Source: Methylovulum miyakonense HT12
GTDB lineage: Bacteria > Pseudomonadota > Gammaproteobacteria > Methylococcales > Methylomonadaceae
Assembly: GCF_000384075.1 (NCBI RefSeq)
Contig: NZ_KB913025.1
Span: 1,520,719-1,584,718, forward strand
Reading direction: 5' to 3'
Length of the DNA: 64,000 nucleotides
Below the pieces are notes generated by a model, which saw only the letters and a program-made list of their open reading frames with translations, was not told the DNA's origin and ran no database searches. Each line of letters opens with the position of its first letter. Position 1 is the stretch's first letter. A program made the translations under genes and the position numbers. Shown here piece after piece: positions 1 through 64,000 of this stretch.

Positions 1-7
1 TAGGTCA

Positions 8-41
8 AACGTTACGGAACGGGTAGCAAACCTATTCCGGA
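8..41. repeat. Partial copy of dispersed palindrome family A
   Basis: This is a short hairpin whose arms read CGGAACGGGT and ACCTATTCCG. It matches the second half of the longer family A elements at 7699-7784, 35591-35697 and 59913-60056. It lies just downstream of hoxW and may act as a transcript end or REP-like element. Confidence 0.6.
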
Positions 42-61
42 TAAAGGTTGGTGGGGCTAAG

Positions 62-568
62 TCAATGGGGTTTTTCTTGTGCCCGGTGCCGCCACTTGGC
101 CACATCCAAGCCATCCAGCAAACCGTCGGCAAACTCACATGCCGCCGCCAAATGTGTTTCAGCGGCTGCACTCAAACCCTCGCCCAATTCAAATGATTCC
201 CCCTTGATGCTCAACAAAAAACAGGGGGGCGGAGTTTGTTTTTTTATGCTTTGATAAACGGCCAACACCGCCGCCGGGCTCATGGCGTGGGTGGTGTAAC
301 TGTCATCCCTGGCGGGCGCGAGCTCGACAAAATCAAAGGCATGGCCGCACACGACCGATGCGTCGACAAACAACACTAGCTCGCGGTTTTCCAAATCCAG
401 CGCATGTTCGATTTGCAATTGGAAATCGGAGAGTATCTCTACGGCACGCAAAACCGGTTTTTCACGCCGTTCGATGTATTCCAACAGCAACGGCCCCAAA
501 GCATCGTCACCACGGCTAAGGTTGCCATAGCCAAAGACCAAAACAGGCTTAGTTTCAGGCACGCTCAA
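62..568 (-). CDS. hoxW: Hydrogenase maturation endopeptidase for HoxH
   Basis: The 168-residue protein belongs to the HyaD/HoxW family, which removes the C-terminal tail of a [NiFe] hydrogenase large subunit after nickel insertion. The N-terminus GYGNLSRGDDALGP (about residues 13-26) is typical of the family. Likely metal ligands are Asp21/22, Asp69 and His94. The gene overlaps the end of hoxH by 14 bp, so it is probably translationally coupled to it and dedicated to that large subunit. It is the last gene of the hox locus. Confidence 0.88.
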   Translation of the reverse strand: MSVPETKPVLVFGYGNLSRGDDALGPLLLEYIERREKPVLRAVEILSDFQLQIEHALDLENRELVLFVDASVVCGHAFDFVELAPARDDSYTTHAMSPAAVLAVYQSIKKQTPPPCFLLSIKGESFELGEGLSAAAETHLAAACEFADGLLDGLDVAKWRHRAQEKPH

Positions 569-2096
569 TCTCGCCGTCGCTGTGCTTGACCAATTTGTCG
601 ATCAACACGCCGTCAACATCGCGCAATTCCAATTGCAACGGCATTTTGCCGACCGCGTGGGTGGCGCAGGACAGGCACGGGTCATACGCACGTATCGCCA
701 CTTCCAGGTTGTTGAGCAGTGGTTCGGTCAACTCGCGCCCGGAGAGGTATTCGGCGGCGACTTGGCGCACCGATTCGTTCATCGCCATGTTGTTGCTGGT
801 GGTGGACACGATCAGGTTGGCTTTGGTGACGATGTCGTTTTCATCGACTTGGTAATGGTGGAACAAGGTGCCGCGCGGGGCTTCAATCACGCCGATGCCT
901 TCGTAACGTTTCTCACCTTGCGCGACCAGCTCGCCGCTGAGTAAATCACCATCGTGCAACAAGTCTTTGATGCTTTCCGCGCAGTGCAAGACTTCAATCA
1001 GCCGCGCCCAATGGAAGGCCAACGTGCTATGCACCATCGCCTCGACCGCCAGGGATGGTGGGAGTGCGGCAGCGGATAGGGAATCCGCGCCGCCGCCGTG
1101 GGCTTTGAATTCGACCCGCGCCGCTTCCGCCAACGGCGTGTTGATAAAATCACAGTTGTTCACCCGCGCCAAGGGCCCGACGCGGTACCAGCCATCTTCC
1201 TTGCCTTGCGACAGCAGGTAAGGGAATTTCATATAGGTCCACGAGCGCACTTCTTCGTGGATCAGGTCGTTATAGCAGCAATAATCGAAATGGTCGGTGA
1301 TGGTTTCGCCAGCGGCATTTTTGGCGCGGATGCCGCCGTGGTACAACTCCAACGCGCCGTCAGATTTCACCAAGCCCAGATAATTGCTGCGGATGGTCGC
1401 AAACTCATCGTAATACGGCAGGTTGGCGCAATGGACTTTTTTAATCAAAGCCACCGAATCAACAGCCCATTGGATGATCTGGTCAATATCCGCCAGCAGA
1501 TAATCGCGCTCTTCCTTGCTCAGGGCTTTGTTCATACCGCCCGCAATCGCGCCCGTGCCATGCACCCGTTTGCCGGACACCATACGGATCACCTCTTGCC
1601 CGTATTTGCGCATCTTCACGCCTTGCAGGCCAATGTCAGGATAATCCGTCAGCACCGCGATGATGTTGCGCTTGCCGATGTCGCTTTCAAAGCCAAACAA
1701 CAGATCAGGGCTGGAGAGATGGAAAAAATGCAGGGCATGGGATTGCAACACTTGCCCGAAATGCAGCAGGCGGCGCAGTTTGTCGGCCGACACGGGCAAA
1801 CTTTCCGGGTCAACGCCGACCAGTTGGTCTATGGCTTTGGCCGCCGCCAAATGGTGGCTGACCGGGCAAATGCCGCACAGCCGCTGCACCAGCACCGGCA
1901 ATTCCCAATACGGGCGGCCTTGGATGAAGCGTTCAAAGCCACGGAATTCCACGATATGCAAACGGGCTTGCTGGACTTTGTTGTTTTCGTCCAGCAATAA
2001 CGTGACCTTGCCGTGGCCTTCCACGCGCGACACAGGATCGACAACGACACGTTTTAACGTGTCACGGTTAGCGGCGGTTTCTAAATGTTCGTACAT
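555..2096 (-). CDS. hoxH: NAD-reducing hydrogenase large subunit HoxH
   Basis: The 513-residue catalytic subunit of a group 3d bidirectional NAD-linked [NiFe] hydrogenase binds the Ni-Fe(CN)2CO centre. The L1 motif RLCGICPVSHH holds Cys74 and Cys77. The L2 motif DPCLSCATH holds Cys474 and Cys477, followed by a tail of about 33 residues expected to be removed by HoxW. In many bacteria hoxH directly follows hoxY. Here 2.4 kb of toxin-antitoxin and HNH genes separate them, so expression may depend on read-through or an internal promoter. The enzyme is expected to be cytoplasmic, as no signal peptide is visible. Confidence 0.95.
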   Translation of the reverse strand: MYEHLETAANRDTLKRVVVDPVSRVEGHGKVTLLLDENNKVQQARLHIVEFRGFERFIQGRPYWELPVLVQRLCGICPVSHHLAAAKAIDQLVGVDPESLPVSADKLRRLLHFGQVLQSHALHFFHLSSPDLLFGFESDIGKRNIIAVLTDYPDIGLQGVKMRKYGQEVIRMVSGKRVHGTGAIAGGMNKALSKEERDYLLADIDQIIQWAVDSVALIKKVHCANLPYYDEFATIRSNYLGLVKSDGALELYHGGIRAKNAAGETITDHFDYCCYNDLIHEEVRSWTYMKFPYLLSQGKEDGWYRVGPLARVNNCDFINTPLAEAARVEFKAHGGGADSLSAAALPPSLAVEAMVHSTLAFHWARLIEVLHCAESIKDLLHDGDLLSGELVAQGEKRYEGIGVIEAPRGTLFHHYQVDENDIVTKANLIVSTTSNNMAMNESVRQVAAEYLSGRELTEPLLNNLEVAIRAYDPCLSCATHAVGKMPLQLELRDVDGVLIDKLVKHSDGEIERA

Positions 2097-2173
2097 GATG
2101 GCTCTCGGTTTGGGCTATGTAGCAAGGATCGGTTGTAGGATGGACCTAATGGAGGGATGCCCATCGTTTGCAC

Positions 2174-2434
2174 TTATTTTTCATAATGATATTTGCAACT
2201 TACGATAATGAGCTTATCTGCTTCAACTTTATAAACCAAGCGATGCTCATCATTAATACGTCGTGACCAATAGCCCCGTAATTCATGCTTTAAGGCTTCG
2301 GGTTTACCTAAACCCGTATACGGATTACGTGCAGTTTCCTTAATCAAGCTAACCAAACGCTTATAAAGTTTTTTGTCGCCGCTCGCCCAATCCGTAAAAT
2401 CTTCAAAAGCACTTTGTTCAAAAACAATGTTCAT
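2174..2434 (-). CDS. yoeB: YoeB/Txe-family mRNA interferase toxin
   Basis: The 86-residue protein matches the YoeB/Txe family of RelE-fold, ribosome-dependent mRNA endonucleases. Supporting motifs are a central LRGYWSRRINDEHRLVY segment and a C-terminal CKYHYEK, which carry the family's usual Glu, Arg, His and Tyr residues. Its ATG overlaps the stop of the upstream antitoxin gene (ATGA), the standard arrangement for this class. It is part of the AT-rich island between hoxY and hoxH. Confidence 0.88.
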   Translation of the reverse strand: MNIVFEQSAFEDFTDWASGDKKLYKRLVSLIKETARNPYTGLGKPEALKHELRGYWSRRINDEHRLVYKVEADKLIIVSCKYHYEK

Positions 2435-2667
2435 GACAAAACATCTAAATCAACCGTTACGCAGTGGCCTTTATTGACATTATCCAGTGCCGCCAATAAC
2501 CGGGCTTTATTTGCCGGATTGCCCAGTAAATAATCGGTTTCATCTTGCTCGGTTTCTGCCGTTTCGCAAATAGCAATTTCAATATTTTTGTGTTGAAATT
2601 GTGCTTTTACTGAGGCCAAAAAATTCTCGTTTAACTCGTCAGCGTTGATTTTATAGAGTGTGTACAT
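2431..2667 (-). CDS. Antitoxin partner of YoeB
   Basis: This 78-residue acidic protein sits immediately upstream of yoeB with a 4-bp overlap, as expected for the cognate antitoxin. The ATG at 2667 is chosen because ACAGGA lies at ribosome-binding distance before it; an in-frame start further upstream would overlap the neighbouring gene. The N-terminal MYTLYKINADELNENF resembles small antitoxins of yoeB pairs. I do not assign it to a named family such as YefM or Phd with certainty. Confidence 0.72.
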   Translation of the reverse strand: MYTLYKINADELNENFLASVKAQFQHKNIEIAICETAETEQDETDYLLGNPANKARLLAALDNVNKGHCVTVDLDVLS

Positions 2668-2689
2668 GGTTTTTCCTGTAAAAAATATC

Positions 2690-2717
2690 CTTGTCTCCAA
2701 GTCCAGCTTGGAGACAA
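2690..2717. repeat. Short palindrome, family E
   Basis: The arms CTTGTCTCCAAG and CTTGGAGACAAG form a near-perfect hairpin between the antitoxin gene and the DUF2442 gene. A related element with a TTCCAAGCTGGAGCTTGG core lies at 3021-3044, and the long hairpin at 45722-45866 uses the same core. Confidence 0.6.
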
Positions 2718-2720
2718 GGA

Positions 2721-2960
2721 TTAAAACTTCAACCGTAAGCTGCCGGCGCAAAAATCAATAGCCTGTTCTTGCCAAATAATGGAACGCCCTTTATTACCGA
2801 TTTGCACTTGGTTAAAAACAACTGGATTTTTTAGCTTTGTCATCACGCCTTTTTCCAGTAAATCGCTGAAATCGGCGGTAATTATCGCGTTATCGCTATA
2901 GGTTATTTTGATGCTGTGATTTTTGGCATTGGGTTCTATAGCCTTAATTTGATGGAACAT
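2721..2960 (-). CDS. DUF2442-family small protein
   Basis: This 79-residue protein resembles the DUF2442 family, short proteins often found beside DUF4160 or other toxin-antitoxin-like partners. Matching features are the N-terminal strand-rich half and a central ADFSDLLEKGVM segment, followed by IIWQEQAIDFCAGSLR. No DUF4160 partner is visible next to it. The low GC of the gene fits the rest of the island. The exact biochemical role of the family is not known to me. Confidence 0.65.
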   Translation of the reverse strand: MFHQIKAIEPNAKNHSIKITYSDNAIITADFSDLLEKGVMTKLKNPVVFNQVQIGNKGRSIIWQEQAIDFCAGSLRLKF

Positions 2961-3050
2961 GACATTACTCTAACAGTTCGATAGCAATAGGGGGGCAACA
3001 AGTTGAAGTTAAGTTGCCCGCATTTCCAAGCTGGAGCTTGGGAACCAGCG

Positions 3051-3776
3051 TTAAATTTTTCGTTTAACTTTAATCTCATCAATTGCATAAGGAGGGTTTC
3101 TCTTATGCAGCATAGCATGGCAATTTGGGCAAACAGGATTGAGATCATTTATTGGATCAACCTCATAACCTTCTCGAATTTCGGACAGTTGCGTTAGATG
3201 ATGTACATGTATGAATCCTTTGCCAATTTCACCGTACGCCTTTTCAAAATCAAAACCGCAAACTACACATTGAACGCCATAATGTTCAATACATTTGGCT
3301 CTGGCAACTTGATTTCTTTCATAAGAATTTACTTGAACAGTTTTTGGAATGCCTTCAAATAACGATTCAGTTTTATCCAGCTCATCTGGATAAATTGGTA
3401 TCATGTTCGAGGAAAGAATTTTCTCATGTTGAGCGATTATGGTTTTTATGCTTTTTAATTTTGTTTTACCAAGACCTTCATAATATTCGATGTGCTTATT
3501 TGCGGATTTAATCGCATTACCTAATTTGATAACGCCATAGTCCCTGAAAATGTGAGTAAGAAGGTAATCGGTTTGTTCTGCGTTATTATTTGTTCTAACG
3601 TATTTTTCGCCATCCATCATGGCCTTAAAATTGAGGATATAGCTAGACGCTGAATTTCGATTCATTCCAATTTTATCTACTAAATAATCAATTGCTTTTT
3701 TCTTAACGAGTTTCCCTTGATACACATCAACTGATACTTTGTAACCAGCCTCAATCATTTTTGTTGTTATTTTCAT
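3051..3776 (-). CDS. HNH endonuclease, translationally coupled to hicB
   Basis: The 241-residue protein has a C-terminal HNH nuclease domain. Visible are the zinc-binding pair CVVCGFDF, the catalytic stretch IHVHHLTQLSE, and NDLNPVCPNCHAMLH with the second Cys pair. The N-terminal 150 residues are an unrecognised helical region of the kind that precedes HNH in McrA-like enzymes. Its ATG overlaps the hicB stop (ATGA), so it appears to be the third gene of a hicA-hicB operon. The base composition is clearly more AT-rich than hoxY or hoxH, consistent with horizontal acquisition. Confidence 0.82.
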   Translation of the reverse strand: MKITTKMIEAGYKVSVDVYQGKLVKKKAIDYLVDKIGMNRNSASSYILNFKAMMDGEKYVRTNNNAEQTDYLLTHIFRDYGVIKLGNAIKSANKHIEYYEGLGKTKLKSIKTIIAQHEKILSSNMIPIYPDELDKTESLFEGIPKTVQVNSYERNQVARAKCIEHYGVQCVVCGFDFEKAYGEIGKGFIHVHHLTQLSEIREGYEVDPINDLNPVCPNCHAMLHKRNPPYAIDEIKVKRKI

Positions 3777-4180
3777 AATTCAAATGAAACAAATTTCTGT
3801 ATCTCCGCCAACGCCGCCTTCGCCAAAAATCCCGAACGGGTCAAGTGATGTGACTTGGCATAACGGTCAATGCTTTGTACCAAATTTTCCGGCAAGGAAA
3901 TATTGATACGGATGGGTTTGGTGGATAAGCGGGAGGTATCGACATCCACCAGCATCCACGCGCCACCTTGGTAATTGGGATTAGTGATGATTTTTTCTAA
4001 TGGCGTGGGGGCGGGGATGTCCATGTCTTCGCCTTCGCAATACAACTCAATGGCTTCTTGGATCATAGCGGGCAACGCTTCCCAATCATCGGCTGCTGAG
4101 AAACAGCCAGGGAAGTCAGGGACGGTCACGCCATGTGCATGGGTTTTATCGCCCACATGGACATAAACGGGATACAGCAT
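3773..4180 (-). CDS. hicB: HicB-family antitoxin
   Basis: The 135-residue protein has the HicB-like N-terminal partial RNase H fold (HGVTVPDFPGCFSAADDW, about residues 16-33). A C-terminal ribbon-helix-helix-like segment, INISLPENLVQSIDRYAK, probably binds DNA. The start at 4180 is chosen because it forms a TAATG overlap with the hicA stop, implying translational coupling. It should neutralise HicA and autoregulate the operon. The 3' end overlaps the HNH gene. Confidence 0.88.
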   Translation of the reverse strand: MLYPVYVHVGDKTHAHGVTVPDFPGCFSAADDWEALPAMIQEAIELYCEGEDMDIPAPTPLEKIITNPNYQGGAWMLVDVDTSRLSTKPIRINISLPENLVQSIDRYAKSHHLTRSGFLAKAALAEIQKFVSFEL

Positions 4181-4368
4181 TATTTCCACTCCCAACCGGC
4201 TTGCCGGTAAATATTTCTTAATGTGCCTATCGCCATGTCTTTGCGCGGATGCGGCACAACGACATGGCCTTGTTTATCAGGGTGTTTGAACTTTAAATGG
4301 TCGCCTTTGCCGCCGACATTAAGCCAGCCTTCGTCGGTTAATCGCTTGATGACGTCTTTGCTGTTCAT
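4180..4368 (-). CDS. hicA: HicA-family mRNA interferase toxin
   Basis: The 62-residue protein has the double-stranded RNA-binding-like fold of HicA. It starts MNSKDVIKRLTDEGW and contains the catalytic-histidine segment GKGDHLKFKHP. The C-terminal motif VVPHPRKDMAIGTLRNI is also typical. It is directly upstream of and coupled to hicB. It opens the island that splits hoxY from hoxH. Confidence 0.9.
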   Translation of the reverse strand: MNSKDVIKRLTDEGWLNVGGKGDHLKFKHPDKQGHVVVPHPRKDMAIGTLRNIYRQAGWEWK

Positions 4369-4410
4369 GGTTAATTATACACAAAAATTTAGGCGCGATT
4401 ATCTAGGCTT

Positions 4411-4491
4411 GGTAGGGTGGGTACATGCTTTTGTGCCCACGCGTAACGATGATGTGATAAAAGGTGGGCAAAACAGCCTGCCCACCCTACC
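4411..4491. repeat. Palindromic repeat, family C-like
   Basis: The left arm GGTAGGGTGGG and right arm CCCACCCTACC are complementary and bound an 80-bp hairpin-forming element between hicA and hoxY. A related element occupies 24559-24656 within the nif accessory region. It may terminate or stabilise hox transcripts. Confidence 0.7.
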
Positions 4492-4506
4492 GGATTGTGT
4501 CTGTTA

Positions 4507-5046
4507 TCAATCAAAGTGCACCAATTCATAATCCAATTCCGGCTCCCTGCCTTCCAACAAATCCGTCAAAAACTTCCAAAACACATCCGCCGATGGCGGG
4601 CAGCCGGGCAGGTAATAATCTATTTTCACGACTTCATGGATCGGGCGGACTTTGTCCAGCAATAGCGGCAATTCGATGTCACTGGGGATTTGCGGGTTTT
4701 CGACACCTATGCCGTCCAGATAAGCTTCGCTCAGGCATTCTTCCAACGGGATGAAGTTGCGCATCGCGGGCAAGCCGCCGTTGATCGCGCACGCGCCGAC
4801 GGCCACGAGGATTTTGCAGTTCTTGCGAAATTCGCGCAGGGTGTGGACGTTTTCGGAATTGCACACGCCGCCTTCAATTAGGCCGATGTCGCAGTTGGAG
4901 CAGTGTTCGATGTCGGTGATCGGCGAGCGGTCGAATTCGACGTGTTCGGCGAGGGCGACTAGGCGTTCGTCCAAGTCTAAAAACGACATGTGGCAGCCGA
5001 AGCAGCCCGCCAGCGAGGTGGTTGCGACTCTGATTTTATTCGCCAT
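4507..5046 (-). CDS. hoxY: NAD-reducing hydrogenase small subunit HoxY
   Basis: The 179-residue small subunit carries the proximal [4Fe-4S] cluster that passes electrons from HoxH to the diaphorase part. Cluster ligands lie in SLAGCFGCHMSFLD (Cys15, Cys18), the later VGACAINGG segment, and PGCPPSADVFWKFL. It lacks a Tat signal, as expected for a soluble group 3d enzyme. The start overlaps hoxU by 11 bp. Confidence 0.94.
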   Translation of the reverse strand: MANKIRVATTSLAGCFGCHMSFLDLDERLVALAEHVEFDRSPITDIEHCSNCDIGLIEGGVCNSENVHTLREFRKNCKILVAVGACAINGGLPAMRNFIPLEECLSEAYLDGIGVENPQIPSDIELPLLLDKVRPIHEVVKIDYYLPGCPPSADVFWKFLTDLLEGREPELDYELVHFD

Positions 5047-5752
5047 GATGTTGCTCCGTTAACAGGCTCACTTCATCTATTTCGTGGTGGTCGTAAATGC
5101 GTTGGCCTATCGGCACCTGGTAGCCAGTGCGTTTGATGAGGATCGCTCCGGTCGGGCAGATGTGCGCGGCTTTGTCGTGCATGTCCAAATCGGTGTCTTT
5201 CAGTTGGCCGCTTTCCGAATTGACGATCAGATGTTTGTTGATGCCGCGCCCACTGATGGCGAACACGTCTTTGCCGTCATGCTCGCGGCTGGCACGCACG
5301 CACAGGGTACAGAAGATGCAGCGGTTGTGGTCGATTAATACATCGGGATGAGATGCGTCCATTTCCCGGTGCGGGTAAAACAGCGGGAAATGGTCGTCGA
5401 GCATGTTCAAATGGTAGGCCACGGCTTGCAGTTGGCAGTTGCCGGATTTTTCGCAGGACGGGCAAAAATGGTTGCCTTCGACAAACAACATTTGGGTGAT
5501 TTTTTTGCGGTCGTCGGTCAGCTCTTGGGTGTTGTTCAACACGTCCTGGCCTTCGGCGGCGGGGAAGGTGCAGGCGGAACAGTTGCGCCCGTTGACTTTG
5601 ACCGTGCACAGTTTGCAACTGCCATGCGGTGTGAACTCAGGATGGTGGCATAGATGCGGGATGTACACGCCCGCCGCCGTCGCCGCCTGCATGATGGTTT
5701 GCCCGTCTTCAAACGGGATGGTTTTGCCGTCTAGGGTGATGGTTTTACTCAT
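5036..5752 (-). CDS. hoxU: NAD-reducing hydrogenase diaphorase subunit HoxU
   Basis: The 238-residue NuoG-like electron-transfer subunit has an N-terminal plant-type [2Fe-2S] domain (Cys35, Cys46, Cys49, Cys58). HFCPSCEKSGNCQLQ follows, and then ferredoxin-type ligands in CIFCTLCVRASREHDG and CPTGAI. The ATG at 5752 overlaps the end of hoxF, whereas an upstream in-frame extension would run deep into hoxF. It pairs with HoxF as the NADH-oxidising module. Confidence 0.94.
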   Translation of the reverse strand: MSKTITLDGKTIPFEDGQTIMQAATAAGVYIPHLCHHPEFTPHGSCKLCTVKVNGRNCSACTFPAAEGQDVLNNTQELTDDRKKITQMLFVEGNHFCPSCEKSGNCQLQAVAYHLNMLDDHFPLFYPHREMDASHPDVLIDHNRCIFCTLCVRASREHDGKDVFAISGRGINKHLIVNSESGQLKDTDLDMHDKAAHICPTGAILIKRTGYQVPIGQRIYDHHEIDEVSLLTEQHHGE

Positions 5753-7568
5753 GATCTTCTCCAACTTGCGCCAAATGCGCCGCCGCATCGTTACGGTTCG
5801 CCATGCGCCGTGCCGTTTCCAAAGCCGCATCCAAATCAAACCCCGGCTCGTAACTGATTTTTTTCAATTGCGCCTGATACAGCTCCGGGTAACGCTCCAA
5901 GGTCGTGATGATGGGGTTGGCGGCAGTTTGCCCTAGTCCGCAATGGCTGTGGTTTTTGACCAAACGGCACAGCTCTTCCAAAGCCACCACGTCACCCGCC
6001 GAGCCGTGGCCTTCGACAATTTTATCGAGCTGCTTTTTCAATAAGGACGTGCCAACCCGGCAGGGTGTGCAAAAGCCGCAGCTTTCATGCGCGAAAAAAT
6101 GTGTGAAGTTATTCACAATATCGAGGATATTGCGGCTGTTGTTGAAGATGATGAACGAGCCGCCCGTCGCCAGGTCTTCAAAGGCCAGTTTGCGGTGGAA
6201 TTCCTGGTTGGAGATGAAGGTGCCGGATGGCCCGCCGATTTGCACACCTAGCACATCGTCCGCGCCGCAACCGTCCAATATCGTTTGTATGGTCGTGCCG
6301 AACGGGTACTCATAAATGCCCGGACGGGCGCAATCGCCGCTGATGCTGAGGATTTTGGTGCCTTTGGATTTTTCCGTGCCGATGCCGGAGAACCAGCCGC
6401 CGCCGTGCACGGCAATCGCCGCCGCCGCCAAAAACGTCTCGACATTGTTGACCACCGTGGGTTTGCCCAGATAACCCTGGGTGACCGGATACGGCGGGCG
6501 GTTGCGCGGTATGCCCATTTTGCCTTCCAGCGATTCGATCAGGGCCGATTCTTCGCCGCAAATGTAAGCCCCTGCGCCCAGGCAGATTTCAATGTCGAAA
6601 TCAAAGCCTTGCCCTAAGATATTTGTGCCCAGCAAACCAGCGTCGCGCCGTTGTTGCAACACCGTTTGCAGTTTGTCGTACAAGAACAAATATTCGCCGC
6701 GCAAATATAAAAAGCCTTGCTCCGCGCCGATGATGGACGCGCACACCGTCATGCCCTCAAACACCTGGTCGGCATAGCGGTTCAGCAACACGCGGTCTTT
6801 AAACGTGCCGGGCTCCCCTTCATCGGCGTTGCAGATGACATAGCGTTGCGGTTTTTTTTGCGCGTCTATATCGCAAAACGCATCTTCTTCCGGCCCTTCA
6901 TAACACAAATGCCATTTCCAGCCCGTGGTGTAGCCTGCCCCGCCCCGACCCCGCAAACCGGATTGGGTGATTTCCGCCAGCGTTTCCTGCAAGCCGCGTT
7001 TAAATGTCGCCTCCAAGGCGGAGCCATAGGCGATGGGCTGGCCTAGCAATAGGCCGGGCTGATAAATGTTATCGGCCACCTGGAATAATTCGGCGGGCCA
7101 TTGCTCCAGCGGTTTTTGCTGGTCGATCAACCCGGCAATCAAGTCAATTTTTGTGACGTCCAAGCGTGTCAACGCACGGCCATTGACCAAACCCGCCGGG
7201 CCTTGGTCGCAGAGGCCAGTGCATGAGGTATTGTCCAGGCTGACCATGCCATCGCCACGCACCCCGCCGACTGTAACCTTTAATTTTTCAGCCAGATAGC
7301 CCATTAACTGATGCTTGCCTAGCATGTGGTCGGTGACCGAATCGCTGACCAGCAATTCATACTGGCCTCTGGGCTGTAAATGGAAAAAACTGTAAAACTC
7401 GGCCACGCCGATAATTTGTGTGCGCGGGATAGACAATAGCCCGGCCAGTTGCCCGATGGCCTGTTCTGGGATGTAGTGGAAACGGGCTTGCACGGCCCGC
7501 AACATAGCAAGCAAATGCGTGGCTTGATGGCCGTGTTGTGCGGCGAGATCCTGAATAAATGGTTTCAT
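5745..7568 (-). CDS. hoxF: NAD-reducing hydrogenase HoxF (NuoE-NuoF type)
   Basis: The 607-residue protein combines a NuoE/HoxE-like [2Fe-2S] thioredoxin fold (about 1-150, with CTGLCDQGPAG) and a NuoF-like FMN/NAD(H) domain. Visible in the latter are GLRGRGGAGY and the C-terminal cluster motif SCGFCTPCRVGTSLLKK near residue 493. This is the Ralstonia-type arrangement without a separate hoxE. The ATG at 7568 is preferred over a TTG 13 codons upstream. It is the first gene of the hox operon, with a MITE directly upstream. Confidence 0.93.
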   Translation of the reverse strand: MKPFIQDLAAQHGHQATHLLAMLRAVQARFHYIPEQAIGQLAGLLSIPRTQIIGVAEFYSFFHLQPRGQYELLVSDSVTDHMLGKHQLMGYLAEKLKVTVGGVRGDGMVSLDNTSCTGLCDQGPAGLVNGRALTRLDVTKIDLIAGLIDQQKPLEQWPAELFQVADNIYQPGLLLGQPIAYGSALEATFKRGLQETLAEITQSGLRGRGGAGYTTGWKWHLCYEGPEEDAFCDIDAQKKPQRYVICNADEGEPGTFKDRVLLNRYADQVFEGMTVCASIIGAEQGFLYLRGEYLFLYDKLQTVLQQRRDAGLLGTNILGQGFDFDIEICLGAGAYICGEESALIESLEGKMGIPRNRPPYPVTQGYLGKPTVVNNVETFLAAAAIAVHGGGWFSGIGTEKSKGTKILSISGDCARPGIYEYPFGTTIQTILDGCGADDVLGVQIGGPSGTFISNQEFHRKLAFEDLATGGSFIIFNNSRNILDIVNNFTHFFAHESCGFCTPCRVGTSLLKKQLDKIVEGHGSAGDVVALEELCRLVKNHSHCGLGQTAANPIITTLERYPELYQAQLKKISYEPGFDLDAALETARRMANRNDAAAHLAQVGEDHE

Positions 7569-7629
7569 AGGCTGCTCTGCTTTAAGTTTCAAAGTGATGG
7601 TGGGCAATGCTGTTTTGTCTTTATTCCAT

Positions 7630-7881
7630 CAGGGCAAGCGCATATAAAATGAATAAAATATCAATGACTTATATTTTAACGTCGTATAGATGAATGCGGG
7701 ATGGGGTTTGAAACCCCATCCTTAACGTTTTGAGCCACCTAATAGACACTAAAAACGTTACGGAACGGGTTACAAACCCGTTCCAGCACTCTTGTCTTGA
7801 TGCTGGGTTGGTGTCGGCAAACCCGAAATTTTGTAACTTATTGATTGTTTAATTTATTTATATGCGCTTGCCCTTGCCCTG
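7630..7881. mobile_element. 252-bp MITE-like element with 10-bp target duplication
   Basis: Both ends carry inverted repeats that start CAGGGCAAG and include GCAAGCGCATATAAA. The left arm spans about 7630-7668 and the right arm about 7841-7881. The direct repeat TTTATTCCAT flanks it at 7620-7629 and 7882-7891, as expected for a transposition target duplication. There is no transposase gene. A family A palindrome is nested inside at 7699-7784. Termini beginning CAGGG with 8-10 bp duplications recall ISAs1-type elements, but that assignment is inference. An exact 63-bp copy of the left end occurs inverted at 56460-56522. Confidence 0.8.
7699..7784. repeat. Dispersed palindrome family A, copy 2
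   Basis: Two hairpins are present in tandem. The first has arms GGATGGGGTTT and AAACCCCATCC (7699-7721). The second has arms GGAACGGGT and ACCCGTTCC (7762-7784). They are joined by a spacer containing TTAACGTTTTGAG. The same two-hairpin plan recurs at 35591-35697 and 59913-60056. Confidence 0.8.
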
Positions 7882-7956
7882 TTTATTCCATTGGGTACAC
7901 GCCATTATTGCGGCATTTATGATGTTTTCGTATTAATTTTGAAAAAAAGTATAAAC

Positions 7957-10368
7957 CTAAGCCCTACCTAAGCGCTGTTCCGTTTCCAATACCAGTTGGG
8001 TGGTTTTTAGTACCGTGTCCGGGTTTAAGCTCATGGAATCAATACCACAACTTACCAGATATTCCGCCATTTCAGGGTAATCCGACGGGGCTTGCCCGCA
8101 TAATCCGCAATGCCTATGGTTGCGGTGCGCCCCGGTCACGGCCAGGCGGATCATTTCCTTAACCCCCGCATCGCGCTCGTCAAAATCAGCGGCGACAATG
8201 GCGGAATCGCGGTCCACACCCAAGGTCAATTGAGTCAAGTCGTTGGAGCCGATGGAAAAACCGTCGAATAGTTTGGAAAACTCATCAATCAGGATGACGT
8301 TGTTGGGAATTTCGCACATCACATAGATTTCCAAGCCATTTTTGCCACGCTCCAAACCCAGTTCCGCCATATACGCCAACACGCGTTGGGCTTCGTCGAT
8401 ACGGCGGCAGAACGGGATCATCAGGATCACGTTCGTCAATCCCATATCCTCACGCACCCGTTTCATTGCCGCGCATTCCAATGCAAAGCCTTCGGCATAC
8501 GCCGGATGGCTGTAGCGGGACGCGCCACGGAAGCCTATCATCGGGTTTTCTTCATTGAATTCAAACCATTTTCCACCCAACAACGTGGCGTATTCGTTGG
8601 TTTTGAAGTCGGACATGCGCACGACCACAGGTTTGGGATAAAACGCGGCGCCAATCGTCGCCACGCCTTCGGATAGGCGTTGGATGAAAAAATCGGCGGG
8701 GGTAGGGTGGTTGCGCGTCAGTTCGGTCAGTTGCTCCAATTCATCGGCGTCTTGGACGCGTTCAGGATGCAGCAAGGCCATCGGGTGCGCCTTGATGTAT
8801 TCGGTGATGATGAACTCCATGCGCGCCAAACCCACGCCGTCATTGGGCAAGAAGCTGGTCTTGAAGGCCAGTTCAGGGTTGCCGATGTTGAGCATGATCT
8901 TGGTTTTTGGGCGTTTTAGGCCGGACAGGTCTGTGGTCTGTATTTCAAAATCCAAAACGCCTTCATAGACTTTGCCGTTATCGCCTTCGGCACAGGACAC
9001 GGTCACGGGCGAGCCGTCTTTAATCGTGGTCGTGGCGTTATCGCAACCAATCACCGCCGGAACGCCCAGCTCGCGGGAAATGATCGCCGCGTGGCATGTC
9101 CTGCCACCGCGGTTGGTGACGATGGCGGAGGCGATTTTCATCACCGGTTCCCAATCGGGCGTGGTCATGTCGGCTATCAGCACATCGCCCGCCTTGAAAC
9201 TGCCGAGTTGGTTGACATGCCCGATAATCCGCGCCGTCCCCGTGGCGATTTTGCTGCCCACCGCGTGGCCTGTGACAATGGCTTGGCCTTTGCCTTTCAG
9301 CACATACTGTTCCAAGACCATGCCGCTGAGTTGCGACACCACAGTCTCAGGCCGCGCTTGGACGATGTAGAGCTTACCGTCGAGGCCGTCTTTCGCCCAT
9401 TCCATATCCATCGGTTTGGCGTGTCCGGCCTTGTCGCTGTAATGTTGCTCGATTTTCAGCGCGTAATCGGCTAGGGTCAGCACGTCGGCATCGTCCAAGC
9501 AGAAACGCCCGCGCTCTTCCTCAGACGTGACGATATTGCGGGTCGGCTCACGGGTGCGCCCGTCGCTGTAAACCATCTTGATTTTTTTCGCGCCCAAGGT
9601 GCGTTTCAGCACGGCGCGGTGGCCTTGGCGGAACGTGGGTTTGTGGACGTAAAATTCATCAGGATCGACCGCGCCTTGCACGACGTTCTCACCCAAGCCA
9701 TACGCCCCGGTGATGAACACGACATCGCTAAAACCGGATTCGGTGTCCAGCGAGAACATCACGCCGCTGGCATCCAAATCCGAGCGCACCATCTTCATGA
9801 TACCGATGGACAAGGCCAGTTTGAAATGGTCGAAACCTTGGTCGATGCGGTAGTGGATGGCGCGGTCGGTGAACAGGCTGGCAAAACAGCGTTTGCACGA
9901 TTCCAACAAAGCTTGCTCGCCGCGTATGTTCAGGTAAGTGTCTTGCTGGCCTGCGAAACTGGCGGTCGGCAAATCTTCGGCGGTGGCCGAACTGCGCACC
10001 GCGACGCTTAAGTCCTCGCCATATTGGGCTTGCAATTGCGCGTAGGCGGCGAGGATTTGCTTGATTAAATCATCAGGCAATGGCGCGGCGTAGATAATCT
10101 CGCGGGCTTGCAGGGCGCGTTTGGCCAGGTCGTTGACATCGTCGGGGTTTAACGCATCCAAAGCCTTATGCAACCCTGTCCAACCATCGGCCTTGTCCAG
10201 CACATAACGGTAAGCCTCGGCGGTGATGGCGAAACCGTTGGGGATGAGGATGCCTTGCGGCGTGAGTTCCTGGTACATTTCGCCTAGTGAGGCGTTTTTG
10301 CCGCCGACTAGGGGGATGTCATTTATGCTTAGTTCGTTGAACCAGCGGATGTAGTTATTAGTGATCAT
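7957..10368 (-). CDS. ppsA: Phosphoenolpyruvate synthase
   Basis: The 803-residue enzyme converts pyruvate, ATP and water to PEP, AMP and phosphate. The N-terminal ATP-grasp domain opens with [12 protein letters not shown]. The central phosphohistidine domain has the motif [19 protein letters not shown]. The C-terminal PEP/pyruvate-binding TIM barrel contains [18 protein letters not shown] and [11 protein letters not shown]. The length matches family members of about 800 residues. Together with nifJ downstream in the window it forms a pyruvate node. Confidence 0.96.
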
Positions 10369-10503
10369 CTTGTTTCTCCAGTTGTTTTTGTTTTGGGGAG
10401 ATTTGGGCTGGGCGGTATTTTGCCCGTCCTCCGGCTTAGTGTTTTGGAGCCATCAATAAACTTACTTCTTTCGGGTATATTACCAGTTACTAAAGGGATA
10501 CGC

Positions 10504-10917
10504 ATGAACATAAAATTAGCAGACCTAATCGCCGCCATAGATTTTGTCAGTGCTTCGCCTTATGAAAATAAAGCCTTTTTGCATAAAACCAGTGGTGAAA
10601 TTTATTGGCAATCTGAAGAGGGTTTCGGTCTTGAAGATTTGCCGGAAGATATTGACGGTGAAAATTATTTGGAGATTCCCAGCAATCACGAACTGGATTT
10701 GGGTAAACATTTAGTGATGGAATTTGTGTATGAATTTTTGCCGGATGCGGCAAGCGAGGTGCAAGCCATATTTAGGAAAAAAGGCGCGTATTCGAGGTAT
10801 AAATCGCTGTTAGACAACCATGATTTGTTAGACCAATGGCATCAATATCAAGCCGATGCCCAAGAGCGGGCGATACGGGAATGGTGCGAGGAGAATGGGG
10901 TTGAGGTAGATGGTTGA
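10504..10917 (+). CDS. UPF0158-family protein
   Basis: The 137-residue acidic protein resembles the UPF0158 family, with the conserved block EIYWQSEEGFGLEDLPEDI and the later FVYEFLP. It is a lone plus-strand gene between ppsA and the haemoglobin gene. The ATG at 10504 is preferred because conserved sequence begins there and the upstream in-frame extension has no family-like content. Its function is unknown; proteins of this type are usually small cytosolic hypothetical proteins. Confidence 0.7.
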   Translation: MNIKLADLIAAIDFVSASPYENKAFLHKTSGEIYWQSEEGFGLEDLPEDIDGENYLEIPSNHELDLGKHLVMEFVYEFLPDAASEVQAIFRKKGAYSRYKSLLDNHDLLDQWHQYQADAQERAIREWCEENGVEVDG

Positions 10918-10938
10918 TTTTGTGGCTGGGTTACCAAG

Positions 10939-11319
10939 CTATTGATTAATCATATGCGTTGCCAATTGTTGCAACGCATTGCGGAGATTAGTTTCCAGTG
11001 TGGCATCCATCGGTATATCGGCTATCGCCTTATTCATGCACAACATCCATTGGTCGCGTTCAGATTCGCCAATCGCAAACGGTAGATGGCGGGCACGCAA
11101 CATAGGATGACCGAATTCTTCAATAAACAAATTAGGGCCACCTAACCAGCCTGACAGAAACTTGAACAATTTGTTTTTAGCGGAGGAAAGATCGGCCTGA
11201 TGGATAGCACGAATGCCTGCCGCTTCGGGTAAGGTATCCATGTAAAAATAAAAGCGGTCGACCAAGTTAAGAATGGCTTGTTCACCACCCATTGCGCCGT
11301 AAGGTGTTTGGGTTGTCAT
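10939..11319 (-). CDS. Group II truncated haemoglobin
   Basis: The 126-residue protein is a 2-on-2 globin of the trHbO class. Diagnostic features are MGGEQAILNLV at the N-terminus, FLSGWLGGP, and FGHPMLRARHLPFAIG with the probable haem ligand His78. Tyr24 or Tyr26 is the likely B10 tyrosine. These proteins bind O2 or NO and often help under low oxygen or nitrosative stress. Its position near nifJ and hydrogenase genes fits a micro-oxic role, but this is inference. Confidence 0.88.
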   Translation of the reverse strand: MTTQTPYGAMGGEQAILNLVDRFYFYMDTLPEAAGIRAIHQADLSSAKNKLFKFLSGWLGGPNLFIEEFGHPMLRARHLPFAIGESERDQWMLCMNKAIADIPMDATLETNLRNALQQLATHMINQ

Positions 11320-11421
11320 TGCGAATTGTTTTGTAAGATTGGTAAGTTGTTGATGGTGAATAATTAGATTGTAGGATGTGCCGACGATAGGAGGCGCATC
11401 GTTCGCGTTACAGTTTTATGT

Positions 11422-11506
11422 GTAGGGCGCATTAGCGATAGCGTAATGCGCCGGATGTTTGAGGTTAACATACGGTGCAATACGGCTATCGCCTATTGCA
11501 CCCTAC
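11422..11506. repeat. Dispersed palindrome family B, copy 1
   Basis: The element has two hairpins, GGCGCATTAGCG/CGTAATGCGCC and GGTGCAATACGG/CCTATTGCACC. It is followed by a conserved margin that reads ACTCGTAA on the minus strand. Further copies lie at 55935-56019, 56076-56161 and 57318-57403. This copy abuts the end of the truncated hydrolase-like ORF at 11517. Confidence 0.82.
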
Positions 11507-11516
11507 AAAATGCGTG

Positions 11517-11636
11517 TTACGAGTTAGCGCCGGGTGTTGGATAGTAAATTAAAGACCGTTGGGCGAGGTACAGACTTAAGCAAAGCACCAGATAAATGCC
11601 CATAATGGCAAAAGTCATCACAAAAAAGCGCGGCAT
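11517..11636 (-). pseudogene. Truncated N-terminus of an alpha/beta-hydrolase-like gene
   Basis: The 39-codon reading frame starts MPRFFVMTFAIMGIYLVLC and continues LAQRSLIYYPTPG, then stops. A hydrophobic anchor followed by QRSLIYYPTP is the usual beginning of membrane-anchored alpha/beta hydrolases. No catalytic part follows, because a family B repeat begins at the end of the frame and supplies the stop codon in its ACTCGTAA margin. It may instead be a real 39-residue membrane peptide, but truncation by the repeat is the simpler reading. Confidence 0.45.
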
Positions 11637-11668
11637 GTTAATTTCCAAAAAAAATCAGGCTAACAATA

Positions 11669-12689
11669 TTACCGCAACACCCCCGCCGGATAAGAATAAT
11701 TATCCAACACCTGCACATAATTCGCCCGTTCATACGCGCTGGGGTCTATCGCATGTTGTTGGCTGACGCTGCCTTTGAGTTGCTGGATGGATTGGTATTC
11801 ATGCTCGACCAGCCAGTTTTCCAGCTCGGTGAGCAAGTCACGCAGGCGTTCCGGGCCGTGCATGAGTAACACGCTGCACAGTTGCACAATGTCCGCGCCC
11901 GCCAATAAGGCCTTTAAAATCTCCGGTGTGTGGTGGAAACCGCCGGTGACCGCCAGCGAGGTGTTGACCCGCCCGTACATCAATGCTGTCCAGCGGATGC
12001 GTAATAAAGCTTCGGCGGGCGTGGACAGCTCCAGTTTCGGCACGATGTGCAACGTTTCCAAATCAATGTCGGGCTGGTAAAAGCGGTTGAACAGCACTAA
12101 GCCGTCGGCTCCCGCCGCCGCCAAACGTTTGGCAAAATTGACCGGCGAGCTGAATTGTGAGGACAATTTCAGGGCAATCGGCAGGCTGATGTTGCGTTTA
12201 AGTTCTTGCAGGATGTTGGTGTAGCGGTTTTCGACAGTCACGCTGTTTTCGTCGCTGTCTGCGGCGAGATGGTAGATGTTCAGTTCCAAGGCGTCCGCCC
12301 CGGCTTCTTGCAAGGCCGATGAGTAATCCAGCCAGCCGCTTATCGACGTGCCGTTCAGGCTGGCGATCACGGGGATATTGAGGCGGCTTTTTAGTTTTTG
12401 CAAATGTTCCAGATACTGGTCTTGGTAAGTCCGCACGTTATCCGGCAAGGGATGGAAAGAGTCGGCTTCGCCGTGGCCTATCGCTTGTTGGTAAAAAAAA
12501 CGCTCCAGCTGTTGGGCTTCGGATTCCATTTTTTCTTCAAATAGCGAGTACATGACTAAAGCCGCTGCCCCGGCATCTTCCAGGCCCAAGGCGCTGCTTA
12601 GGTCTTTGCTGAGTGGCGAGGCGGATGGCACCAGGGGGTTGGCCAGTGTTAGGCCGAGGTAGTTTGTGCTTAAGTCAACGGTGGTTAAA

Positions 12690-12697
<8 letters not shown>
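11669..12697 (-). CDS. Dihydroorotate dehydrogenase-like flavoprotein
   Basis: The 342-residue protein has a DHOD-like TIM barrel. It opens LSTNYLGLTLANPLVPSASP, has a central VIASLNGTSISGW, and ends with TGGFHHTPEILKALLAGAD for FMN phosphate binding. Homologues of this subfamily often follow nifJ, and here the start overlaps the nifJ stop by 8 bp, so the pair is an operon. It is probably not the biosynthetic PyrD but an oxidoreductase working with pyruvate:ferredoxin oxidoreductase. The substrate is unknown. Confidence 0.8.
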
Positions 12698-16424
<3,727 letters not shown>

Positions 16425-16855
16425 AAAATACCTCTGGCGATGGGTAAAAATACGGCGCTATAAATCTGCAAATCGAAAACAATGACCGTGGCGGACGGGC
16501 ATAAAATAACTCAGGCAAATGGCGGCGGCGGTGTGTGGGGTATTTATTACCCAATAGGGTTTGGGTCACCATCCCTCCTGCATGCCCTGGGTCATTTGCC
16601 ATCAAGTTAGGCGTTGTGGGTTAAACACTGCGCGCCCTGACCACAAACCGATGGCATCCTGCCATCGGATGTTATCGGTGAAAACGGTTTAGTGGTAAGG
16701 TAAGCAAATCCTAATGATCTTAATCCTAATAAGGGATTTATTCGAGCATAATTTATCGGTTTGTCATTTCATGGCGCGGTATTATTTGGCTGCGATGATA
16801 CGCCAACAGTATTGGGCCTAACGATGGCCCATCAATTTACGGGTTCACTTTCTCT
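16425..16855. other. Intergenic region between divergent nifJ and the permease-ATPase fusion
   Basis: No gene is visible in these 431 bp. A perfect 9-bp stem with a 3-nt loop (CCGATGGCA/TGCCATCGG) lies at 16648-16668. The region must hold promoters for both divergent genes. I found no correctly spaced sigma-54 element for nifJ here, so its control differs from nifH or lies outside the pattern I searched. Confidence 0.5.
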
Positions 16856-19800
16856 ATGAATGATTTCTTAGGCACAACGCCCACACGCTATCTTATCCCC
16901 GCCGTTTTTCTGACGGCCCTTTTGCTGTTGAGCTACCGGGTGCTCAACGAGTTTATGGTCAGCATCGTCTGGGCTTTTATCATCGCTTATGTGACGTGGC
17001 CGCTATACAGCCGCTTGCGCCATCAGCTTAAAGGCAAGGCCAACCTCAGCGCCGGGGTGATGACGGCCATCATCACGGCGGTCATTTTTTCGATTATTTT
17101 CTGGTTGGTCGCGGTGCTTCAGGATGAAGTCAGGATGGCCTATCAAACCTTGGTCAGCAGTTATGGCCAACAGCCTTACCATTTGCCGGCCGCCATCAAG
17201 AAAATACCGTGGCTGGAAAATTATTTACAGCCGTGGGTGGAACGCCTAAACCATGACCGGACGGGTCTAATCACCCAAATTGCCGAATCCGCCAAACAAT
17301 GGCTGGGGCATTTTGCCCAATTTTTGGGTGGCATAGGCCAGTATGTGATGAATTTTGGCTTTACCCTGGTGACCTTGTTCTTTTGTTTCCGTGATGGCGA
17401 CGCGGCGGTCAGCCAGTTACGCCGTGGGGTCATCCATTTTCTGGGCGAATACCAAAATGTGTACCTGCAAGCCGTGGGTGATACGACCCGTGCCGTGGTT
17501 TACGGCTTGGTGCTGGCGGCCATGGGGCAGGGTTTTCTGGCGGGCATCGGTTATGTTGTCGCTGGTGTTGAAGCCCCCGTGCTGTTTGGGGTGATTACGG
17601 CGTTGTTGGCGATAGTGCCGATGGGTGCGATGGCGGTGTGGATACCGATAGGGGTTTCGCTGCTGCTTAGCGACCAGTGGGTTGCCGGAATCGGCCTGTT
17701 GGTCTGGGGGGTCGTTGCGGTGAGCACGGTGGATAATGTCATCCGGCCCCTGGTCATTAGCGGCACTAGCCAAGTGCCGTTTTTAGTGGTGATGTTTGGG
17801 GTTTTTGGCGGCTTGACGGCATTCGGCCCGGTGGGCTTGTTTTTAGGGCCGGTGATCTTGTCGGTCTTGTTGTCGGTGTGGCGGGCTTGGTTAAAATTAC
17901 TGGCGGACGGGCCCATAACGGCCCCGGCTGCTGTCGCCCCCGTAGGCGGGCACGACTGGCACAGTTTGTCCATTGAAGAAACCCTGCACGGACAGGCTAC
18001 GGATTTGGCGCAAGGCTTAAGCCAAACCGAAGCGGAAAGCCGTTTGCAACGCGTTGGTTTTAACCGTCTGGCAGAAAAGCCCCCGCGTCCGGCCTGGCAT
18101 TTGCTGCTCTCCCAATTCAAAAGTTTCCTGATTGTGGTGCTGGTTGCGGCGGCCATTTTGGCGGCGACCATTGGCGACATTATGGATGGGGTGGTCATTA
18201 TGGTGGTGGTCGTCATCAACGCCTTATTGGGGTTTTATCAGGAGTTTCAGGCGGAACAGTCGTTGTCCGCGCTGAAAAAAATGCTCACCTTGCAAGCGAA
18301 AGTCCGCCGTGGCGGAAAAATTGTTGAATTGCCCGCCGAGCAGCTGGTGCCGGGCGATATTGTGGTCCTGGAAGCGGGCAACAAAATCCCTGCGGATGGC
18401 CGTGTCGTGCTTGCCCGTACTTTGGAGGTGGATGAATCCTCGTTGACAGGCGAGTCATTGCCCGTGGACAAACAGGAACAGGCGCTAGCCACAAAAGCCG
18501 TGCCGTTGGCTGAACGCACCAACATGCTCTATATGAACAACGCCGTCACCCGTGGGCGGGCGGAAATGGTCGTCACCGCCACGGGCATGGGCACCGAAAT
18601 CGGCAAATTGGCGGATTTGTTGTCGCAAACCGAAGAAGGCGAAACGCCTTTGCAAATCCAGTTGGGCAGTGTCGGCAAACGCCTTGCCTTGATTGCCTTG
18701 GGGGTCGTGGCGATTGTGTTTGCTGGGGCTTTATGGCGCGGCGAGCCTTTGGCCGATGCCGCTTTCACCGCGATTGCCCTGGCCGTCGCCGCCATCCCCG
18801 AAGGCTTGCCCGCCGTTGTCACGGTGACGCTGGCTTTGGGCATGCACCGCATGGCCAAGCAGCAAGCGATAGTCAAACGTTTGGCGGCGGTGGAAACCTT
18901 GGGCTGCACCACGGTGATTTGCACCGACAAGACCGGCACCTTGACCGTCAACCAAATGACGGCGCGGGCGGTTTTTTACAAAGGCCAAAATTATCACGTC
19001 AGCGGTGAAGGCTATCAAACCGTTGGCGAGATTTTGCCTAGCGATGCCAAAACGGCTTTGCCTGATTTACAGGATTTATTATTGCCGCTGGCCTTGTGCA
19101 ATGACAGCGAATTACAAGGACATAAAATCATCGGCGACCCGATGGAAGGCGCGTTGCTGGTGCTGGCGGCCAAAGGGGGGATGGATAAACAGCAAGCCTG
19201 CGGGCAATGGCCGCGCCTGGCCGAAATCCCATTTGATGCCGAGCATAAATTCATGGCGACCTTCCATAGGCACGGCGAAGGCATCACCGTCTTCGTCAAG
19301 GGGGCGCCGGAAGTGTTGCTGGCGCTATGTGATTCGGTGCTGGATGAAAAAGGCCAGCCCTCCGGTATAGACAAAACGGCACTGCACCAGCAAAACGCCG
19401 ATATGGCGGGCACCGGGCTACGGGTGTTGGGCGTTGCCGTGGCCCGGCTTGAGTTAGGGCAGGAAGCCCAGGTATTAGCTGGGGATTTATTCCACTATGT
19501 CCAAAAACTGACGTTTGTCGCCTTAGTGGGTTTGATGGACCCGCCACGGGCTGAAGCCAAGCAGGCCATCGCGCTATGCCAAAAGGCCGGGATTGCCGTG
19601 AAAATGATCACGGGCGACCAAACCATCACCGCCGCGGCGATTGCCAAAGAACTGGGTTTGGTTGGCGAGGTGGTCAATGGCACCGAATTGGCGGCCATGG
19701 ATGACGATGTGCTGGCGGCGTGCATCAACGGCATTGCCGTCTTCGCCCGCACCTCACCGGAGCAGAAGGTTCGTATCATCAACGCCTTAAAATTGGCGGG

Positions 19801-20608
19801 GCATATTGTCGCGATGACGGGCGACGGCGTGAACGACGCGCCCGCCCTTAAAAATGCGGATTTGGGCATCGCGATGGGCATCTCCGGCACGGATGTCGCG
19901 CAGGAAGCGGCGGCCATGATCCTGGCCGATGACAATTTCGCCACGATTGTCAAGGCCGTCAAGGAAGGCCGCGGCATTTACGATAACATGATCAAGTTCG
20001 TCAGGTTCCAGTTGTCCACCAATATCGGCGCGATCCTGACGGTCATCAGCGCCCCGTTGTTGGGGATGCCTGTGCCGTTCACCGCCGTGCAGTTATTGTG
20101 GATCAACATCATCATGGACGGCCCGCCGGCGATGTCGTTAGGCGTTGACCCGATCAGCCCGCATAGCATGGACAAGATGCCGCGTGACCCGGAGGCGCGG
20201 ATATTGTCTTGGCGGCGTTTTGGCAATTTGTTGTGCTATGGGCTGACGATGGCCGTAGGCACGCTGGGGATATTGTATTATGGCTTGCAGACGGGGACAT
20301 CCGGCTATGCCACTACCTGGGCCTTCAACACCTTCGTGTTGTTCCAGATTTTCAACGTGTTCAATGCCCGCTCAGAACATGGCAGCACGTTTGCAAGCCA
20401 TTTTTGCGCCAACAGATGGTTTTGGCTGGCGATAGGTTCGGTGCTGCTATTGCAATTGTTGATCATCAATTGGCCCCCTGCCGAGGCGATATTCCATACC
20501 ACGGCCTTAAAGCCGGCAGATTGGCTGATTGCCACCGGCGTTGCGGCGTCGGTGCTGGTTTTTGAGGAGTTGCGCAAGTTGTTGTTCAGGCGCCCCTTAT
20601 CGGCTTAA
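16856..20608 (+). CDS. Fusion of AI-2E/PerM-type permease and P-type cation ATPase
   Basis: The 1250-residue protein joins two full membrane modules. Residues 1-365 form an AI-2E/YdiK/PerM-type permease with about eight hydrophobic segments and VPMGAMAVWIPIG and DNVIRPLVISG motifs. From about 370 comes a P2-type ATPase: the cation-ATPase N-terminus, LTGES near 530, AAIPEGLPAVVTV near 645, the phosphorylation motif DKTGTLT near 691, GDGVNDAPAL near 988, and C-terminal helices with INIIMDGPPA. The PEGL helix suggests Ca2+-like cation transport, whereas Met in NIIMD is like P2B pumps. The reading frame is continuous, so this is not an assembly of two genes. The substrate is unknown. Confidence 0.9.
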   Translation: MNDFLGTTPTRYLIPAVFLTALLLLSYRVLNEFMVSIVWAFIIAYVTWPLYSRLRHQLKGKANLSAGVMTAIITAVIFSIIFWLVAVLQDEVRMAYQTLVSSYGQQPYHLPAAIKKIPWLENYLQPWVERLNHDRTGLITQIAESAKQWLGHFAQFLGGIGQYVMNFGFTLVTLFFCFRDGDAAVSQLRRGVIHFLGEYQNVYLQAVGDTTRAVVYGLVLAAMGQGFLAGIGYVVAGVEAPVLFGVITALLAIVPMGAMAVWIPIGVSLLLSDQWVAGIGLLVWGVVAVSTVDNVIRPLVISGTSQVPFLVVMFGVFGGLTAFGPVGLFLGPVILSVLLSVWRAWLKLLADGPITAPAAVAPVGGHDWHSLSIEETLHGQATDLAQGLSQTEAESRLQRVGFNRLAEKPPRPAWHLLLSQFKSFLIVVLVAAAILAATIGDIMDGVVIMVVVVINALLGFYQEFQAEQSLSALKKMLTLQAKVRRGGKIVELPAEQLVPGDIVVLEAGNKIPADGRVVLARTLEVDESSLTGESLPVDKQEQALATKAVPLAERTNMLYMNNAVTRGRAEMVVTATGMGTEIGKLADLLSQTEEGETPLQIQLGSVGKRLALIALGVVAIVFAGALWRGEPLADAAFTAIALAVAAIPEGLPAVVTVTLALGMHRMAKQQAIVKRLAAVETLGCTTVICTDKTGTLTVNQMTARAVFYKGQNYHVSGEGYQTVGEILPSDAKTALPDLQDLLLPLALCNDSELQGHKIIGDPMEGALLVLAAKGGMDKQQACGQWPRLAEIPFDAEHKFMATFHRHGEGITVFVKGAPEVLLALCDSVLDEKGQPSGIDKTALHQQNADMAGTGLRVLGVAVARLELGQEAQVLAGDLFHYVQKLTFVALVGLMDPPRAEAKQAIALCQKAGIAVKMITGDQTITAAAIAKELGLVGEVVNGTELAAMDDDVLAACINGIAVFARTSPEQKVRIINALKLAGHIVAMTGDGVNDAPALKNADLGIAMGISGTDVAQEAAAMILADDNFATIVKAVKEGRGIYDNMIKFVRFQLSTNIGAILTVISAPLLGMPVPFTAVQLLWINIIMDGPPAMSLGVDPISPHSMDKMPRDPEARILSWRRFGNLLCYGLTMAVGTLGILYYGLQTGTSGYATTWAFNTFVLFQIFNVFNARSEHGSTFASHFCANRWFWLAIGSVLLLQLLIINWPPAEAIFHTTALKPADWLIATGVAASVLVFEELRKLLFRRPLSA

Positions 20609-20681
20609 GGGCCAGCTGTTTTTTGGCGGGGCTCTGCACGCGGGGGCCGCCATTGCTAGCGGCAACCTACTGGCGAAGGCG

Positions 20682-21461
20682 TTATTCTTCAAGCAAACGG
20701 CGAATACGCCAGCCAAGGTATTTGTCCCATAAAATTTTCCATTTCGGGTCTGTCGGGGTTGTCCGCCAGCCTGGCCGGGCACAAAAATACTGGCTGTTCC
20801 CTCTGGCGTTGTCATTTCCCATCGTCCGTATGTGAAAATTTTGCCGCCAAATGACATAGGGCAGGCTCAATTGGTCCCGGCGGCTATGGGCATTGACTTC
20901 ACGCCACCATGATTCCATCAGTTTGACCACATCGGCATCATGGTGCTTACGGATCAAAACATTATTTTCAAACAACCCGAAATGTTCAGGGAAACCTTCT
21001 CCCCGGTACTTCCCTATTTGCCGTTCCATGATTTCGGGGTCGTCTTTGCGCATGTCTATGCATGTTTCCAGTTCCTGATAAATGCAATCCCGAAAAGGAT
21101 GCCTGAAACCCAAATATTGATAACCGGCGTTGGCGGCCAGCAGTTCAAAAATATCGCCGATGATGTTGATATTGCCATCAATGTACACGCTATAGCGGCA
21201 ATCATGCTCCCCGATAAACAAATGGGGGAGGATTTTGACCTGCCGAGATTTTCGTGCCGGGTCTAAATTGGAGCCGGGGATTTTTTTGATTTGCCAGACC
21301 GAATCGTTGTTAGTGGTCACTGCTAACCATAAGGGTTGGTCAGTGAAACAAATGTAGGTGATTCTTGGGTCTATGACATCAGGGTTGCGTAAGGTTTCGT
21401 AATTGTTGGTGATTACGGTATAGACAACCATATTTGTGTCGCTTGGCTGGGGTGCTGGCAT
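20682..21461 (-). CDS. DUF616-family glycosyltransferase-like protein
   Basis: The protein (259 residues from the ATG at 21461) resembles DUF616/TOD1-like glycosyltransferases. It has VVYTVITNNYE at the start, ITYICFTDQPLW, then RKSRQVKILPHLFI and YSVYIDGNINI, a DxD-like region. The later GFRHPFRDCIYQELE is also typical. Such proteins are often found in polysaccharide clusters, but none is seen here. The start is uncertain: 21431 is also possible, and no clear ribosome-binding site is visible before either. Confidence 0.72.
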   Translation of the reverse strand: MPAPQPSDTNMVVYTVITNNYETLRNPDVIDPRITYICFTDQPLWLAVTTNNDSVWQIKKIPGSNLDPARKSRQVKILPHLFIGEHDCRYSVYIDGNINIIGDIFELLAANAGYQYLGFRHPFRDCIYQELETCIDMRKDDPEIMERQIGKYRGEGFPEHFGLFENNVLIRKHHDADVVKLMESWWREVNAHSRRDQLSLPYVIWRQNFHIRTMGNDNARGNSQYFCARPGWRTTPTDPKWKILWDKYLGWRIRRLLEE

Positions 21462-21631
21462 GGCGGGCAGAAAAGCGTAGGATCCCAAAAGGGGACGCCT
21501 CGTCTAAGGGCGGGTGGTGGCGGCAGGAATGTCCACGGCTTGCTGCCGATGCTACGGGAGCGGGTGCTTCGTAGCCATCATCCAGGCAAGTAAGCCGTGG
21601 CTATTATGGGTTTTGTGTTTCCAGCGATGGG

Positions 21632-21973
21632 TCAGATTTTTTTGACAAACTCTGACTTAAGTTTCATGGCGCCAATGCCGTCGATTTTACAGTCAATATC
21701 GTGGTCACCATCGACCAGGCGGATATTTTTGACTTTAGTGCCGACCTTGACCACTAATGATGAGCCTTTGACCTTGAGGTCTTTGATGACGGTGACGCTA
21801 TCCCCGTCTTGTAGCACGTTGCCGTTTGCATCCTTAATGATGCGGCCCTCGCCGCTCTCTTCAGTTGCGCCTTCCTTAGGCCACTCATGGGCGCATTCGG
21901 GGCAGATGTACATACTGCCGTCTTCATAAGTGAATTCTGAGCCACATGCCGGGCATTGGGGGAGATTACTCAT
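21632..21973 (-). CDS. yjdM: Zinc-ribbon protein YjdM (PhnA family)
   Basis: The 113-residue protein begins with a zinc ribbon, [12 protein letters not shown] and CPECAHEW. The SH3-like PhnA domain follows, with [17 protein letters not shown] and [16 protein letters not shown]. The length and motifs match the YjdM/PhnA family. Despite the historic name the family is not itself a phosphonate hydrolase, and its role is unclear. It is a single gene, unrelated in function to the neighbouring nif operon as far as can be seen. Confidence 0.88.
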
Positions 21974-22134
21974 TGCTTATACCTTATCTAAAAAATCTCA
22001 ACCCTGAGGGATACAGGGCTTGTTGATTCGGCATGATGCCAGATTAAGGCGTTTATTGTCCACTAAACTTAGGGGGATGGTATGGGGCATGGCCAGAAAT
22101 GCCGGGGTTTTGGGGGCGGTTGATTGCTGCCCGT

Positions 22135-22166
22135 CCTCATGGGTTTAGGCTCTCAAACCCATGAGG
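22135..22166. terminator. Perfect 12-bp hairpin downstream of the nif operon
   Basis: The arms CCTCATGGGTTT and AAACCCATGAGG are perfectly complementary around an 8-nt loop. It lies 58 bp beyond the stop of the last nif-operon gene. There is no T-tract on the operon strand, so it may be a transcript-stabilising or Rho-assisted end rather than a classical terminator. Confidence 0.5.
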
Positions 22167-22223
22167 TGGTTTGTGTTGAAGTGACCTGGCGTGCCTGCCA
22201 GTATTCTGGCGGGCCGATAGGCG

Positions 22224-22442
22224 TTAAACCCTCAACAATGCTTTTGCCATCCTTTCTGAAAGCTGTTCTTCAACAAATTGCGGCTCATTGGGTGGATAAA
22301 GTTCTACTTCATCCAATTCGAAGTTGTATTCCTTGCCTAAGGCAATCAGTTCCCTGATTTTCTGTACGGCCAGCAGTTTTTCCTTTAGCTCAGGGTCTGT
22401 TTTGGCCTGTTCGGAAAAGGCTTTGATTTGTGCTATTGACAT
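22224..22442 (-). CDS. Nif11-family small protein
   Basis: The 72-residue protein matches the Nif11 family. It starts MSIAQIKAFSEQAKTDPELK, followed by KIRELIALGKEYNFELDEVE. Nif11 proteins occur in nitrogen-fixation regions and, in expanded form, as leader peptides of ribosomal peptides. No peptide-modifying enzyme is nearby and there is no Gly-Gly leader end, so a nif-related role is more likely. It is the last gene of the nif transcript, 60 bp after the preceding gene. GGAGCA precedes the ATG. Confidence 0.75.
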   Translation of the reverse strand: MSIAQIKAFSEQAKTDPELKEKLLAVQKIRELIALGKEYNFELDEVELYPPNEPQFVEEQLSERMAKALLRV

Positions 22443-22502
22443 GGTGTTGCTCCTTTTTAAAGGTGCTTTGCTTGATGGGCAAAGCGGTTGATGAAAAAAT
22501 GT

Positions 22503-23492
22503 TTAAACGCCATACGGCGACTGTATCCAATCTTTCAGGACGGCGGCGTCGCGTTCGGGTAGATAAGAAAAATCCCCGCTGATGTCATTGAATACGGCGA
22601 CCCCGCATTGTGGGGGTATCCATTTGTTTTTAAGCATGTAAAAAAACCACGCAAAGGGATAGCCTGCCTGACGGTCAAAACGGGTGAGCAGGTTATGTAG
22701 CTGCACGCCTTTTTGGCCTCGCAGGTCTTCCAGTTGTGGCAAGTTTTTGGGCTGGGTGTTGATGATCTCCACGTTGATCTGCTGTTCGCCGAAACGTCCG
22801 GTGTTACGGAACGGGCGCACGATCCAATCATCGGACAACAGGGCTTTTTGCTGGGCGCTGCTGCGGTTCCAGTCATCCATAAAGCGTTGCACCGGATGTT
22901 GGTCGGGGTGGTATTTGTTGATTTCGCCCATGAACACGGGCACATCGGTTTTACGCCGATACGCGTAACGGGCGGTGCCGATGCCGAAGGTGTCGACATA
23001 TTCGGGGGACAAGGGGTCGATGAACTCCTCCAAATCGTCTGGCGGGCAGGTATTGCTGACCAATAGGCGGTCAGACATTTCGCGGATTTTGTCGATGTCC
23101 ACTTGGATGAAGTCTTCCGCTTTGCGGCCAGTTTGGATGACAAAATATAAGGTGTTGCCGGTTTGCCGTGTGGCGATCAGCTGTTGCTCGCGGGTGTGGT
23201 CGATCAGGGTTTGTAAGTCCTTGCCGCATTCTATAAAGGTGCGCTCCGTCCATTCCACCAAATCGCTGGCGATACGCTTGCCGTGCATATCGACAATGCC
23301 GCCCAAACGGTACCATTCGCTGCCCGTGCGGGCTAGGCGCACCGGACAATCGGGTATCAAGGCTTGGATTTTTGCCAACAATTGCCCGTCATTTTGGCCC
23401 GGCAAGGTGTTTTTGCACAGTTTTGCCAATTGTTGCCCGTCCAATGGGGACGCGACCGGGTGCGTCTGAAAAAGGGGTTCCGCCATCATCAT
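22503..23492 (-). CDS. Nif-operon protein of unknown function (329 residues)
   Basis: I do not recognise a domain. The protein is soluble, with no signal peptide or membrane segment. It has RLGGIVDMHGKRIASDLVEW near residue 63, a Cys-Pro-Pro-Asp-Asp stretch near 148, and a Trp/Tyr-rich C-terminal half (YPFAWFFYMLKNKWIPPQCG). Its first ATG overlaps the stop of the LRV gene (ATGA; three ATG codons in a row occur here), so it is translated with that protein. Its fixed place between the LRV Fe-S protein and Nif11 suggests a nitrogenase-associated role. Confidence 0.78.
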   Translation of the reverse strand: MMMAEPLFQTHPVASPLDGQQLAKLCKNTLPGQNDGQLLAKIQALIPDCPVRLARTGSEWYRLGGIVDMHGKRIASDLVEWTERTFIECGKDLQTLIDHTREQQLIATRQTGNTLYFVIQTGRKAEDFIQVDIDKIREMSDRLLVSNTCPPDDLEEFIDPLSPEYVDTFGIGTARYAYRRKTDVPVFMGEINKYHPDQHPVQRFMDDWNRSSAQQKALLSDDWIVRPFRNTGRFGEQQINVEIINTQPKNLPQLEDLRGQKGVQLHNLLTRFDRQAGYPFAWFFYMLKNKWIPPQCGVAVFNDISGDFSYLPERDAAVLKDWIQSPYGV

Positions 23493-24271
23493 ATTTCCGG
23501 TGTTGGATTTTGGGCTTGCACATGGGGATGCCCGGACAAGCGTTCCCGTACCGCCGCCCGTACGTCGGGTTCCGGGTCATCGGCCAACGCGGCCAACGCT
23601 TCGGGCGCCACCCGTTGCACGGCGGTATAGCGCACCACCCAATCAGGGTCTGCCAATAAAGCAACGGCATCGTCAGGTTCCATGCGCCCGGCGACGATGC
23701 GCCGGACTTCGGCGGCGTCGTCATGCGCCATCAACCCTAAGCTGACTTCCGGCAGGCGCTCGGCGACCACTTGCCTGACTTGTACGTCACGGTCACGGAT
23801 GAGCCGGAACAAGCGCCCTTGCGGTAAGCGTCTGGCGACGGTCAGGCGCACAATGTAATCAGGATCCGCCGCCAATTGTTCGAGATTTTCCGGCGCGATA
23901 CGGTCAGCCACCGTCATCCGCACTTCGCGGTCACTGTCGTTGATGAGCGCGGGCAACTGCGATGGGGGCAAACGGTAGGCAACGGCGCGCCTGACCACTT
24001 CATCCCCGTCGTTGACCAGTTCCGCCAACGCTTTCTGCGGGGCATAACGCACGGCTATCGCCCGGCGTTCCCAAAAAGGGTCATGCAGGAAATGTTCGGC
24101 GTAAGCCGGGTTGACACGCAAAAACCGGTCGATTTGCCGTCCGCTTTCAGCGGAAATGCAGGTGTCGCCGGGCATGCAGCGGCCCGCCAGCAAGGTTTTG
24201 CCGCGAAACGGGCAAAGGCTGCAATCGGCGATAGGGACGGTAACGGGGCTTTCTCGACCGGGCATAGGCAT
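23489..24271 (-). CDS. [4Fe-4S] leucine-rich repeat variant (LRV) protein
   Basis: The 260-residue protein has an N-terminal cluster motif with Cys17, Cys20, Cys32 and Cys38. About eight LRV repeats of 24 residues follow, such as DYIVRLTVARRLPQGRLFRL and DWVVRYTAVQRVAPEALAAL. This architecture is that of the Azotobacter vinelandii LRV protein, which is also encoded near nif genes. The function is not established; a scaffold or redox-sensing part in nitrogenase assembly is plausible. It overlaps the next gene by 4 bp. Confidence 0.88.
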   Translation of the reverse strand: MPMPGRESPVTVPIADCSLCPFRGKTLLAGRCMPGDTCISAESGRQIDRFLRVNPAYAEHFLHDPFWERRAIAVRYAPQKALAELVNDGDEVVRRAVAYRLPPSQLPALINDSDREVRMTVADRIAPENLEQLAADPDYIVRLTVARRLPQGRLFRLIRDRDVQVRQVVAERLPEVSLGLMAHDDAAEVRRIVAGRMEPDDAVALLADPDWVVRYTAVQRVAPEALAALADDPEPDVRAAVRERLSGHPHVQAQNPTPEI

Positions 24272-24274
24272 TGT

Positions 24275-24541
24275 TTAGTCAGGGATAATTTCGGCAACGA
24301 CGATGCCGGTTGCCGTTTGGTAATCGGTGGTCAGGCATAAGCAGTGCTCACGGCCGTCTATCAAATATAAATTGAATTTTTCCAGTTCCAGCACAGGGGT
24401 ATTGTTGGGCAAGTCGTCATCCATGCAATAGGTGAAATGGATGGGTTGGTAATCTTGCCTGAGTGTTGACACGGTATCGTCGTCTAAACCTAGGGTTTGG
24501 ATTTTTCCGGCGATGGCTTGGAGTTGTTCGGTTGTTATCAT
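24275..24541 (-). CDS. DUF6129-like nif-associated protein
   Basis: The 88-residue acidic protein resembles the small DUF6129 proteins encoded in nif operons between nafY-type and LRV genes. Recognisable parts are the N-terminal helical MITTEQLQAIAGKIQTLGL, the FTYCMDDDLP stretch, and REHCLCLTTDYQTATGIVV. GGGGA sits six bases before the ATG at 24541, which decides the start. It ends only 3 bp before the LRV gene, so the two are co-transcribed. The function is unknown. Confidence 0.65.
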   Translation of the reverse strand: MITTEQLQAIAGKIQTLGLDDDTVSTLRQDYQPIHFTYCMDDDLPNNTPVLELEKFNLYLIDGREHCLCLTTDYQTATGIVVAEIIPD

Positions 24542-24558
24542 GCTAATCCCCTTTTTTT

Positions 24559-24656
24559 GGTAGGGTGGGCAAGCTCTCCTGCCCACCATGTGTGTCCGTA
24601 GCAGGCGGGCAGGACAGCATCGCCTAAAGCACCTGCTGTGGCTTGCCCGCCTTACG
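24559..24656. repeat. Family C-like palindrome within the nif operon
   Basis: GGTAGGGTGGGCA at the left and TGGCTTGCCCGCCTTACG at the right form imperfect complementary arms, with inner GGGCAGG-type hairpins. The element lies in the gap between nafY and the DUF6129-like gene. Confidence 0.55.
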
Positions 24657-24669
24657 GATTAACCGCTAA

Positions 24670-25374
24670 TCACCCAACCGCTTCCTGCCCAAACTTAAAC
24701 CGTTCACCCGCATCAATGCCCATCGCTTTTGCCAACCACGGCGGCGGTGAACCGGCCATGACGGTTTGCAATTGGCTGATGATGCCGGCAAGGCTGGCCA
24801 CTTCGTCCAGTTTCATCGGATGGATACCCAACCGGACGATTTTAGCCGCCGCCGGGCCACCGACCGATGCGACATAGAGCACTTTGCAATCCTGGATCTG
24901 TTCGGCGCGGTAGACGTTTTTGTCGTCCACCACCAAACCTTCGGGGATTTCGGCGGTGCGGATGCCGATCAGCCGCGCTTCCTCGGCATTGACTTGGTAG
25001 ACCATAAACCAAGCACAAGCCCCAAAATGCCCGTTGACATGGATGGCGTCATCGCTGGCGCAGGCAATGCGTACCGAATTGGGCAGGTCGCCGTCTTGGT
25101 ACGCTTGCGTGGCAGGCAGGATTTTTTCCGGGGCGGTGTTGCTAAGGATCTTTAAAGCCTGTTGCAACACCGTGCTGTCGACTTGGGCAAGCGCGCCGCC
25201 ATCGGCTTGGCGAAAGGTCTCCAAAGCGATGGTGGCGATTTTGCTTTCGGTCATAGGTGCCTCCACACAATCGGACAATACGGCGAGCAGCCGTTTGCTA
25301 TCGGTGTTGGGTAGGGCGCGGGCGGCTAGGGCGATGCGTAAGGCCAGTTCCCGTGACAGCGCGTTCTGGCTCAT
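24670..25374 (-). CDS. nafY: NafY/NifY-type FeMo-cofactor-binding protein
   Basis: The 234-residue protein has an N-terminal helical domain of about 100 residues and a C-terminal NifX/NifB-like dinitrogenase iron-molybdenum cofactor domain. The latter includes VRIACASDDAIHVNGHFGAC and VASVGGPAAAKIVRLGIHP. The two-part layout matches the gamma/NafY or NifY proteins that hold apo-dinitrogenase or FeMo-co during nitrogenase maturation. NifY and NafY cannot be told apart from this sequence alone. It follows the ferredoxin gene by 4 bp. Confidence 0.85.
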   Translation of the reverse strand: MSQNALSRELALRIALAARALPNTDSKRLLAVLSDCVEAPMTESKIATIALETFRQADGGALAQVDSTVLQQALKILSNTAPEKILPATQAYQDGDLPNSVRIACASDDAIHVNGHFGACAWFMVYQVNAEEARLIGIRTAEIPEGLVVDDKNVYRAEQIQDCKVLYVASVGGPAAAKIVRLGIHPMKLDEVASLAGIISQLQTVMAGSPPPWLAKAMGIDAGERFKFGQEAVG

Positions 25375-25378
25375 GGCC

Positions 25379-25579
25379 TTATGCCTCTAGCGGTAAGATG
25401 CAGTTGTCTATCGGACAGACCTTGACGCATTGCGGCACGTCAAAATCGCCTTCACACTCTGTGCAAGTGCGTTTGTCAATCTTGAAGACCACAGGGCCTT
25501 CGGTGATGGATTGGGTGGGGCAAACGGGTTCGCAGTCACCGCAGGAAATGCAGTCTGCTTCAACAATATAAAGGGCCAT
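25379..25579 (-). CDS. fdxN: 2[4Fe-4S] ferredoxin of the nif operon
   Basis: The 66-residue ferredoxin has ligand sets CISCGDCEPVCPT and CTECEGDFDVPQCVKVCP. The second has an insertion between its second and third cysteines, as in Allochromatium-type ferredoxins. Its ATG overlaps the nifT stop (TAATG). It may donate electrons to nitrogenase or to cofactor assembly. The exact fdx subtype name is tentative. Confidence 0.85.
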   Translation of the reverse strand: MALYIVEADCISCGDCEPVCPTQSITEGPVVFKIDKRTCTECEGDFDVPQCVKVCPIDNCILPLEA

Positions 25580-25803
25580 TAGTCTTCTCCTGAATCTAAG
25601 CGTTTTGCGCGTAAGGTGATGGGGAAGTCGGGCATGGCAATGGGCTCAAAGTAGTATTTTGAACCATCCGCCAGCAGGACTTCACCGCCCCATTTGTCAG
25701 CGGTGTCAAATTCGACGGATTCCGCGACTTCTTCCAAGTCTTTTTTCGGCACGTAGAAGACCAACTTGCCTTCCGGGTTCTTTTTCAACATGACGCTAGG
25801 CAT
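25579..25803 (-). CDS. nifT: NifT/FixU family protein
   Basis: The 74-residue protein matches NifT, with MPSVMLKKNPEGKLVFYVPK at the start and VEFDTADKWGGEVLLADGSK in the middle. NifT commonly follows nifHDK and is not essential under laboratory conditions; its role is unknown. The ATG at 25803 is preferred because family similarity begins there and GGAG lies just upstream. It overlaps the ferredoxin gene. Confidence 0.9.
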   Translation of the reverse strand: MPSVMLKKNPEGKLVFYVPKKDLEEVAESVEFDTADKWGGEVLLADGSKYYFEPIAMPDFPITLRAKRLDSGED

Positions 25804-25840
25804 TGGGGTTCTCCGTTGGGATTTTTTGACAAGGCATGAG

Positions 25841-25974
25841 TAGGTTGGGTTACGACTGCATGGATGCAGAAGGTAGGGCAACGCATGGAGCAGTTGCCGA
25901 GCGATAGACGTAACCCAACATTCAATGCAGGTTATGTCGGGTTACGCTATCGCTAACCCGACCTACATTTACCT
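25841..25974. repeat. Palindromic repeats between nifK and nifT
   Basis: Two adjacent hairpins are present. The first has arms GGTTGGGTTACG and CGTAACCCAAC and carries the CATGGATGCA core also found at 13580. The second has arms GTCGGGTTACGCTA and TAGCGATAGCG...CCGAC type complementarity at 25936-25974. They separate nifK from the downstream accessory genes. Confidence 0.7.
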
Positions 25975-25978
25975 ACAG

Positions 25979-27550
25979 TTAACGGATCAAATCGTAGTTG
26001 TAATCCGTGGTGCCCATGCCTTTGGTTTCTTTGTCCAACTGCTCCAGCACTGCGTTGACCAAGGTGGTCAGCATGTAAATCGCGCCTTCGTAACCTAAGG
26101 TGGTCATTCTGTGCAGATGGTGGCGGTCAAAGATAGGGAAGCCGATACGGATCAATGGCACTTCGTCCGCTTCGCCTTTGTAGAAGGTGTCGCGTTGGAT
26201 GAATTTGCCGTAGGAGTTGCCGATCATGAAGTCCGGTTTGTTGGTGAACATCAAGGAGCGGAAATGCCACAAGTCACGGCCAATGTGGATTTGGGTGTTT
26301 TTGCCATAAGGCGATGCCGCGCAGATTTTTTCCATTGCTTTCAGCCAACGTTTGTTGGCGTGGTTGCACAATACGTCTGATGGCTCTGCACCCAGTTCCA
26401 ACAAGAATTTGGTCATACCCATGACGAAATCGGCATCACCGTACAATGCAAACTTTTTGCCATGCAGCCAAGCGTGCGAGTCAGTGATCATGTCCACCAA
26501 ACGTCCGCGCTCCAATTCCAATGAGGCAGGGATTTCTTTGCCAGTCAGTTTTGAGATGGTCATCAAAAATTCGTCAGTCCATTCCAAGCCCATCGGGATG
26601 TTGATGGCGGTCGCTGGTTGATGCCAGATGTTTTGCACGAATTTCTTGGTTTTTTCCAATTGCCAAGGTTGCAACAGGAGGGTGTCGATGGCGTTAGGCG
26701 CGTCTTTGACTTCCGCTTGGGTCGTGCCGCCGGAATACATGCGGAAAGTGCCATCGGCAGGGGTGTCAAGGACTTCGGAAGGGTCGCTCAACAAGGAATA
26801 ATCCACGCCCATTTCTTTCATCATGCGGTGCATGACGCGGAAATTGCCCAAGTAAGTTTCAAAGCCTGGCACCAGGTTGATTTTGCCATTGCTGCCGACG
26901 GCTTTGCCTTCCATGTGGTTGAGCGTGAAATACTTCGCCATGCCTTCGAACATATTGTCCCAACCCGTGGTGTGGCTACCGACGAAGCTTGGCGTGTGCG
27001 CGAATGGGGTCGGGTAATCTTGCTCGATATGGCCGGCTTTTTTGGCGTTGTTGATGAACGCGTTCAAGTCGTCACCGATCACTTCCGCCATACATGTTGT
27101 TGATACAGCGATGATGTCGGGTTGGTACAAGGCTTTGGCGTTTTCCAAACCGGCGAACATGTTTTTTTGTCCGCCAAAAACGGCCGCGTCTTCTGTCATT
27201 GAGTCGGATACACAAGAGATCGGCTCTTTGAAATGACGGTTGAAGTAAGTACGGAAGTACGCGACACAACCTTGCGAACCATGGACGTAGGGCATGGTTT
27301 TTTCAAAACCCAAGGCACATAAAACCGCGCCTAAGGGTTGGCAAGCTTTGGCAGGGTTGACGGTCAAGGCTTCACGGTTGAAGTTCAGCTCTTGGTATTC
27401 CTTGGTGGTCGTCCATTGGAACACTTCATCAATTTTTTCTTGCTCATGGCGTTCTTCATAAGCAGCGCGTTTGTTAGCCAGATTGTCCTTATATTCGTCA
27501 GTTCTGAATAAAGGATAGCTGGGTTGGATGTTATCGACTTCTTGGCTCAT
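25979..27550 (-). CDS. nifK: Nitrogenase MoFe protein beta chain NifK
   Basis: The 523-residue beta subunit supplies half of the P-cluster ligands. Cys70 lies in NPAKACQPLGAV, Cys95 in HGSQGCVAYFR, and the third in VSTTCMAEVIGDD. The length is the same as the Azotobacter protein. It works with NifD as an alpha2beta2 tetramer in the cytoplasm. TAGGAGATTACC precedes the ATG. The 221-bp gap to nifD holds a strong palindrome. Confidence 0.97.
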   Translation of the reverse strand: MSQEVDNIQPSYPLFRTDEYKDNLANKRAAYEERHEQEKIDEVFQWTTTKEYQELNFNREALTVNPAKACQPLGAVLCALGFEKTMPYVHGSQGCVAYFRTYFNRHFKEPISCVSDSMTEDAAVFGGQKNMFAGLENAKALYQPDIIAVSTTCMAEVIGDDLNAFINNAKKAGHIEQDYPTPFAHTPSFVGSHTTGWDNMFEGMAKYFTLNHMEGKAVGSNGKINLVPGFETYLGNFRVMHRMMKEMGVDYSLLSDPSEVLDTPADGTFRMYSGGTTQAEVKDAPNAIDTLLLQPWQLEKTKKFVQNIWHQPATAINIPMGLEWTDEFLMTISKLTGKEIPASLELERGRLVDMITDSHAWLHGKKFALYGDADFVMGMTKFLLELGAEPSDVLCNHANKRWLKAMEKICAASPYGKNTQIHIGRDLWHFRSLMFTNKPDFMIGNSYGKFIQRDTFYKGEADEVPLIRIGFPIFDRHHLHRMTTLGYEGAIYMLTTLVNAVLEQLDKETKGMGTTDYNYDLIR

Positions 27551-27640
27551 GGTAATCTCCTACGCGCCACTAATCTGTGGACGACGTTATGGGGGGAAGA
27601 ATTTGTTGTTCCGCATTCCTACGCGATGCAAGGAATCGGA

Positions 27641-27762
27641 TGTAGGTTGGGGTGTACCCATAGGGCATAAAAGGTACGGACCCCAACATGGGCGTTTCCG
27701 TACCCCTGTTGTTGGGGTTCCTATCGTTTCATGCCCTTTAGGGTATACCCCAACCTACGGTT
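27641..27762. repeat. Long palindrome between nifD and nifK
   Basis: Complementary arms GTAGGTTGGGGTGTACCC and GGGTATACCCCAACCTACG bound the element. Nested arms AGGGCATAAAAGGTACGG and CATGCCCTTTAGGG extend the pairing. It is a member of the family C group and could act as a processing or stability element that sets the NifD/NifK ratio. Confidence 0.78.
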
Positions 27763-27771
27763 TTGCGTTCC

Positions 27772-29250
27772 TTACGCAGCGACTTTCACCGCTTCGCTAC
27801 TCGCATCGGTTTTCCACGGTGCTTTCACTTGTTTCCAGCAAGGGTTATTGATCGTCATGTCCATATCGCGGGCGAAGATGGCGAAGCCGTCATAGCCGTG
27901 GTAGGGGCCGGAATAATCCCAAGAGTGCATTTGCCGGAATGGCACGCCCATTTTTTGGAAAATGTATTTCTCTTTGACGCCGGAGCCGACCAAGTCAGGT
28001 TGGACTTTCTTGACGAACTCTTCAAACTCATAACCGGTGACATCGTCGTACAACAAGGTGGCGTTGCCCATTTCTTTGATGGTACGGTCATAATCGTCGT
28101 TGTGGCCGAACTCATAACCGGTACCGACCACTTCCATGCCCAAATCTTCATAAGCACCGATGACGTGGCGTGGACGCAAACCGCCGATGTACAACATCAC
28201 GCGTTTGCCTTCCAGGCGAGGTTTGTATTTGGCGATAACGGCTTCATATTCCGCTTCGTAGCGTTTGATGACGCGTTCCGCACCTTCTTTGATGGTGTCA
28301 TCAAAGTGCGAAGCGATGCGGCGCAAGCTTTCGGCGATTTTGGTCGGGCCGAAGAAGTTGTACTCAATCCAGGGGATTTTGTACTTTTCTTCCATGTGCC
28401 GGGCGATGTAGTTCATCGAACGGTAGCAATGGATCAGGTTCAGCTTCACTTTGGGCGTGTTTTCAATTTCTGCAATGGTGCCGTCGCCGGACCATTGGGC
28501 GACCACGCGCAAACCCATTTCTTCCAACAAAGTACGCGAAGCCCAGGCATCGCCGCCGATGTTGTAGTCGCCGATCACGGCCACGTCGTAAGGCGTGGTC
28601 GGGAAGCTGTCGTCGCCGTCACGGTTGCCTAAGACCCAATCGCGGATAGCGTCGTTAGCGATGTGATGGCCTAACGATTGCGACACGCCACGGAAGCCTT
28701 CGCAACGGACTGGCACAACCGGTTTGTTGATTTCCTTGTTGCCTTTCTTGGCGACCGCTTCAATATCGTCACCGATCAAACCAATCGGACATTCGGATTG
28801 GATGCTGATGCCTTTATGTAGCGGGAACAAACCTTCGATTTCGGTGATGATTTTCGCCAGCTTTTTGTCGCCGCCGAACACGATGTCCTTTTCGGTGAAA
28901 TCAGAAGTGAAATTCATGGTGCCGAAGGTGTTGACACCTGTGGTACCGACGTAATAGTTACGGCGACCGGCGCGGGAATATTGGCCGCAGCCGACCGGGC
29001 CGTGGCTGATATGGATCATGTCCTTGATCGGGCCCCAGACCACACCCTTTGAACCGGCATACGCGCAACCACGGATGGTCATCACGCCAGGCAAAGATTT
29101 GCGGTTGGAGGTGATACATTTATTGGATTTTTCGAGTGACTGGTCGTTGACCGCCAAATGTTTGGCGCGGTCCTTTTTGGCCTGTTCGGGATAAATTTCC
29201 AGAACTTCCTGAATCAACGCTTCGGTCTCTTCTCTGGTTAAAGCTGCCAT
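27772..29250 (-). CDS. nifD: Nitrogenase MoFe protein alpha chain NifD
   Basis: The 492-residue alpha subunit binds FeMo-co and half of the P-cluster. P-cluster cysteines are Cys62 ([15 protein letters not shown]) and Cys88 ([14 protein letters not shown]), with a third in [11 protein letters not shown]. FeMo-co ligands are the Cys of [11 protein letters not shown] and the His of [14 protein letters not shown]. Features are those of a Mo-type enzyme rather than the V or Fe-only forms. TTAGGAGATTCAC precedes the ATG. Confidence 0.97.
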
Positions 29251-29311
29251 GTGAATCTCCTAACGGATGCCATGGGTAATCCCCCATAGGCATGGTTTGA
29301 GGAATATAAAC

Positions 29312-29403
29312 GTAGGATGGGCTGTATCCTTTAGGGCATAAAAGGTATGGAGCCCATCGCTAACCTTTGGGATTGATGGGCTTCCTCGCGTCAGCCCATC
29401 CTA
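29312..29403. repeat. Family C palindrome between nifH and nifD
   Basis: The arms GTAGGATGGGCTG and CAGCCCATCCTAC are exactly complementary. An inner GGGCTTCCTCGCGTCAG segment resembles the copy inside nifJ (13552-13667). The element fills most of the 169-bp nifH-nifD gap. Confidence 0.82.
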
Positions 29404-29419
29404 CGCACTGCGGTCAAGA

Positions 29420-30337
<918 letters not shown>

Positions 30338-30347
30338 TTACCGATAA

Positions 30348-30363
30348 AGCAATGGCTGTGCCA
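30348..30363 (-). promoter_or_regulatory. Sigma-54 promoter of nifHDK
   Basis: On the minus strand the sequence is TGGCACA, then GCCA, then TTGCT. The invariant GG and GC are separated by the required 10 bp, and the match to TGGCACG-N4-TTGCW is nearly perfect. It lies about 47 bp upstream of the nifH ATG. Confidence 0.9.
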
Positions 30364-30460
30364 ATTGCATAAATGTTTTTAATTATATGATTTATATGGC
30401 TATTATTTATGCATTTTGGATAAGCGCGACGTTGCCTTTCCCACAATTTTGTTTTGCCGA

Positions 30461-30476
30461 TGTAAGCTTGCTTACA
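30461..30476. promoter_or_regulatory. NifA upstream activator site for nifH
   Basis: The sequence TGTAAGCTTGCTTACA is a perfect TGT-N10-ACA site and also a full palindrome. It is about 100 bp upstream of the -24 element, the usual distance for NifA binding. Confidence 0.88.
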
Positions 30477-30727
30477 GTGTGGTTATTGCCAAGCGGGGTT
30501 TTGGTGCTTGGCTATGGGGGGCGGGGGCGTTATGCCGACTGGCGCCTAGGCGGCCCACATGTTGGCGCATCATTAGAACATCCCTGTTTCTAGGTTTTGC
30601 ATGGAAAATTTTTTACACCCCGCCTTCACAATTGCCATCTTCCTGTTCTTGCATCCTTATAATCACAAAGGCCCAAGACCAAGCCCCGCTTTCTGAAAAC
30701 CAAGCGTTAACGGTAGTGGCCCCTTAA

Positions 30728-31145
30728 GTTAAGGATGACGGGCTGTATCGTTCTTGGGCAAAAATAGAATGCCTCAGTTTTGATGTTGAGGAGGTTAGTG
30801 AAAGCGCTATTGAGACTGTGAAAGAATTATTTTATGTCCACGAAAATCACGAAAAAACACGAAAGTGTAAAACCAGATTAAATATAAGTTATTGAAAATT
30901 ATTATTTAAGTGTTTCGTGTTTTTTGTGGGCAATCATTAATTCTTAGAGCATTTTGCAATACTTTCACACAGTCTCCATTGATATTGCCGTCCGTGAAAT
31001 CCATGACGACGGCTGCCCTGGTGATCCAGACATCGTCCCGGTGGTTGACCGTTTCCGCCTATTGCGTGGGTCAAAAAAATTGCTTTGGTACAATTTTGTG
31101 GAAGACGGGTTTGTCGATTACAAGCCACAAAACATCCGTAGGTAA
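30728..31145 (+). pseudogene. Possible decayed gene between nifH and the divergent operon
   Basis: Two stretches read like protein. The first, 30728-30830, gives DDGLYRSWAKIECLSFDVEE and continues into helical sequence, with an in-frame TAA just before it and no start. The second, about 30980-31145, gives DIAVREIHDDGCPGDPDIVP and ends QNIRR. Between them is a family D palindrome (30834-30940). This looks like one gene broken by a stop and a repeat. I recognise no family, and the NifA site for the divergent operon lies 11 bp after it. Confidence 0.3.
30834..30940. repeat. Family D palindrome
   Basis: TGTCCACGAAAATCACGAAA at the left pairs with TTTCGTGTTTTTTGTGGGCA at the right. A copy with the same arms lies at 47334-47387 between hupD and hupC. 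Confidence 0.75.
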
Positions 31146-31156
31146 ACCCTTTAAAT

Positions 31157-31172
31157 TGTCAGGAAACTGACA
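31157..31172. promoter_or_regulatory. NifA upstream activator site for the SIR2 operon
   Basis: The sequence TGTCAGGAAACTGACA is a TGT-N10-ACA site. It ends 65 bp upstream of the -24 element at 31238, a workable distance for an IHF-assisted or direct NifA contact. Its outer bases also form a palindrome. Confidence 0.75.
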
Positions 31173-31237
31173 AAGCCTGTCCTCCTTTTTCCTTATATAA
31201 TCCATTGATAATCAAAGATATAAAAATATCCAAAAAC

Positions 31238-31253
31238 TGGATTGGATTTTGCA
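31238..31253 (+). promoter_or_regulatory. Sigma-54 promoter of the SIR2 operon
   Basis: The sequence is TGGATTG, then GATT, then TTGCA. GG and GC are separated by exactly 10 bp and the -12 half is perfect. The -24 half departs from TGGCACG after TGG. The SIR2 ATG lies 37 bp downstream. Confidence 0.7.
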
Positions 31254-31289
31254 TAAGCATTAGCTATTTAATCCATCAAGGAGTTTTCT

Positions 31290-32153
31290 ATGTCCGCCAC
31301 GGTATTTTCTGAAATATTAGAGGGCCTTTACGACAATAAAATCGTGCCTTACCTAGGCCCGGGTGTATTGTTCGATGCCAAAAACAAACTCACCGGACAG
31401 GACATGCCTGCCGATAGCCATAGCCTGATTTTGGCGATGAACAACGGGCAGCCGATGGCGCCTAAGCTGATGTACGAATTTCCCCGGGCCGCGATGAACC
31501 AGGAGCTGAAGCGGGGCCGTAATTTCCTTAGCCAATTCCTCACCAAAACTTACGGGGAAACCGAATGGACACGCGCCGCCGTCCACGACTGGTTGGCGCA
31601 CTGGAAACCAGCTTATGTCATCGATGTCAACCGCGACACGCAATTGCAGGATAGCTATGCCGATGAGGAACACACGCTGATAGTGGGCGTGGCGCGGATC
31701 ACCGCCAGCCAGTTCCGTTACCGGATCTATCATTTTGATGGCGGCAGTTATTTTGAAATCCCGCAAGAACAAGTCGATCCGCGTTTCCCGGTGCTGTTCA
31801 AGCCGATGGGCACACCCAAGCCGGAAGCCAATTATGTCGCTTCCGATGCCGATTATGTCGATTACATCACCGAGCTGATGGGCGGCTTCGCCATCCCTGA
31901 ATTCCTGAAAAACTACCGCAAAGGCAAGCAATACCTGTTTCTGGGGTTGCGTTTGAACCGCGATTCCGAACGTATGGTGATGGGCGACATCATCCGGGAT
32001 GCCGGTGAGCGCAAAGGTTGGGCGCTGATTAAAAGCCCCACCGATAAGGAAGTCCGTTATTGCAAGAAAATCGGTTTGGAGATTATTGACGCCGATGTTG
32101 AGGACTGGTTGGAGGTGGTGGGGTTTGCTTACGCACAGAAAAAGACCGCTTGA
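31290..32153 (+). CDS. SIR2-like domain protein, first gene of a nif-linked operon
   Basis: The 287-residue protein resembles the SIR2_2-type family. It has an early KIVPYLGPGVLFD segment with the Gly-rich NAD-binding turn and a later KQYLFLGLRLNRDSERMVM stretch. No zinc-binding Cys pairs of classical sirtuins are visible, so NAD hydrolase or ADP-ribose chemistry is as likely as deacylation. AAGGAG precedes the ATG. It starts an operon with its own sigma-54 promoter and NifA site, divergent from nifH. Confidence 0.75.
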   Translation: MSATVFSEILEGLYDNKIVPYLGPGVLFDAKNKLTGQDMPADSHSLILAMNNGQPMAPKLMYEFPRAAMNQELKRGRNFLSQFLTKTYGETEWTRAAVHDWLAHWKPAYVIDVNRDTQLQDSYADEEHTLIVGVARITASQFRYRIYHFDGGSYFEIPQEQVDPRFPVLFKPMGTPKPEANYVASDADYVDYITELMGGFAIPEFLKNYRKGKQYLFLGLRLNRDSERMVMGDIIRDAGERKGWALIKSPTDKEVRYCKKIGLEIIDADVEDWLEVVGFAYAQKKTA

Positions 32154-32243
32154 GGGCTTGCACGCCAGTTACCCCGCCTTAGGCGGCGGATTAAAAGGGA
32201 CAGGGAATGTCCTGGATACTCCATACAGGCTAGAGGCTAATTT

Positions 32244-32831
32244 ATGAAACCACTACACGCAACTGTCCCGCGCATGGCGTCCCCGTCAGATTCCCTGAAA
32301 ATAGTGTTTGTCGGCAATGTCGGTTCGGGCAAGACAACCGCCATCGCCTCGGTGAGCGAAGTTCCCGTGTCAGGCACAGAAGCCAAGGCAACGGAAAATG
32401 ACGCCTTGCACCGGAAGGCGACCACCACGGTGGGCATAGAATACGGTGTGCTGCATGTCCACAACACCAAAGTGCATCTTTACGGCACCCCCGGGCAGCG
32501 CCGTTTTGATTTTATGGCGGCCATTGCCTGCCAAGGCGCCATTGGCATGGTGGTCATGATCGACAACGCCCACCAACAGCCTTTGGCGGAAATGGACTAT
32601 TTCCTGCGACGGCATGGTGATTATTTAAAAAACCATCCTGCCATCATCGCCATCACCCATTACGATGACAACGACACCCAAACGTATTTGATCGAATACC
32701 ACCGTTACCTGAAAGAACAGGGCATTCCATGCCCGGTCATGCGTTTGGATGCACGGGATAAAAACCAAGTCCGGCTCGTGGTGGAAAAGCTGTATGGCGA
32801 AATCGCCAAGCGCCGCGCCATGGCCTGTTGA
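32244..32831 (+). CDS. Small Ras-like GTP-binding protein (COG2229-like)
   Basis: The 195-residue protein has a P-loop GNVGSGKTT near residue 24. A switch region lies around KATTTVGIEYG, and the switch II motif YGTPGQRRFDFM departs from the usual DxxG. A degenerate NKxD equivalent is seen at ITHYDDND. It belongs to the SRP-receptor-beta/MglA-like bacterial GTPases. AGAGG lies before the ATG. A role as a switch acting with the SIR2-like and DUF364 proteins is inferred from the operon only. Confidence 0.8.
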   Translation: MKPLHATVPRMASPSDSLKIVFVGNVGSGKTTAIASVSEVPVSGTEAKATENDALHRKATTTVGIEYGVLHVHNTKVHLYGTPGQRRFDFMAAIACQGAIGMVVMIDNAHQQPLAEMDYFLRRHGDYLKNHPAIIAITHYDDNDTQTYLIEYHRYLKEQGIPCPVMRLDARDKNQVRLVVEKLYGEIAKRRAMAC

Positions 32832-32838
32832 GCTTGAT

Positions 32839-33816
32839 ATGCACAACCCCCAGCCCCTCTACGAACTCCTGCTAGATTCTTGCAGCAGCCAAACTAAGGC
32901 CGACAAGCTGATGATCGGCTTGGTCTGGACACTCTGCCAAGACGACAGCCAAGGCCACACGGGTTTGGCGATGAGCCCTGGTGTCGCCACCCGCACCTTG
33001 CCTTGGTCGGGCACGTTGGCAGGCAAGCCCGTCACCGACCTGGCGGCATGGATATTGGATTGGGAACCTTATAAAGCCACGGTGGCGATGGCGGCGATCA
33101 ATTGCTGCCTAAACAGTAGGCCGCTACCCGAATCGGTTCTGCTTGAGCATCACCCGGAACACCCTAACCTGGCCGTGTTCGACCATTTCCTGCCGCAGTT
33201 GCAGGGCAAAAACGTGGTGGTCATCGGCCATTACCCTGGCATAGAACGCTACCAAAACCAGATGCGGCTGACGGTGCTGGAAAAACAACCCACGGCGGGC
33301 GACTTGCCCGATGCGGCCAGCGAGTTCCTGCTGCCTAACGCCGATTGGGTGTTCCTGACCGCCAGTTCCATCCCCAACAAAACCTTCCCGCGTCTGGCGG
33401 AATTGTCCGGTAACGCCAAAACCGTGCTGATGGGGCCGACTGTGCCGTGGTTGCCGCAATTGCACGAGTTTGGCATTGATTATCTGGCGGGCGTGGAAGT
33501 CACCGATGCCAATGCCTTGTACCACACCGCCGCCCAAGGTGGCGGGGTGAGGATTTTCCAAAACGGCGTCCGCTACCGCATTGCCCAACTGACCCCGGCC
33601 ACCAGCCTGGCCTGGCTAAAGCGGCAAATCGCAGATTGTGCCGCCGAAAGGCTACGTCTGACGGCTGAAATGGAAAATTGGTACAACACGGGCAACACTG
33701 GCCGTTATCCGGCCTACCGGCTGTTGGAAGAGGCCAACGCCCGTTTGTCGCGGCTTGATAGCAGTTATAAATTGCTATGGGATAGCCACGGCACCCCAAC
33801 CAACCGTTTGGCTTAA
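32839..33816 (+). CDS. DUF364 (DUF4213-DUF364) family protein
   Basis: The 325-residue protein has an N-terminal DUF4213-like part and a C-terminal Rossmann-like DUF364 domain. The latter is seen in KNVVVIGHYPGIERYQ, LLPNADWVFLTASSIPNKT and VLMGPTVPWLP. DUF364 is described as a putative heavy-metal chelation domain and is often linked to metal-enzyme loci. The start at 32839 gives the family N-terminus, 8 bp after the GTPase stop. A role in handling Fe, Mo or a nitrogenase metal is possible but unproven. Confidence 0.8.
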   Translation: MHNPQPLYELLLDSCSSQTKADKLMIGLVWTLCQDDSQGHTGLAMSPGVATRTLPWSGTLAGKPVTDLAAWILDWEPYKATVAMAAINCCLNSRPLPESVLLEHHPEHPNLAVFDHFLPQLQGKNVVVIGHYPGIERYQNQMRLTVLEKQPTAGDLPDAASEFLLPNADWVFLTASSIPNKTFPRLAELSGNAKTVLMGPTVPWLPQLHEFGIDYLAGVEVTDANALYHTAAQGGGVRIFQNGVRYRIAQLTPATSLAWLKRQIADCAAERLRLTAEMENWYNTGNTGRYPAYRLLEEANARLSRLDSSYKLLWDSHGTPTNRLA

Positions 33817-34277
33817 TGCCGCAACCATCGCCCATGCTGACTGACGGACTCTTCAAAAACCACCGCTTGATGCTTTATTACAAAGGTGACATCAGCGCCC
33901 TGACCCTGTTCGCCCAAAACGGTGACGGCAGTGTCTGTTTCCCAAACCCATTGCCTGTGTTGTCCAGCGCCTTGGAGCCAGAAGCATTCACCGAAGCTAA
34001 AATTAGCCTGCACCCTTCGGTGTTGGTCAACGCCATCAACCAGCTTTTGCAGCTCGACAATGATTTGTTGCAAGCGGAATCCGGTTTTAGCGAACAGATC
34101 GACACGCCTGGCGGCATTGTCACCGTCCACATGGCGCGGTTCATGTTGCTGGACCCGCCGCATAAATTGCTGCAAAGCCGCGCTTGCCAGCTAAAAACCT
34201 TGCCGGAACTGCGGGGCAGGCCACCTGCGGAAATGGAATTGCTGCGCCGCGCTTATGTGAAAGTGATGGAGTCCTGA
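33816..34277 (+). CDS. Unknown protein in the nif-linked operon (153 residues)
   Basis: I do not recognise a family. The protein is soluble with no cysteine cluster motif. Notable parts are HRLMLYYKGDISALTLFAQN near the start and IVTVHMARFMLLDPPHKLL in the second half. Its ATG overlaps the DUF364 stop (TAATG), so the two are translationally coupled and probably act together. An alternative start lies at 33834. Confidence 0.75.
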   Translation: MPQPSPMLTDGLFKNHRLMLYYKGDISALTLFAQNGDGSVCFPNPLPVLSSALEPEAFTEAKISLHPSVLVNAINQLLQLDNDLLQAESGFSEQIDTPGGIVTVHMARFMLLDPPHKLLQSRACQLKTLPELRGRPPAEMELLRRAYVKVMES

Positions 34278-34278
34278 C

Positions 34279-35526
34279 ATGTTCGATTTTATGGACATGG
34301 GCTTTGGCCCGACTAGCGACCAGCCCATAACCGGGCCTTATATCCCCGATGCCAGCGATTGCCTACGCTGCGGGCAATGCGTCAGCAGCTGCCCGACCTT
34401 CCGCCTATTCCAAACCAACGAAGAAACCCCGCGCAGCCGTATCCGCACCATCAGCAAAATCCTGCTTGAAAACCAAGCCATTACCCCGGATGAACGCCAG
34501 TATCTCGACAACTGCGTGCAATGCCGCGCTTGCGAGGCCGTGTGCCCTAGCAAGATGGCTTACGGCGAGTTGTTTGACCAAGCCCGGGCGCAGTTGCACA
34601 CCGGGCCGGACTGGCTGGGAAAACTGGCGTTTTGGTTCATTGAAAACAAACGCTGGCGGTTTGGGCTACTGCCGTTGCTGGCGGCGTATTTAAAATCGGG
34701 TTTGCAAAAGCCCTTGCGGCGGATTGGCTTATTGAAAAAACTGCGTTTGGCTGAGGCCGACGCTTTATTGCTTCAACCTGCGTTAAAGCCCTTGGCGGCG
34801 CAGCACCCGGCCATGGGTACAAAACGCGGGCAAGTCGCTTTGTTCACGGGCTGTATCGCCGAGCATTTCGACCAAGGCACCTTGCAAGCCGCCATCACGC
34901 TGCTGAACGCGATTGGCTATGAGGTGGTGGTGCCTCCACAACAAGCCTGTTGCGGTGCGGTGCACCAACACAACGGGCAATCCGCCACGGATTTGATAGC
35001 AAAAAACCTGGCCGTTTTCAACGCGCTGGAAGCCGATGCCGTGCTGCATACCGCCACTGGTTGCGGGGCGATGTTAAGCGGATACCCAGATGAGGATACT
35101 GGAGCGGCGGGGCTATTCAGGCAACGGTTGCAGGATATCCAGGCGTTTTTGCTCGACCACTGGCCTGAAAGCTTGCCATTGCAAGCCTTGCCGGAAAAAG
35201 TTGCGGTGCACGAGCCCTGCAGCCAACGCAATGTCTTGAAAAACCAGCAAACGGTGTACGCCTTGCTGGCAAAAATCCCCGGGTTGGAAGTTGCCGCCTT
35301 AGCCGATAACCCTCTGTGTTGCGGTGCGGGTGGAAGCTACATGCTCACCCGTCCTGACAATGCCAAGCAATTACGCGGCCTAAAACGGCAAGCGATAGCC
35401 GCCGCCCAGGCGGATTGGGTGGTCAGCAGCAATTTTGGGTGTGCGGTTTTTTTGGGTGCCGAGGGCGGCAAAGTTGTCCATCCTTTGCATATCCTCGTCC
35501 GGCAGTTGCCTACAAACCTCAAGTAA
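34279..35526 (+). CDS. GlcF-like Fe-S/CCG-domain oxidoreductase
   Basis: The 415-residue protein carries two [4Fe-4S] motifs, CLRCGQCVSSCPTFR (Cys28, 31, 34, 38) and CVQCRACEAVCPS (Cys79, 82, 85, 89). Two CCG domains follow, with QACCGAVHQHNG and NPLCCGAGGSY. This is the layout of glycolate oxidase subunit GlcF, but no glcD or glcE is nearby. Within this operon it may instead channel electrons for the nif-linked system. It begins one base after the previous stop. Confidence 0.85.
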   Translation: MFDFMDMGFGPTSDQPITGPYIPDASDCLRCGQCVSSCPTFRLFQTNEETPRSRIRTISKILLENQAITPDERQYLDNCVQCRACEAVCPSKMAYGELFDQARAQLHTGPDWLGKLAFWFIENKRWRFGLLPLLAAYLKSGLQKPLRRIGLLKKLRLAEADALLLQPALKPLAAQHPAMGTKRGQVALFTGCIAEHFDQGTLQAAITLLNAIGYEVVVPPQQACCGAVHQHNGQSATDLIAKNLAVFNALEADAVLHTATGCGAMLSGYPDEDTGAAGLFRQRLQDIQAFLLDHWPESLPLQALPEKVAVHEPCSQRNVLKNQQTVYALLAKIPGLEVAALADNPLCCGAGGSYMLTRPDNAKQLRGLKRQAIAAAQADWVVSSNFGCAVFLGAEGGKVVHPLHILVRQLPTNLK

Positions 35527-35590
35527 GCAATCGTCCAAAAATCTTTTAACCTTTTGTTACCCACCACAAAGGACACGAAGATTCAAAGCA

Positions 35591-35697
35591 GGACGGGGTT
35601 TGAAACCCCGTCCTAACGTTTCAAAATACCTATAGGCACTGTAAACGTACGGAACGGGTCGCTTAATGCGCCTACTGTTGGTACAAACCCGTTCCGG
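35591..35697. repeat. Dispersed palindrome family A, copy 3
   Basis: The first hairpin, GGACGGGGTTT/AAACCCCGTCC, is at 35591-35613. The second, CGGAACGGGT/ACCCGTTCCG, spans 35650-35696 with the inner text CGCTTAATGCGCCTACTG. It lies between the convergent ends of the Fe-S protein gene and hypF and may serve as a bidirectional terminator. Confidence 0.82.
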
Positions 35698-35722
35698 CTA
35701 TTCATTTTGCGGCAGAAACGGT

Positions 35723-38038
35723 TCATCCATTTAAAGCGGCGGCAACCATCGCCTGCCCCAATGCCAAACCGCCGTCGTTCATCGGGTAGCGTTGTGGCGA
35801 CAGCACGGTAAGGCCGTGCAACTGCAATTGCCGGGTCACGGCTTCCAGCAACAGGCGGTTTTGGAAGACGCCGCCGCTGAGCACGATGTGGCCAATCCCC
35901 GTTTCGCGGCTGAGCTGTTCCAGCAGCCCGGCAGTCGCGGCGGCTAGGCTGTGGTGGATACGGGCGGCGATAAGGGCTTTGTCCGTGCCGCGCTTAAGCT
36001 CATCCAGCACCGCTTGCCATAGGCCTTGCCAGCTTAGCACTGACATGCCTTGGCAACGCTCTATCGACCAGGCTTGAAGATAGGGTTGCCCGGCCGCAAA
36101 TAAGGGGGTCGCCAGGGTTTCCAAGGCAATCGCCGCTTGGCCTTCATAATGGGCCGCTTCGCCGTGCAAGCCAAGCGCGGCCGCAAAGGCGTCGAACCAA
36201 CGGCCACAGGAAGTGCTTGGCGGCGAGTTGAGGTTTTTGGCGACCATCGTTTCCAGCGTGGCCAGCGGCTTGCTTGCCAGCAACTTGATGATGTCCAGCC
36301 CGGCATAATCCCGTTGCAATGTTGGCCAGTCGAAATAATGCCGCAGTTGCGCATACGCATTGCGCCAAGGCTCGCGCATCGCCTGGGTGCCGCCCGGCAA
36401 GGCGATGGGCTGGAAATGGCCGAGCCGGGTGCAGCTTTGGTAATCGCCCAGCAGAAATTCGCCACCCCATAAGCCCCCGTCACCGCCCATGCCCAAGCCG
36501 TCGAAGATGGCGGCCAACAGTGGCGGTGCGTCCAGCGGGGCACCGTGTTCAGCCAGACAGGCCGCCAAATGGGCGTGATGGTGCTGCACGGGGACTAAAA
36601 CTGCTTGTCCTGTGGCTGCCAGGGTTTGCCCATATTGCGTGGACAAATAGCCAGGGTGGTTGTCTACGGCGATAACTTCAGGCCGGAAATCATACAGCTG
36701 CTGGTACAAATCAATGGCCTTGCGGTAATCGTGCTGGACGGCGGCATTTTCCAGGTCACCGATGTGCTGGCTAACAATGGCCTGGCCGTTTTTCAGCAAA
36801 CAGAAACTGTTTTTTAGCTCCGCGCCCATCGCCAAGATGTTGTTGGCTTGCCCGAAACCGGGTGGCAAGGGCAACGCGTCGGGGCTGTAACCACGCGCCC
36901 TACGTAGCAAGCGGAGGCTGCCGCCCATTAGCCGGACGACCGAATCATCCAGGCGGTTGGCGATGGCGCGGTCATGCAGCAATAGGTAATCGGCAATATC
37001 GGCCAATTTTTCCCGTGCTTCGTTGTTGTCCGTGCATTGCGGCTCGTCGCTGCTATTGCCGGAAGTCAGCACGATGGGCGCGTCCAAATCCTGCAACAGT
37101 AGGGTGTGCAACGGCGTGTACGGCAGCATGAAACCGAGTTTGTCATCGCCCGGTGCAACTCCCGGCGCCAAAGCTTCGCCGTGCGCCGCCAGCAACACAA
37201 TCGGCGCGGCTTTATCCTGCAAGGCGAGAGTTTCTCCGTCGTCCAGCTTGGCATAACGGGCAATCATGGCGGCATCCCGGGCCATCAACGCGAAGGGTTT
37301 GGCATAACGGCGTTTGCGTCCACGTAAACGGCTGACGGCGTCGGCATTTGTAGCATCGCAGGCCAGATGGAAACCGCCCAGGCCTTTGATCGCGATGATA
37401 TGGCCCTGCCGGATCAAGTCGGCGGTTTGTGCCAGCGGATCGGTGCAATCCAAGCGCTGGCCATGTTGGTCTTCCAGCCAAACCTGGGGGCCGCAGTCCG
37501 GGCAGCAGTTGGCTTGGGCGTGGAAGCGGCGGTCAGCGGGGTCATCGTATTCCTGCTGGCATTGCGGGCACAGCGCAAATTCCGCCATGCTGGTATGGCA
37601 GCGGTCATAAGGCACACGCCGGATGATAGATAGGCGCGGCCCGCAATGCGTGCAATGGGTGAAGGGATAACGGTAACGGCGGTTACTTGGGTCGGCAATG
37701 TCGGCAAGGCAATCGGGGCAAGTGGCGGCGTCGGCGGCGACAGGCGTTTCCATGCCATTGTGCTGGCTGGCGACGATGCGGAACCCGTCGCTGCGGGGCA
37801 AACCGTCCAAAATTTGCACCTCCAGGCTGTCCAGCCGGGCCAGCGGCGGTTGGTGCAGCGGGATTTGCCGGATGAACGCATCCAGGTCTGCATCGCTACC
37901 GAAAACATGGATCATCACGCCCAGCCCGTCGTTCCAGACTTCCCCGGCCAGCTGGTGTTGCCCTGCCAGCCGCCAGACCATCGGCCTGAAGCCGACGCCT
38001 TGCACGATGCCACGGATCCTGATCGCCCTGCCGGGCAT
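35723..38038 (-). CDS. hypF: Carbamoyltransferase HypF
   Basis: The 771-residue enzyme uses carbamoyl phosphate to start synthesis of the CN ligands of [NiFe] hydrogenases. The N-terminal acylphosphatase domain has IRGIVQGVGFRPMVWRLAG. Zinc-finger pairs follow (CPDCLADI, CTHCGPRL, CPQCQQEY, CCPDCGPQ), then a YrdC-like domain and a Kae1-like domain with VQHHHAHLAACLAEHG. The ATG at 38038 overlaps the hypE stop. It is the last gene of the hyp set and probably serves both hydrogenases. Confidence 0.95.
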   Translation of the reverse strand: MPGRAIRIRGIVQGVGFRPMVWRLAGQHQLAGEVWNDGLGVMIHVFGSDADLDAFIRQIPLHQPPLARLDSLEVQILDGLPRSDGFRIVASQHNGMETPVAADAATCPDCLADIADPSNRRYRYPFTHCTHCGPRLSIIRRVPYDRCHTSMAEFALCPQCQQEYDDPADRRFHAQANCCPDCGPQVWLEDQHGQRLDCTDPLAQTADLIRQGHIIAIKGLGGFHLACDATNADAVSRLRGRKRRYAKPFALMARDAAMIARYAKLDDGETLALQDKAAPIVLLAAHGEALAPGVAPGDDKLGFMLPYTPLHTLLLQDLDAPIVLTSGNSSDEPQCTDNNEAREKLADIADYLLLHDRAIANRLDDSVVRLMGGSLRLLRRARGYSPDALPLPPGFGQANNILAMGAELKNSFCLLKNGQAIVSQHIGDLENAAVQHDYRKAIDLYQQLYDFRPEVIAVDNHPGYLSTQYGQTLAATGQAVLVPVQHHHAHLAACLAEHGAPLDAPPLLAAIFDGLGMGGDGGLWGGEFLLGDYQSCTRLGHFQPIALPGGTQAMREPWRNAYAQLRHYFDWPTLQRDYAGLDIIKLLASKPLATLETMVAKNLNSPPSTSCGRWFDAFAAALGLHGEAAHYEGQAAIALETLATPLFAAGQPYLQAWSIERCQGMSVLSWQGLWQAVLDELKRGTDKALIAARIHHSLAAATAGLLEQLSRETGIGHIVLSGGVFQNRLLLEAVTRQLQLHGLTVLSPQRYPMNDGGLALGQAMVAAALNG

Positions 38039-39090
38039 CAGCAAATGCGCGGCAACTGTTCGCCGACTGGCCAGTCTACGATGCGCCTGCCGCCGAAAGC
38101 CGTGCGCATTTCCACGAAGTGGTGGTGGTCGGCAACCACTTCTCCGATGATTGCGGCATCGCGGCCTAGCGGATGTTGCCCCATGACGGCGAGCAGGCGT
38201 TCGGCAGCCACCGCATTGCAAATGCACACCAGTTTGCCTTCGTTGGCGACATACAGAGGATCCAAACCCAGAATTTCACAAGCGGCTTTGACTTCGTCTT
38301 TTATCGGTATCTGCGCCTCGTCAATGACCATCCCGACGCCGGATTGCTGCGCCAGTTCGTTCAACGCCGTCGCCAAGCCGCCACGGGTCGGGTCACGCAA
38401 ACAGTGGATGTCGGCGGGTGCGGCGGCGACCATAGCGGCGACCAGCGAATTGAGCGCGGCGGAATCGGACACAAGCGTCGTGCCGAATTGCAGGTTTTCC
38501 CGCCCGGCCATAATCGCGACGCCATGGTCGCCAATCGGGCCGCTGAGCAAAATCGCACAGCCCGGTTGCGCGCGGTTACCCGAAATATTGACGCCCTTCG
38601 GCACGATACCGACGCCGGTGGTGGTGATAAACACACCATCGCCTTTGCCGCGTTCCACCACTTTGGTGTCGCCAGTGATGATAGGCGTACCGGCACTTTG
38701 GGCGGCGGCGGCCATGCTGATGACGATTTTTTCCAGATCGGCCAGCGGCAAGCCTTCTTCCAAAATAAAACCCGCCGCCAAATACAGCGGCTTCGCGCCG
38801 GACATCGCGACATCATTGACCGTGCCATGCACCGCCAGCGAACCGATGTCGCCGCCCGGAAAAAACAATGGCGAAATCACATGCCCGTCGGTGCTGATGA
38901 CCAGCCGTCCTGCAGGCACGGCAAATAGGGCTTGGTCATTGCGTTGGCGCAGCAGGTCGTTATCGAAATGTTTGATGAACAGCTCGTCGATAAGCTGTGC
39001 CATCGCGCGGCCGCCACCGCCGTGGCTTAGGTCGACTTTGCCGTGGGTGAGGTCGAGGCGGGACAGAAATGGAATGCGCTTTGGATTCAT
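38038..39090 (-). CDS. hypE: Thiocarboxamide dehydratase HypE
   Basis: The 350-residue PurM-like enzyme dehydrates the carbamoyl group on its own C-terminal Cys to thiocyanate. The protein ends in the required PRIC. The N-terminus has LSHGGGGRAMAQLIDE. Central ISTDGHVISPLFFPGGDIG and DPTRGGLATALNELA motifs are typical for ATP binding. It overlaps hypF by one base. Confidence 0.95.
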   Translation of the reverse strand: MNPKRIPFLSRLDLTHGKVDLSHGGGGRAMAQLIDELFIKHFDNDLLRQRNDQALFAVPAGRLVISTDGHVISPLFFPGGDIGSLAVHGTVNDVAMSGAKPLYLAAGFILEEGLPLADLEKIVISMAAAAQSAGTPIITGDTKVVERGKGDGVFITTTGVGIVPKGVNISGNRAQPGCAILLSGPIGDHGVAIMAGRENLQFGTTLVSDSAALNSLVAAMVAAAPADIHCLRDPTRGGLATALNELAQQSGVGMVIDEAQIPIKDEVKAACEILGLDPLYVANEGKLVCICNAVAAERLLAVMGQHPLGRDAAIIGEVVADHHHFVEMRTAFGGRRIVDWPVGEQLPRIC

Positions 39091-39185
39091 GTGATAACGT
39101 ACGAGTGGAATTTATGTGATAACGACAAAAATAGCTCCCATAGCAAAACGGAGTCGAGTTGGCTGGTTGGGTACCAACCCTCCAT

Positions 39186-39680
39186 TCAAGAAAACCTACC
39201 AATGTTGGAAGCTTTAACGTTATAAAGCATCGGCGGATATTGATCTGCAACATACTTTTCAAAAGCAACGAAATCGTTGACTGGCAAGCTCGCGACCAGT
39301 AGGTCAGTTGTAGCAAGGCTGGTATAAAAGCGCCCACCCAAGCAACCAGTTTTTGGGTTCTTATCGAGAATGTGTCGATAAAGACGGAATCCTACTGCAG
39401 CATCTTTCCCCCAATAAATGGGAATAGCATCTACTTGGCCTAAGCTGATTTTCTTGATCTTGCTCAATGGAGTTTTGAGGCTTTTTTTGTCACGAGCCTC
39501 CGCTTCAAGAATTCGAGCTTCAACGTCATTAAGTGCAACAACGATACCATAGACTGCACCAGGTAGAACTCCTTTTGCATCTGGACTCTTGGCTAAATTG
39601 AAGGTTGTACAAGTTTGCGCTGGCTCGTAGCCACCAGATCTTGCTACCTGTTCGAGGAATTGCAGAAATACGCTATGCAT
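39186..39680 (-). CDS. Unknown protein inserted between hypD and hypE
   Basis: I do not recognise a family for this 164-residue soluble protein. It has GVLPGAVYGIVVALNDVEAR near residue 37 and PIYWGKDAAVGFRLYRHIL near 85. The base composition is more AT-rich than the flanking hyp genes, suggesting later acquisition. It sits where hypD and hypE are normally adjacent, 20 bp after hypD. A YWGKD-type motif recalls proteins that hold a GIY-YIG-like fold, but the evidence is too weak to assign it. Confidence 0.65.
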   Translation of the reverse strand: MHSVFLQFLEQVARSGGYEPAQTCTTFNLAKSPDAKGVLPGAVYGIVVALNDVEARILEAEARDKKSLKTPLSKIKKISLGQVDAIPIYWGKDAAVGFRLYRHILDKNPKTGCLGGRFYTSLATTDLLVASLPVNDFVAFEKYVADQYPPMLYNVKASNIGRFS

Positions 39681-39700
39681 GATTGCTGATAATTAACAAG

Positions 39701-40816
39701 CTACTTCACTGCCCGCCGTACCCGCCCATACGACCAATACGCCGCGCAAGCCCCCTCCGACGACACCATACAAGACCCCATCGGGTTCTCAGGCGTACAC
39801 ACCGTGCCCAATAACTTGCAATCCTGCGGTTTTTTGGCGCCGCGCAGGATGGCGGGGCATTCGCAGCCTTTGGTATCGGAGGCTTGGATGGCGGGCATGT
39901 TAAAGCGTTGTTCGGCATCGAAATCGGCATATTCAGGTTTCAGTTGCAACGCGCTGTTAGGGATCAAGCCTAAGCCGCGCCATTCAAATTGCGGGCGCAA
40001 CTCGAACACGGCCTGCACCAAGGCCTGCGCCTTCAGATTGCCGTCGCGGGTGACGGCGCGGCTGTATTCGTTTTCGACCTCACAGCGGCCTTCGTTGAGC
40101 TGGCGTATTAGCATCAGCGACGACTGCATCACGTCCAGCGGCTCAAAACCGGCGATGACTATCGGTTTGGCGTAGCGCTCAGCAAATACTTCATAAGGCT
40201 GGCTGCCGATCACCGTGCTGACGTGGGACGGGCCGAGGAAGGCGTCTATCGATACTGGCTGCGGCGCATCCAGTATGGCTTGCATCGCGGCGGGGGTCAG
40301 GACGTGGTTGCAGAACACCGAGAAATTAGCCAAGCGTTCGGCTTGGGCTTGCTGGATGATGACGGCGGTTGGTGGCGTCGTGGTTTCAAAGCCGATCGCG
40401 AAAAACACGACCTGTTTTCCGGGGTTTTCCCTGGCAATTTTCAACGCGTCCTGCGTCGAATAAACCATGCGGATATCACTGCCATCAGCTTTGGCTTTCA
40501 GCAAGCTGTTGCGGCCGGTAGCCGGCACCCGCATCAAGTCGGCATAGGTGCAGAGAATGACGTCCTGGCTTCCGGCCAGTTGTATCGCATTGTCGATGCG
40601 GCCGGTCGGCAATACGCACACCGGACAGCCGGGGCCGTGGATGAATTCGACGTTCGCGGGCATCAAGTCCTGGACGCCGTAGCGGAAAATGGCATGGGTA
40701 TGGCCGCCGCAAAATTCCATCAGCCGGTAATGGCGGCCGGGATTTACGGTTTGCGCAATCGCGTTCGCCAGTTGCTGCGCGAGGCCTTGCTCGCGGAATT
40801 CGCTAATGTATTTCAT
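39701..40816 (-). CDS. hypD: Hydrogenase maturation protein HypD
   Basis: The 371-residue [4Fe-4S] protein binds iron with HypC and assembles the Fe(CN)2CO unit. Typical motifs are EFCGGHTHAIFRYG, HGPGCPVCVLPTGRID and TKGCECPAILRG, with the C-terminal cluster cysteines in LGTVCTPENPMGSCMVSSEG. It overlaps hypC by 14 bp. The next gene downstream is the unknown insert rather than hypE. Confidence 0.95.
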   Translation of the reverse strand: MKYISEFREQGLAQQLANAIAQTVNPGRHYRLMEFCGGHTHAIFRYGVQDLMPANVEFIHGPGCPVCVLPTGRIDNAIQLAGSQDVILCTYADLMRVPATGRNSLLKAKADGSDIRMVYSTQDALKIARENPGKQVVFFAIGFETTTPPTAVIIQQAQAERLANFSVFCNHVLTPAAMQAILDAPQPVSIDAFLGPSHVSTVIGSQPYEVFAERYAKPIVIAGFEPLDVMQSSLMLIRQLNEGRCEVENEYSRAVTRDGNLKAQALVQAVFELRPQFEWRGLGLIPNSALQLKPEYADFDAEQRFNMPAIQASDTKGCECPAILRGAKKPQDCKLLGTVCTPENPMGSCMVSSEGACAAYWSYGRVRRAVK

Positions 40817-41045
40817 AAGCTTGCCCCGTTAACCCGGCTTCGGCGAATAGGGCTAAGGTTTTTAAGGCTTCGTCCTCGTCGATTTTATTCAGCGCATAAC
40901 CGACATGCACCAGGACGTAATCGCCGAGCGCGACATCGTCGACCAGGGCCAGCGACACTTCGACTTTGACATTGCCGACCGAGGCGGTCGCCATGTTGCT
41001 GGCGGGATTAATGGCGATGATTTGAGCGGGGAGGGCTAGGCACAT
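40803..41045 (-). CDS. hypC: Hydrogenase maturation chaperone HypC
   Basis: The 80-residue OB-fold chaperone begins MCLALPAQI, where Cys2 binds the iron precursor. It has the VGDYVLVHVGYAL-like core as LGDYVLVHVGYALNKID. It forms a complex with HypD, whose gene it overlaps. HupF (46342-46638) is a paralogue devoted to the membrane hydrogenase. Confidence 0.94.
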   Translation of the reverse strand: MCLALPAQIIAINPASNMATASVGNVKVEVSLALVDDVALGDYVLVHVGYALNKIDEDEALKTLALFAEAGLTGQAYEIH

Positions 41046-41104
41046 AATTTAGATTTTTGTTGTAGGGGCTATTAGCACCTTAATTTACTGTATTTTAAGA
41101 GAAA

Positions 41105-41395
41105 TCATAATCTATCCTGCCAATACATCGGTTTTTGATGTGAGTGGCTTACGGCGATAATCAATATTTCATCGTCGCGTATTTGATAGATCACGCTATA
41201 TGGAAATCGGCGGGACAGGCAGCGCCGGGTGCGTTGGCTCAGCGGCTGCCAGGCTTCAGGAAAGTTGGCTATCCGGCCAACCGTCGCTTTTATTTCTGCA
41301 AGAAACTCCTGCCCCAAACCTGATTTTTGCAAGTTATAGTAGTCCATCGCAGTTTGCAATTCGGCCTCGGCGGCCTCAAGAAAACTAAGCTTCAA
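41105..41395 (-). CDS. ParE/RelE-family toxin
   Basis: The 96-residue protein matches the ParE branch of the RelE superfamily. It has the N-terminal EAAEAELQTAMDYYNLQKSG, then LSQRTRRCLSRRFPYSVIYQ and AVSHSHQKPMYW. It overlaps the preceding antitoxin gene by 4 bp (ATGA). The pair lies between hypB and hypC, splitting the hyp operon. Confidence 0.87.
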   Translation of the reverse strand: MKLSFLEAAEAELQTAMDYYNLQKSGLGQEFLAEIKATVGRIANFPEAWQPLSQRTRRCLSRRFPYSVIYQIRDDEILIIAVSHSHQKPMYWQDRL

Positions 41396-41607
41396 TTCGA
41401 TTCCAAGCGGCTAAAAACGTGTTCGGCTGGGCTTGAGCGCAGCTCGCCGTTATCGTATGCGTCGATCCGGCGTTCGGCTTCAATCGCTAATAATTCATCG
41501 ATGCTCCGGTCGGGCTGATCCAGGCTACTTAATAACTGCTCGACCAAAGCCGCCCTGTCTGCCAACGGCAAGTTTAACGCTTGATCAAATAACTGTTTCC
41601 GGTTCAT
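41392..41607 (-). CDS. Addiction-module component antitoxin
   Basis: The 71-residue protein matches the addiction module component family, with LFDQALNLPLADRAALVEQL at the start and an acidic middle. The ATG at 41607 is chosen because GAGAAAGAGG lies before it, whereas the longer frame starts at a GTG. It is the partner of the ParE-like toxin. Confidence 0.82.
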   Translation of the reverse strand: MNRKQLFDQALNLPLADRAALVEQLLSSLDQPDRSIDELLAIEAERRIDAYDNGELRSSPAEHVFSRLESN

Positions 41608-41633
41608 TTCAAAAACCTCTTTCTCGCTCGCCA

Positions 41634-42431
41634 CTACGCATAAACAATCCCCTGCAACTCCAGCTCAGCCTTCAGCCAGCGCAGCCAGCTGTCCATCCCC
41701 TCACCGGTTTTGGCCGACAGCGGCAAAATTTTGATGCGCGGATTGACCTGTTTTGCATACTGGATACATTGCTCGCTGTCGAAATCCAGGTACGGCAACA
41801 AATCGGTCTTGTTCAGGATCATCAGGTCGGCGGCATGGAACATATCGGGGTATTTGACCGGCTTGTCCTCGCCTTCGGTGACCGATAGGATTACGACCTT
41901 ATGCGCTTCGCCCAGATCGAATGCCGATGGGCAAACCAGATTGCCGACGTTTTCGATGAACAGCAGGCTCTGGTGTTTCGGTTGCAGGCTTTCCAGCGCA
42001 TGGCCGACGCGGTGCGCATCGAGATGGCAACCTTTGCCGGTGTTGATTTGCAATGCCGGTACGCCGGTGGCGCGAATGCGCTCGGCGTCGCGGGCGGTTT
42101 GCTGGTCGCCTTCGATCACCGTGATGGCGATGTCTTCTTTCAGCCGGGCGATGGTTTCGGTCAGCAGCGTGGTCTTGCCGGAACCGGGACTGGACACCAG
42201 ATTTAACGCCAGTATGCCGCGTTCGCCGAAATAATGGCGGTTTTCGGCGGCGTAGCGGTTATTCTTCGCCAGAATGTCCTGTTCGATTTGCACCATCCGC
42301 TTGGGGCTTAAACCCGGCGCATGGGTGTGCGCCGCGGCGTGTCCGTGTTCATGGGAATGATCATGCGGGTGTTCATGATCGTGATCGTGCGAGTGGGGAT
42401 GGCCCTCGCCGCAGCCGCAGATGCCACACAT
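41634..42431 (-). CDS. hypB: Nickel-insertion GTPase HypB
   Basis: The 265-residue GTPase delivers nickel to hydrogenase precursors together with HypA. It starts [11 protein letters not shown], the high-affinity Ni site. A stretch of about 14 histidines follows between residues 10 and 40, likely for nickel storage. G-domain motifs are [13 protein letters not shown] and LNKTDLL. The ATG at 42431 overlaps the hypA stop (TAATG). Confidence 0.95.
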
Positions 42432-42772
42432 TATTCTACCTCCAGTTCTTTGATCCGCATTTGATCGCCGCTGTTGACTTGCAATTGATGGCTGCCGCAG
42501 TGCGGGCATAGATCATATAGCTGCTGCACTGCCACATTACGCCCGCACGGCATACACCAAGCTTGGCCCGGCATGTCGATGATTTCCAGTTTGGCCTGTT
42601 CAGCCAGCGAGCCTTGCGTCACAACATCAAAACTGAAGCGCAAGGCTTCAACTTCGACACCGGCCAGCACGCCGATTTCCAGCCATACGGTTTTGACTTT
42701 GCGGTATTGCTGGGTTTGTGCCTGTTGTTCCAATACCTGCAAGATGCTTTCGCAAAGGGACAGTTCATGCAT
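42431..42772 (-). CDS. hypA: Nickel metallochaperone HypA
   Basis: The 113-residue protein begins [15 protein letters not shown], where His2 is a nickel ligand. The zinc pairs are CMPCGRN and LCPHCGS. The start at 42772 is fixed by this conserved N-terminus. The reading frame is open through the tandem repeats upstream, which could produce a longer variant but without homology support. Confidence 0.94.
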
Positions 42773-42955
42773 GGCTATCCCTGCCATGCACCCTTCGGGT
42801 AAATGCAAATCTGCTCCCGGCAGATTTGTCATGCAGGCTATCCCTGCCATGCACCCTTCGGGTAAATGCAAATTTGCTCCCGGCAAATTTGTCATGCATG
42901 GCTATCCCTGCCGATAAATGCTTGTTGCTCCAGGTAGATTTGTCGTACATATTTT
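42766..42955. repeat. Tandem repeat array upstream of hypA
   Basis: About two and a half units of roughly 63-66 bp share CTATCCCTGCCATGCACCCT and TCGGGTAAATGCAAAT. Each contains a hairpin of the type TGCTCCCGGCA or AAATTTGCTCC/GGCAAATTT. The array fills the whole hupK-hypA gap and overlaps the hypA ribosome-binding region. Confidence 0.82.
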
Positions 42956-44134
42956 TTAACGCTCAATCAGGTTTAAAGTGTATTGGACGCAGGGGTCTAT
43001 CGCATTAACCAGCAGTTGCGCTTGTTGCCGCAGATTGTCAGAATTTTGGGCTTGTAAGCATCGTAAGCCTTGCACGACCACGCCTTCGGGATGGAAATTC
43101 CATTCGGTGGGCGCGACTATCCGGTAATCGTACACCCTTCCTTGCCGCAACACCAAGCGATGGATCAACAGACCTCGTGCCGCCTGGACTTGAGCCAGGG
43201 CCAAGCCATCGCTGGCGGTGCTGGTTATGGGCAAGCCTGTGCCGTCGTTTATCCGCGCCAAAAGGTGGTTTAACCGGGAGGGTATGCCGGCGACTTCCGA
43301 CAAGCGGCCCAGGATGCGGACAATCAGGCCATTGCCGTACTGGTCTTGCAATTCGCTGATTAATGGCCGTGCCAATTGGCGGTTCAACAATGTCGTTTCA
43401 AAACAGCGGCCTTGCCAATGGGGTGTCCTCACAAAAGCCGTCAAACCTTCCTGCTGCATGCGTTGGTTTAATGCCTGGCCATCCAGTTCCGGCAAACAGG
43501 CGACGGGGTTTTGTCCGATGGCTTCCCAGTTTTGGCGATATAAAAAATCCAGCAAGCGGGCGGATATTGCCGGGTTTTGCAATAGCCAAGCCTGCAACTG
43601 CGCTTCGGTATCCAGTGCCTGAAAATCGGCTTGCCGTCCGTTAAAAATCGCGGTGTCGGTTAATGCCGACAATTCCGCCACCAGCCCGCTTAGCCGTGCC
43701 ATATCGGGGGCAAGATGGCTATCCAACCTGAACGCCATGCCATCCTGAAATAACAGTTGCTTGAATTGCGCGTCGAATTTAAGCAAGGCCGCCAAGTGGG
43801 TTTTATCGGGGGCAAGGCCGATAAAACTAGGCCAGTCCAACAAAATCCGCCACGCATGTTCGCGCAGGGTTTCCAGTTGCACCAGCAGTTCGCGGGCGGT
43901 ATCGGCTTTGGGTTCGGAAGCCATGCCCAGCGCGGTACGGCAAGCCAGCAACGCGGCGTAGGCTTGGGCATTGCCGCACAGTGTGAACAGCAATGGCACG
44001 GTGGCGAGCACTTGTTCCGGGGTTTTACCTAGCAACACCCGTGTTGCCGCGTCAGGGCGGGTAGAGGTGATGTGCGCATCCATTGCCTGACCTGAGCGAT
44101 GGTATAGCTCAATAGTTAAAGAACCAGCGGGCAT
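42956..44134 (-). CDS. hupK: Hydrogenase assembly protein HupK/HoxV
   Basis: The 392-residue protein is a degenerate relative of the hydrogenase large subunit. It ends in IDPCVQYTLNLIER, where the L2 position keeps one Cys and loses the second, as known for HupK/HoxV. It is thought to act as a scaffold for the Fe(CN)2CO unit. Its place after hupJ matches the hupSLCDFGHIJK order. Confidence 0.88.
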   Translation of the reverse strand: MPAGSLTIELYHRSGQAMDAHITSTRPDAATRVLLGKTPEQVLATVPLLFTLCGNAQAYAALLACRTALGMASEPKADTARELLVQLETLREHAWRILLDWPSFIGLAPDKTHLAALLKFDAQFKQLLFQDGMAFRLDSHLAPDMARLSGLVAELSALTDTAIFNGRQADFQALDTEAQLQAWLLQNPAISARLLDFLYRQNWEAIGQNPVACLPELDGQALNQRMQQEGLTAFVRTPHWQGRCFETTLLNRQLARPLISELQDQYGNGLIVRILGRLSEVAGIPSRLNHLLARINDGTGLPITSTASDGLALAQVQAARGLLIHRLVLRQGRVYDYRIVAPTEWNFHPEGVVVQGLRCLQAQNSDNLRQQAQLLVNAIDPCVQYTLNLIER

Positions 44135-44137
44135 CGT

Positions 44138-44599
44138 TCAATGTTTGCCGATAGTCCCGCGTAATAAATCGCGGCGGCTGATGCCACGCGGTTCCGGGGT
44201 GGCCAGCAAGCCTTGCAATGCCGCTTGTGCTGCCGCCAGCGCGGCGGCTTGATCCGCGAACTGGAACATCGGCGAAAACAAAGAACATTGCGCGTACATC
44301 CCCAACAGCGTTTCACTGCCCAAGGTAAATTCAAACGTGCCATAGGGGAAGCTCCGCTCGATGCTGGTACCGGACGCTTGCCCGCACCAAGTGCTGTCCG
44401 AACCCGGCAATAGCAACAGATTCATGCACCAAGGTGTCAGCAACACGCCCAGCCAATCTTCGTTAAAGCGGTTGAAACCGATAGCTTGTACCGACAGCGC
44501 GGTGTTGGCTATCGGCAGCCCGCCCATCCGGGCGTCCAAAATATCGTTGAATGCCGTTTCCAGCGCGAGCCGGATTTGCCCGCTCTCCCGCCACAACAT
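44138..44599 (-). CDS. hupJ: Hydrogenase assembly chaperone HupJ (HybE/HoxT family)
   Basis: The 153-residue protein matches the HybE/HupJ family. It has MGGLPIANTALSVQAIGF near residue 22 and WLGVLLTPWCMNLLLLPG near 45, then FPYGTFEFTLG. The family helps to proofread or assemble the small subunit before Tat export. The ATG at 44599 lies two bases after the rubredoxin stop. Confidence 0.88.
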   Translation of the reverse strand: MLWRESGQIRLALETAFNDILDARMGGLPIANTALSVQAIGFNRFNEDWLGVLLTPWCMNLLLLPGSDSTWCGQASGTSIERSFPYGTFEFTLGSETLLGMYAQCSLFSPMFQFADQAAALAAAQAALQGLLATPEPRGISRRDLLRGTIGKH

Positions 44600-44601
44600 G
44601 C

Positions 44602-44823
44602 TCAATCGTCCAGCAACAAAAAGTCCTGTTTTTTGCCGCCGCACTGCGGGCAGCCCCAATGTTCCGGTAACTGCGAAAACGCCGTGCCGGACGGTATTTG
44701 CCAGACTTCGTCGCCGAGTGACGGGTCGTACACATACCAGCAAATCTTGCACTCCAGCCGGGTTTCCGGCGGCAACCGTGATACGTCGCCACCATAAGCC
44801 CCGGCAAAAAACGACCCGTTCAC
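44602..44823 (-). CDS. hupI: Rubredoxin-like HupI/HoxR
   Basis: The 73-residue protein has rubredoxin ligands CKICWYVYDP and WGCPQCGGKKQDF. The GTG start at 44823 forms a GTGA overlap with the hupH stop and is preferred over an upstream TTG. In Rhizobium and Ralstonia this protein supports assembly of the O2-tolerant or uptake hydrogenase small subunit under oxygen. Confidence 0.9.
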   Translation of the reverse strand: MNGSFFAGAYGGDVSRLPPETRLECKICWYVYDPSLGDEVWQIPSGTAFSQLPEHWGCPQCGGKKQDFLLLDD

Positions 44824-45665
44824 AGATACACCTTCAATATTTCCTGCAAACGTTGGCAACTGTCGGCAATGTCTTCCGGCGAAGCGCAGGCCACGCTGGG
44901 CACGTCGCTGACTTCCAAGGTGTTAAGGATCAGGGTGTCTTGGGAGTTAAAATATTGCACCCACCAGACCCTCTTTGTGCCAGTGGCGGTGATGCGGTTT
45001 GTTCCGTAGCCCCGGGACAATATCGCCACCGTGCCTTTACCCAAGCGTTGCTCCAGAAATGCCAAATCCTGCTCGGTTTGCGGCAACAGGCTCAAATTGA
45101 TGCTATGCGCCTCATGGGTTGCTGGGTATGCGGCAATTTTGGCGTTGAGTTCTGCCAATAGCGGCGGGGCGTTCATCACGCCTTCGGGCAACGCCGCCCA
45201 AGCCGTGTCGATGTGGCTAGCCGCACCGTCAAACGCCAATTGCATGATTTGTTGCGGGATAATGCCGACTTCCAACACCTCATCAACAATTTGCCGCTGG
45301 GCATTGAGCGTTTGCGACCGCCAAACCCCGGCCAGCACCGATTCCTGGATGCGGACTTGCCCGCCGGAACCGATAACGCTGACCTCGCCTTCGCCCAACA
45401 GTTCGTCAATGAACTTGCGGTTGTCCGCGTCCAGTTGCGTCAGGTCGTTGGGTTTGGACACTGCCGGAAAGGCCGCCAAATCCTGTTGCAATTGCAGCAA
45501 GACGGCTTTCGCCTGTGCCAAATCGTGTGCATTCAAATCCGCCGAAATCTGCGGCATGGCGTAAGTCGCCATGTCCTGCGGCATTTGCAGATAATCCAAC
45601 GTTGCGCCGTCTTGTTCAGGCGGTTGGCTGCCTAGTCCGAAAATAGGGAGTGAAATAGAACTCAT
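44820..45665 (-). CDS. hupH: Hydrogenase assembly protein HupH (HyaF/HoxQ)
   Basis: The 281-residue protein matches HyaF/HupH/HoxQ. Typical parts are the LGEGEVSVIGSGGQVRIQES segment near residue 90 and VWWVQYFNSQDTLILNTLEV near 230. It binds the small-subunit precursor during maturation. A long hairpin lies between it and the upstream hupG. Confidence 0.9.
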   Translation of the reverse strand: MSSISLPIFGLGSQPPEQDGATLDYLQMPQDMATYAMPQISADLNAHDLAQAKAVLLQLQQDLAAFPAVSKPNDLTQLDADNRKFIDELLGEGEVSVIGSGGQVRIQESVLAGVWRSQTLNAQRQIVDEVLEVGIIPQQIMQLAFDGAASHIDTAWAALPEGVMNAPPLLAELNAKIAAYPATHEAHSINLSLLPQTEQDLAFLEQRLGKGTVAILSRGYGTNRITATGTKRVWWVQYFNSQDTLILNTLEVSDVPSVACASPEDIADSCQRLQEILKVYL

Positions 45666-45721
45666 GATGGTCGTGGTTTATTTTAGGGTTACAAGAAAGG
45701 CGTGCCATGCGCCCCTTTTCA

Positions 45722-45866
45722 CGCTCGTTCCCAAGCTCCGGCTTGGGAATGCGGCCTTGGAAGCTCTAGCTTCCAGTCACTTGCGTAGATATTGATGCCC
45801 ATGTGGGATACGCGAAGCTAGAGCTTCTGCTACCGCATTCCCAAGCCGGAGCTTGGGAACGAGCGA
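45722..45866. repeat. Long hairpin, family E, in the hup operon
   Basis: The left arm GCTCGTTCCCAAGCTCCGGC, with its extension to CCGC, pairs with the right arm GCCGGAGCTTGGGAACGAGC. Inner arms GAAGCTCTAGCTTCC and GAAGCTAGAGCTTC add further pairing. The element fills the hupG-hupH gap and could act as a processing site or partial terminator. Confidence 0.85.
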
Positions 45867-45925
45867 ATATCCTTAACAGCGGTGACACGGCACATGGAAA
45901 CGGGGATAGGATGAACAAACGATAT

Positions 45926-46345
45926 TCAATGCGCCGCCCCGCAGACTTTATCCAAATCAAAGCCAGGCGGTTGGCTGGGTGTGGCGGCGAGTATGCGTAC
46001 GGTTTCCTGCATAAAATCCTGCCAATCGCGGATGCCGCTGATGACGCCTAAATACTCGCCGCCGCGCAAAAACACCAACGAGGGCCAACGGGTGAAGCGA
46101 AACCGCGCCTGTAATTCGCGCTCGATAGCTTTGCCGATAACCGCCGCTTGCAGCCTACCGCTGAAGGCTTTCAGCAATTCCGGCAAGATCACCGCGACAT
46201 CGTTGCTTTCGGGGAAATGCACGGGGTCGTTACAAAAAAACAGCACGACGGTTCCGTTACCGTAAACAAAAGGGTCGTAGTTGTCCGCATCCAGCAACGG
46301 CAAGCCGTGGCGGGACTGCAGTTGGTCTATCAAAGGTGAAGTCAT
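45926..46345 (-). CDS. hupG: Hydrogenase assembly protein HupG (HyaE/HoxO)
   Basis: The 139-residue thioredoxin-fold protein lacks the CxxC of thioredoxin, as HyaE/HupG/HoxO proteins do. Recognisable are YGNGTVVLFFCNDPVHFPES and RFTRWPSLVFLRGGEYLG. It binds the Tat signal of the small subunit precursor with HupH. It overlaps hupF by 4 bp. Confidence 0.88.
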   Translation of the reverse strand: MTSPLIDQLQSRHGLPLLDADNYDPFVYGNGTVVLFFCNDPVHFPESNDVAVILPELLKAFSGRLQAAVIGKAIERELQARFRFTRWPSLVFLRGGEYLGVISGIRDWQDFMQETVRILAATPSQPPGFDLDKVCGAAH

Positions 46346-46638
46346 GATTGCAAAAACTCCGGTAAGGTCGGTTCCCTGTCCACTAAATCGGCGAACAGAT
46401 GGTCTATTTGGGTTTCGCCCTGCATCGCCAGACGCATGGCTTCCAAGGCATCAGTAATTTGCCGGGCTTTTTCCTCGCTGAGCACTTCACGGGCGGTGTC
46501 CAGGAACACCAGCAACCAAGTGCCGACGGGCTGCTCGCCGACCAGCATCATGTCAATCAGGTTTTCTAGGCCACGATAGAGGCAGACGGCCATTTCGCCG
46601 CGCTGCCCGATAATTTGCATGGGAAGGCCGATACACAT
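46342..46638 (-). CDS. hupF: HypC-family chaperone HupF
   Basis: The 98-residue HypC paralogue begins MCIGLPMQIIGQ, with Cys2 as the functional residue. VGEQPVGTWLLVFLDTAREV is typical of HupF/HoxL. It carries the iron unit for the membrane hydrogenase and is thought to protect maturation under oxygen. Its ATG overlaps the hupD stop by one base. Confidence 0.92.
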   Translation of the reverse strand: MCIGLPMQIIGQRGEMAVCLYRGLENLIDMMLVGEQPVGTWLLVFLDTAREVLSEEKARQITDALEAMRLAMQGETQIDHLFADLVDREPTLPEFLQS

Positions 46639-47312
46639 CAGTATTTGCCCCGGTAATCGACATCGACTTGCAAACTGGGCTGGCCGCCCGATTGCGGCGG
46701 CGGTTGCACGGCGAATACGCCGGATTGCAAAATGCGTTCGTCGCCGATGCGGCAGGCTTCGTCGGCGGTGGGCCGCTCCTGTTCGTAGCGTTGCATATTA
46801 AGCACCGGGTCGGTCAAAGTAGCATCGGCACCGGTAAAATCCGCATTAATGCCGAAAGCGTGCAGATAGGTCAGCGCCATATCAATCGCCGGTTGGATTT
46901 GTGCCTTGACGCAAGGGCGCAAGCTGCCGCCATAGTCGTCCAGTTCCTCCGGTTGCACGCCTATCAACAGCAAATACTGTGGGTCGCTACCCAACATTTG
47001 CGCCATCGCCAACACTTCCTGAAAACCGGTCTGGTGCAGGCTCATTTTCTTGGCACCGAGAAAACTCGGCACATCATCATTGGCGATGCGTTTCAATGTG
47101 CCTGGCGGCAAGCCGTAATCGACCGCATCGAAGACCACCAACACATCCGCCGCCTGTACATGTTCGACCAAGTAAACGCCTTGCGTGCCGCCATCCATCA
47201 CCTTGACCGTATCGGGGAAACGGTAGTTTTTTTGCAAATGCTCGATGACGCGGACACCGAAACCTTCATCGGCCCACAGCACATTGCCTATGCCCAACAG
47301 CAAAATATTCAT
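46638..47312 (-). CDS. hupD: Hydrogenase maturation endopeptidase HupD
   Basis: The 224-residue HyaD/HupD/HoxM-type protease begins LLLGIGNVLWADEGFGVRVI, with Glu and Asp nickel-sensing residues. VVFDAVDYGLPPGTLK and MSLHQTGFQEVLAMAQMLG contain the other ligands. It removes the 15-residue tail of HupL. It is longer than many family members, with a C-terminal extension of about 40 residues. Confidence 0.93.
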   Translation of the reverse strand: MNILLLGIGNVLWADEGFGVRVIEHLQKNYRFPDTVKVMDGGTQGVYLVEHVQAADVLVVFDAVDYGLPPGTLKRIANDDVPSFLGAKKMSLHQTGFQEVLAMAQMLGSDPQYLLLIGVQPEELDDYGGSLRPCVKAQIQPAIDMALTYLHAFGINADFTGADATLTDPVLNMQRYEQERPTADEACRIGDERILQSGVFAVQPPPQSGGQPSLQVDVDYRGKY

Positions 47313-47333
47313 CGTTAATCCTTAGAAAAATGT

Positions 47334-47387
47334 TGTCCACGAAAAGCACGAAATCTCTTTAAAAATTTTCGTGTTTTTCGTGGACAA
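47334..47387. repeat. Family D palindrome between hupD and hupC
   Basis: TTGTCCACGAAAAGCACGAAA shortened arms pair with TTTCGTGTTTTTCGTGGACAA around a short AT-rich loop. The element is closely related to the one at 30834-30940. Confidence 0.8.
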
Positions 47388-47401
47388 AATGCCGTTTTAG
47401 G

Positions 47402-48106
47402 TCAATGGACATCGTCCAGCGGCTTGTCGTCTTTAAACGTGCGCCAGCCGGTCACCATCGTCGATAAAATGCTTTGCCGTGACAGTTTGTCTTCACGCAC
47501 GGCGACATAGACATGGATCAGCACAAAGCATACGATCAGCCACATGACTAGGTGATGCCAGCTGTGCAAGCTTTGGCTATCGCCAAACAGCGGCAGCACC
47601 CAGGAACTGAACAGGCTGTATTGCCAACTGCCTTGCCCCGTGCCTTCGCCGTACAAGGCAAAGCCAGTGACTATCATAAACAGCGAACCCCAAACAAAGG
47701 CGAAGTGCATCGCCAGCAATGCCAACGGGTTATGGCCGGTGTACTTGCGCGGTTCCTTGACCAAAAAAGCGTACCACAGGATTTCATGGCCTACGCCTTG
47801 CCAGAAGCTCCGGCTCAACAGCGGCGGCGCGAAAAGTTGCCGGGCATGCCCGTTGCCCGCATACGCCCAGTACGCCCGGAACAGCAAGCCTATCGCCAAC
47901 AGGTAACCGGCGGCGAAATGCACAAAGCGGATATAGCCCATCAGGAAATGGTCGGACGCTTCGCCGCCCACCGATGGCAGCGGCGAGGCGATTAAATAGC
48001 CGGTGACCGTCAACGCGATGATGGCCAGGGCATTCAGGCCGTGCCATAGCCGTACCGGTTTTTCGTAGACGTAAACGGCGGGGGTTGGAAGGGCGTTGCT
48101 GCTCAT
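47402..48106 (-). CDS. hupC: Hydrogenase b-type cytochrome HupC
   Basis: The 234-residue integral membrane dihaem cytochrome has four helices. It starts YEKPVRLWHGLNALAIIALT, with the haem-ligand His, followed by RFVHFAAGYLLAIGLLFRAY. Further His residues are in GHEILWYAF and HSWHHLVMWLIVCFVLIHVY. It anchors HupSL and passes electrons to the quinone pool. Confidence 0.94.
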   Translation of the reverse strand: MSSNALPTPAVYVYEKPVRLWHGLNALAIIALTVTGYLIASPLPSVGGEASDHFLMGYIRFVHFAAGYLLAIGLLFRAYWAYAGNGHARQLFAPPLLSRSFWQGVGHEILWYAFLVKEPRKYTGHNPLALLAMHFAFVWGSLFMIVTGFALYGEGTGQGSWQYSLFSSWVLPLFGDSQSLHSWHHLVMWLIVCFVLIHVYVAVREDKLSRQSILSTMVTGWRTFKDDKPLDDVH

Positions 48107-48120
48107 GCGCGGTTACTCCG

Positions 48121-57540: not shown

Positions 57541-57700
57541 TGCCGCGCCTTTCAAGAAACTCACGTTATTAGATTGATTTGTCGGCCATTTGATTATTGC
57601 CACATCAATCCGGTCAAGCATGGTTTGGTCAAAAACGTATCGGATTGGCCTTATTCAACTTTTCACCGTTATGTCGGGCAGGGGCTTTACACTCACCGCT
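57541..57700 (+). pseudogene. Remnant of a REP-associated tyrosine transposase (RAYT)
   Basis: The translated stretch [20 protein letters not shown] followed by [14 protein letters not shown] is the well-known C-terminal signature of RAYT/Y1-type transposases. It is preceded by FQETHVIR, a worn version of the family's EHxIRD. The catalytic His-Tyr region is absent, so this is an inactive 3' fragment. RAYT enzymes mobilise REP palindromes, which are abundant here. Confidence 0.82.
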
Positions 57701-57825
57701 ATCCCCGTGTCGCCATCGCCGATTTTATAACGGCTTTGGCGGGTTCAATCAAAACGGGTAATCAAGTCCAATGGGCATTTGTTCGGGTGGCCGTGTTAGG
57801 TAATCGGTACGGCGCTTCTAAACAT

Positions 57826-58233
57826 TTATTCCCTAGTGATAAAAGCCAGCTTATTGATCCCCGCCTTATGCGCCACCGCCATGGCTTCGGCGACTTTACC
57901 GTAAGGTACGGCGGCATCGGCTTGCAGTTGTACGGTTAGTTCCGGATCGGCGGCGTGCAGCCCGCGCAGTTGCTGATCTAAGGCCGCCAACACTTGCGGT
58001 TTGTCATTGACGGTGAGGTTGCCATGGGCATCAATGGCGATGGTTGCCAGGTGTTTTTCCGGTGCCGGGTCGGTCTTTTCGGTTTTGGGCAAGTCCACAT
58101 GCACGGCTTGCGTCAATAATGGCGCGGTGACGATGAACACCACCAGCAACACCAGCATCACGTCCACCAGCGGGGTGACGTTGATTTCGCTCATCGCCTC
58201 ACGGTCGGAGGAGGAATCGGTTTTAAAGGCCAT
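57826..58233 (-). CDS. exbD: Biopolymer transport protein ExbD
   Basis: The 135-residue protein has a single N-terminal membrane helix following [20 protein letters not shown], with the essential Asp of the proton channel in PLVDV. The periplasmic domain includes [20 protein letters not shown]. It overlaps exbB and completes a TonB energising unit. Confidence 0.94.
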
Positions 58234-58897
58234 GGCTATTCTCCTGGGTTGTTTTCAGGCCTGCTTTGACAGCCAAGTTGAGGAAATCGGTGGCGAAGTA
58301 TTCCAGTTCCGCTTCCGTCAATTTGATGCTGCGGATGAAAAAGTTGTAGGCCAACACCGCCGGAATCGCGGCGGCGATGCCGATGGCGGTGGCGATCAAG
58401 GCCTCGCCGATCGGGCCGGCGACCACATCGAGGCTCGCCGATTTTGCTTGGCTGATGGTTTGCAGGGCGTGCATGATTCCCCAGACCGTCCCGAACAGCC
58501 CGACAAACGGGGAGGTGCTGCCGATGCTGGCGAGCATGGACAGCCATTGCTCCAAGGTTTTGCGTTCTTTGCTGATTTGCTGGCGTAAGGAGCGTTCTAA
58601 AACCGATTGGAGGTCGCCGCTCAGTTCCAGCATGGACGGGACATTGTTATGGACATCGCTCAAGGCATGGAAGCCCGCTCCGGCAATCCGCCCTAAGGCG
58701 CTGCTGGTTTGTTCAAGCTGCGCCGCCGTTTGTAAAGTGTTCGCCGCCCAAAATTGTTCGGCATAAGCGCGGTTGCTGCGGTTAATCGTCCAAATCATCC
58801 AGCTTTTTAAGAAAATGATCGTCCAGGTCAGCACGGAAAAACCGATGAGTATCCATAACGTGATTTGGACGATATTGGCGGAAGATATTTGTATCAT
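58223..58897 (-). CDS. exbB: Biopolymer transport protein ExbB
   Basis: The 224-residue MotA/TolQ-like protein has three membrane helices. Conserved stretches are WLSMLASIGSTSPFVGLFGT and GPIGEALIATAIGIAAAIPA. The ATG at 58897 follows AAGGAAAC and is supported by the family start; the longer frame would run into tonB. It forms a proton-driven motor with ExbD. Confidence 0.94.
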   Translation of the reverse strand: MIQISSANIVQITLWILIGFSVLTWTIIFLKSWMIWTINRSNRAYAEQFWAANTLQTAAQLEQTSSALGRIAGAGFHALSDVHNNVPSMLELSGDLQSVLERSLRQQISKERKTLEQWLSMLASIGSTSPFVGLFGTVWGIMHALQTISQAKSASLDVVAGPIGEALIATAIGIAAAIPAVLAYNFFIRSIKLTEAELEYFATDFLNLAVKAGLKTTQENSHGL

Positions 58898-58907
58898 GTA
58901 GTTTCCT

Positions 58908-59666
58908 TTAACGTTTAAATTTGAATGAAATAGGCACCCTGACCCAGTCGTCAACGGATTTGTCGCCTTTGTGCGCAGGGATGAACCGCCAGGACTTGAC
59001 TTGCTCAACCGCCGATTCATCAAGGATTTCGTGGCCGCTGCTGCTGACAATTTTAACCTCCCCTGCCGAGCCGCTGGCCAATACCCGCACTTCCAGGGTG
59101 ACCGTGCCTTCCCATTGGCGCATTTGCGCAATTTTGGGATAACGGGTGGGCGGGTTTTTTAAGCCAGGTGCGGAGTACGCCGCCTTAACCAGCGCTGGCG
59201 GTGCTGCGGCGGGCGCCGGCTTGGGGCTGGCTTGGGCAGGTGCGGGCGTGAACACAGGCGGCGGGTTGAACGCTGGAGCGGTTTCAGTGACCGGAGTTTC
59301 CTTAGGCTTAGGTTCCGTGGTTGGCCGGGCTTTTTTAGGTTCGGGCGGTTTGGCAACGGGTTTAGGTTTGGGCTTGGCAATAGGCTTGGCTTTTTCCGCA
59401 GCTTTTGCGGGCGGTTTGGCGGCGACAGGGGGTGTTTGGGATGGCTGTGCAGGCGTCGCCGCAGGCGGTTGTGGGCTAGGCGCACTGGTCAGGGCGACTT
59501 CGATAACCACTGGCGGCTTTGCTTCGGGTAAGGGGGGAGCCGACATGCCTTGCCAAGCGTGCCAAATGCCAGAGTGTAAGGCGATGGAAATAAGGCAAGC
59601 TACCACCGTCGCCCGGACGGGCCAGCGATGGTTAGGGTGTGCTGCGGCAAGGGTTACAGGGAGCAT
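58908..59666 (-). CDS. tonB: Energy transducer TonB
   Basis: The 252-residue protein has an N-terminal membrane helix. A long Pro/Lys/Ala-rich spacer (about 60-160) follows, then the TonB C-terminal domain with YPKIAQMRQWEGTVTLEVRV and VKSWRFIPAHKGDKSVDDWV. It reaches outer-membrane receptors and works with the ExbBD genes that follow. Confidence 0.93.
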   Translation of the reverse strand: MLPVTLAAAHPNHRWPVRATVVACLISIALHSGIWHAWQGMSAPPLPEAKPPVVIEVALTSAPSPQPPAATPAQPSQTPPVAAKPPAKAAEKAKPIAKPKPKPVAKPPEPKKARPTTEPKPKETPVTETAPAFNPPPVFTPAPAQASPKPAPAAAPPALVKAAYSAPGLKNPPTRYPKIAQMRQWEGTVTLEVRVLASGSAGEVKIVSSSGHEILDESAVEQVKSWRFIPAHKGDKSVDDWVRVPISFKFKR

Positions 59667-60140
59667 TCAATCGGCAAACAAGCTAATGTGGGTGAGGCCG
59701 ACCATTATAAAGGCTGCTTGCTTATTAGCCTAAAGGCCGGGTTGGATTTAAATCCGAGGCAGTGGTTTAAAATCCGGGGGCTTTTAGTTTATGAAAAGAC
59801 GTTTTTTCTAGCCGTATCAGCGTATTACATAAAAACTTGCTTTCAATTTGGAGGCGGCGGCTTGGGGGCTTCCAATCAAGGAGGAATTGCCATGGCCCAC
59901 CATGCAGGGAATAGGACGAGGTTTATAACCCCATCGTTCACGCTTCAACATGACTTAAGGGGCTTAAAACGTTACGGAACGGGTCGCCTAGGCACACCGC
60001 TACGCTGCTCCTGCATCGCTTAATGCGCCTACTGTTGGTACAAACCCGTTTTCCGGTCCACGCCCAGGCTGGTTTTTCTGTATTCACGGTTTTATAAGCA
60101 AAAAATATTGTCCCTTCCGTGTGCCCCCGCGACCAGGCGT
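59667..60140. other. Intergenic region between tonB and the ELM1-like gene
   Basis: No gene is seen. A degenerate family A element covers 59913-60056, and the remainder is unremarkable. Confidence 0.5.
59913..60056. repeat. Dispersed palindrome family A, copy 4
   Basis: The first hairpin is worn (GGACGAGGTTT/AACCCCATC). The second has arms CGGAACGGGTCGCC and ACCCGTT..CCGG. It contains the CGCTTAATGCGCCTACTG block seen in copy 3 plus an extra insert, GGCACACCGCTACGCTGC. Confidence 0.75.
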
Positions 60141-61121
60141 TTAATTTAAATCTTCCAAAAAACGATGATATATTTCATTCACCACCGCCCCGGTAGGGTC
60201 TGGCGGCGTATAGCTCCAAGGCTCAAAGGTATCGGTGAGCAACCTTGCCGCGCCATGCTCAATCAAGCCGCCGACAATTTGCCGATGGTAACATTCGGTG
60301 GCGGTGTTGCTGAGGTCAACCAGCAAGGGCTTACCCGTAAATGCCGCTTCTGAACACATGGACAAAGAGTCGCCAGTGACGATGAAGAGGTCGGCGTGGG
60401 CGAGCAGGGCGTGGTAAAACGTGCTGTCCAGTTGTTGCCAGTCGAAAAAATGCGGGTTTAAACCGGAAAGCCCGTCCAAAAAAACGGCGAGCGCCGGGGC
60501 GGGTGTCCGGCGGCTGTTGGTGATGACTAGGCTGCCCCCTAAGGCATTGCCGGTTTTGGCGACCCGTTCTGCCAAATACCGCGCATGGGTTTCGGTGAAG
60601 CCGTCACAATAACGGGTGTTGCCGCCAACCAGTACGCCAATAATCGGTTTGGGCAGGGTGCCGAAGTAATTGGCGTGTTGCTGGTAAGCGAGGGTGAGGT
60701 TTTCGCGGGTCAACTGGTGGGGGACGCCAACCAGGGTGATGATGTTGTCGCCGGAGAGTTGCGGCGAGGCGATCAAATCATATTCGGCAAGGCGGGGGTG
60801 GCGTTCGTCGGGCAAAATCGACGCCAGGTAAATGGTGAGCAATTGTCCGGGAAACCAGTGCCGTAAATTGGCGATTTGTTCCGTGGTCTCTTCGCCCGTG
60901 CCGCTGATGACCAGCAAAGGCGGGCAGTAGCCATTGCCTTCTTGCCGATAACGCTGTTGTAACATCTGCCCATAAGCGATGGGGTCATCGTCCGGTATTG
61001 GGATTAGCCCATAACCAAACCCCAAACGCTCCGCCAAGCCGATGCGCGCGTGAAGCTCGCCCGTATACGCGCTGTCCACTACCCAAACCAGGGGCGTTGT
61101 CCTTATAGGGTTTGCTGTCAT
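60141..61121 (-). CDS. ELM1/GtrOC1 family (DUF1022) protein
   Basis: The 326-residue protein matches the mitochondrial-fission ELM1-like family, also called DUF1022 in bacteria. It has LVWVVDSAYTGELHARIGLA, LLVISGTGEETTEQIANL and DLFIVTGDSLSMCSEAAFTG. The last of these is typical of GT-B glycosyltransferase folds. It begins 4 bp after the flavoprotein gene, so the two form an operon. The role in bacteria is unclear. Confidence 0.8.
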   Translation of the reverse strand: MTANPIRTTPLVWVVDSAYTGELHARIGLAERLGFGYGLIPIPDDDPIAYGQMLQQRYRQEGNGYCPPLLVISGTGEETTEQIANLRHWFPGQLLTIYLASILPDERHPRLAEYDLIASPQLSGDNIITLVGVPHQLTRENLTLAYQQHANYFGTLPKPIIGVLVGGNTRYCDGFTETHARYLAERVAKTGNALGGSLVITNSRRTPAPALAVFLDGLSGLNPHFFDWQQLDSTFYHALLAHADLFIVTGDSLSMCSEAAFTGKPLLVDLSNTATECYHRQIVGGLIEHGAARLLTDTFEPWSYTPPDPTGAVVNEIYHRFLEDLN

Positions 61122-61125
61122 TTGT

Positions 61126-62094
61126 TTATACCCGTTCGCTCAAATCCTGTGCGGCCAGCGCCCCCTCGGCGATGGCGTTGACCACCGACTGGTACTTGGC
61201 ATTCGCGACATCGCCAATCGCATACACCCAGGGGATAGATGTGCGTTTGGCGGCATCCGTCTTGATATAGCCCGCTTCCTTAGCTATGCCGGAAAGCGCG
61301 GCAAACGTATCGAGAAACCCGCAGTTGGCGGTAAAGCCCGCACGGACGAAAACCCTGCCAACCTGGAGGGTGCCGCCATCGTGCAAAGTGACTTCGACCC
61401 CCTCTGGGGTTTGCCGGACAGCCGCCACTTGGGTTCCAGTATGTTCGATCACGCGGCCTTGGGCGATCAGGCCTTCAATTTCCCTGCGTATGGCGGGGCG
61501 GGCTTTGGGGCGGGTGCGCACCAGCAGATGCACTTGTGCGCCCGCCAAGGCGGCATCTTTCGCGGTGAAATGCGCATTATCGCCACCGCCGATCACCGCG
61601 ACGGCTTTGCCTTTTAATTCCGGCAGTTTGTCTAAGTGGGAAAGGGGGGGGAATGAAATAAGCCCGGCGTCAGACAATGCCTGGAAACCAGGGATATGGC
61701 CAAAAACTTCAAGGCCCACCCACCGGACTCCCGTGGCGATCACTATTGCCCGCAATTGTAATGGGCGGGTGTCGCCAGCCTGTCCGATAACGGCATCAAA
61801 ACCCGTGGGTGAGGCTGTGACCGCAAGCAAACGGGCTTCATAGAGAATATCAACCGCTTCTTGGGTGATATGGTTGGCGTAAGTTTCGGCAAGCCCCACA
61901 CTGGTTTGCTGGTAAGAGCCCAATACCCAGCGGTTGATCCGGTCCAGCTTTAGCAATTGCCCGCCCAGCTTGGCGTTTTGTTCAATGATGACGGGTGCGT
62001 AACCCAGGTGCTTTAACCATAACGCACACGACATGCCCGCTACGCCACCGCCGATGATTCCGATCATTAAGGTGCTGGCGGGGGAATGGGCCAT
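61126..62094 (-). CDS. Thioredoxin-reductase-like flavoprotein without CxxC
   Basis: The 322-residue FAD/NAD(P)-binding protein has GIIGGGVAGMSCALWLKHLG near residue 12, IVIATGVRW and VAVIGGGDNAHFTAKDAALA. VYAIGDVAN lies near the end. The redox CxxC of thioredoxin reductase is missing, so it is probably a ferredoxin or flavodoxin NADP reductase-type or unrelated oxidoreductase. The first ATG is used; 62067 is an alternative. Confidence 0.82.
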   Translation of the reverse strand: MAHSPASTLMIGIIGGGVAGMSCALWLKHLGYAPVIIEQNAKLGGQLLKLDRINRWVLGSYQQTSVGLAETYANHITQEAVDILYEARLLAVTASPTGFDAVIGQAGDTRPLQLRAIVIATGVRWVGLEVFGHIPGFQALSDAGLISFPPLSHLDKLPELKGKAVAVIGGGDNAHFTAKDAALAGAQVHLLVRTRPKARPAIRREIEGLIAQGRVIEHTGTQVAAVRQTPEGVEVTLHDGGTLQVGRVFVRAGFTANCGFLDTFAALSGIAKEAGYIKTDAAKRTSIPWVYAIGDVANAKYQSVVNAIAEGALAAQDLSERV

Positions 62095-62267
62095 AGGGTT
62101 TAGGTGAGGGAATCTGGCAAATGGGCTGGTTTTACAGCAGGCTGCGGATAAATCATCTGTTTAAGTGACATGCTTTCTTCCTGTTTATCAAGTCTGTTTG
62201 GACAGTTGGTTAGGGCGCCCGAAACACTGTACCTTAATTTTATCGGTAAGCAAGCGGCGGCCATCAC

Positions 62268-62771
62268 TTACGGTGCCGGTTGTTGGGGTGGAAAATTGAC
62301 CCGGCATTGCCGTATCCCATCCTTGGGCATGTTTGCCCATAACTGCGCATAGCTTAACTGCAACACCGGATGCTTCAAATCGGGTGCGATTTCCGCTAGC
62401 GGTTCAAGGACAAAAGCATAACGCTCGATATCCGCCCGTGGTATCTGCAAACCGCCCTCATTGACAACCCAATCGCCAAACAAAAGCAAATCCAGATCCA
62501 AGGTGCGGGACGAGAATTTTTTGCTGTCGGTTGCCCGCCCGTGGGCAAACTCCAGTTGCCGCAACAGTCGGGCGATGGTTTTGACATCCAGGCCAGAATC
62601 AAACCCCGCCACTAAATTATAAAAGGCATTGCCAGAAAAGCCGACGGGTTCGGATTCATAAACGCTGGAAAGCACTAACTTGCCAAACGTCTGCTCGAGG
62701 GACTTCAGGCCGGCAGAAATATGTTGTTCCCGTTCGACATTGCTGCCGATGCTGATAAAACCACGGGTCAC
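62268..62771 (-). CDS. folK: 7,8-dihydro-6-hydroxymethylpterin pyrophosphokinase
   Basis: The 167-residue HPPK transfers pyrophosphate from ATP in folate synthesis. Motifs are FISIGSNVEREQHI, VYESEPVGFSGNAFYNLVAG and SRTLDLDLLLFGDWVVNEGG. It overlaps folB by 4 bp (ATGA), a common pairing. Confidence 0.93.
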   Translation of the reverse strand: MTRGFISIGSNVEREQHISAGLKSLEQTFGKLVLSSVYESEPVGFSGNAFYNLVAGFDSGLDVKTIARLLRQLEFAHGRATDSKKFSSRTLDLDLLLFGDWVVNEGGLQIPRADIERYAFVLEPLAEIAPDLKHPVLQLSYAQLWANMPKDGIRQCRVNFPPQQPAP

Positions 62772-63127
62772 GCGGTTTTATCCCCCCGTTCTATGGTGAT
62801 GCCGACATCAATCCCGCTGCCTATCGCGCCTTTTTTGTTCAGGGTGATTTTGACCCAAGGCACCTTAAATTCGTTACGGATAAGTTCGGCTATTTCAGAA
62901 ATCAAGCGTTCAACCAACAAGCATTCGCTGGCTTTGACAAAGCTGATAATCCGGTCTGAAACGGTTTTATAATCCAATGCGTACTGGATGTCATCGGTTG
63001 CCGCCGCCTTTTGGATGTCGAATGCCATTTCTATATCCAAAATTACGGTTTGCCGTTGTTGGCGTTCCCAATCATAGATACCGATGAGGGTGTCAATTTC
63101 AAGGCCGCCTAAAAAAATGATGTCCAT
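62768..63127 (-). CDS. folB: Dihydroneopterin aldolase
   Basis: The 119-residue protein begins MDIIFLGGLEIDTLIGIYDW with the family's conserved Glu-Arg near it (ERQQRQTVILD). ALDYKTVSDRI and LLVERLISEIAELI follow. It cleaves dihydroneopterin to the FolK substrate, so the pair performs two consecutive steps. Confidence 0.93.
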   Translation of the reverse strand: MDIIFLGGLEIDTLIGIYDWERQQRQTVILDIEMAFDIQKAAATDDIQYALDYKTVSDRIISFVKASECLLVERLISEIAELIRNEFKVPWVKITLNKKGAIGSGIDVGITIERGDKTA

Positions 63128-63324
63128 GCAAATTCCGCTACGCTGGGTTTAAAGAGCCGTAAGTATCGGGGAAATGCGCAAGGCTTTCAAGGATTCAATT
63201 GCAAATGGAGGGGGGAGAAAAAATTTAATGTGGCGAACCCTTATTCTCTGATAAGGTTTGGGCATTCCCAAGCGGGCTGCTTGTGCAGGCCTGTGCATTT
63301 ATTTTTAACAAAAGAGAAAACAAT

Positions 63325-63921
63325 ATGTTACATGAAGTCATCAACTGGCTGGTCGGGACGATTGGCAGTATGGGGTATATCGGTATTTTTTTGCTGATGG
63401 CGATGGAGAGTTCGGTGATCCCCATCCCCAGTGAGATTATCATGCCGCCAGCAGGTTATTTGGTGCATGAGGGCAAGATGAATATGGCTTTGGTGATTTT
63501 AAGCGGGACGTCGGGCAGTTTGTTCGGGGCTTATGTCAATTATTTTGCGGCGCATTATTTGGGCAGACCATTTTTGCTGAAATACGGCCATTATGTCCTG
63601 ATTAGCGAGGAAACCTTCCTGCGCGTGGAAAGGTATTTTGCCGAGCATGGCGAAATTTCCACCTTCATAGGCCGCTTGTTGCCCGTCATCCGGCATTTGA
63701 TTTCCATCCCTGCGGGTTTGGCGGGTATGAACCACGCGAAATTTGCCACCTATACCTTGCTGGGCGCGTTTATTTGGGTGTCGATATTGACCGTGATCGG
63801 CTATTTTATCGGCCATAACCAAGAGTTGATTGCCGAATATTCCCATCAATTGGTGCTAGGTTTGTTGGTGTTCAGCGCGGTGCTGGTGGCGGTTTATGTG
63901 AAGGTTAAGCCGAAATTGTGA
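63325..63921 (+). CDS. DedA family membrane protein
   Basis: The 198-residue protein has the DedA/SNARE-associated layout. MAMESSVIPIPSEIIMPPAG lies near residue 30, and FIGRLLPVIRHLISIPAGLA near 110 contains the conserved Arg residues. About four membrane segments are visible. The ATG at 63325 is supported by AGAGAAAA upstream. DedA proteins are lipid-scramblase-like or proton-linked membrane proteins. Confidence 0.9.
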   Translation: MLHEVINWLVGTIGSMGYIGIFLLMAMESSVIPIPSEIIMPPAGYLVHEGKMNMALVILSGTSGSLFGAYVNYFAAHYLGRPFLLKYGHYVLISEETFLRVERYFAEHGEISTFIGRLLPVIRHLISIPAGLAGMNHAKFATYTLLGAFIWVSILTVIGYFIGHNQELIAEYSHQLVLGLLVFSAVLVAVYVKVKPKL

Positions 63922-63954
63922 GCTGAAAATGAAAGTAGTATCGGAGGGGTTGGC

Positions 63955-64000
63955 ATGACAACAATTTTTTCGGCAGAAGAACAAGCGATTATCGACTATG
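63955..64000 (+). CDS. Partial gene cut by the window end
   Basis: Only 15 codons are present, beginning MTTIFSAEEQAIIDY. GGAGGGG lies before the ATG. It is 33 bp downstream of dedA and may be co-transcribed. No function can be given. Confidence 0.55.
   Translation, partial: MTTIFSAEEQAIIDY

Follow-up and report, generated by a model that had tools for sequence, protein, structure and literature searches.

The five-gene operon that runs away from nifH in Methylovulum miyakonense HT12 (31157-35526 of the window, the whole 64-kb stretch of DNA analyzed) combines, behind one predicted NifA/sigma-54 promoter, a gene that fits pnfA with a nafT gene, and both identities are well supported. PnfA (2010) and NafT (structures of 2023 and 2024) come from separate studies, and the portions of those reports consulted here establish a mechanism for neither. 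With roughly even confidence, we read the operon as a post-translational nitrogenase maintenance kit, in which pnfA and nafT are accompanied by genes for a DUF364 protein, a GlcF-like Fe-S/CCG protein and an inserted GTPase. An operon under NifA control that encodes PnfA, NafT and two linked partners defines a testable gene set for the care of inactivated nitrogenase, and such helper genes may matter for nitrogenase transfer into other organisms.

The genes are closely packed, with a gap of 90 bp between the SIR2 and GTPase genes followed by gaps of 7, -1 and 1 bp. The coordinates and the close packing of the last four genes given in an earlier, sequence-only reading were correct, while its statement that none of the five is a known nif gene no longer stands for genes 1 and 4. 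Pfam matches were obtained for SIR2_2, a Ras-like GTPase, DUF4213 with DUF364, and Fer4 with two CCG domains, and none at E 0.1 for the fourth open reading frame. Rfam returned no RNA at gathering scores, and candidate internal sigma-70 promoters and terminators in the operon were no more numerous than expected by chance.

Table 1 Features of the operon and of the divergent nifH gene (window positions).
Feature	Position	Strand	Basis or remark
nifH, divergent from the operon	29420..30301	-	own UAS 30476-30461; own -24/-12 element 30363-30348
NifA UAS TGT-N10-ACA, TGTCAGGAAACTGACA	31157..31172	+	perfect palindrome; 81 nt upstream of the -24/-12 element
sigma-54 -24/-12 promoter TGG-N8-TTGCA, TGGATTGGATTTTGCA	31238..31253	+	52 nt before the pnfA start
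pnfA-like gene, SIR2_2 fold, catalytic His replaced by Met173	31290..32153	+	Pfam, fold, alignment, co-occurrence
Ras/MglA-like small GTPase, lineage-specific insertion	32244..32831	+	Pfam; at this locus only in G000, G006, G008, G017
DUF4213-DUF364 protein, Dhaf4260-like	32839..33816	+	PDB 3l5o, E 1e-28
nafT, nitrogenase-associated factor T family	33816..34277	+	sequence profile and structure match
GlcF-like protein	34279..35526	+	4Fe-4S motifs at residues 28-34 and 79-85; two CCG domains

The activator site and the -24/-12 element lie where the sequence-only reading had placed them, with correct spacing and the TTGCA block present; the -24 half is weak, reading TGGATT and thus keeping TGG alone. 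The -24 consensus is TGGCAC. In a scan of the window that accepted spacings of 40-180 nt, only two pairs of UAS and -24/-12 element were correctly ordered and spaced, that of the operon and that of nifH, the latter on the minus strand (30476/30363). The survey was extended to the upstream regions of the SIR2 gene at 80 related loci plus the window, which take in beta- and other gammaproteobacteria, with expected counts from dinucleotide shuffles. TGG-N8-YTGC was present within 200 bp in 63 of the 81 regions (2.7 expected). For TGT-N10-ACA within 400 bp the count was 71 (9.1 expected), and for a spaced pair it was 56 (0.12 expected); all these counts are inflated by shared ancestry. Conservation of the paired elements across related loci upholds the prediction that the operon is under NifA/sigma-54 control of its own.

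The first gene fits PnfA (PST1325) of Pseudomonas stutzeri A1501 by its published genomic position and regulation, by size and subfamilies and by the annotation it later received; PST1325 itself was not among the matches of the sequence searches. PnfA is likewise divergent from nifH and NifA-sigma54-dependent, with a TGT-N10-ACA promoter (PMC2820453); it measures about 32 kDa, was reported from diazotrophs only, falls into two subfamilies with about 20% mutual identity, and was later annotated as SIR2 family. In contrast to PnfA, the window gene heads an operon with GTPase, DUF364, nafT and Fe-S genes. In the sections of the report consulted, the pnfA mutant had 23% nitrogenase activity, the mutation was non-polar and complemented, and the nifH transcript was unchanged (PMC2820453); nitrate-supported anaerobic N2 fixation was lost and activity at low oxygen was low. 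The same sections propose that PnfA helps electron flow or protection and liken it to UspA/ETF, whereas the model predicted here has a SIR2 fold.

A link of this gene to nitrogenase, already suspected in the sequence-only reading, is borne out by co-occurrence with nifH, by divergent placement and by the conserved promoter. Among 61 relatives, PnfA-like proteins of two branches are found in all 28 nifH-positive genomes, the second branch (28% identical) being the SIR2 protein in four of them (G039, G051, G054, G057), and 28 of 30 SIR2-positive relatives carry nifH. In a class sample of 369 genomes SIR2 is present in 27/32 nifH-positive versus 1/337 nifH-negative genomes (Fisher P 8e-35, uncorrected for relatedness), and 27 of the 28 SIR2-positive genomes, both branches together, have nifH. 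The corresponding figure for the phylum sample is 13 of 16, the three genomes without a nifH match all being 99-100% complete. SIR2 is absent from 5/32 nifH-positive class genomes and 24/37 nifH-positive phylum genomes and is therefore dispensable in many diazotrophs. Divergent placement from nifH holds at 52 of 80 SIR2 loci; the adjacency is not universal, because the complete 10 kb upstream is available for 13 of the 28 named loci that lack nifH. DUF364 also occurs in 28/28 nifH-positive relatives, and NafT, encoded in 13/369 class-sample genomes, occurs only in genomes with nifH (13/13) and SIR2 (13/13). Members of the GTPase family occur in 39 of the 61 genomes, nifH-positive and nifH-negative alike.

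The predicted PnfA-like model matched DSR2 (Foldseek E 5e-10) and KomC (E 8e-10) in structure, with TM scores of about 0.6. The Pfam and fold assignments of the protein are both SIR2, and no electron-carrier family was matched. A conserved Asn has a role in SIR2 catalysis, and in alignment columns agreed by three MAFFT modes the Asn of TTNYD (Asn114) is invariant (81/81). The catalytic His, known from the KomC H146N and DSR2 H171A entries, is Met or Leu in 78 of the 81 sequences, the window included, and is kept in three; the Ser of GAGxS is Leu or Val in all 81. The family thus shares fold and TTNYD Asn with phage-defence SIR2 NADases (KomC, DSR2, ThsA), but lacks the catalytic His in most and the GAGxS Ser in all of its sequences, so that of the hallmarks of a SIR2 NADase or deacetylase it has the fold and not the pairing of catalytic His and Asn. 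Unlike those NADases it is nif-linked and drew no PADLOC match at E 0.01, and on these grounds a phage-defence SIR2 was rejected.

Gene 4 is, by sequence profile and predicted structure, NafT. Its profile matched the NafT structures 8eno_E and 9cjf_E at E 1e-15, and 8eno_E was also the best Foldseek match (E 8.5e-7, TM 0.63/0.77) of a model of moderate confidence (pLDDT 67). NafT of Azotobacter vinelandii (Avin_01560; PDB 8ENO and 9CJF, 2023 and 2024) binds, according to the parts of the published accounts consulted, MoFe protein that is homocitrate-deficient or has been inactivated by alkaline turnover, its binding site overlapping that of the Fe protein. Ten NafT sequences share without variation a C-terminal LLRRA block, which falls where the published MoFe-contacting helix (residues 117-131) lies. 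This helix and Ser14 are conserved among the named contact residues, whereas the window protein has Tyr, Gly and Leu in place of His9, His11 and Arg16; on the partner side, NifD has Asp200 and Tyr281. A further difference from Azotobacter is that the window nafT is co-encoded with the DUF364 and Fe-S/CCG proteins.

The DUF364 protein matches Dhaf4260 (PDB 3L5O) over residues 7-247, but is nearly 80 residues longer at the C-terminus and stands in a nif-linked context. Metal-chelator or pterin chemistry has been suggested for DUF364 proteins. For the Fe-S/CCG protein GlcF is the best NCBIfam profile (E 1e-54), although its score of 185.8 bits lies below the cut-off of 333. Searches of the open-licence literature found no paper joining DUF364 with nitrogenase, or nifH with SIR2 and methanotrophs, zero phrase counts that mean little. 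The GTPase, which had been proposed as a GTP switch within the module, stands at the SIR2 locus, besides the window, only in three relatives (G006, G008, G017; L118 and L120 among the 80 named loci, corresponding to G017 and G006). It therefore belongs to no conserved module and is probably incidental, and its candidacy as a nif switch was rejected.

In relatives, nafT and the Fe-S gene form a tight pair, often with DUF364 in front. The Fe-S gene lies downstream at a distance of ≤37 bp in 16 of 18 NafT stretches, and DUF364 precedes nafT in 17 of the 18, a linkage that is overstated, since the stretches were chosen around SIR2, DUF364 or nifH matches. Among 24 fetched DUF364 stretches nafT adjoins in 17, while seven have no NafT match (L018, L027, L029, L031, L032, L047, L052). 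The NafT-FeS pair lies about 14 kb from DUF364 in G020 (L145 versus G020:C9); NafT, DUF364 and SIR2 are widely separated in G039; and the module is away from SIR2 in 7/18 NafT stretches. At class level (11 NafT stretches, ten outside Methylococcales) no stretch has the Fe-S gene beside nafT, and a single one (L099) has DUF364 there. SIR2 is joined to (DUF364-)NafT-FeS under four genus labels (g1, g4, g5, g15), and four Methylobacter loci (L124, L128, L129, L130) show SIR2-NafT without DUF364, with the Fe-S gene next in three. The operon is thus a composite: other Methylococcales carry DUF364, NafT and the Fe-S gene at different places, and the GTPase was added locally. On this synteny the idea of one ancient module of five genes was rejected.

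From these data we infer a joint mechanism of maintenance, in which NafT would recognize and park damaged MoFe protein, and the Fe-S/CCG and DUF364 proteins would provide electrons and a metal- or cofactor-handling step for its repair or re-activation. PnfA, catalytically impaired, would probably bind a nucleotide or a partner and serve as stabilizer or sensor, not as deacetylase or NADase. The two published guesses on the SIR2-like protein (UspA/ETF-like; deacetylase) give way to a testable one, a protein of sirtuin fold with an altered active site. Of the module idea in the sequence-only reading, the nitrogenase link survives, and NAD chemistry and the GTPase as a conserved part do not.

A possible, if tentative, alternative is an operon of convenience, in which nif-accessory genes with separate jobs share one NifA/sigma-54 promoter and no joint pathway exists. 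Consistent with it are the separation of DUF364, NafT and the Fe-S gene from SIR2 in other relatives, in some cases also from one another, the Methylobacter loci without DUF364 and the local GTPase insertion, but the confinement of NafT to SIR2-positive genomes and the repeated joining under four genus labels argue against it. Somewhat unlikely is a dedicated MoFe repair pathway, in which NafT would recognize homocitrate-less enzyme, the cofactor site would be restored or reduced again by the DUF364 and Fe-S/CCG proteins, and the sirtuin-fold PnfA, with its His lost and Asn kept, would gate the process in response to NAD+/ADP-ribose, read as a signal of redox or energy state.

We consider it unlikely that the operon is an electron-supply or oxygen-protection module, with the GlcF-like protein passing electrons to nitrogenase and PnfA aiding flow or protection. 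The pnfA mutant phenotype under nitrate and at low oxygen and the two 4Fe-4S motifs would suit such a role, but the SIR2 assignment of the PnfA-like protein does not, and 68 of 80 named loci, some in short stretches, show no Fe-S/CCG match after SIR2 on the same strand. Supply of metal (Mo or Fe) or chelator for cofactor synthesis, centered on DUF364 with the trio in a nifEN-region cofactor pathway, appears distinctly unlikely. Several relatives (L014, L019, L024, L027, L029, L030, L051, L052) have DUF364 in one stretch with nifEN-type genes, and its published genome context includes Mo/W/V/Fe transport; against this, the Methylobacter loci have no DUF364 between SIR2 and NafT, and the target of NafT is assembled MoFe protein.

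NAD-dependent enzymatic control of NifH or NifA (deacetylase, NADase or ADP-ribose chemistry) is highly improbable because the catalytic His is replaced in nearly all sequences, and, although the SIR2_2 match, the NADase fold, the invariant Asn114, the three retained His residues and a deacetylase guess for ZMO1821 of Zymomonas favor it, the lost GAGxS Ser, the missing PADLOC match and the unchanged nifH transcription in the pnfA mutant do not. The sequence-only reading had offered such control of NifH as an alternative to DraT/DraG on finding no draT; this is true of the window, but DraT is encoded elsewhere in the same genome (G000:C1:1808277-1809041), and the proposal was discarded. The second branch lacks the Asn as well, with Trp in 5/5 sequences compared. 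This nifT-linked branch (R. etli p42d) is also SIR2-like and within a nif cluster, but is 20-28% identical to the window protein and, on the two rhizobial plasmids examined, lies after nifB-fdxN-nifZ-nifT. It probably takes in Rcc03262 of Rhodobacter capsulatus, which is NifA-dependent, and ZMO1821, which is raised under N2 fixation.

The window belongs to a complete genome of 4.69 Mb, and the successive gaps across the five-gene operon are 90, 7, -1 and 1 bp. The positions that the sequence-only reading gave for the NifA site (UAS, TGT-N10-ACA) and the sigma-54 promoter element (-24/-12) were correct when the sequence was read again. Pairs of these elements in the right order and spacing occur just twice in the whole window, ahead of the operon and ahead of nifH, each of which has a UAS of its own.

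Coordinates of the operon genes and their promoter elements in the window
Feature	Position	Strand or location	Basis
SIR2_2 protein	31290-32153	strand opposite nifH, upstream of nifH	Pfam
Ras-like GTPase	32244-32831	strand opposite nifH	Pfam
DUF4213-DUF364 protein	32839-33816	strand opposite nifH	Pfam
ORF without Pfam match (nafT)	33816-34277	strand opposite nifH	
Fer4 + 2xCCG protein	34279-35526	strand opposite nifH	Pfam
UAS	31157-31172	upstream of operon	
-24/-12	31238-31253	upstream of operon	

Promoter motifs were counted in 81 upstream regions, the window's and those of 80 related loci (the best 80 of at least 574 relatives from a scan of named genomes), with chance expectation derived from 100 dinucleotide shuffles per region. 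TGG-N8-YTGC was present within 200 bp upstream in 63 of the 81 (2.7 expected), TGT-N10-ACA within 400 bp in 71 (9.1 expected), and the ordered pair, 40-180 nt apart, in 56 (0.12 expected), an excess over chance that is inflated by kinship among the regions. One NifA above the family cut-off is encoded in the genome (875430-876944), and the promoter elements firmly predict NifA/sigma-54 control of the operon. Among the same best 80 loci, the SIR2 gene is divergent from nifH in 52 (50 with a gap of 294-1721 bp, the other two with gaps of 3.3 and 8.5 kb) and on the same strand in none; the remaining 28 have no nifH within the stretch, 13 of them spanning the full 10 kb upstream. The nifH-pnfA intergenic region of the window holds a 171-bp MITE-like element (30809-30979) whose 12-bp terminal inverted repeats are 92% complementary; the window has no other full copy, and in the loci searched the element was seen in own-genome stretches only.

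The arrangement matches that of PST1325 (pnfA) in P. stutzeri A1501, which adjoins nifH in divergent orientation, carries -24/-12 and TGT-N10-ACA elements and depends on NifA and RpoN (PMC2820453); PST_1325, beside PST_1326 (nifH), is likewise annotated 'SIR2 family protein' (PMC11332353). PnfA is described as a 31.7 kDa protein, known, according to the authors, only from diazotrophs, and a second subfamily shares 20% identity with it; a non-polar pnfA mutant kept nifH transcription with nitrogenase activity at 23%, was complemented, and lost nitrate-supported anaerobic N2 fixation, while growth without added nitrogen remained (PMC2820453). Rcc03262, a 'SIR2 family protein' next to NifT in a published list, has the entry NF in a nifA double mutant (PMC6925177), and ZMO1821 is upregulated under N2 fixation, its deacetylase role being a guess (PMC8600466). 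Judged by position, promoter, size, annotation and distribution, with PST1325, Rcc03262 and ZMO1821 compared by description, gene 1 fits the PnfA type. A second branch of nif-linked SIR2-like proteins, 20-28% identical to the window protein, is found on 72 plasmid records, 69 from Rhizobium, Sinorhizobium or Mesorhizobium; it comes after nifB-fdxN-nifZ-nifT in both rhizobial plasmids inspected and a Methylococcus plasmid has it within its nif cluster.

The anticipated co-occurrence of gene 1 with nifH was borne out among relatives and across the class, in genome samples that partly overlap. Among 61 genomes (own plus 60 relatives) the PnfA-like protein was present in 30 and nifH in 28, every nifH carrier having both; in four (G039, G051, G054, G057) the protein is of the second branch, with 28% identity. 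Two carriers lack nifH: an assembly of 950 contigs with 7% contamination (G010) and one that is 77% complete (G023). The class sample of 369 genomes contained SIR2 in 28, nifH in 32 and both in 27 (Fisher P 8e-35, kinship ignored), with five genomes having nifH without SIR2 and a single one (G326) having SIR2, at a contig start, without nifH. By gene context, at least 8 of these 28 SIR2 genomes (G039, G073, G228, G266, G272, G309, G320, G361) carry the second branch. Of 284 genomes in the phylum sample, 16 had SIR2, 37 nifH and 13 both, 24 having nifH without SIR2; three that are 99-100% complete (G459, G482, G660) gave a strong SIR2 match and no nifH match at E 1e-80, and either miss multi-copy contigs or are true exceptions. 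One contig labelled as a Geobacteraceae MAG (L141, CAIYDX010000374.1) encodes a SIR2 protein 82% identical to the window's, in the order nifH-SIR2-NafT-FeS, and is probably a mis-binned methanotroph contig.

The AlphaFold2 model of the PnfA-like protein (36 sequences, pLDDT 91) finds its closest PDB folds in SIR2 NADases (DSR2, E 5e-10; KomC, E 8e-10; TM ~0.6). When four SIR2 proteins resembling KomC and ThsA, taken from named plasmids, were added to the alignment, three MAFFT modes agreed in placing the Asn of TTNYD at Asn114 and the catalytic His at Met173. The local hmmsearch alignment to KomC stopped instead at residues 143-152, and the motifs further along favour Met173. Asn114 is present in all 81 sequences, position 173 is Met in 66, Leu in 12 and His in 3, and the Ser position of GAGxS is Leu in 79 and Val in 2; in five second-branch proteins, Asn is replaced by Trp throughout and the His position is Leu in three, Tyr in one and His in one. 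The PnfA-like protein thus has a sirtuin fold, but its catalysis is probably impaired in most members, which counts against a deacetylase or an NAD-dependent control of NifH. The latter, suggested by the sequence-only reading, is further disfavoured by DraT in the own genome (DraT occurs in 13 of the 61 genomes versus 30 for the SIR2 gene).

For gene 4, a profile from ten homologues convincingly matched 8eno_E and 9cjf_E only (E 1e-15; next 0.49). Its structure model, of moderate confidence (pLDDT 67), had the same two structures as first (E 8.5e-7) and second Foldseek hits, followed by Nudix folds at E 3e-3 and weaker. The Nudix hydrolase fold is often a binder of ADP-ribose-type nucleotides. 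By profile and predicted fold gene 4 is NafT, and with gene 1 fitting PnfA, the earlier statement that none of the five is a known nif gene no longer holds. NafT was found in 13 of the 369 class genomes, all with nifH and SIR2. In Azotobacter, NafT binds MoFe protein without homocitrate or after inactivation through alkaline turnover, and its binding site overlaps the one used by the Fe protein; roles in insertion, in the repair of damaged enzyme or in blocking it have been proposed (PMC9968304, PMC11612016). The MoFe-contacting helix (residues 117-131) lies within the invariant LLRRA block of NafT homologues; Ser14 is retained in the window protein, His9, His11 and Arg16 are not conserved, and NifD Asp200 and Tyr281 are encoded in the window.

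The DUF364 protein resembles Dhaf4260 (PDB 3l5o, E 1e-28); the authors of that structure suggested chemistry involving a chelator, a flavin or a pterin, close to metal transporters (PMC2954201). GlcF is the nearest family to the Fe-S/CCG protein, which nevertheless scores far under the GlcF cut-off. Of the five families, SIR2 and DUF364 are each present in all 28 nifH-positive genomes (DUF364 in 31 of the 61 genomes). The GTPase holds its operon position only in the own genome (G000), G006, G008 and G017. Being local to four genomes and from a multi-copy family, the GTPase looks like a late insertion. In 18 relatives' stretches with NafT, DUF364 lies upstream in 17 (gap at most 176 bp) and the Fe-S gene at most 37 bp downstream in 16, counts biased by the choice of stretches around SIR2, DUF364 and nifH matches; NafT was not found in 7 of 24 DUF364 stretches, and stands apart from DUF364 in G020 and G039. 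In 11 of these 18 stretches the module follows SIR2; one of the 11 (G004) has no DUF364 and a nafT match split into two pieces. The module is away from SIR2 in the other seven, five of which (L014, L019, L024, L030, L051) have nifEN-type genes in the stretch. Four Methylobacter loci (L124, L128, L129, L130) show the order SIR2-NafT without DUF364.

PnfA and NafT were each known before; their identities here, together with fold, active site and nif-linked occurrence, are supported by sequence and models. In P. stutzeri, PnfA sustains nitrogenase activity at a stage later than nifH transcription (PMC2820453), and NafT recognises damaged MoFe protein in Azotobacter (PMC9968304, PMC11612016). The operon is most likely a maintenance kit for nitrogenase, in which MoFe protein that is damaged would be parked by NafT and repaired with the help of the DUF364 and Fe-S/CCG proteins, and PnfA would bind a nucleotide or partner and aid the process. 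The chief rival is that the genes are co-regulated and do separate jobs. Literature searches that did not include pnfA among their terms and were not aimed at this exact combination returned no report of pnfA and nafT sharing one NifA/sigma-54 promoter, of the DUF364-NafT-Fe-S order or of the altered sirtuin site of PnfA.

Elsewhere in the nif region, a conserved gene (22503-23492, minus) with no Pfam match at E 0.01 follows the nifHDK-T-NafY-DUF6129-LRV stretch, and its homologue adjoins DUF364 in two relatives' loci (L018, L032). NiFe-hydrogenase genes flank the region on both sides, at 555-7607 with NADH-dehydrogenase-like partners and at 42956-52565 with large and small subunits and a HupH protein; the genes at 35723-40816 we take, by appearance, to be hydrogenase maturation genes. 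Near the nif genes, 10939-16424 (minus) encodes a bacterial globin, a dihydroorotate-dehydrogenase-like protein and a NifJ-like pyruvate:ferredoxin/flavodoxin oxidoreductase, and a single 1250-aa ORF (16856-20608, plus) combines a P-type cation ATPase with an AI-2E transporter domain.
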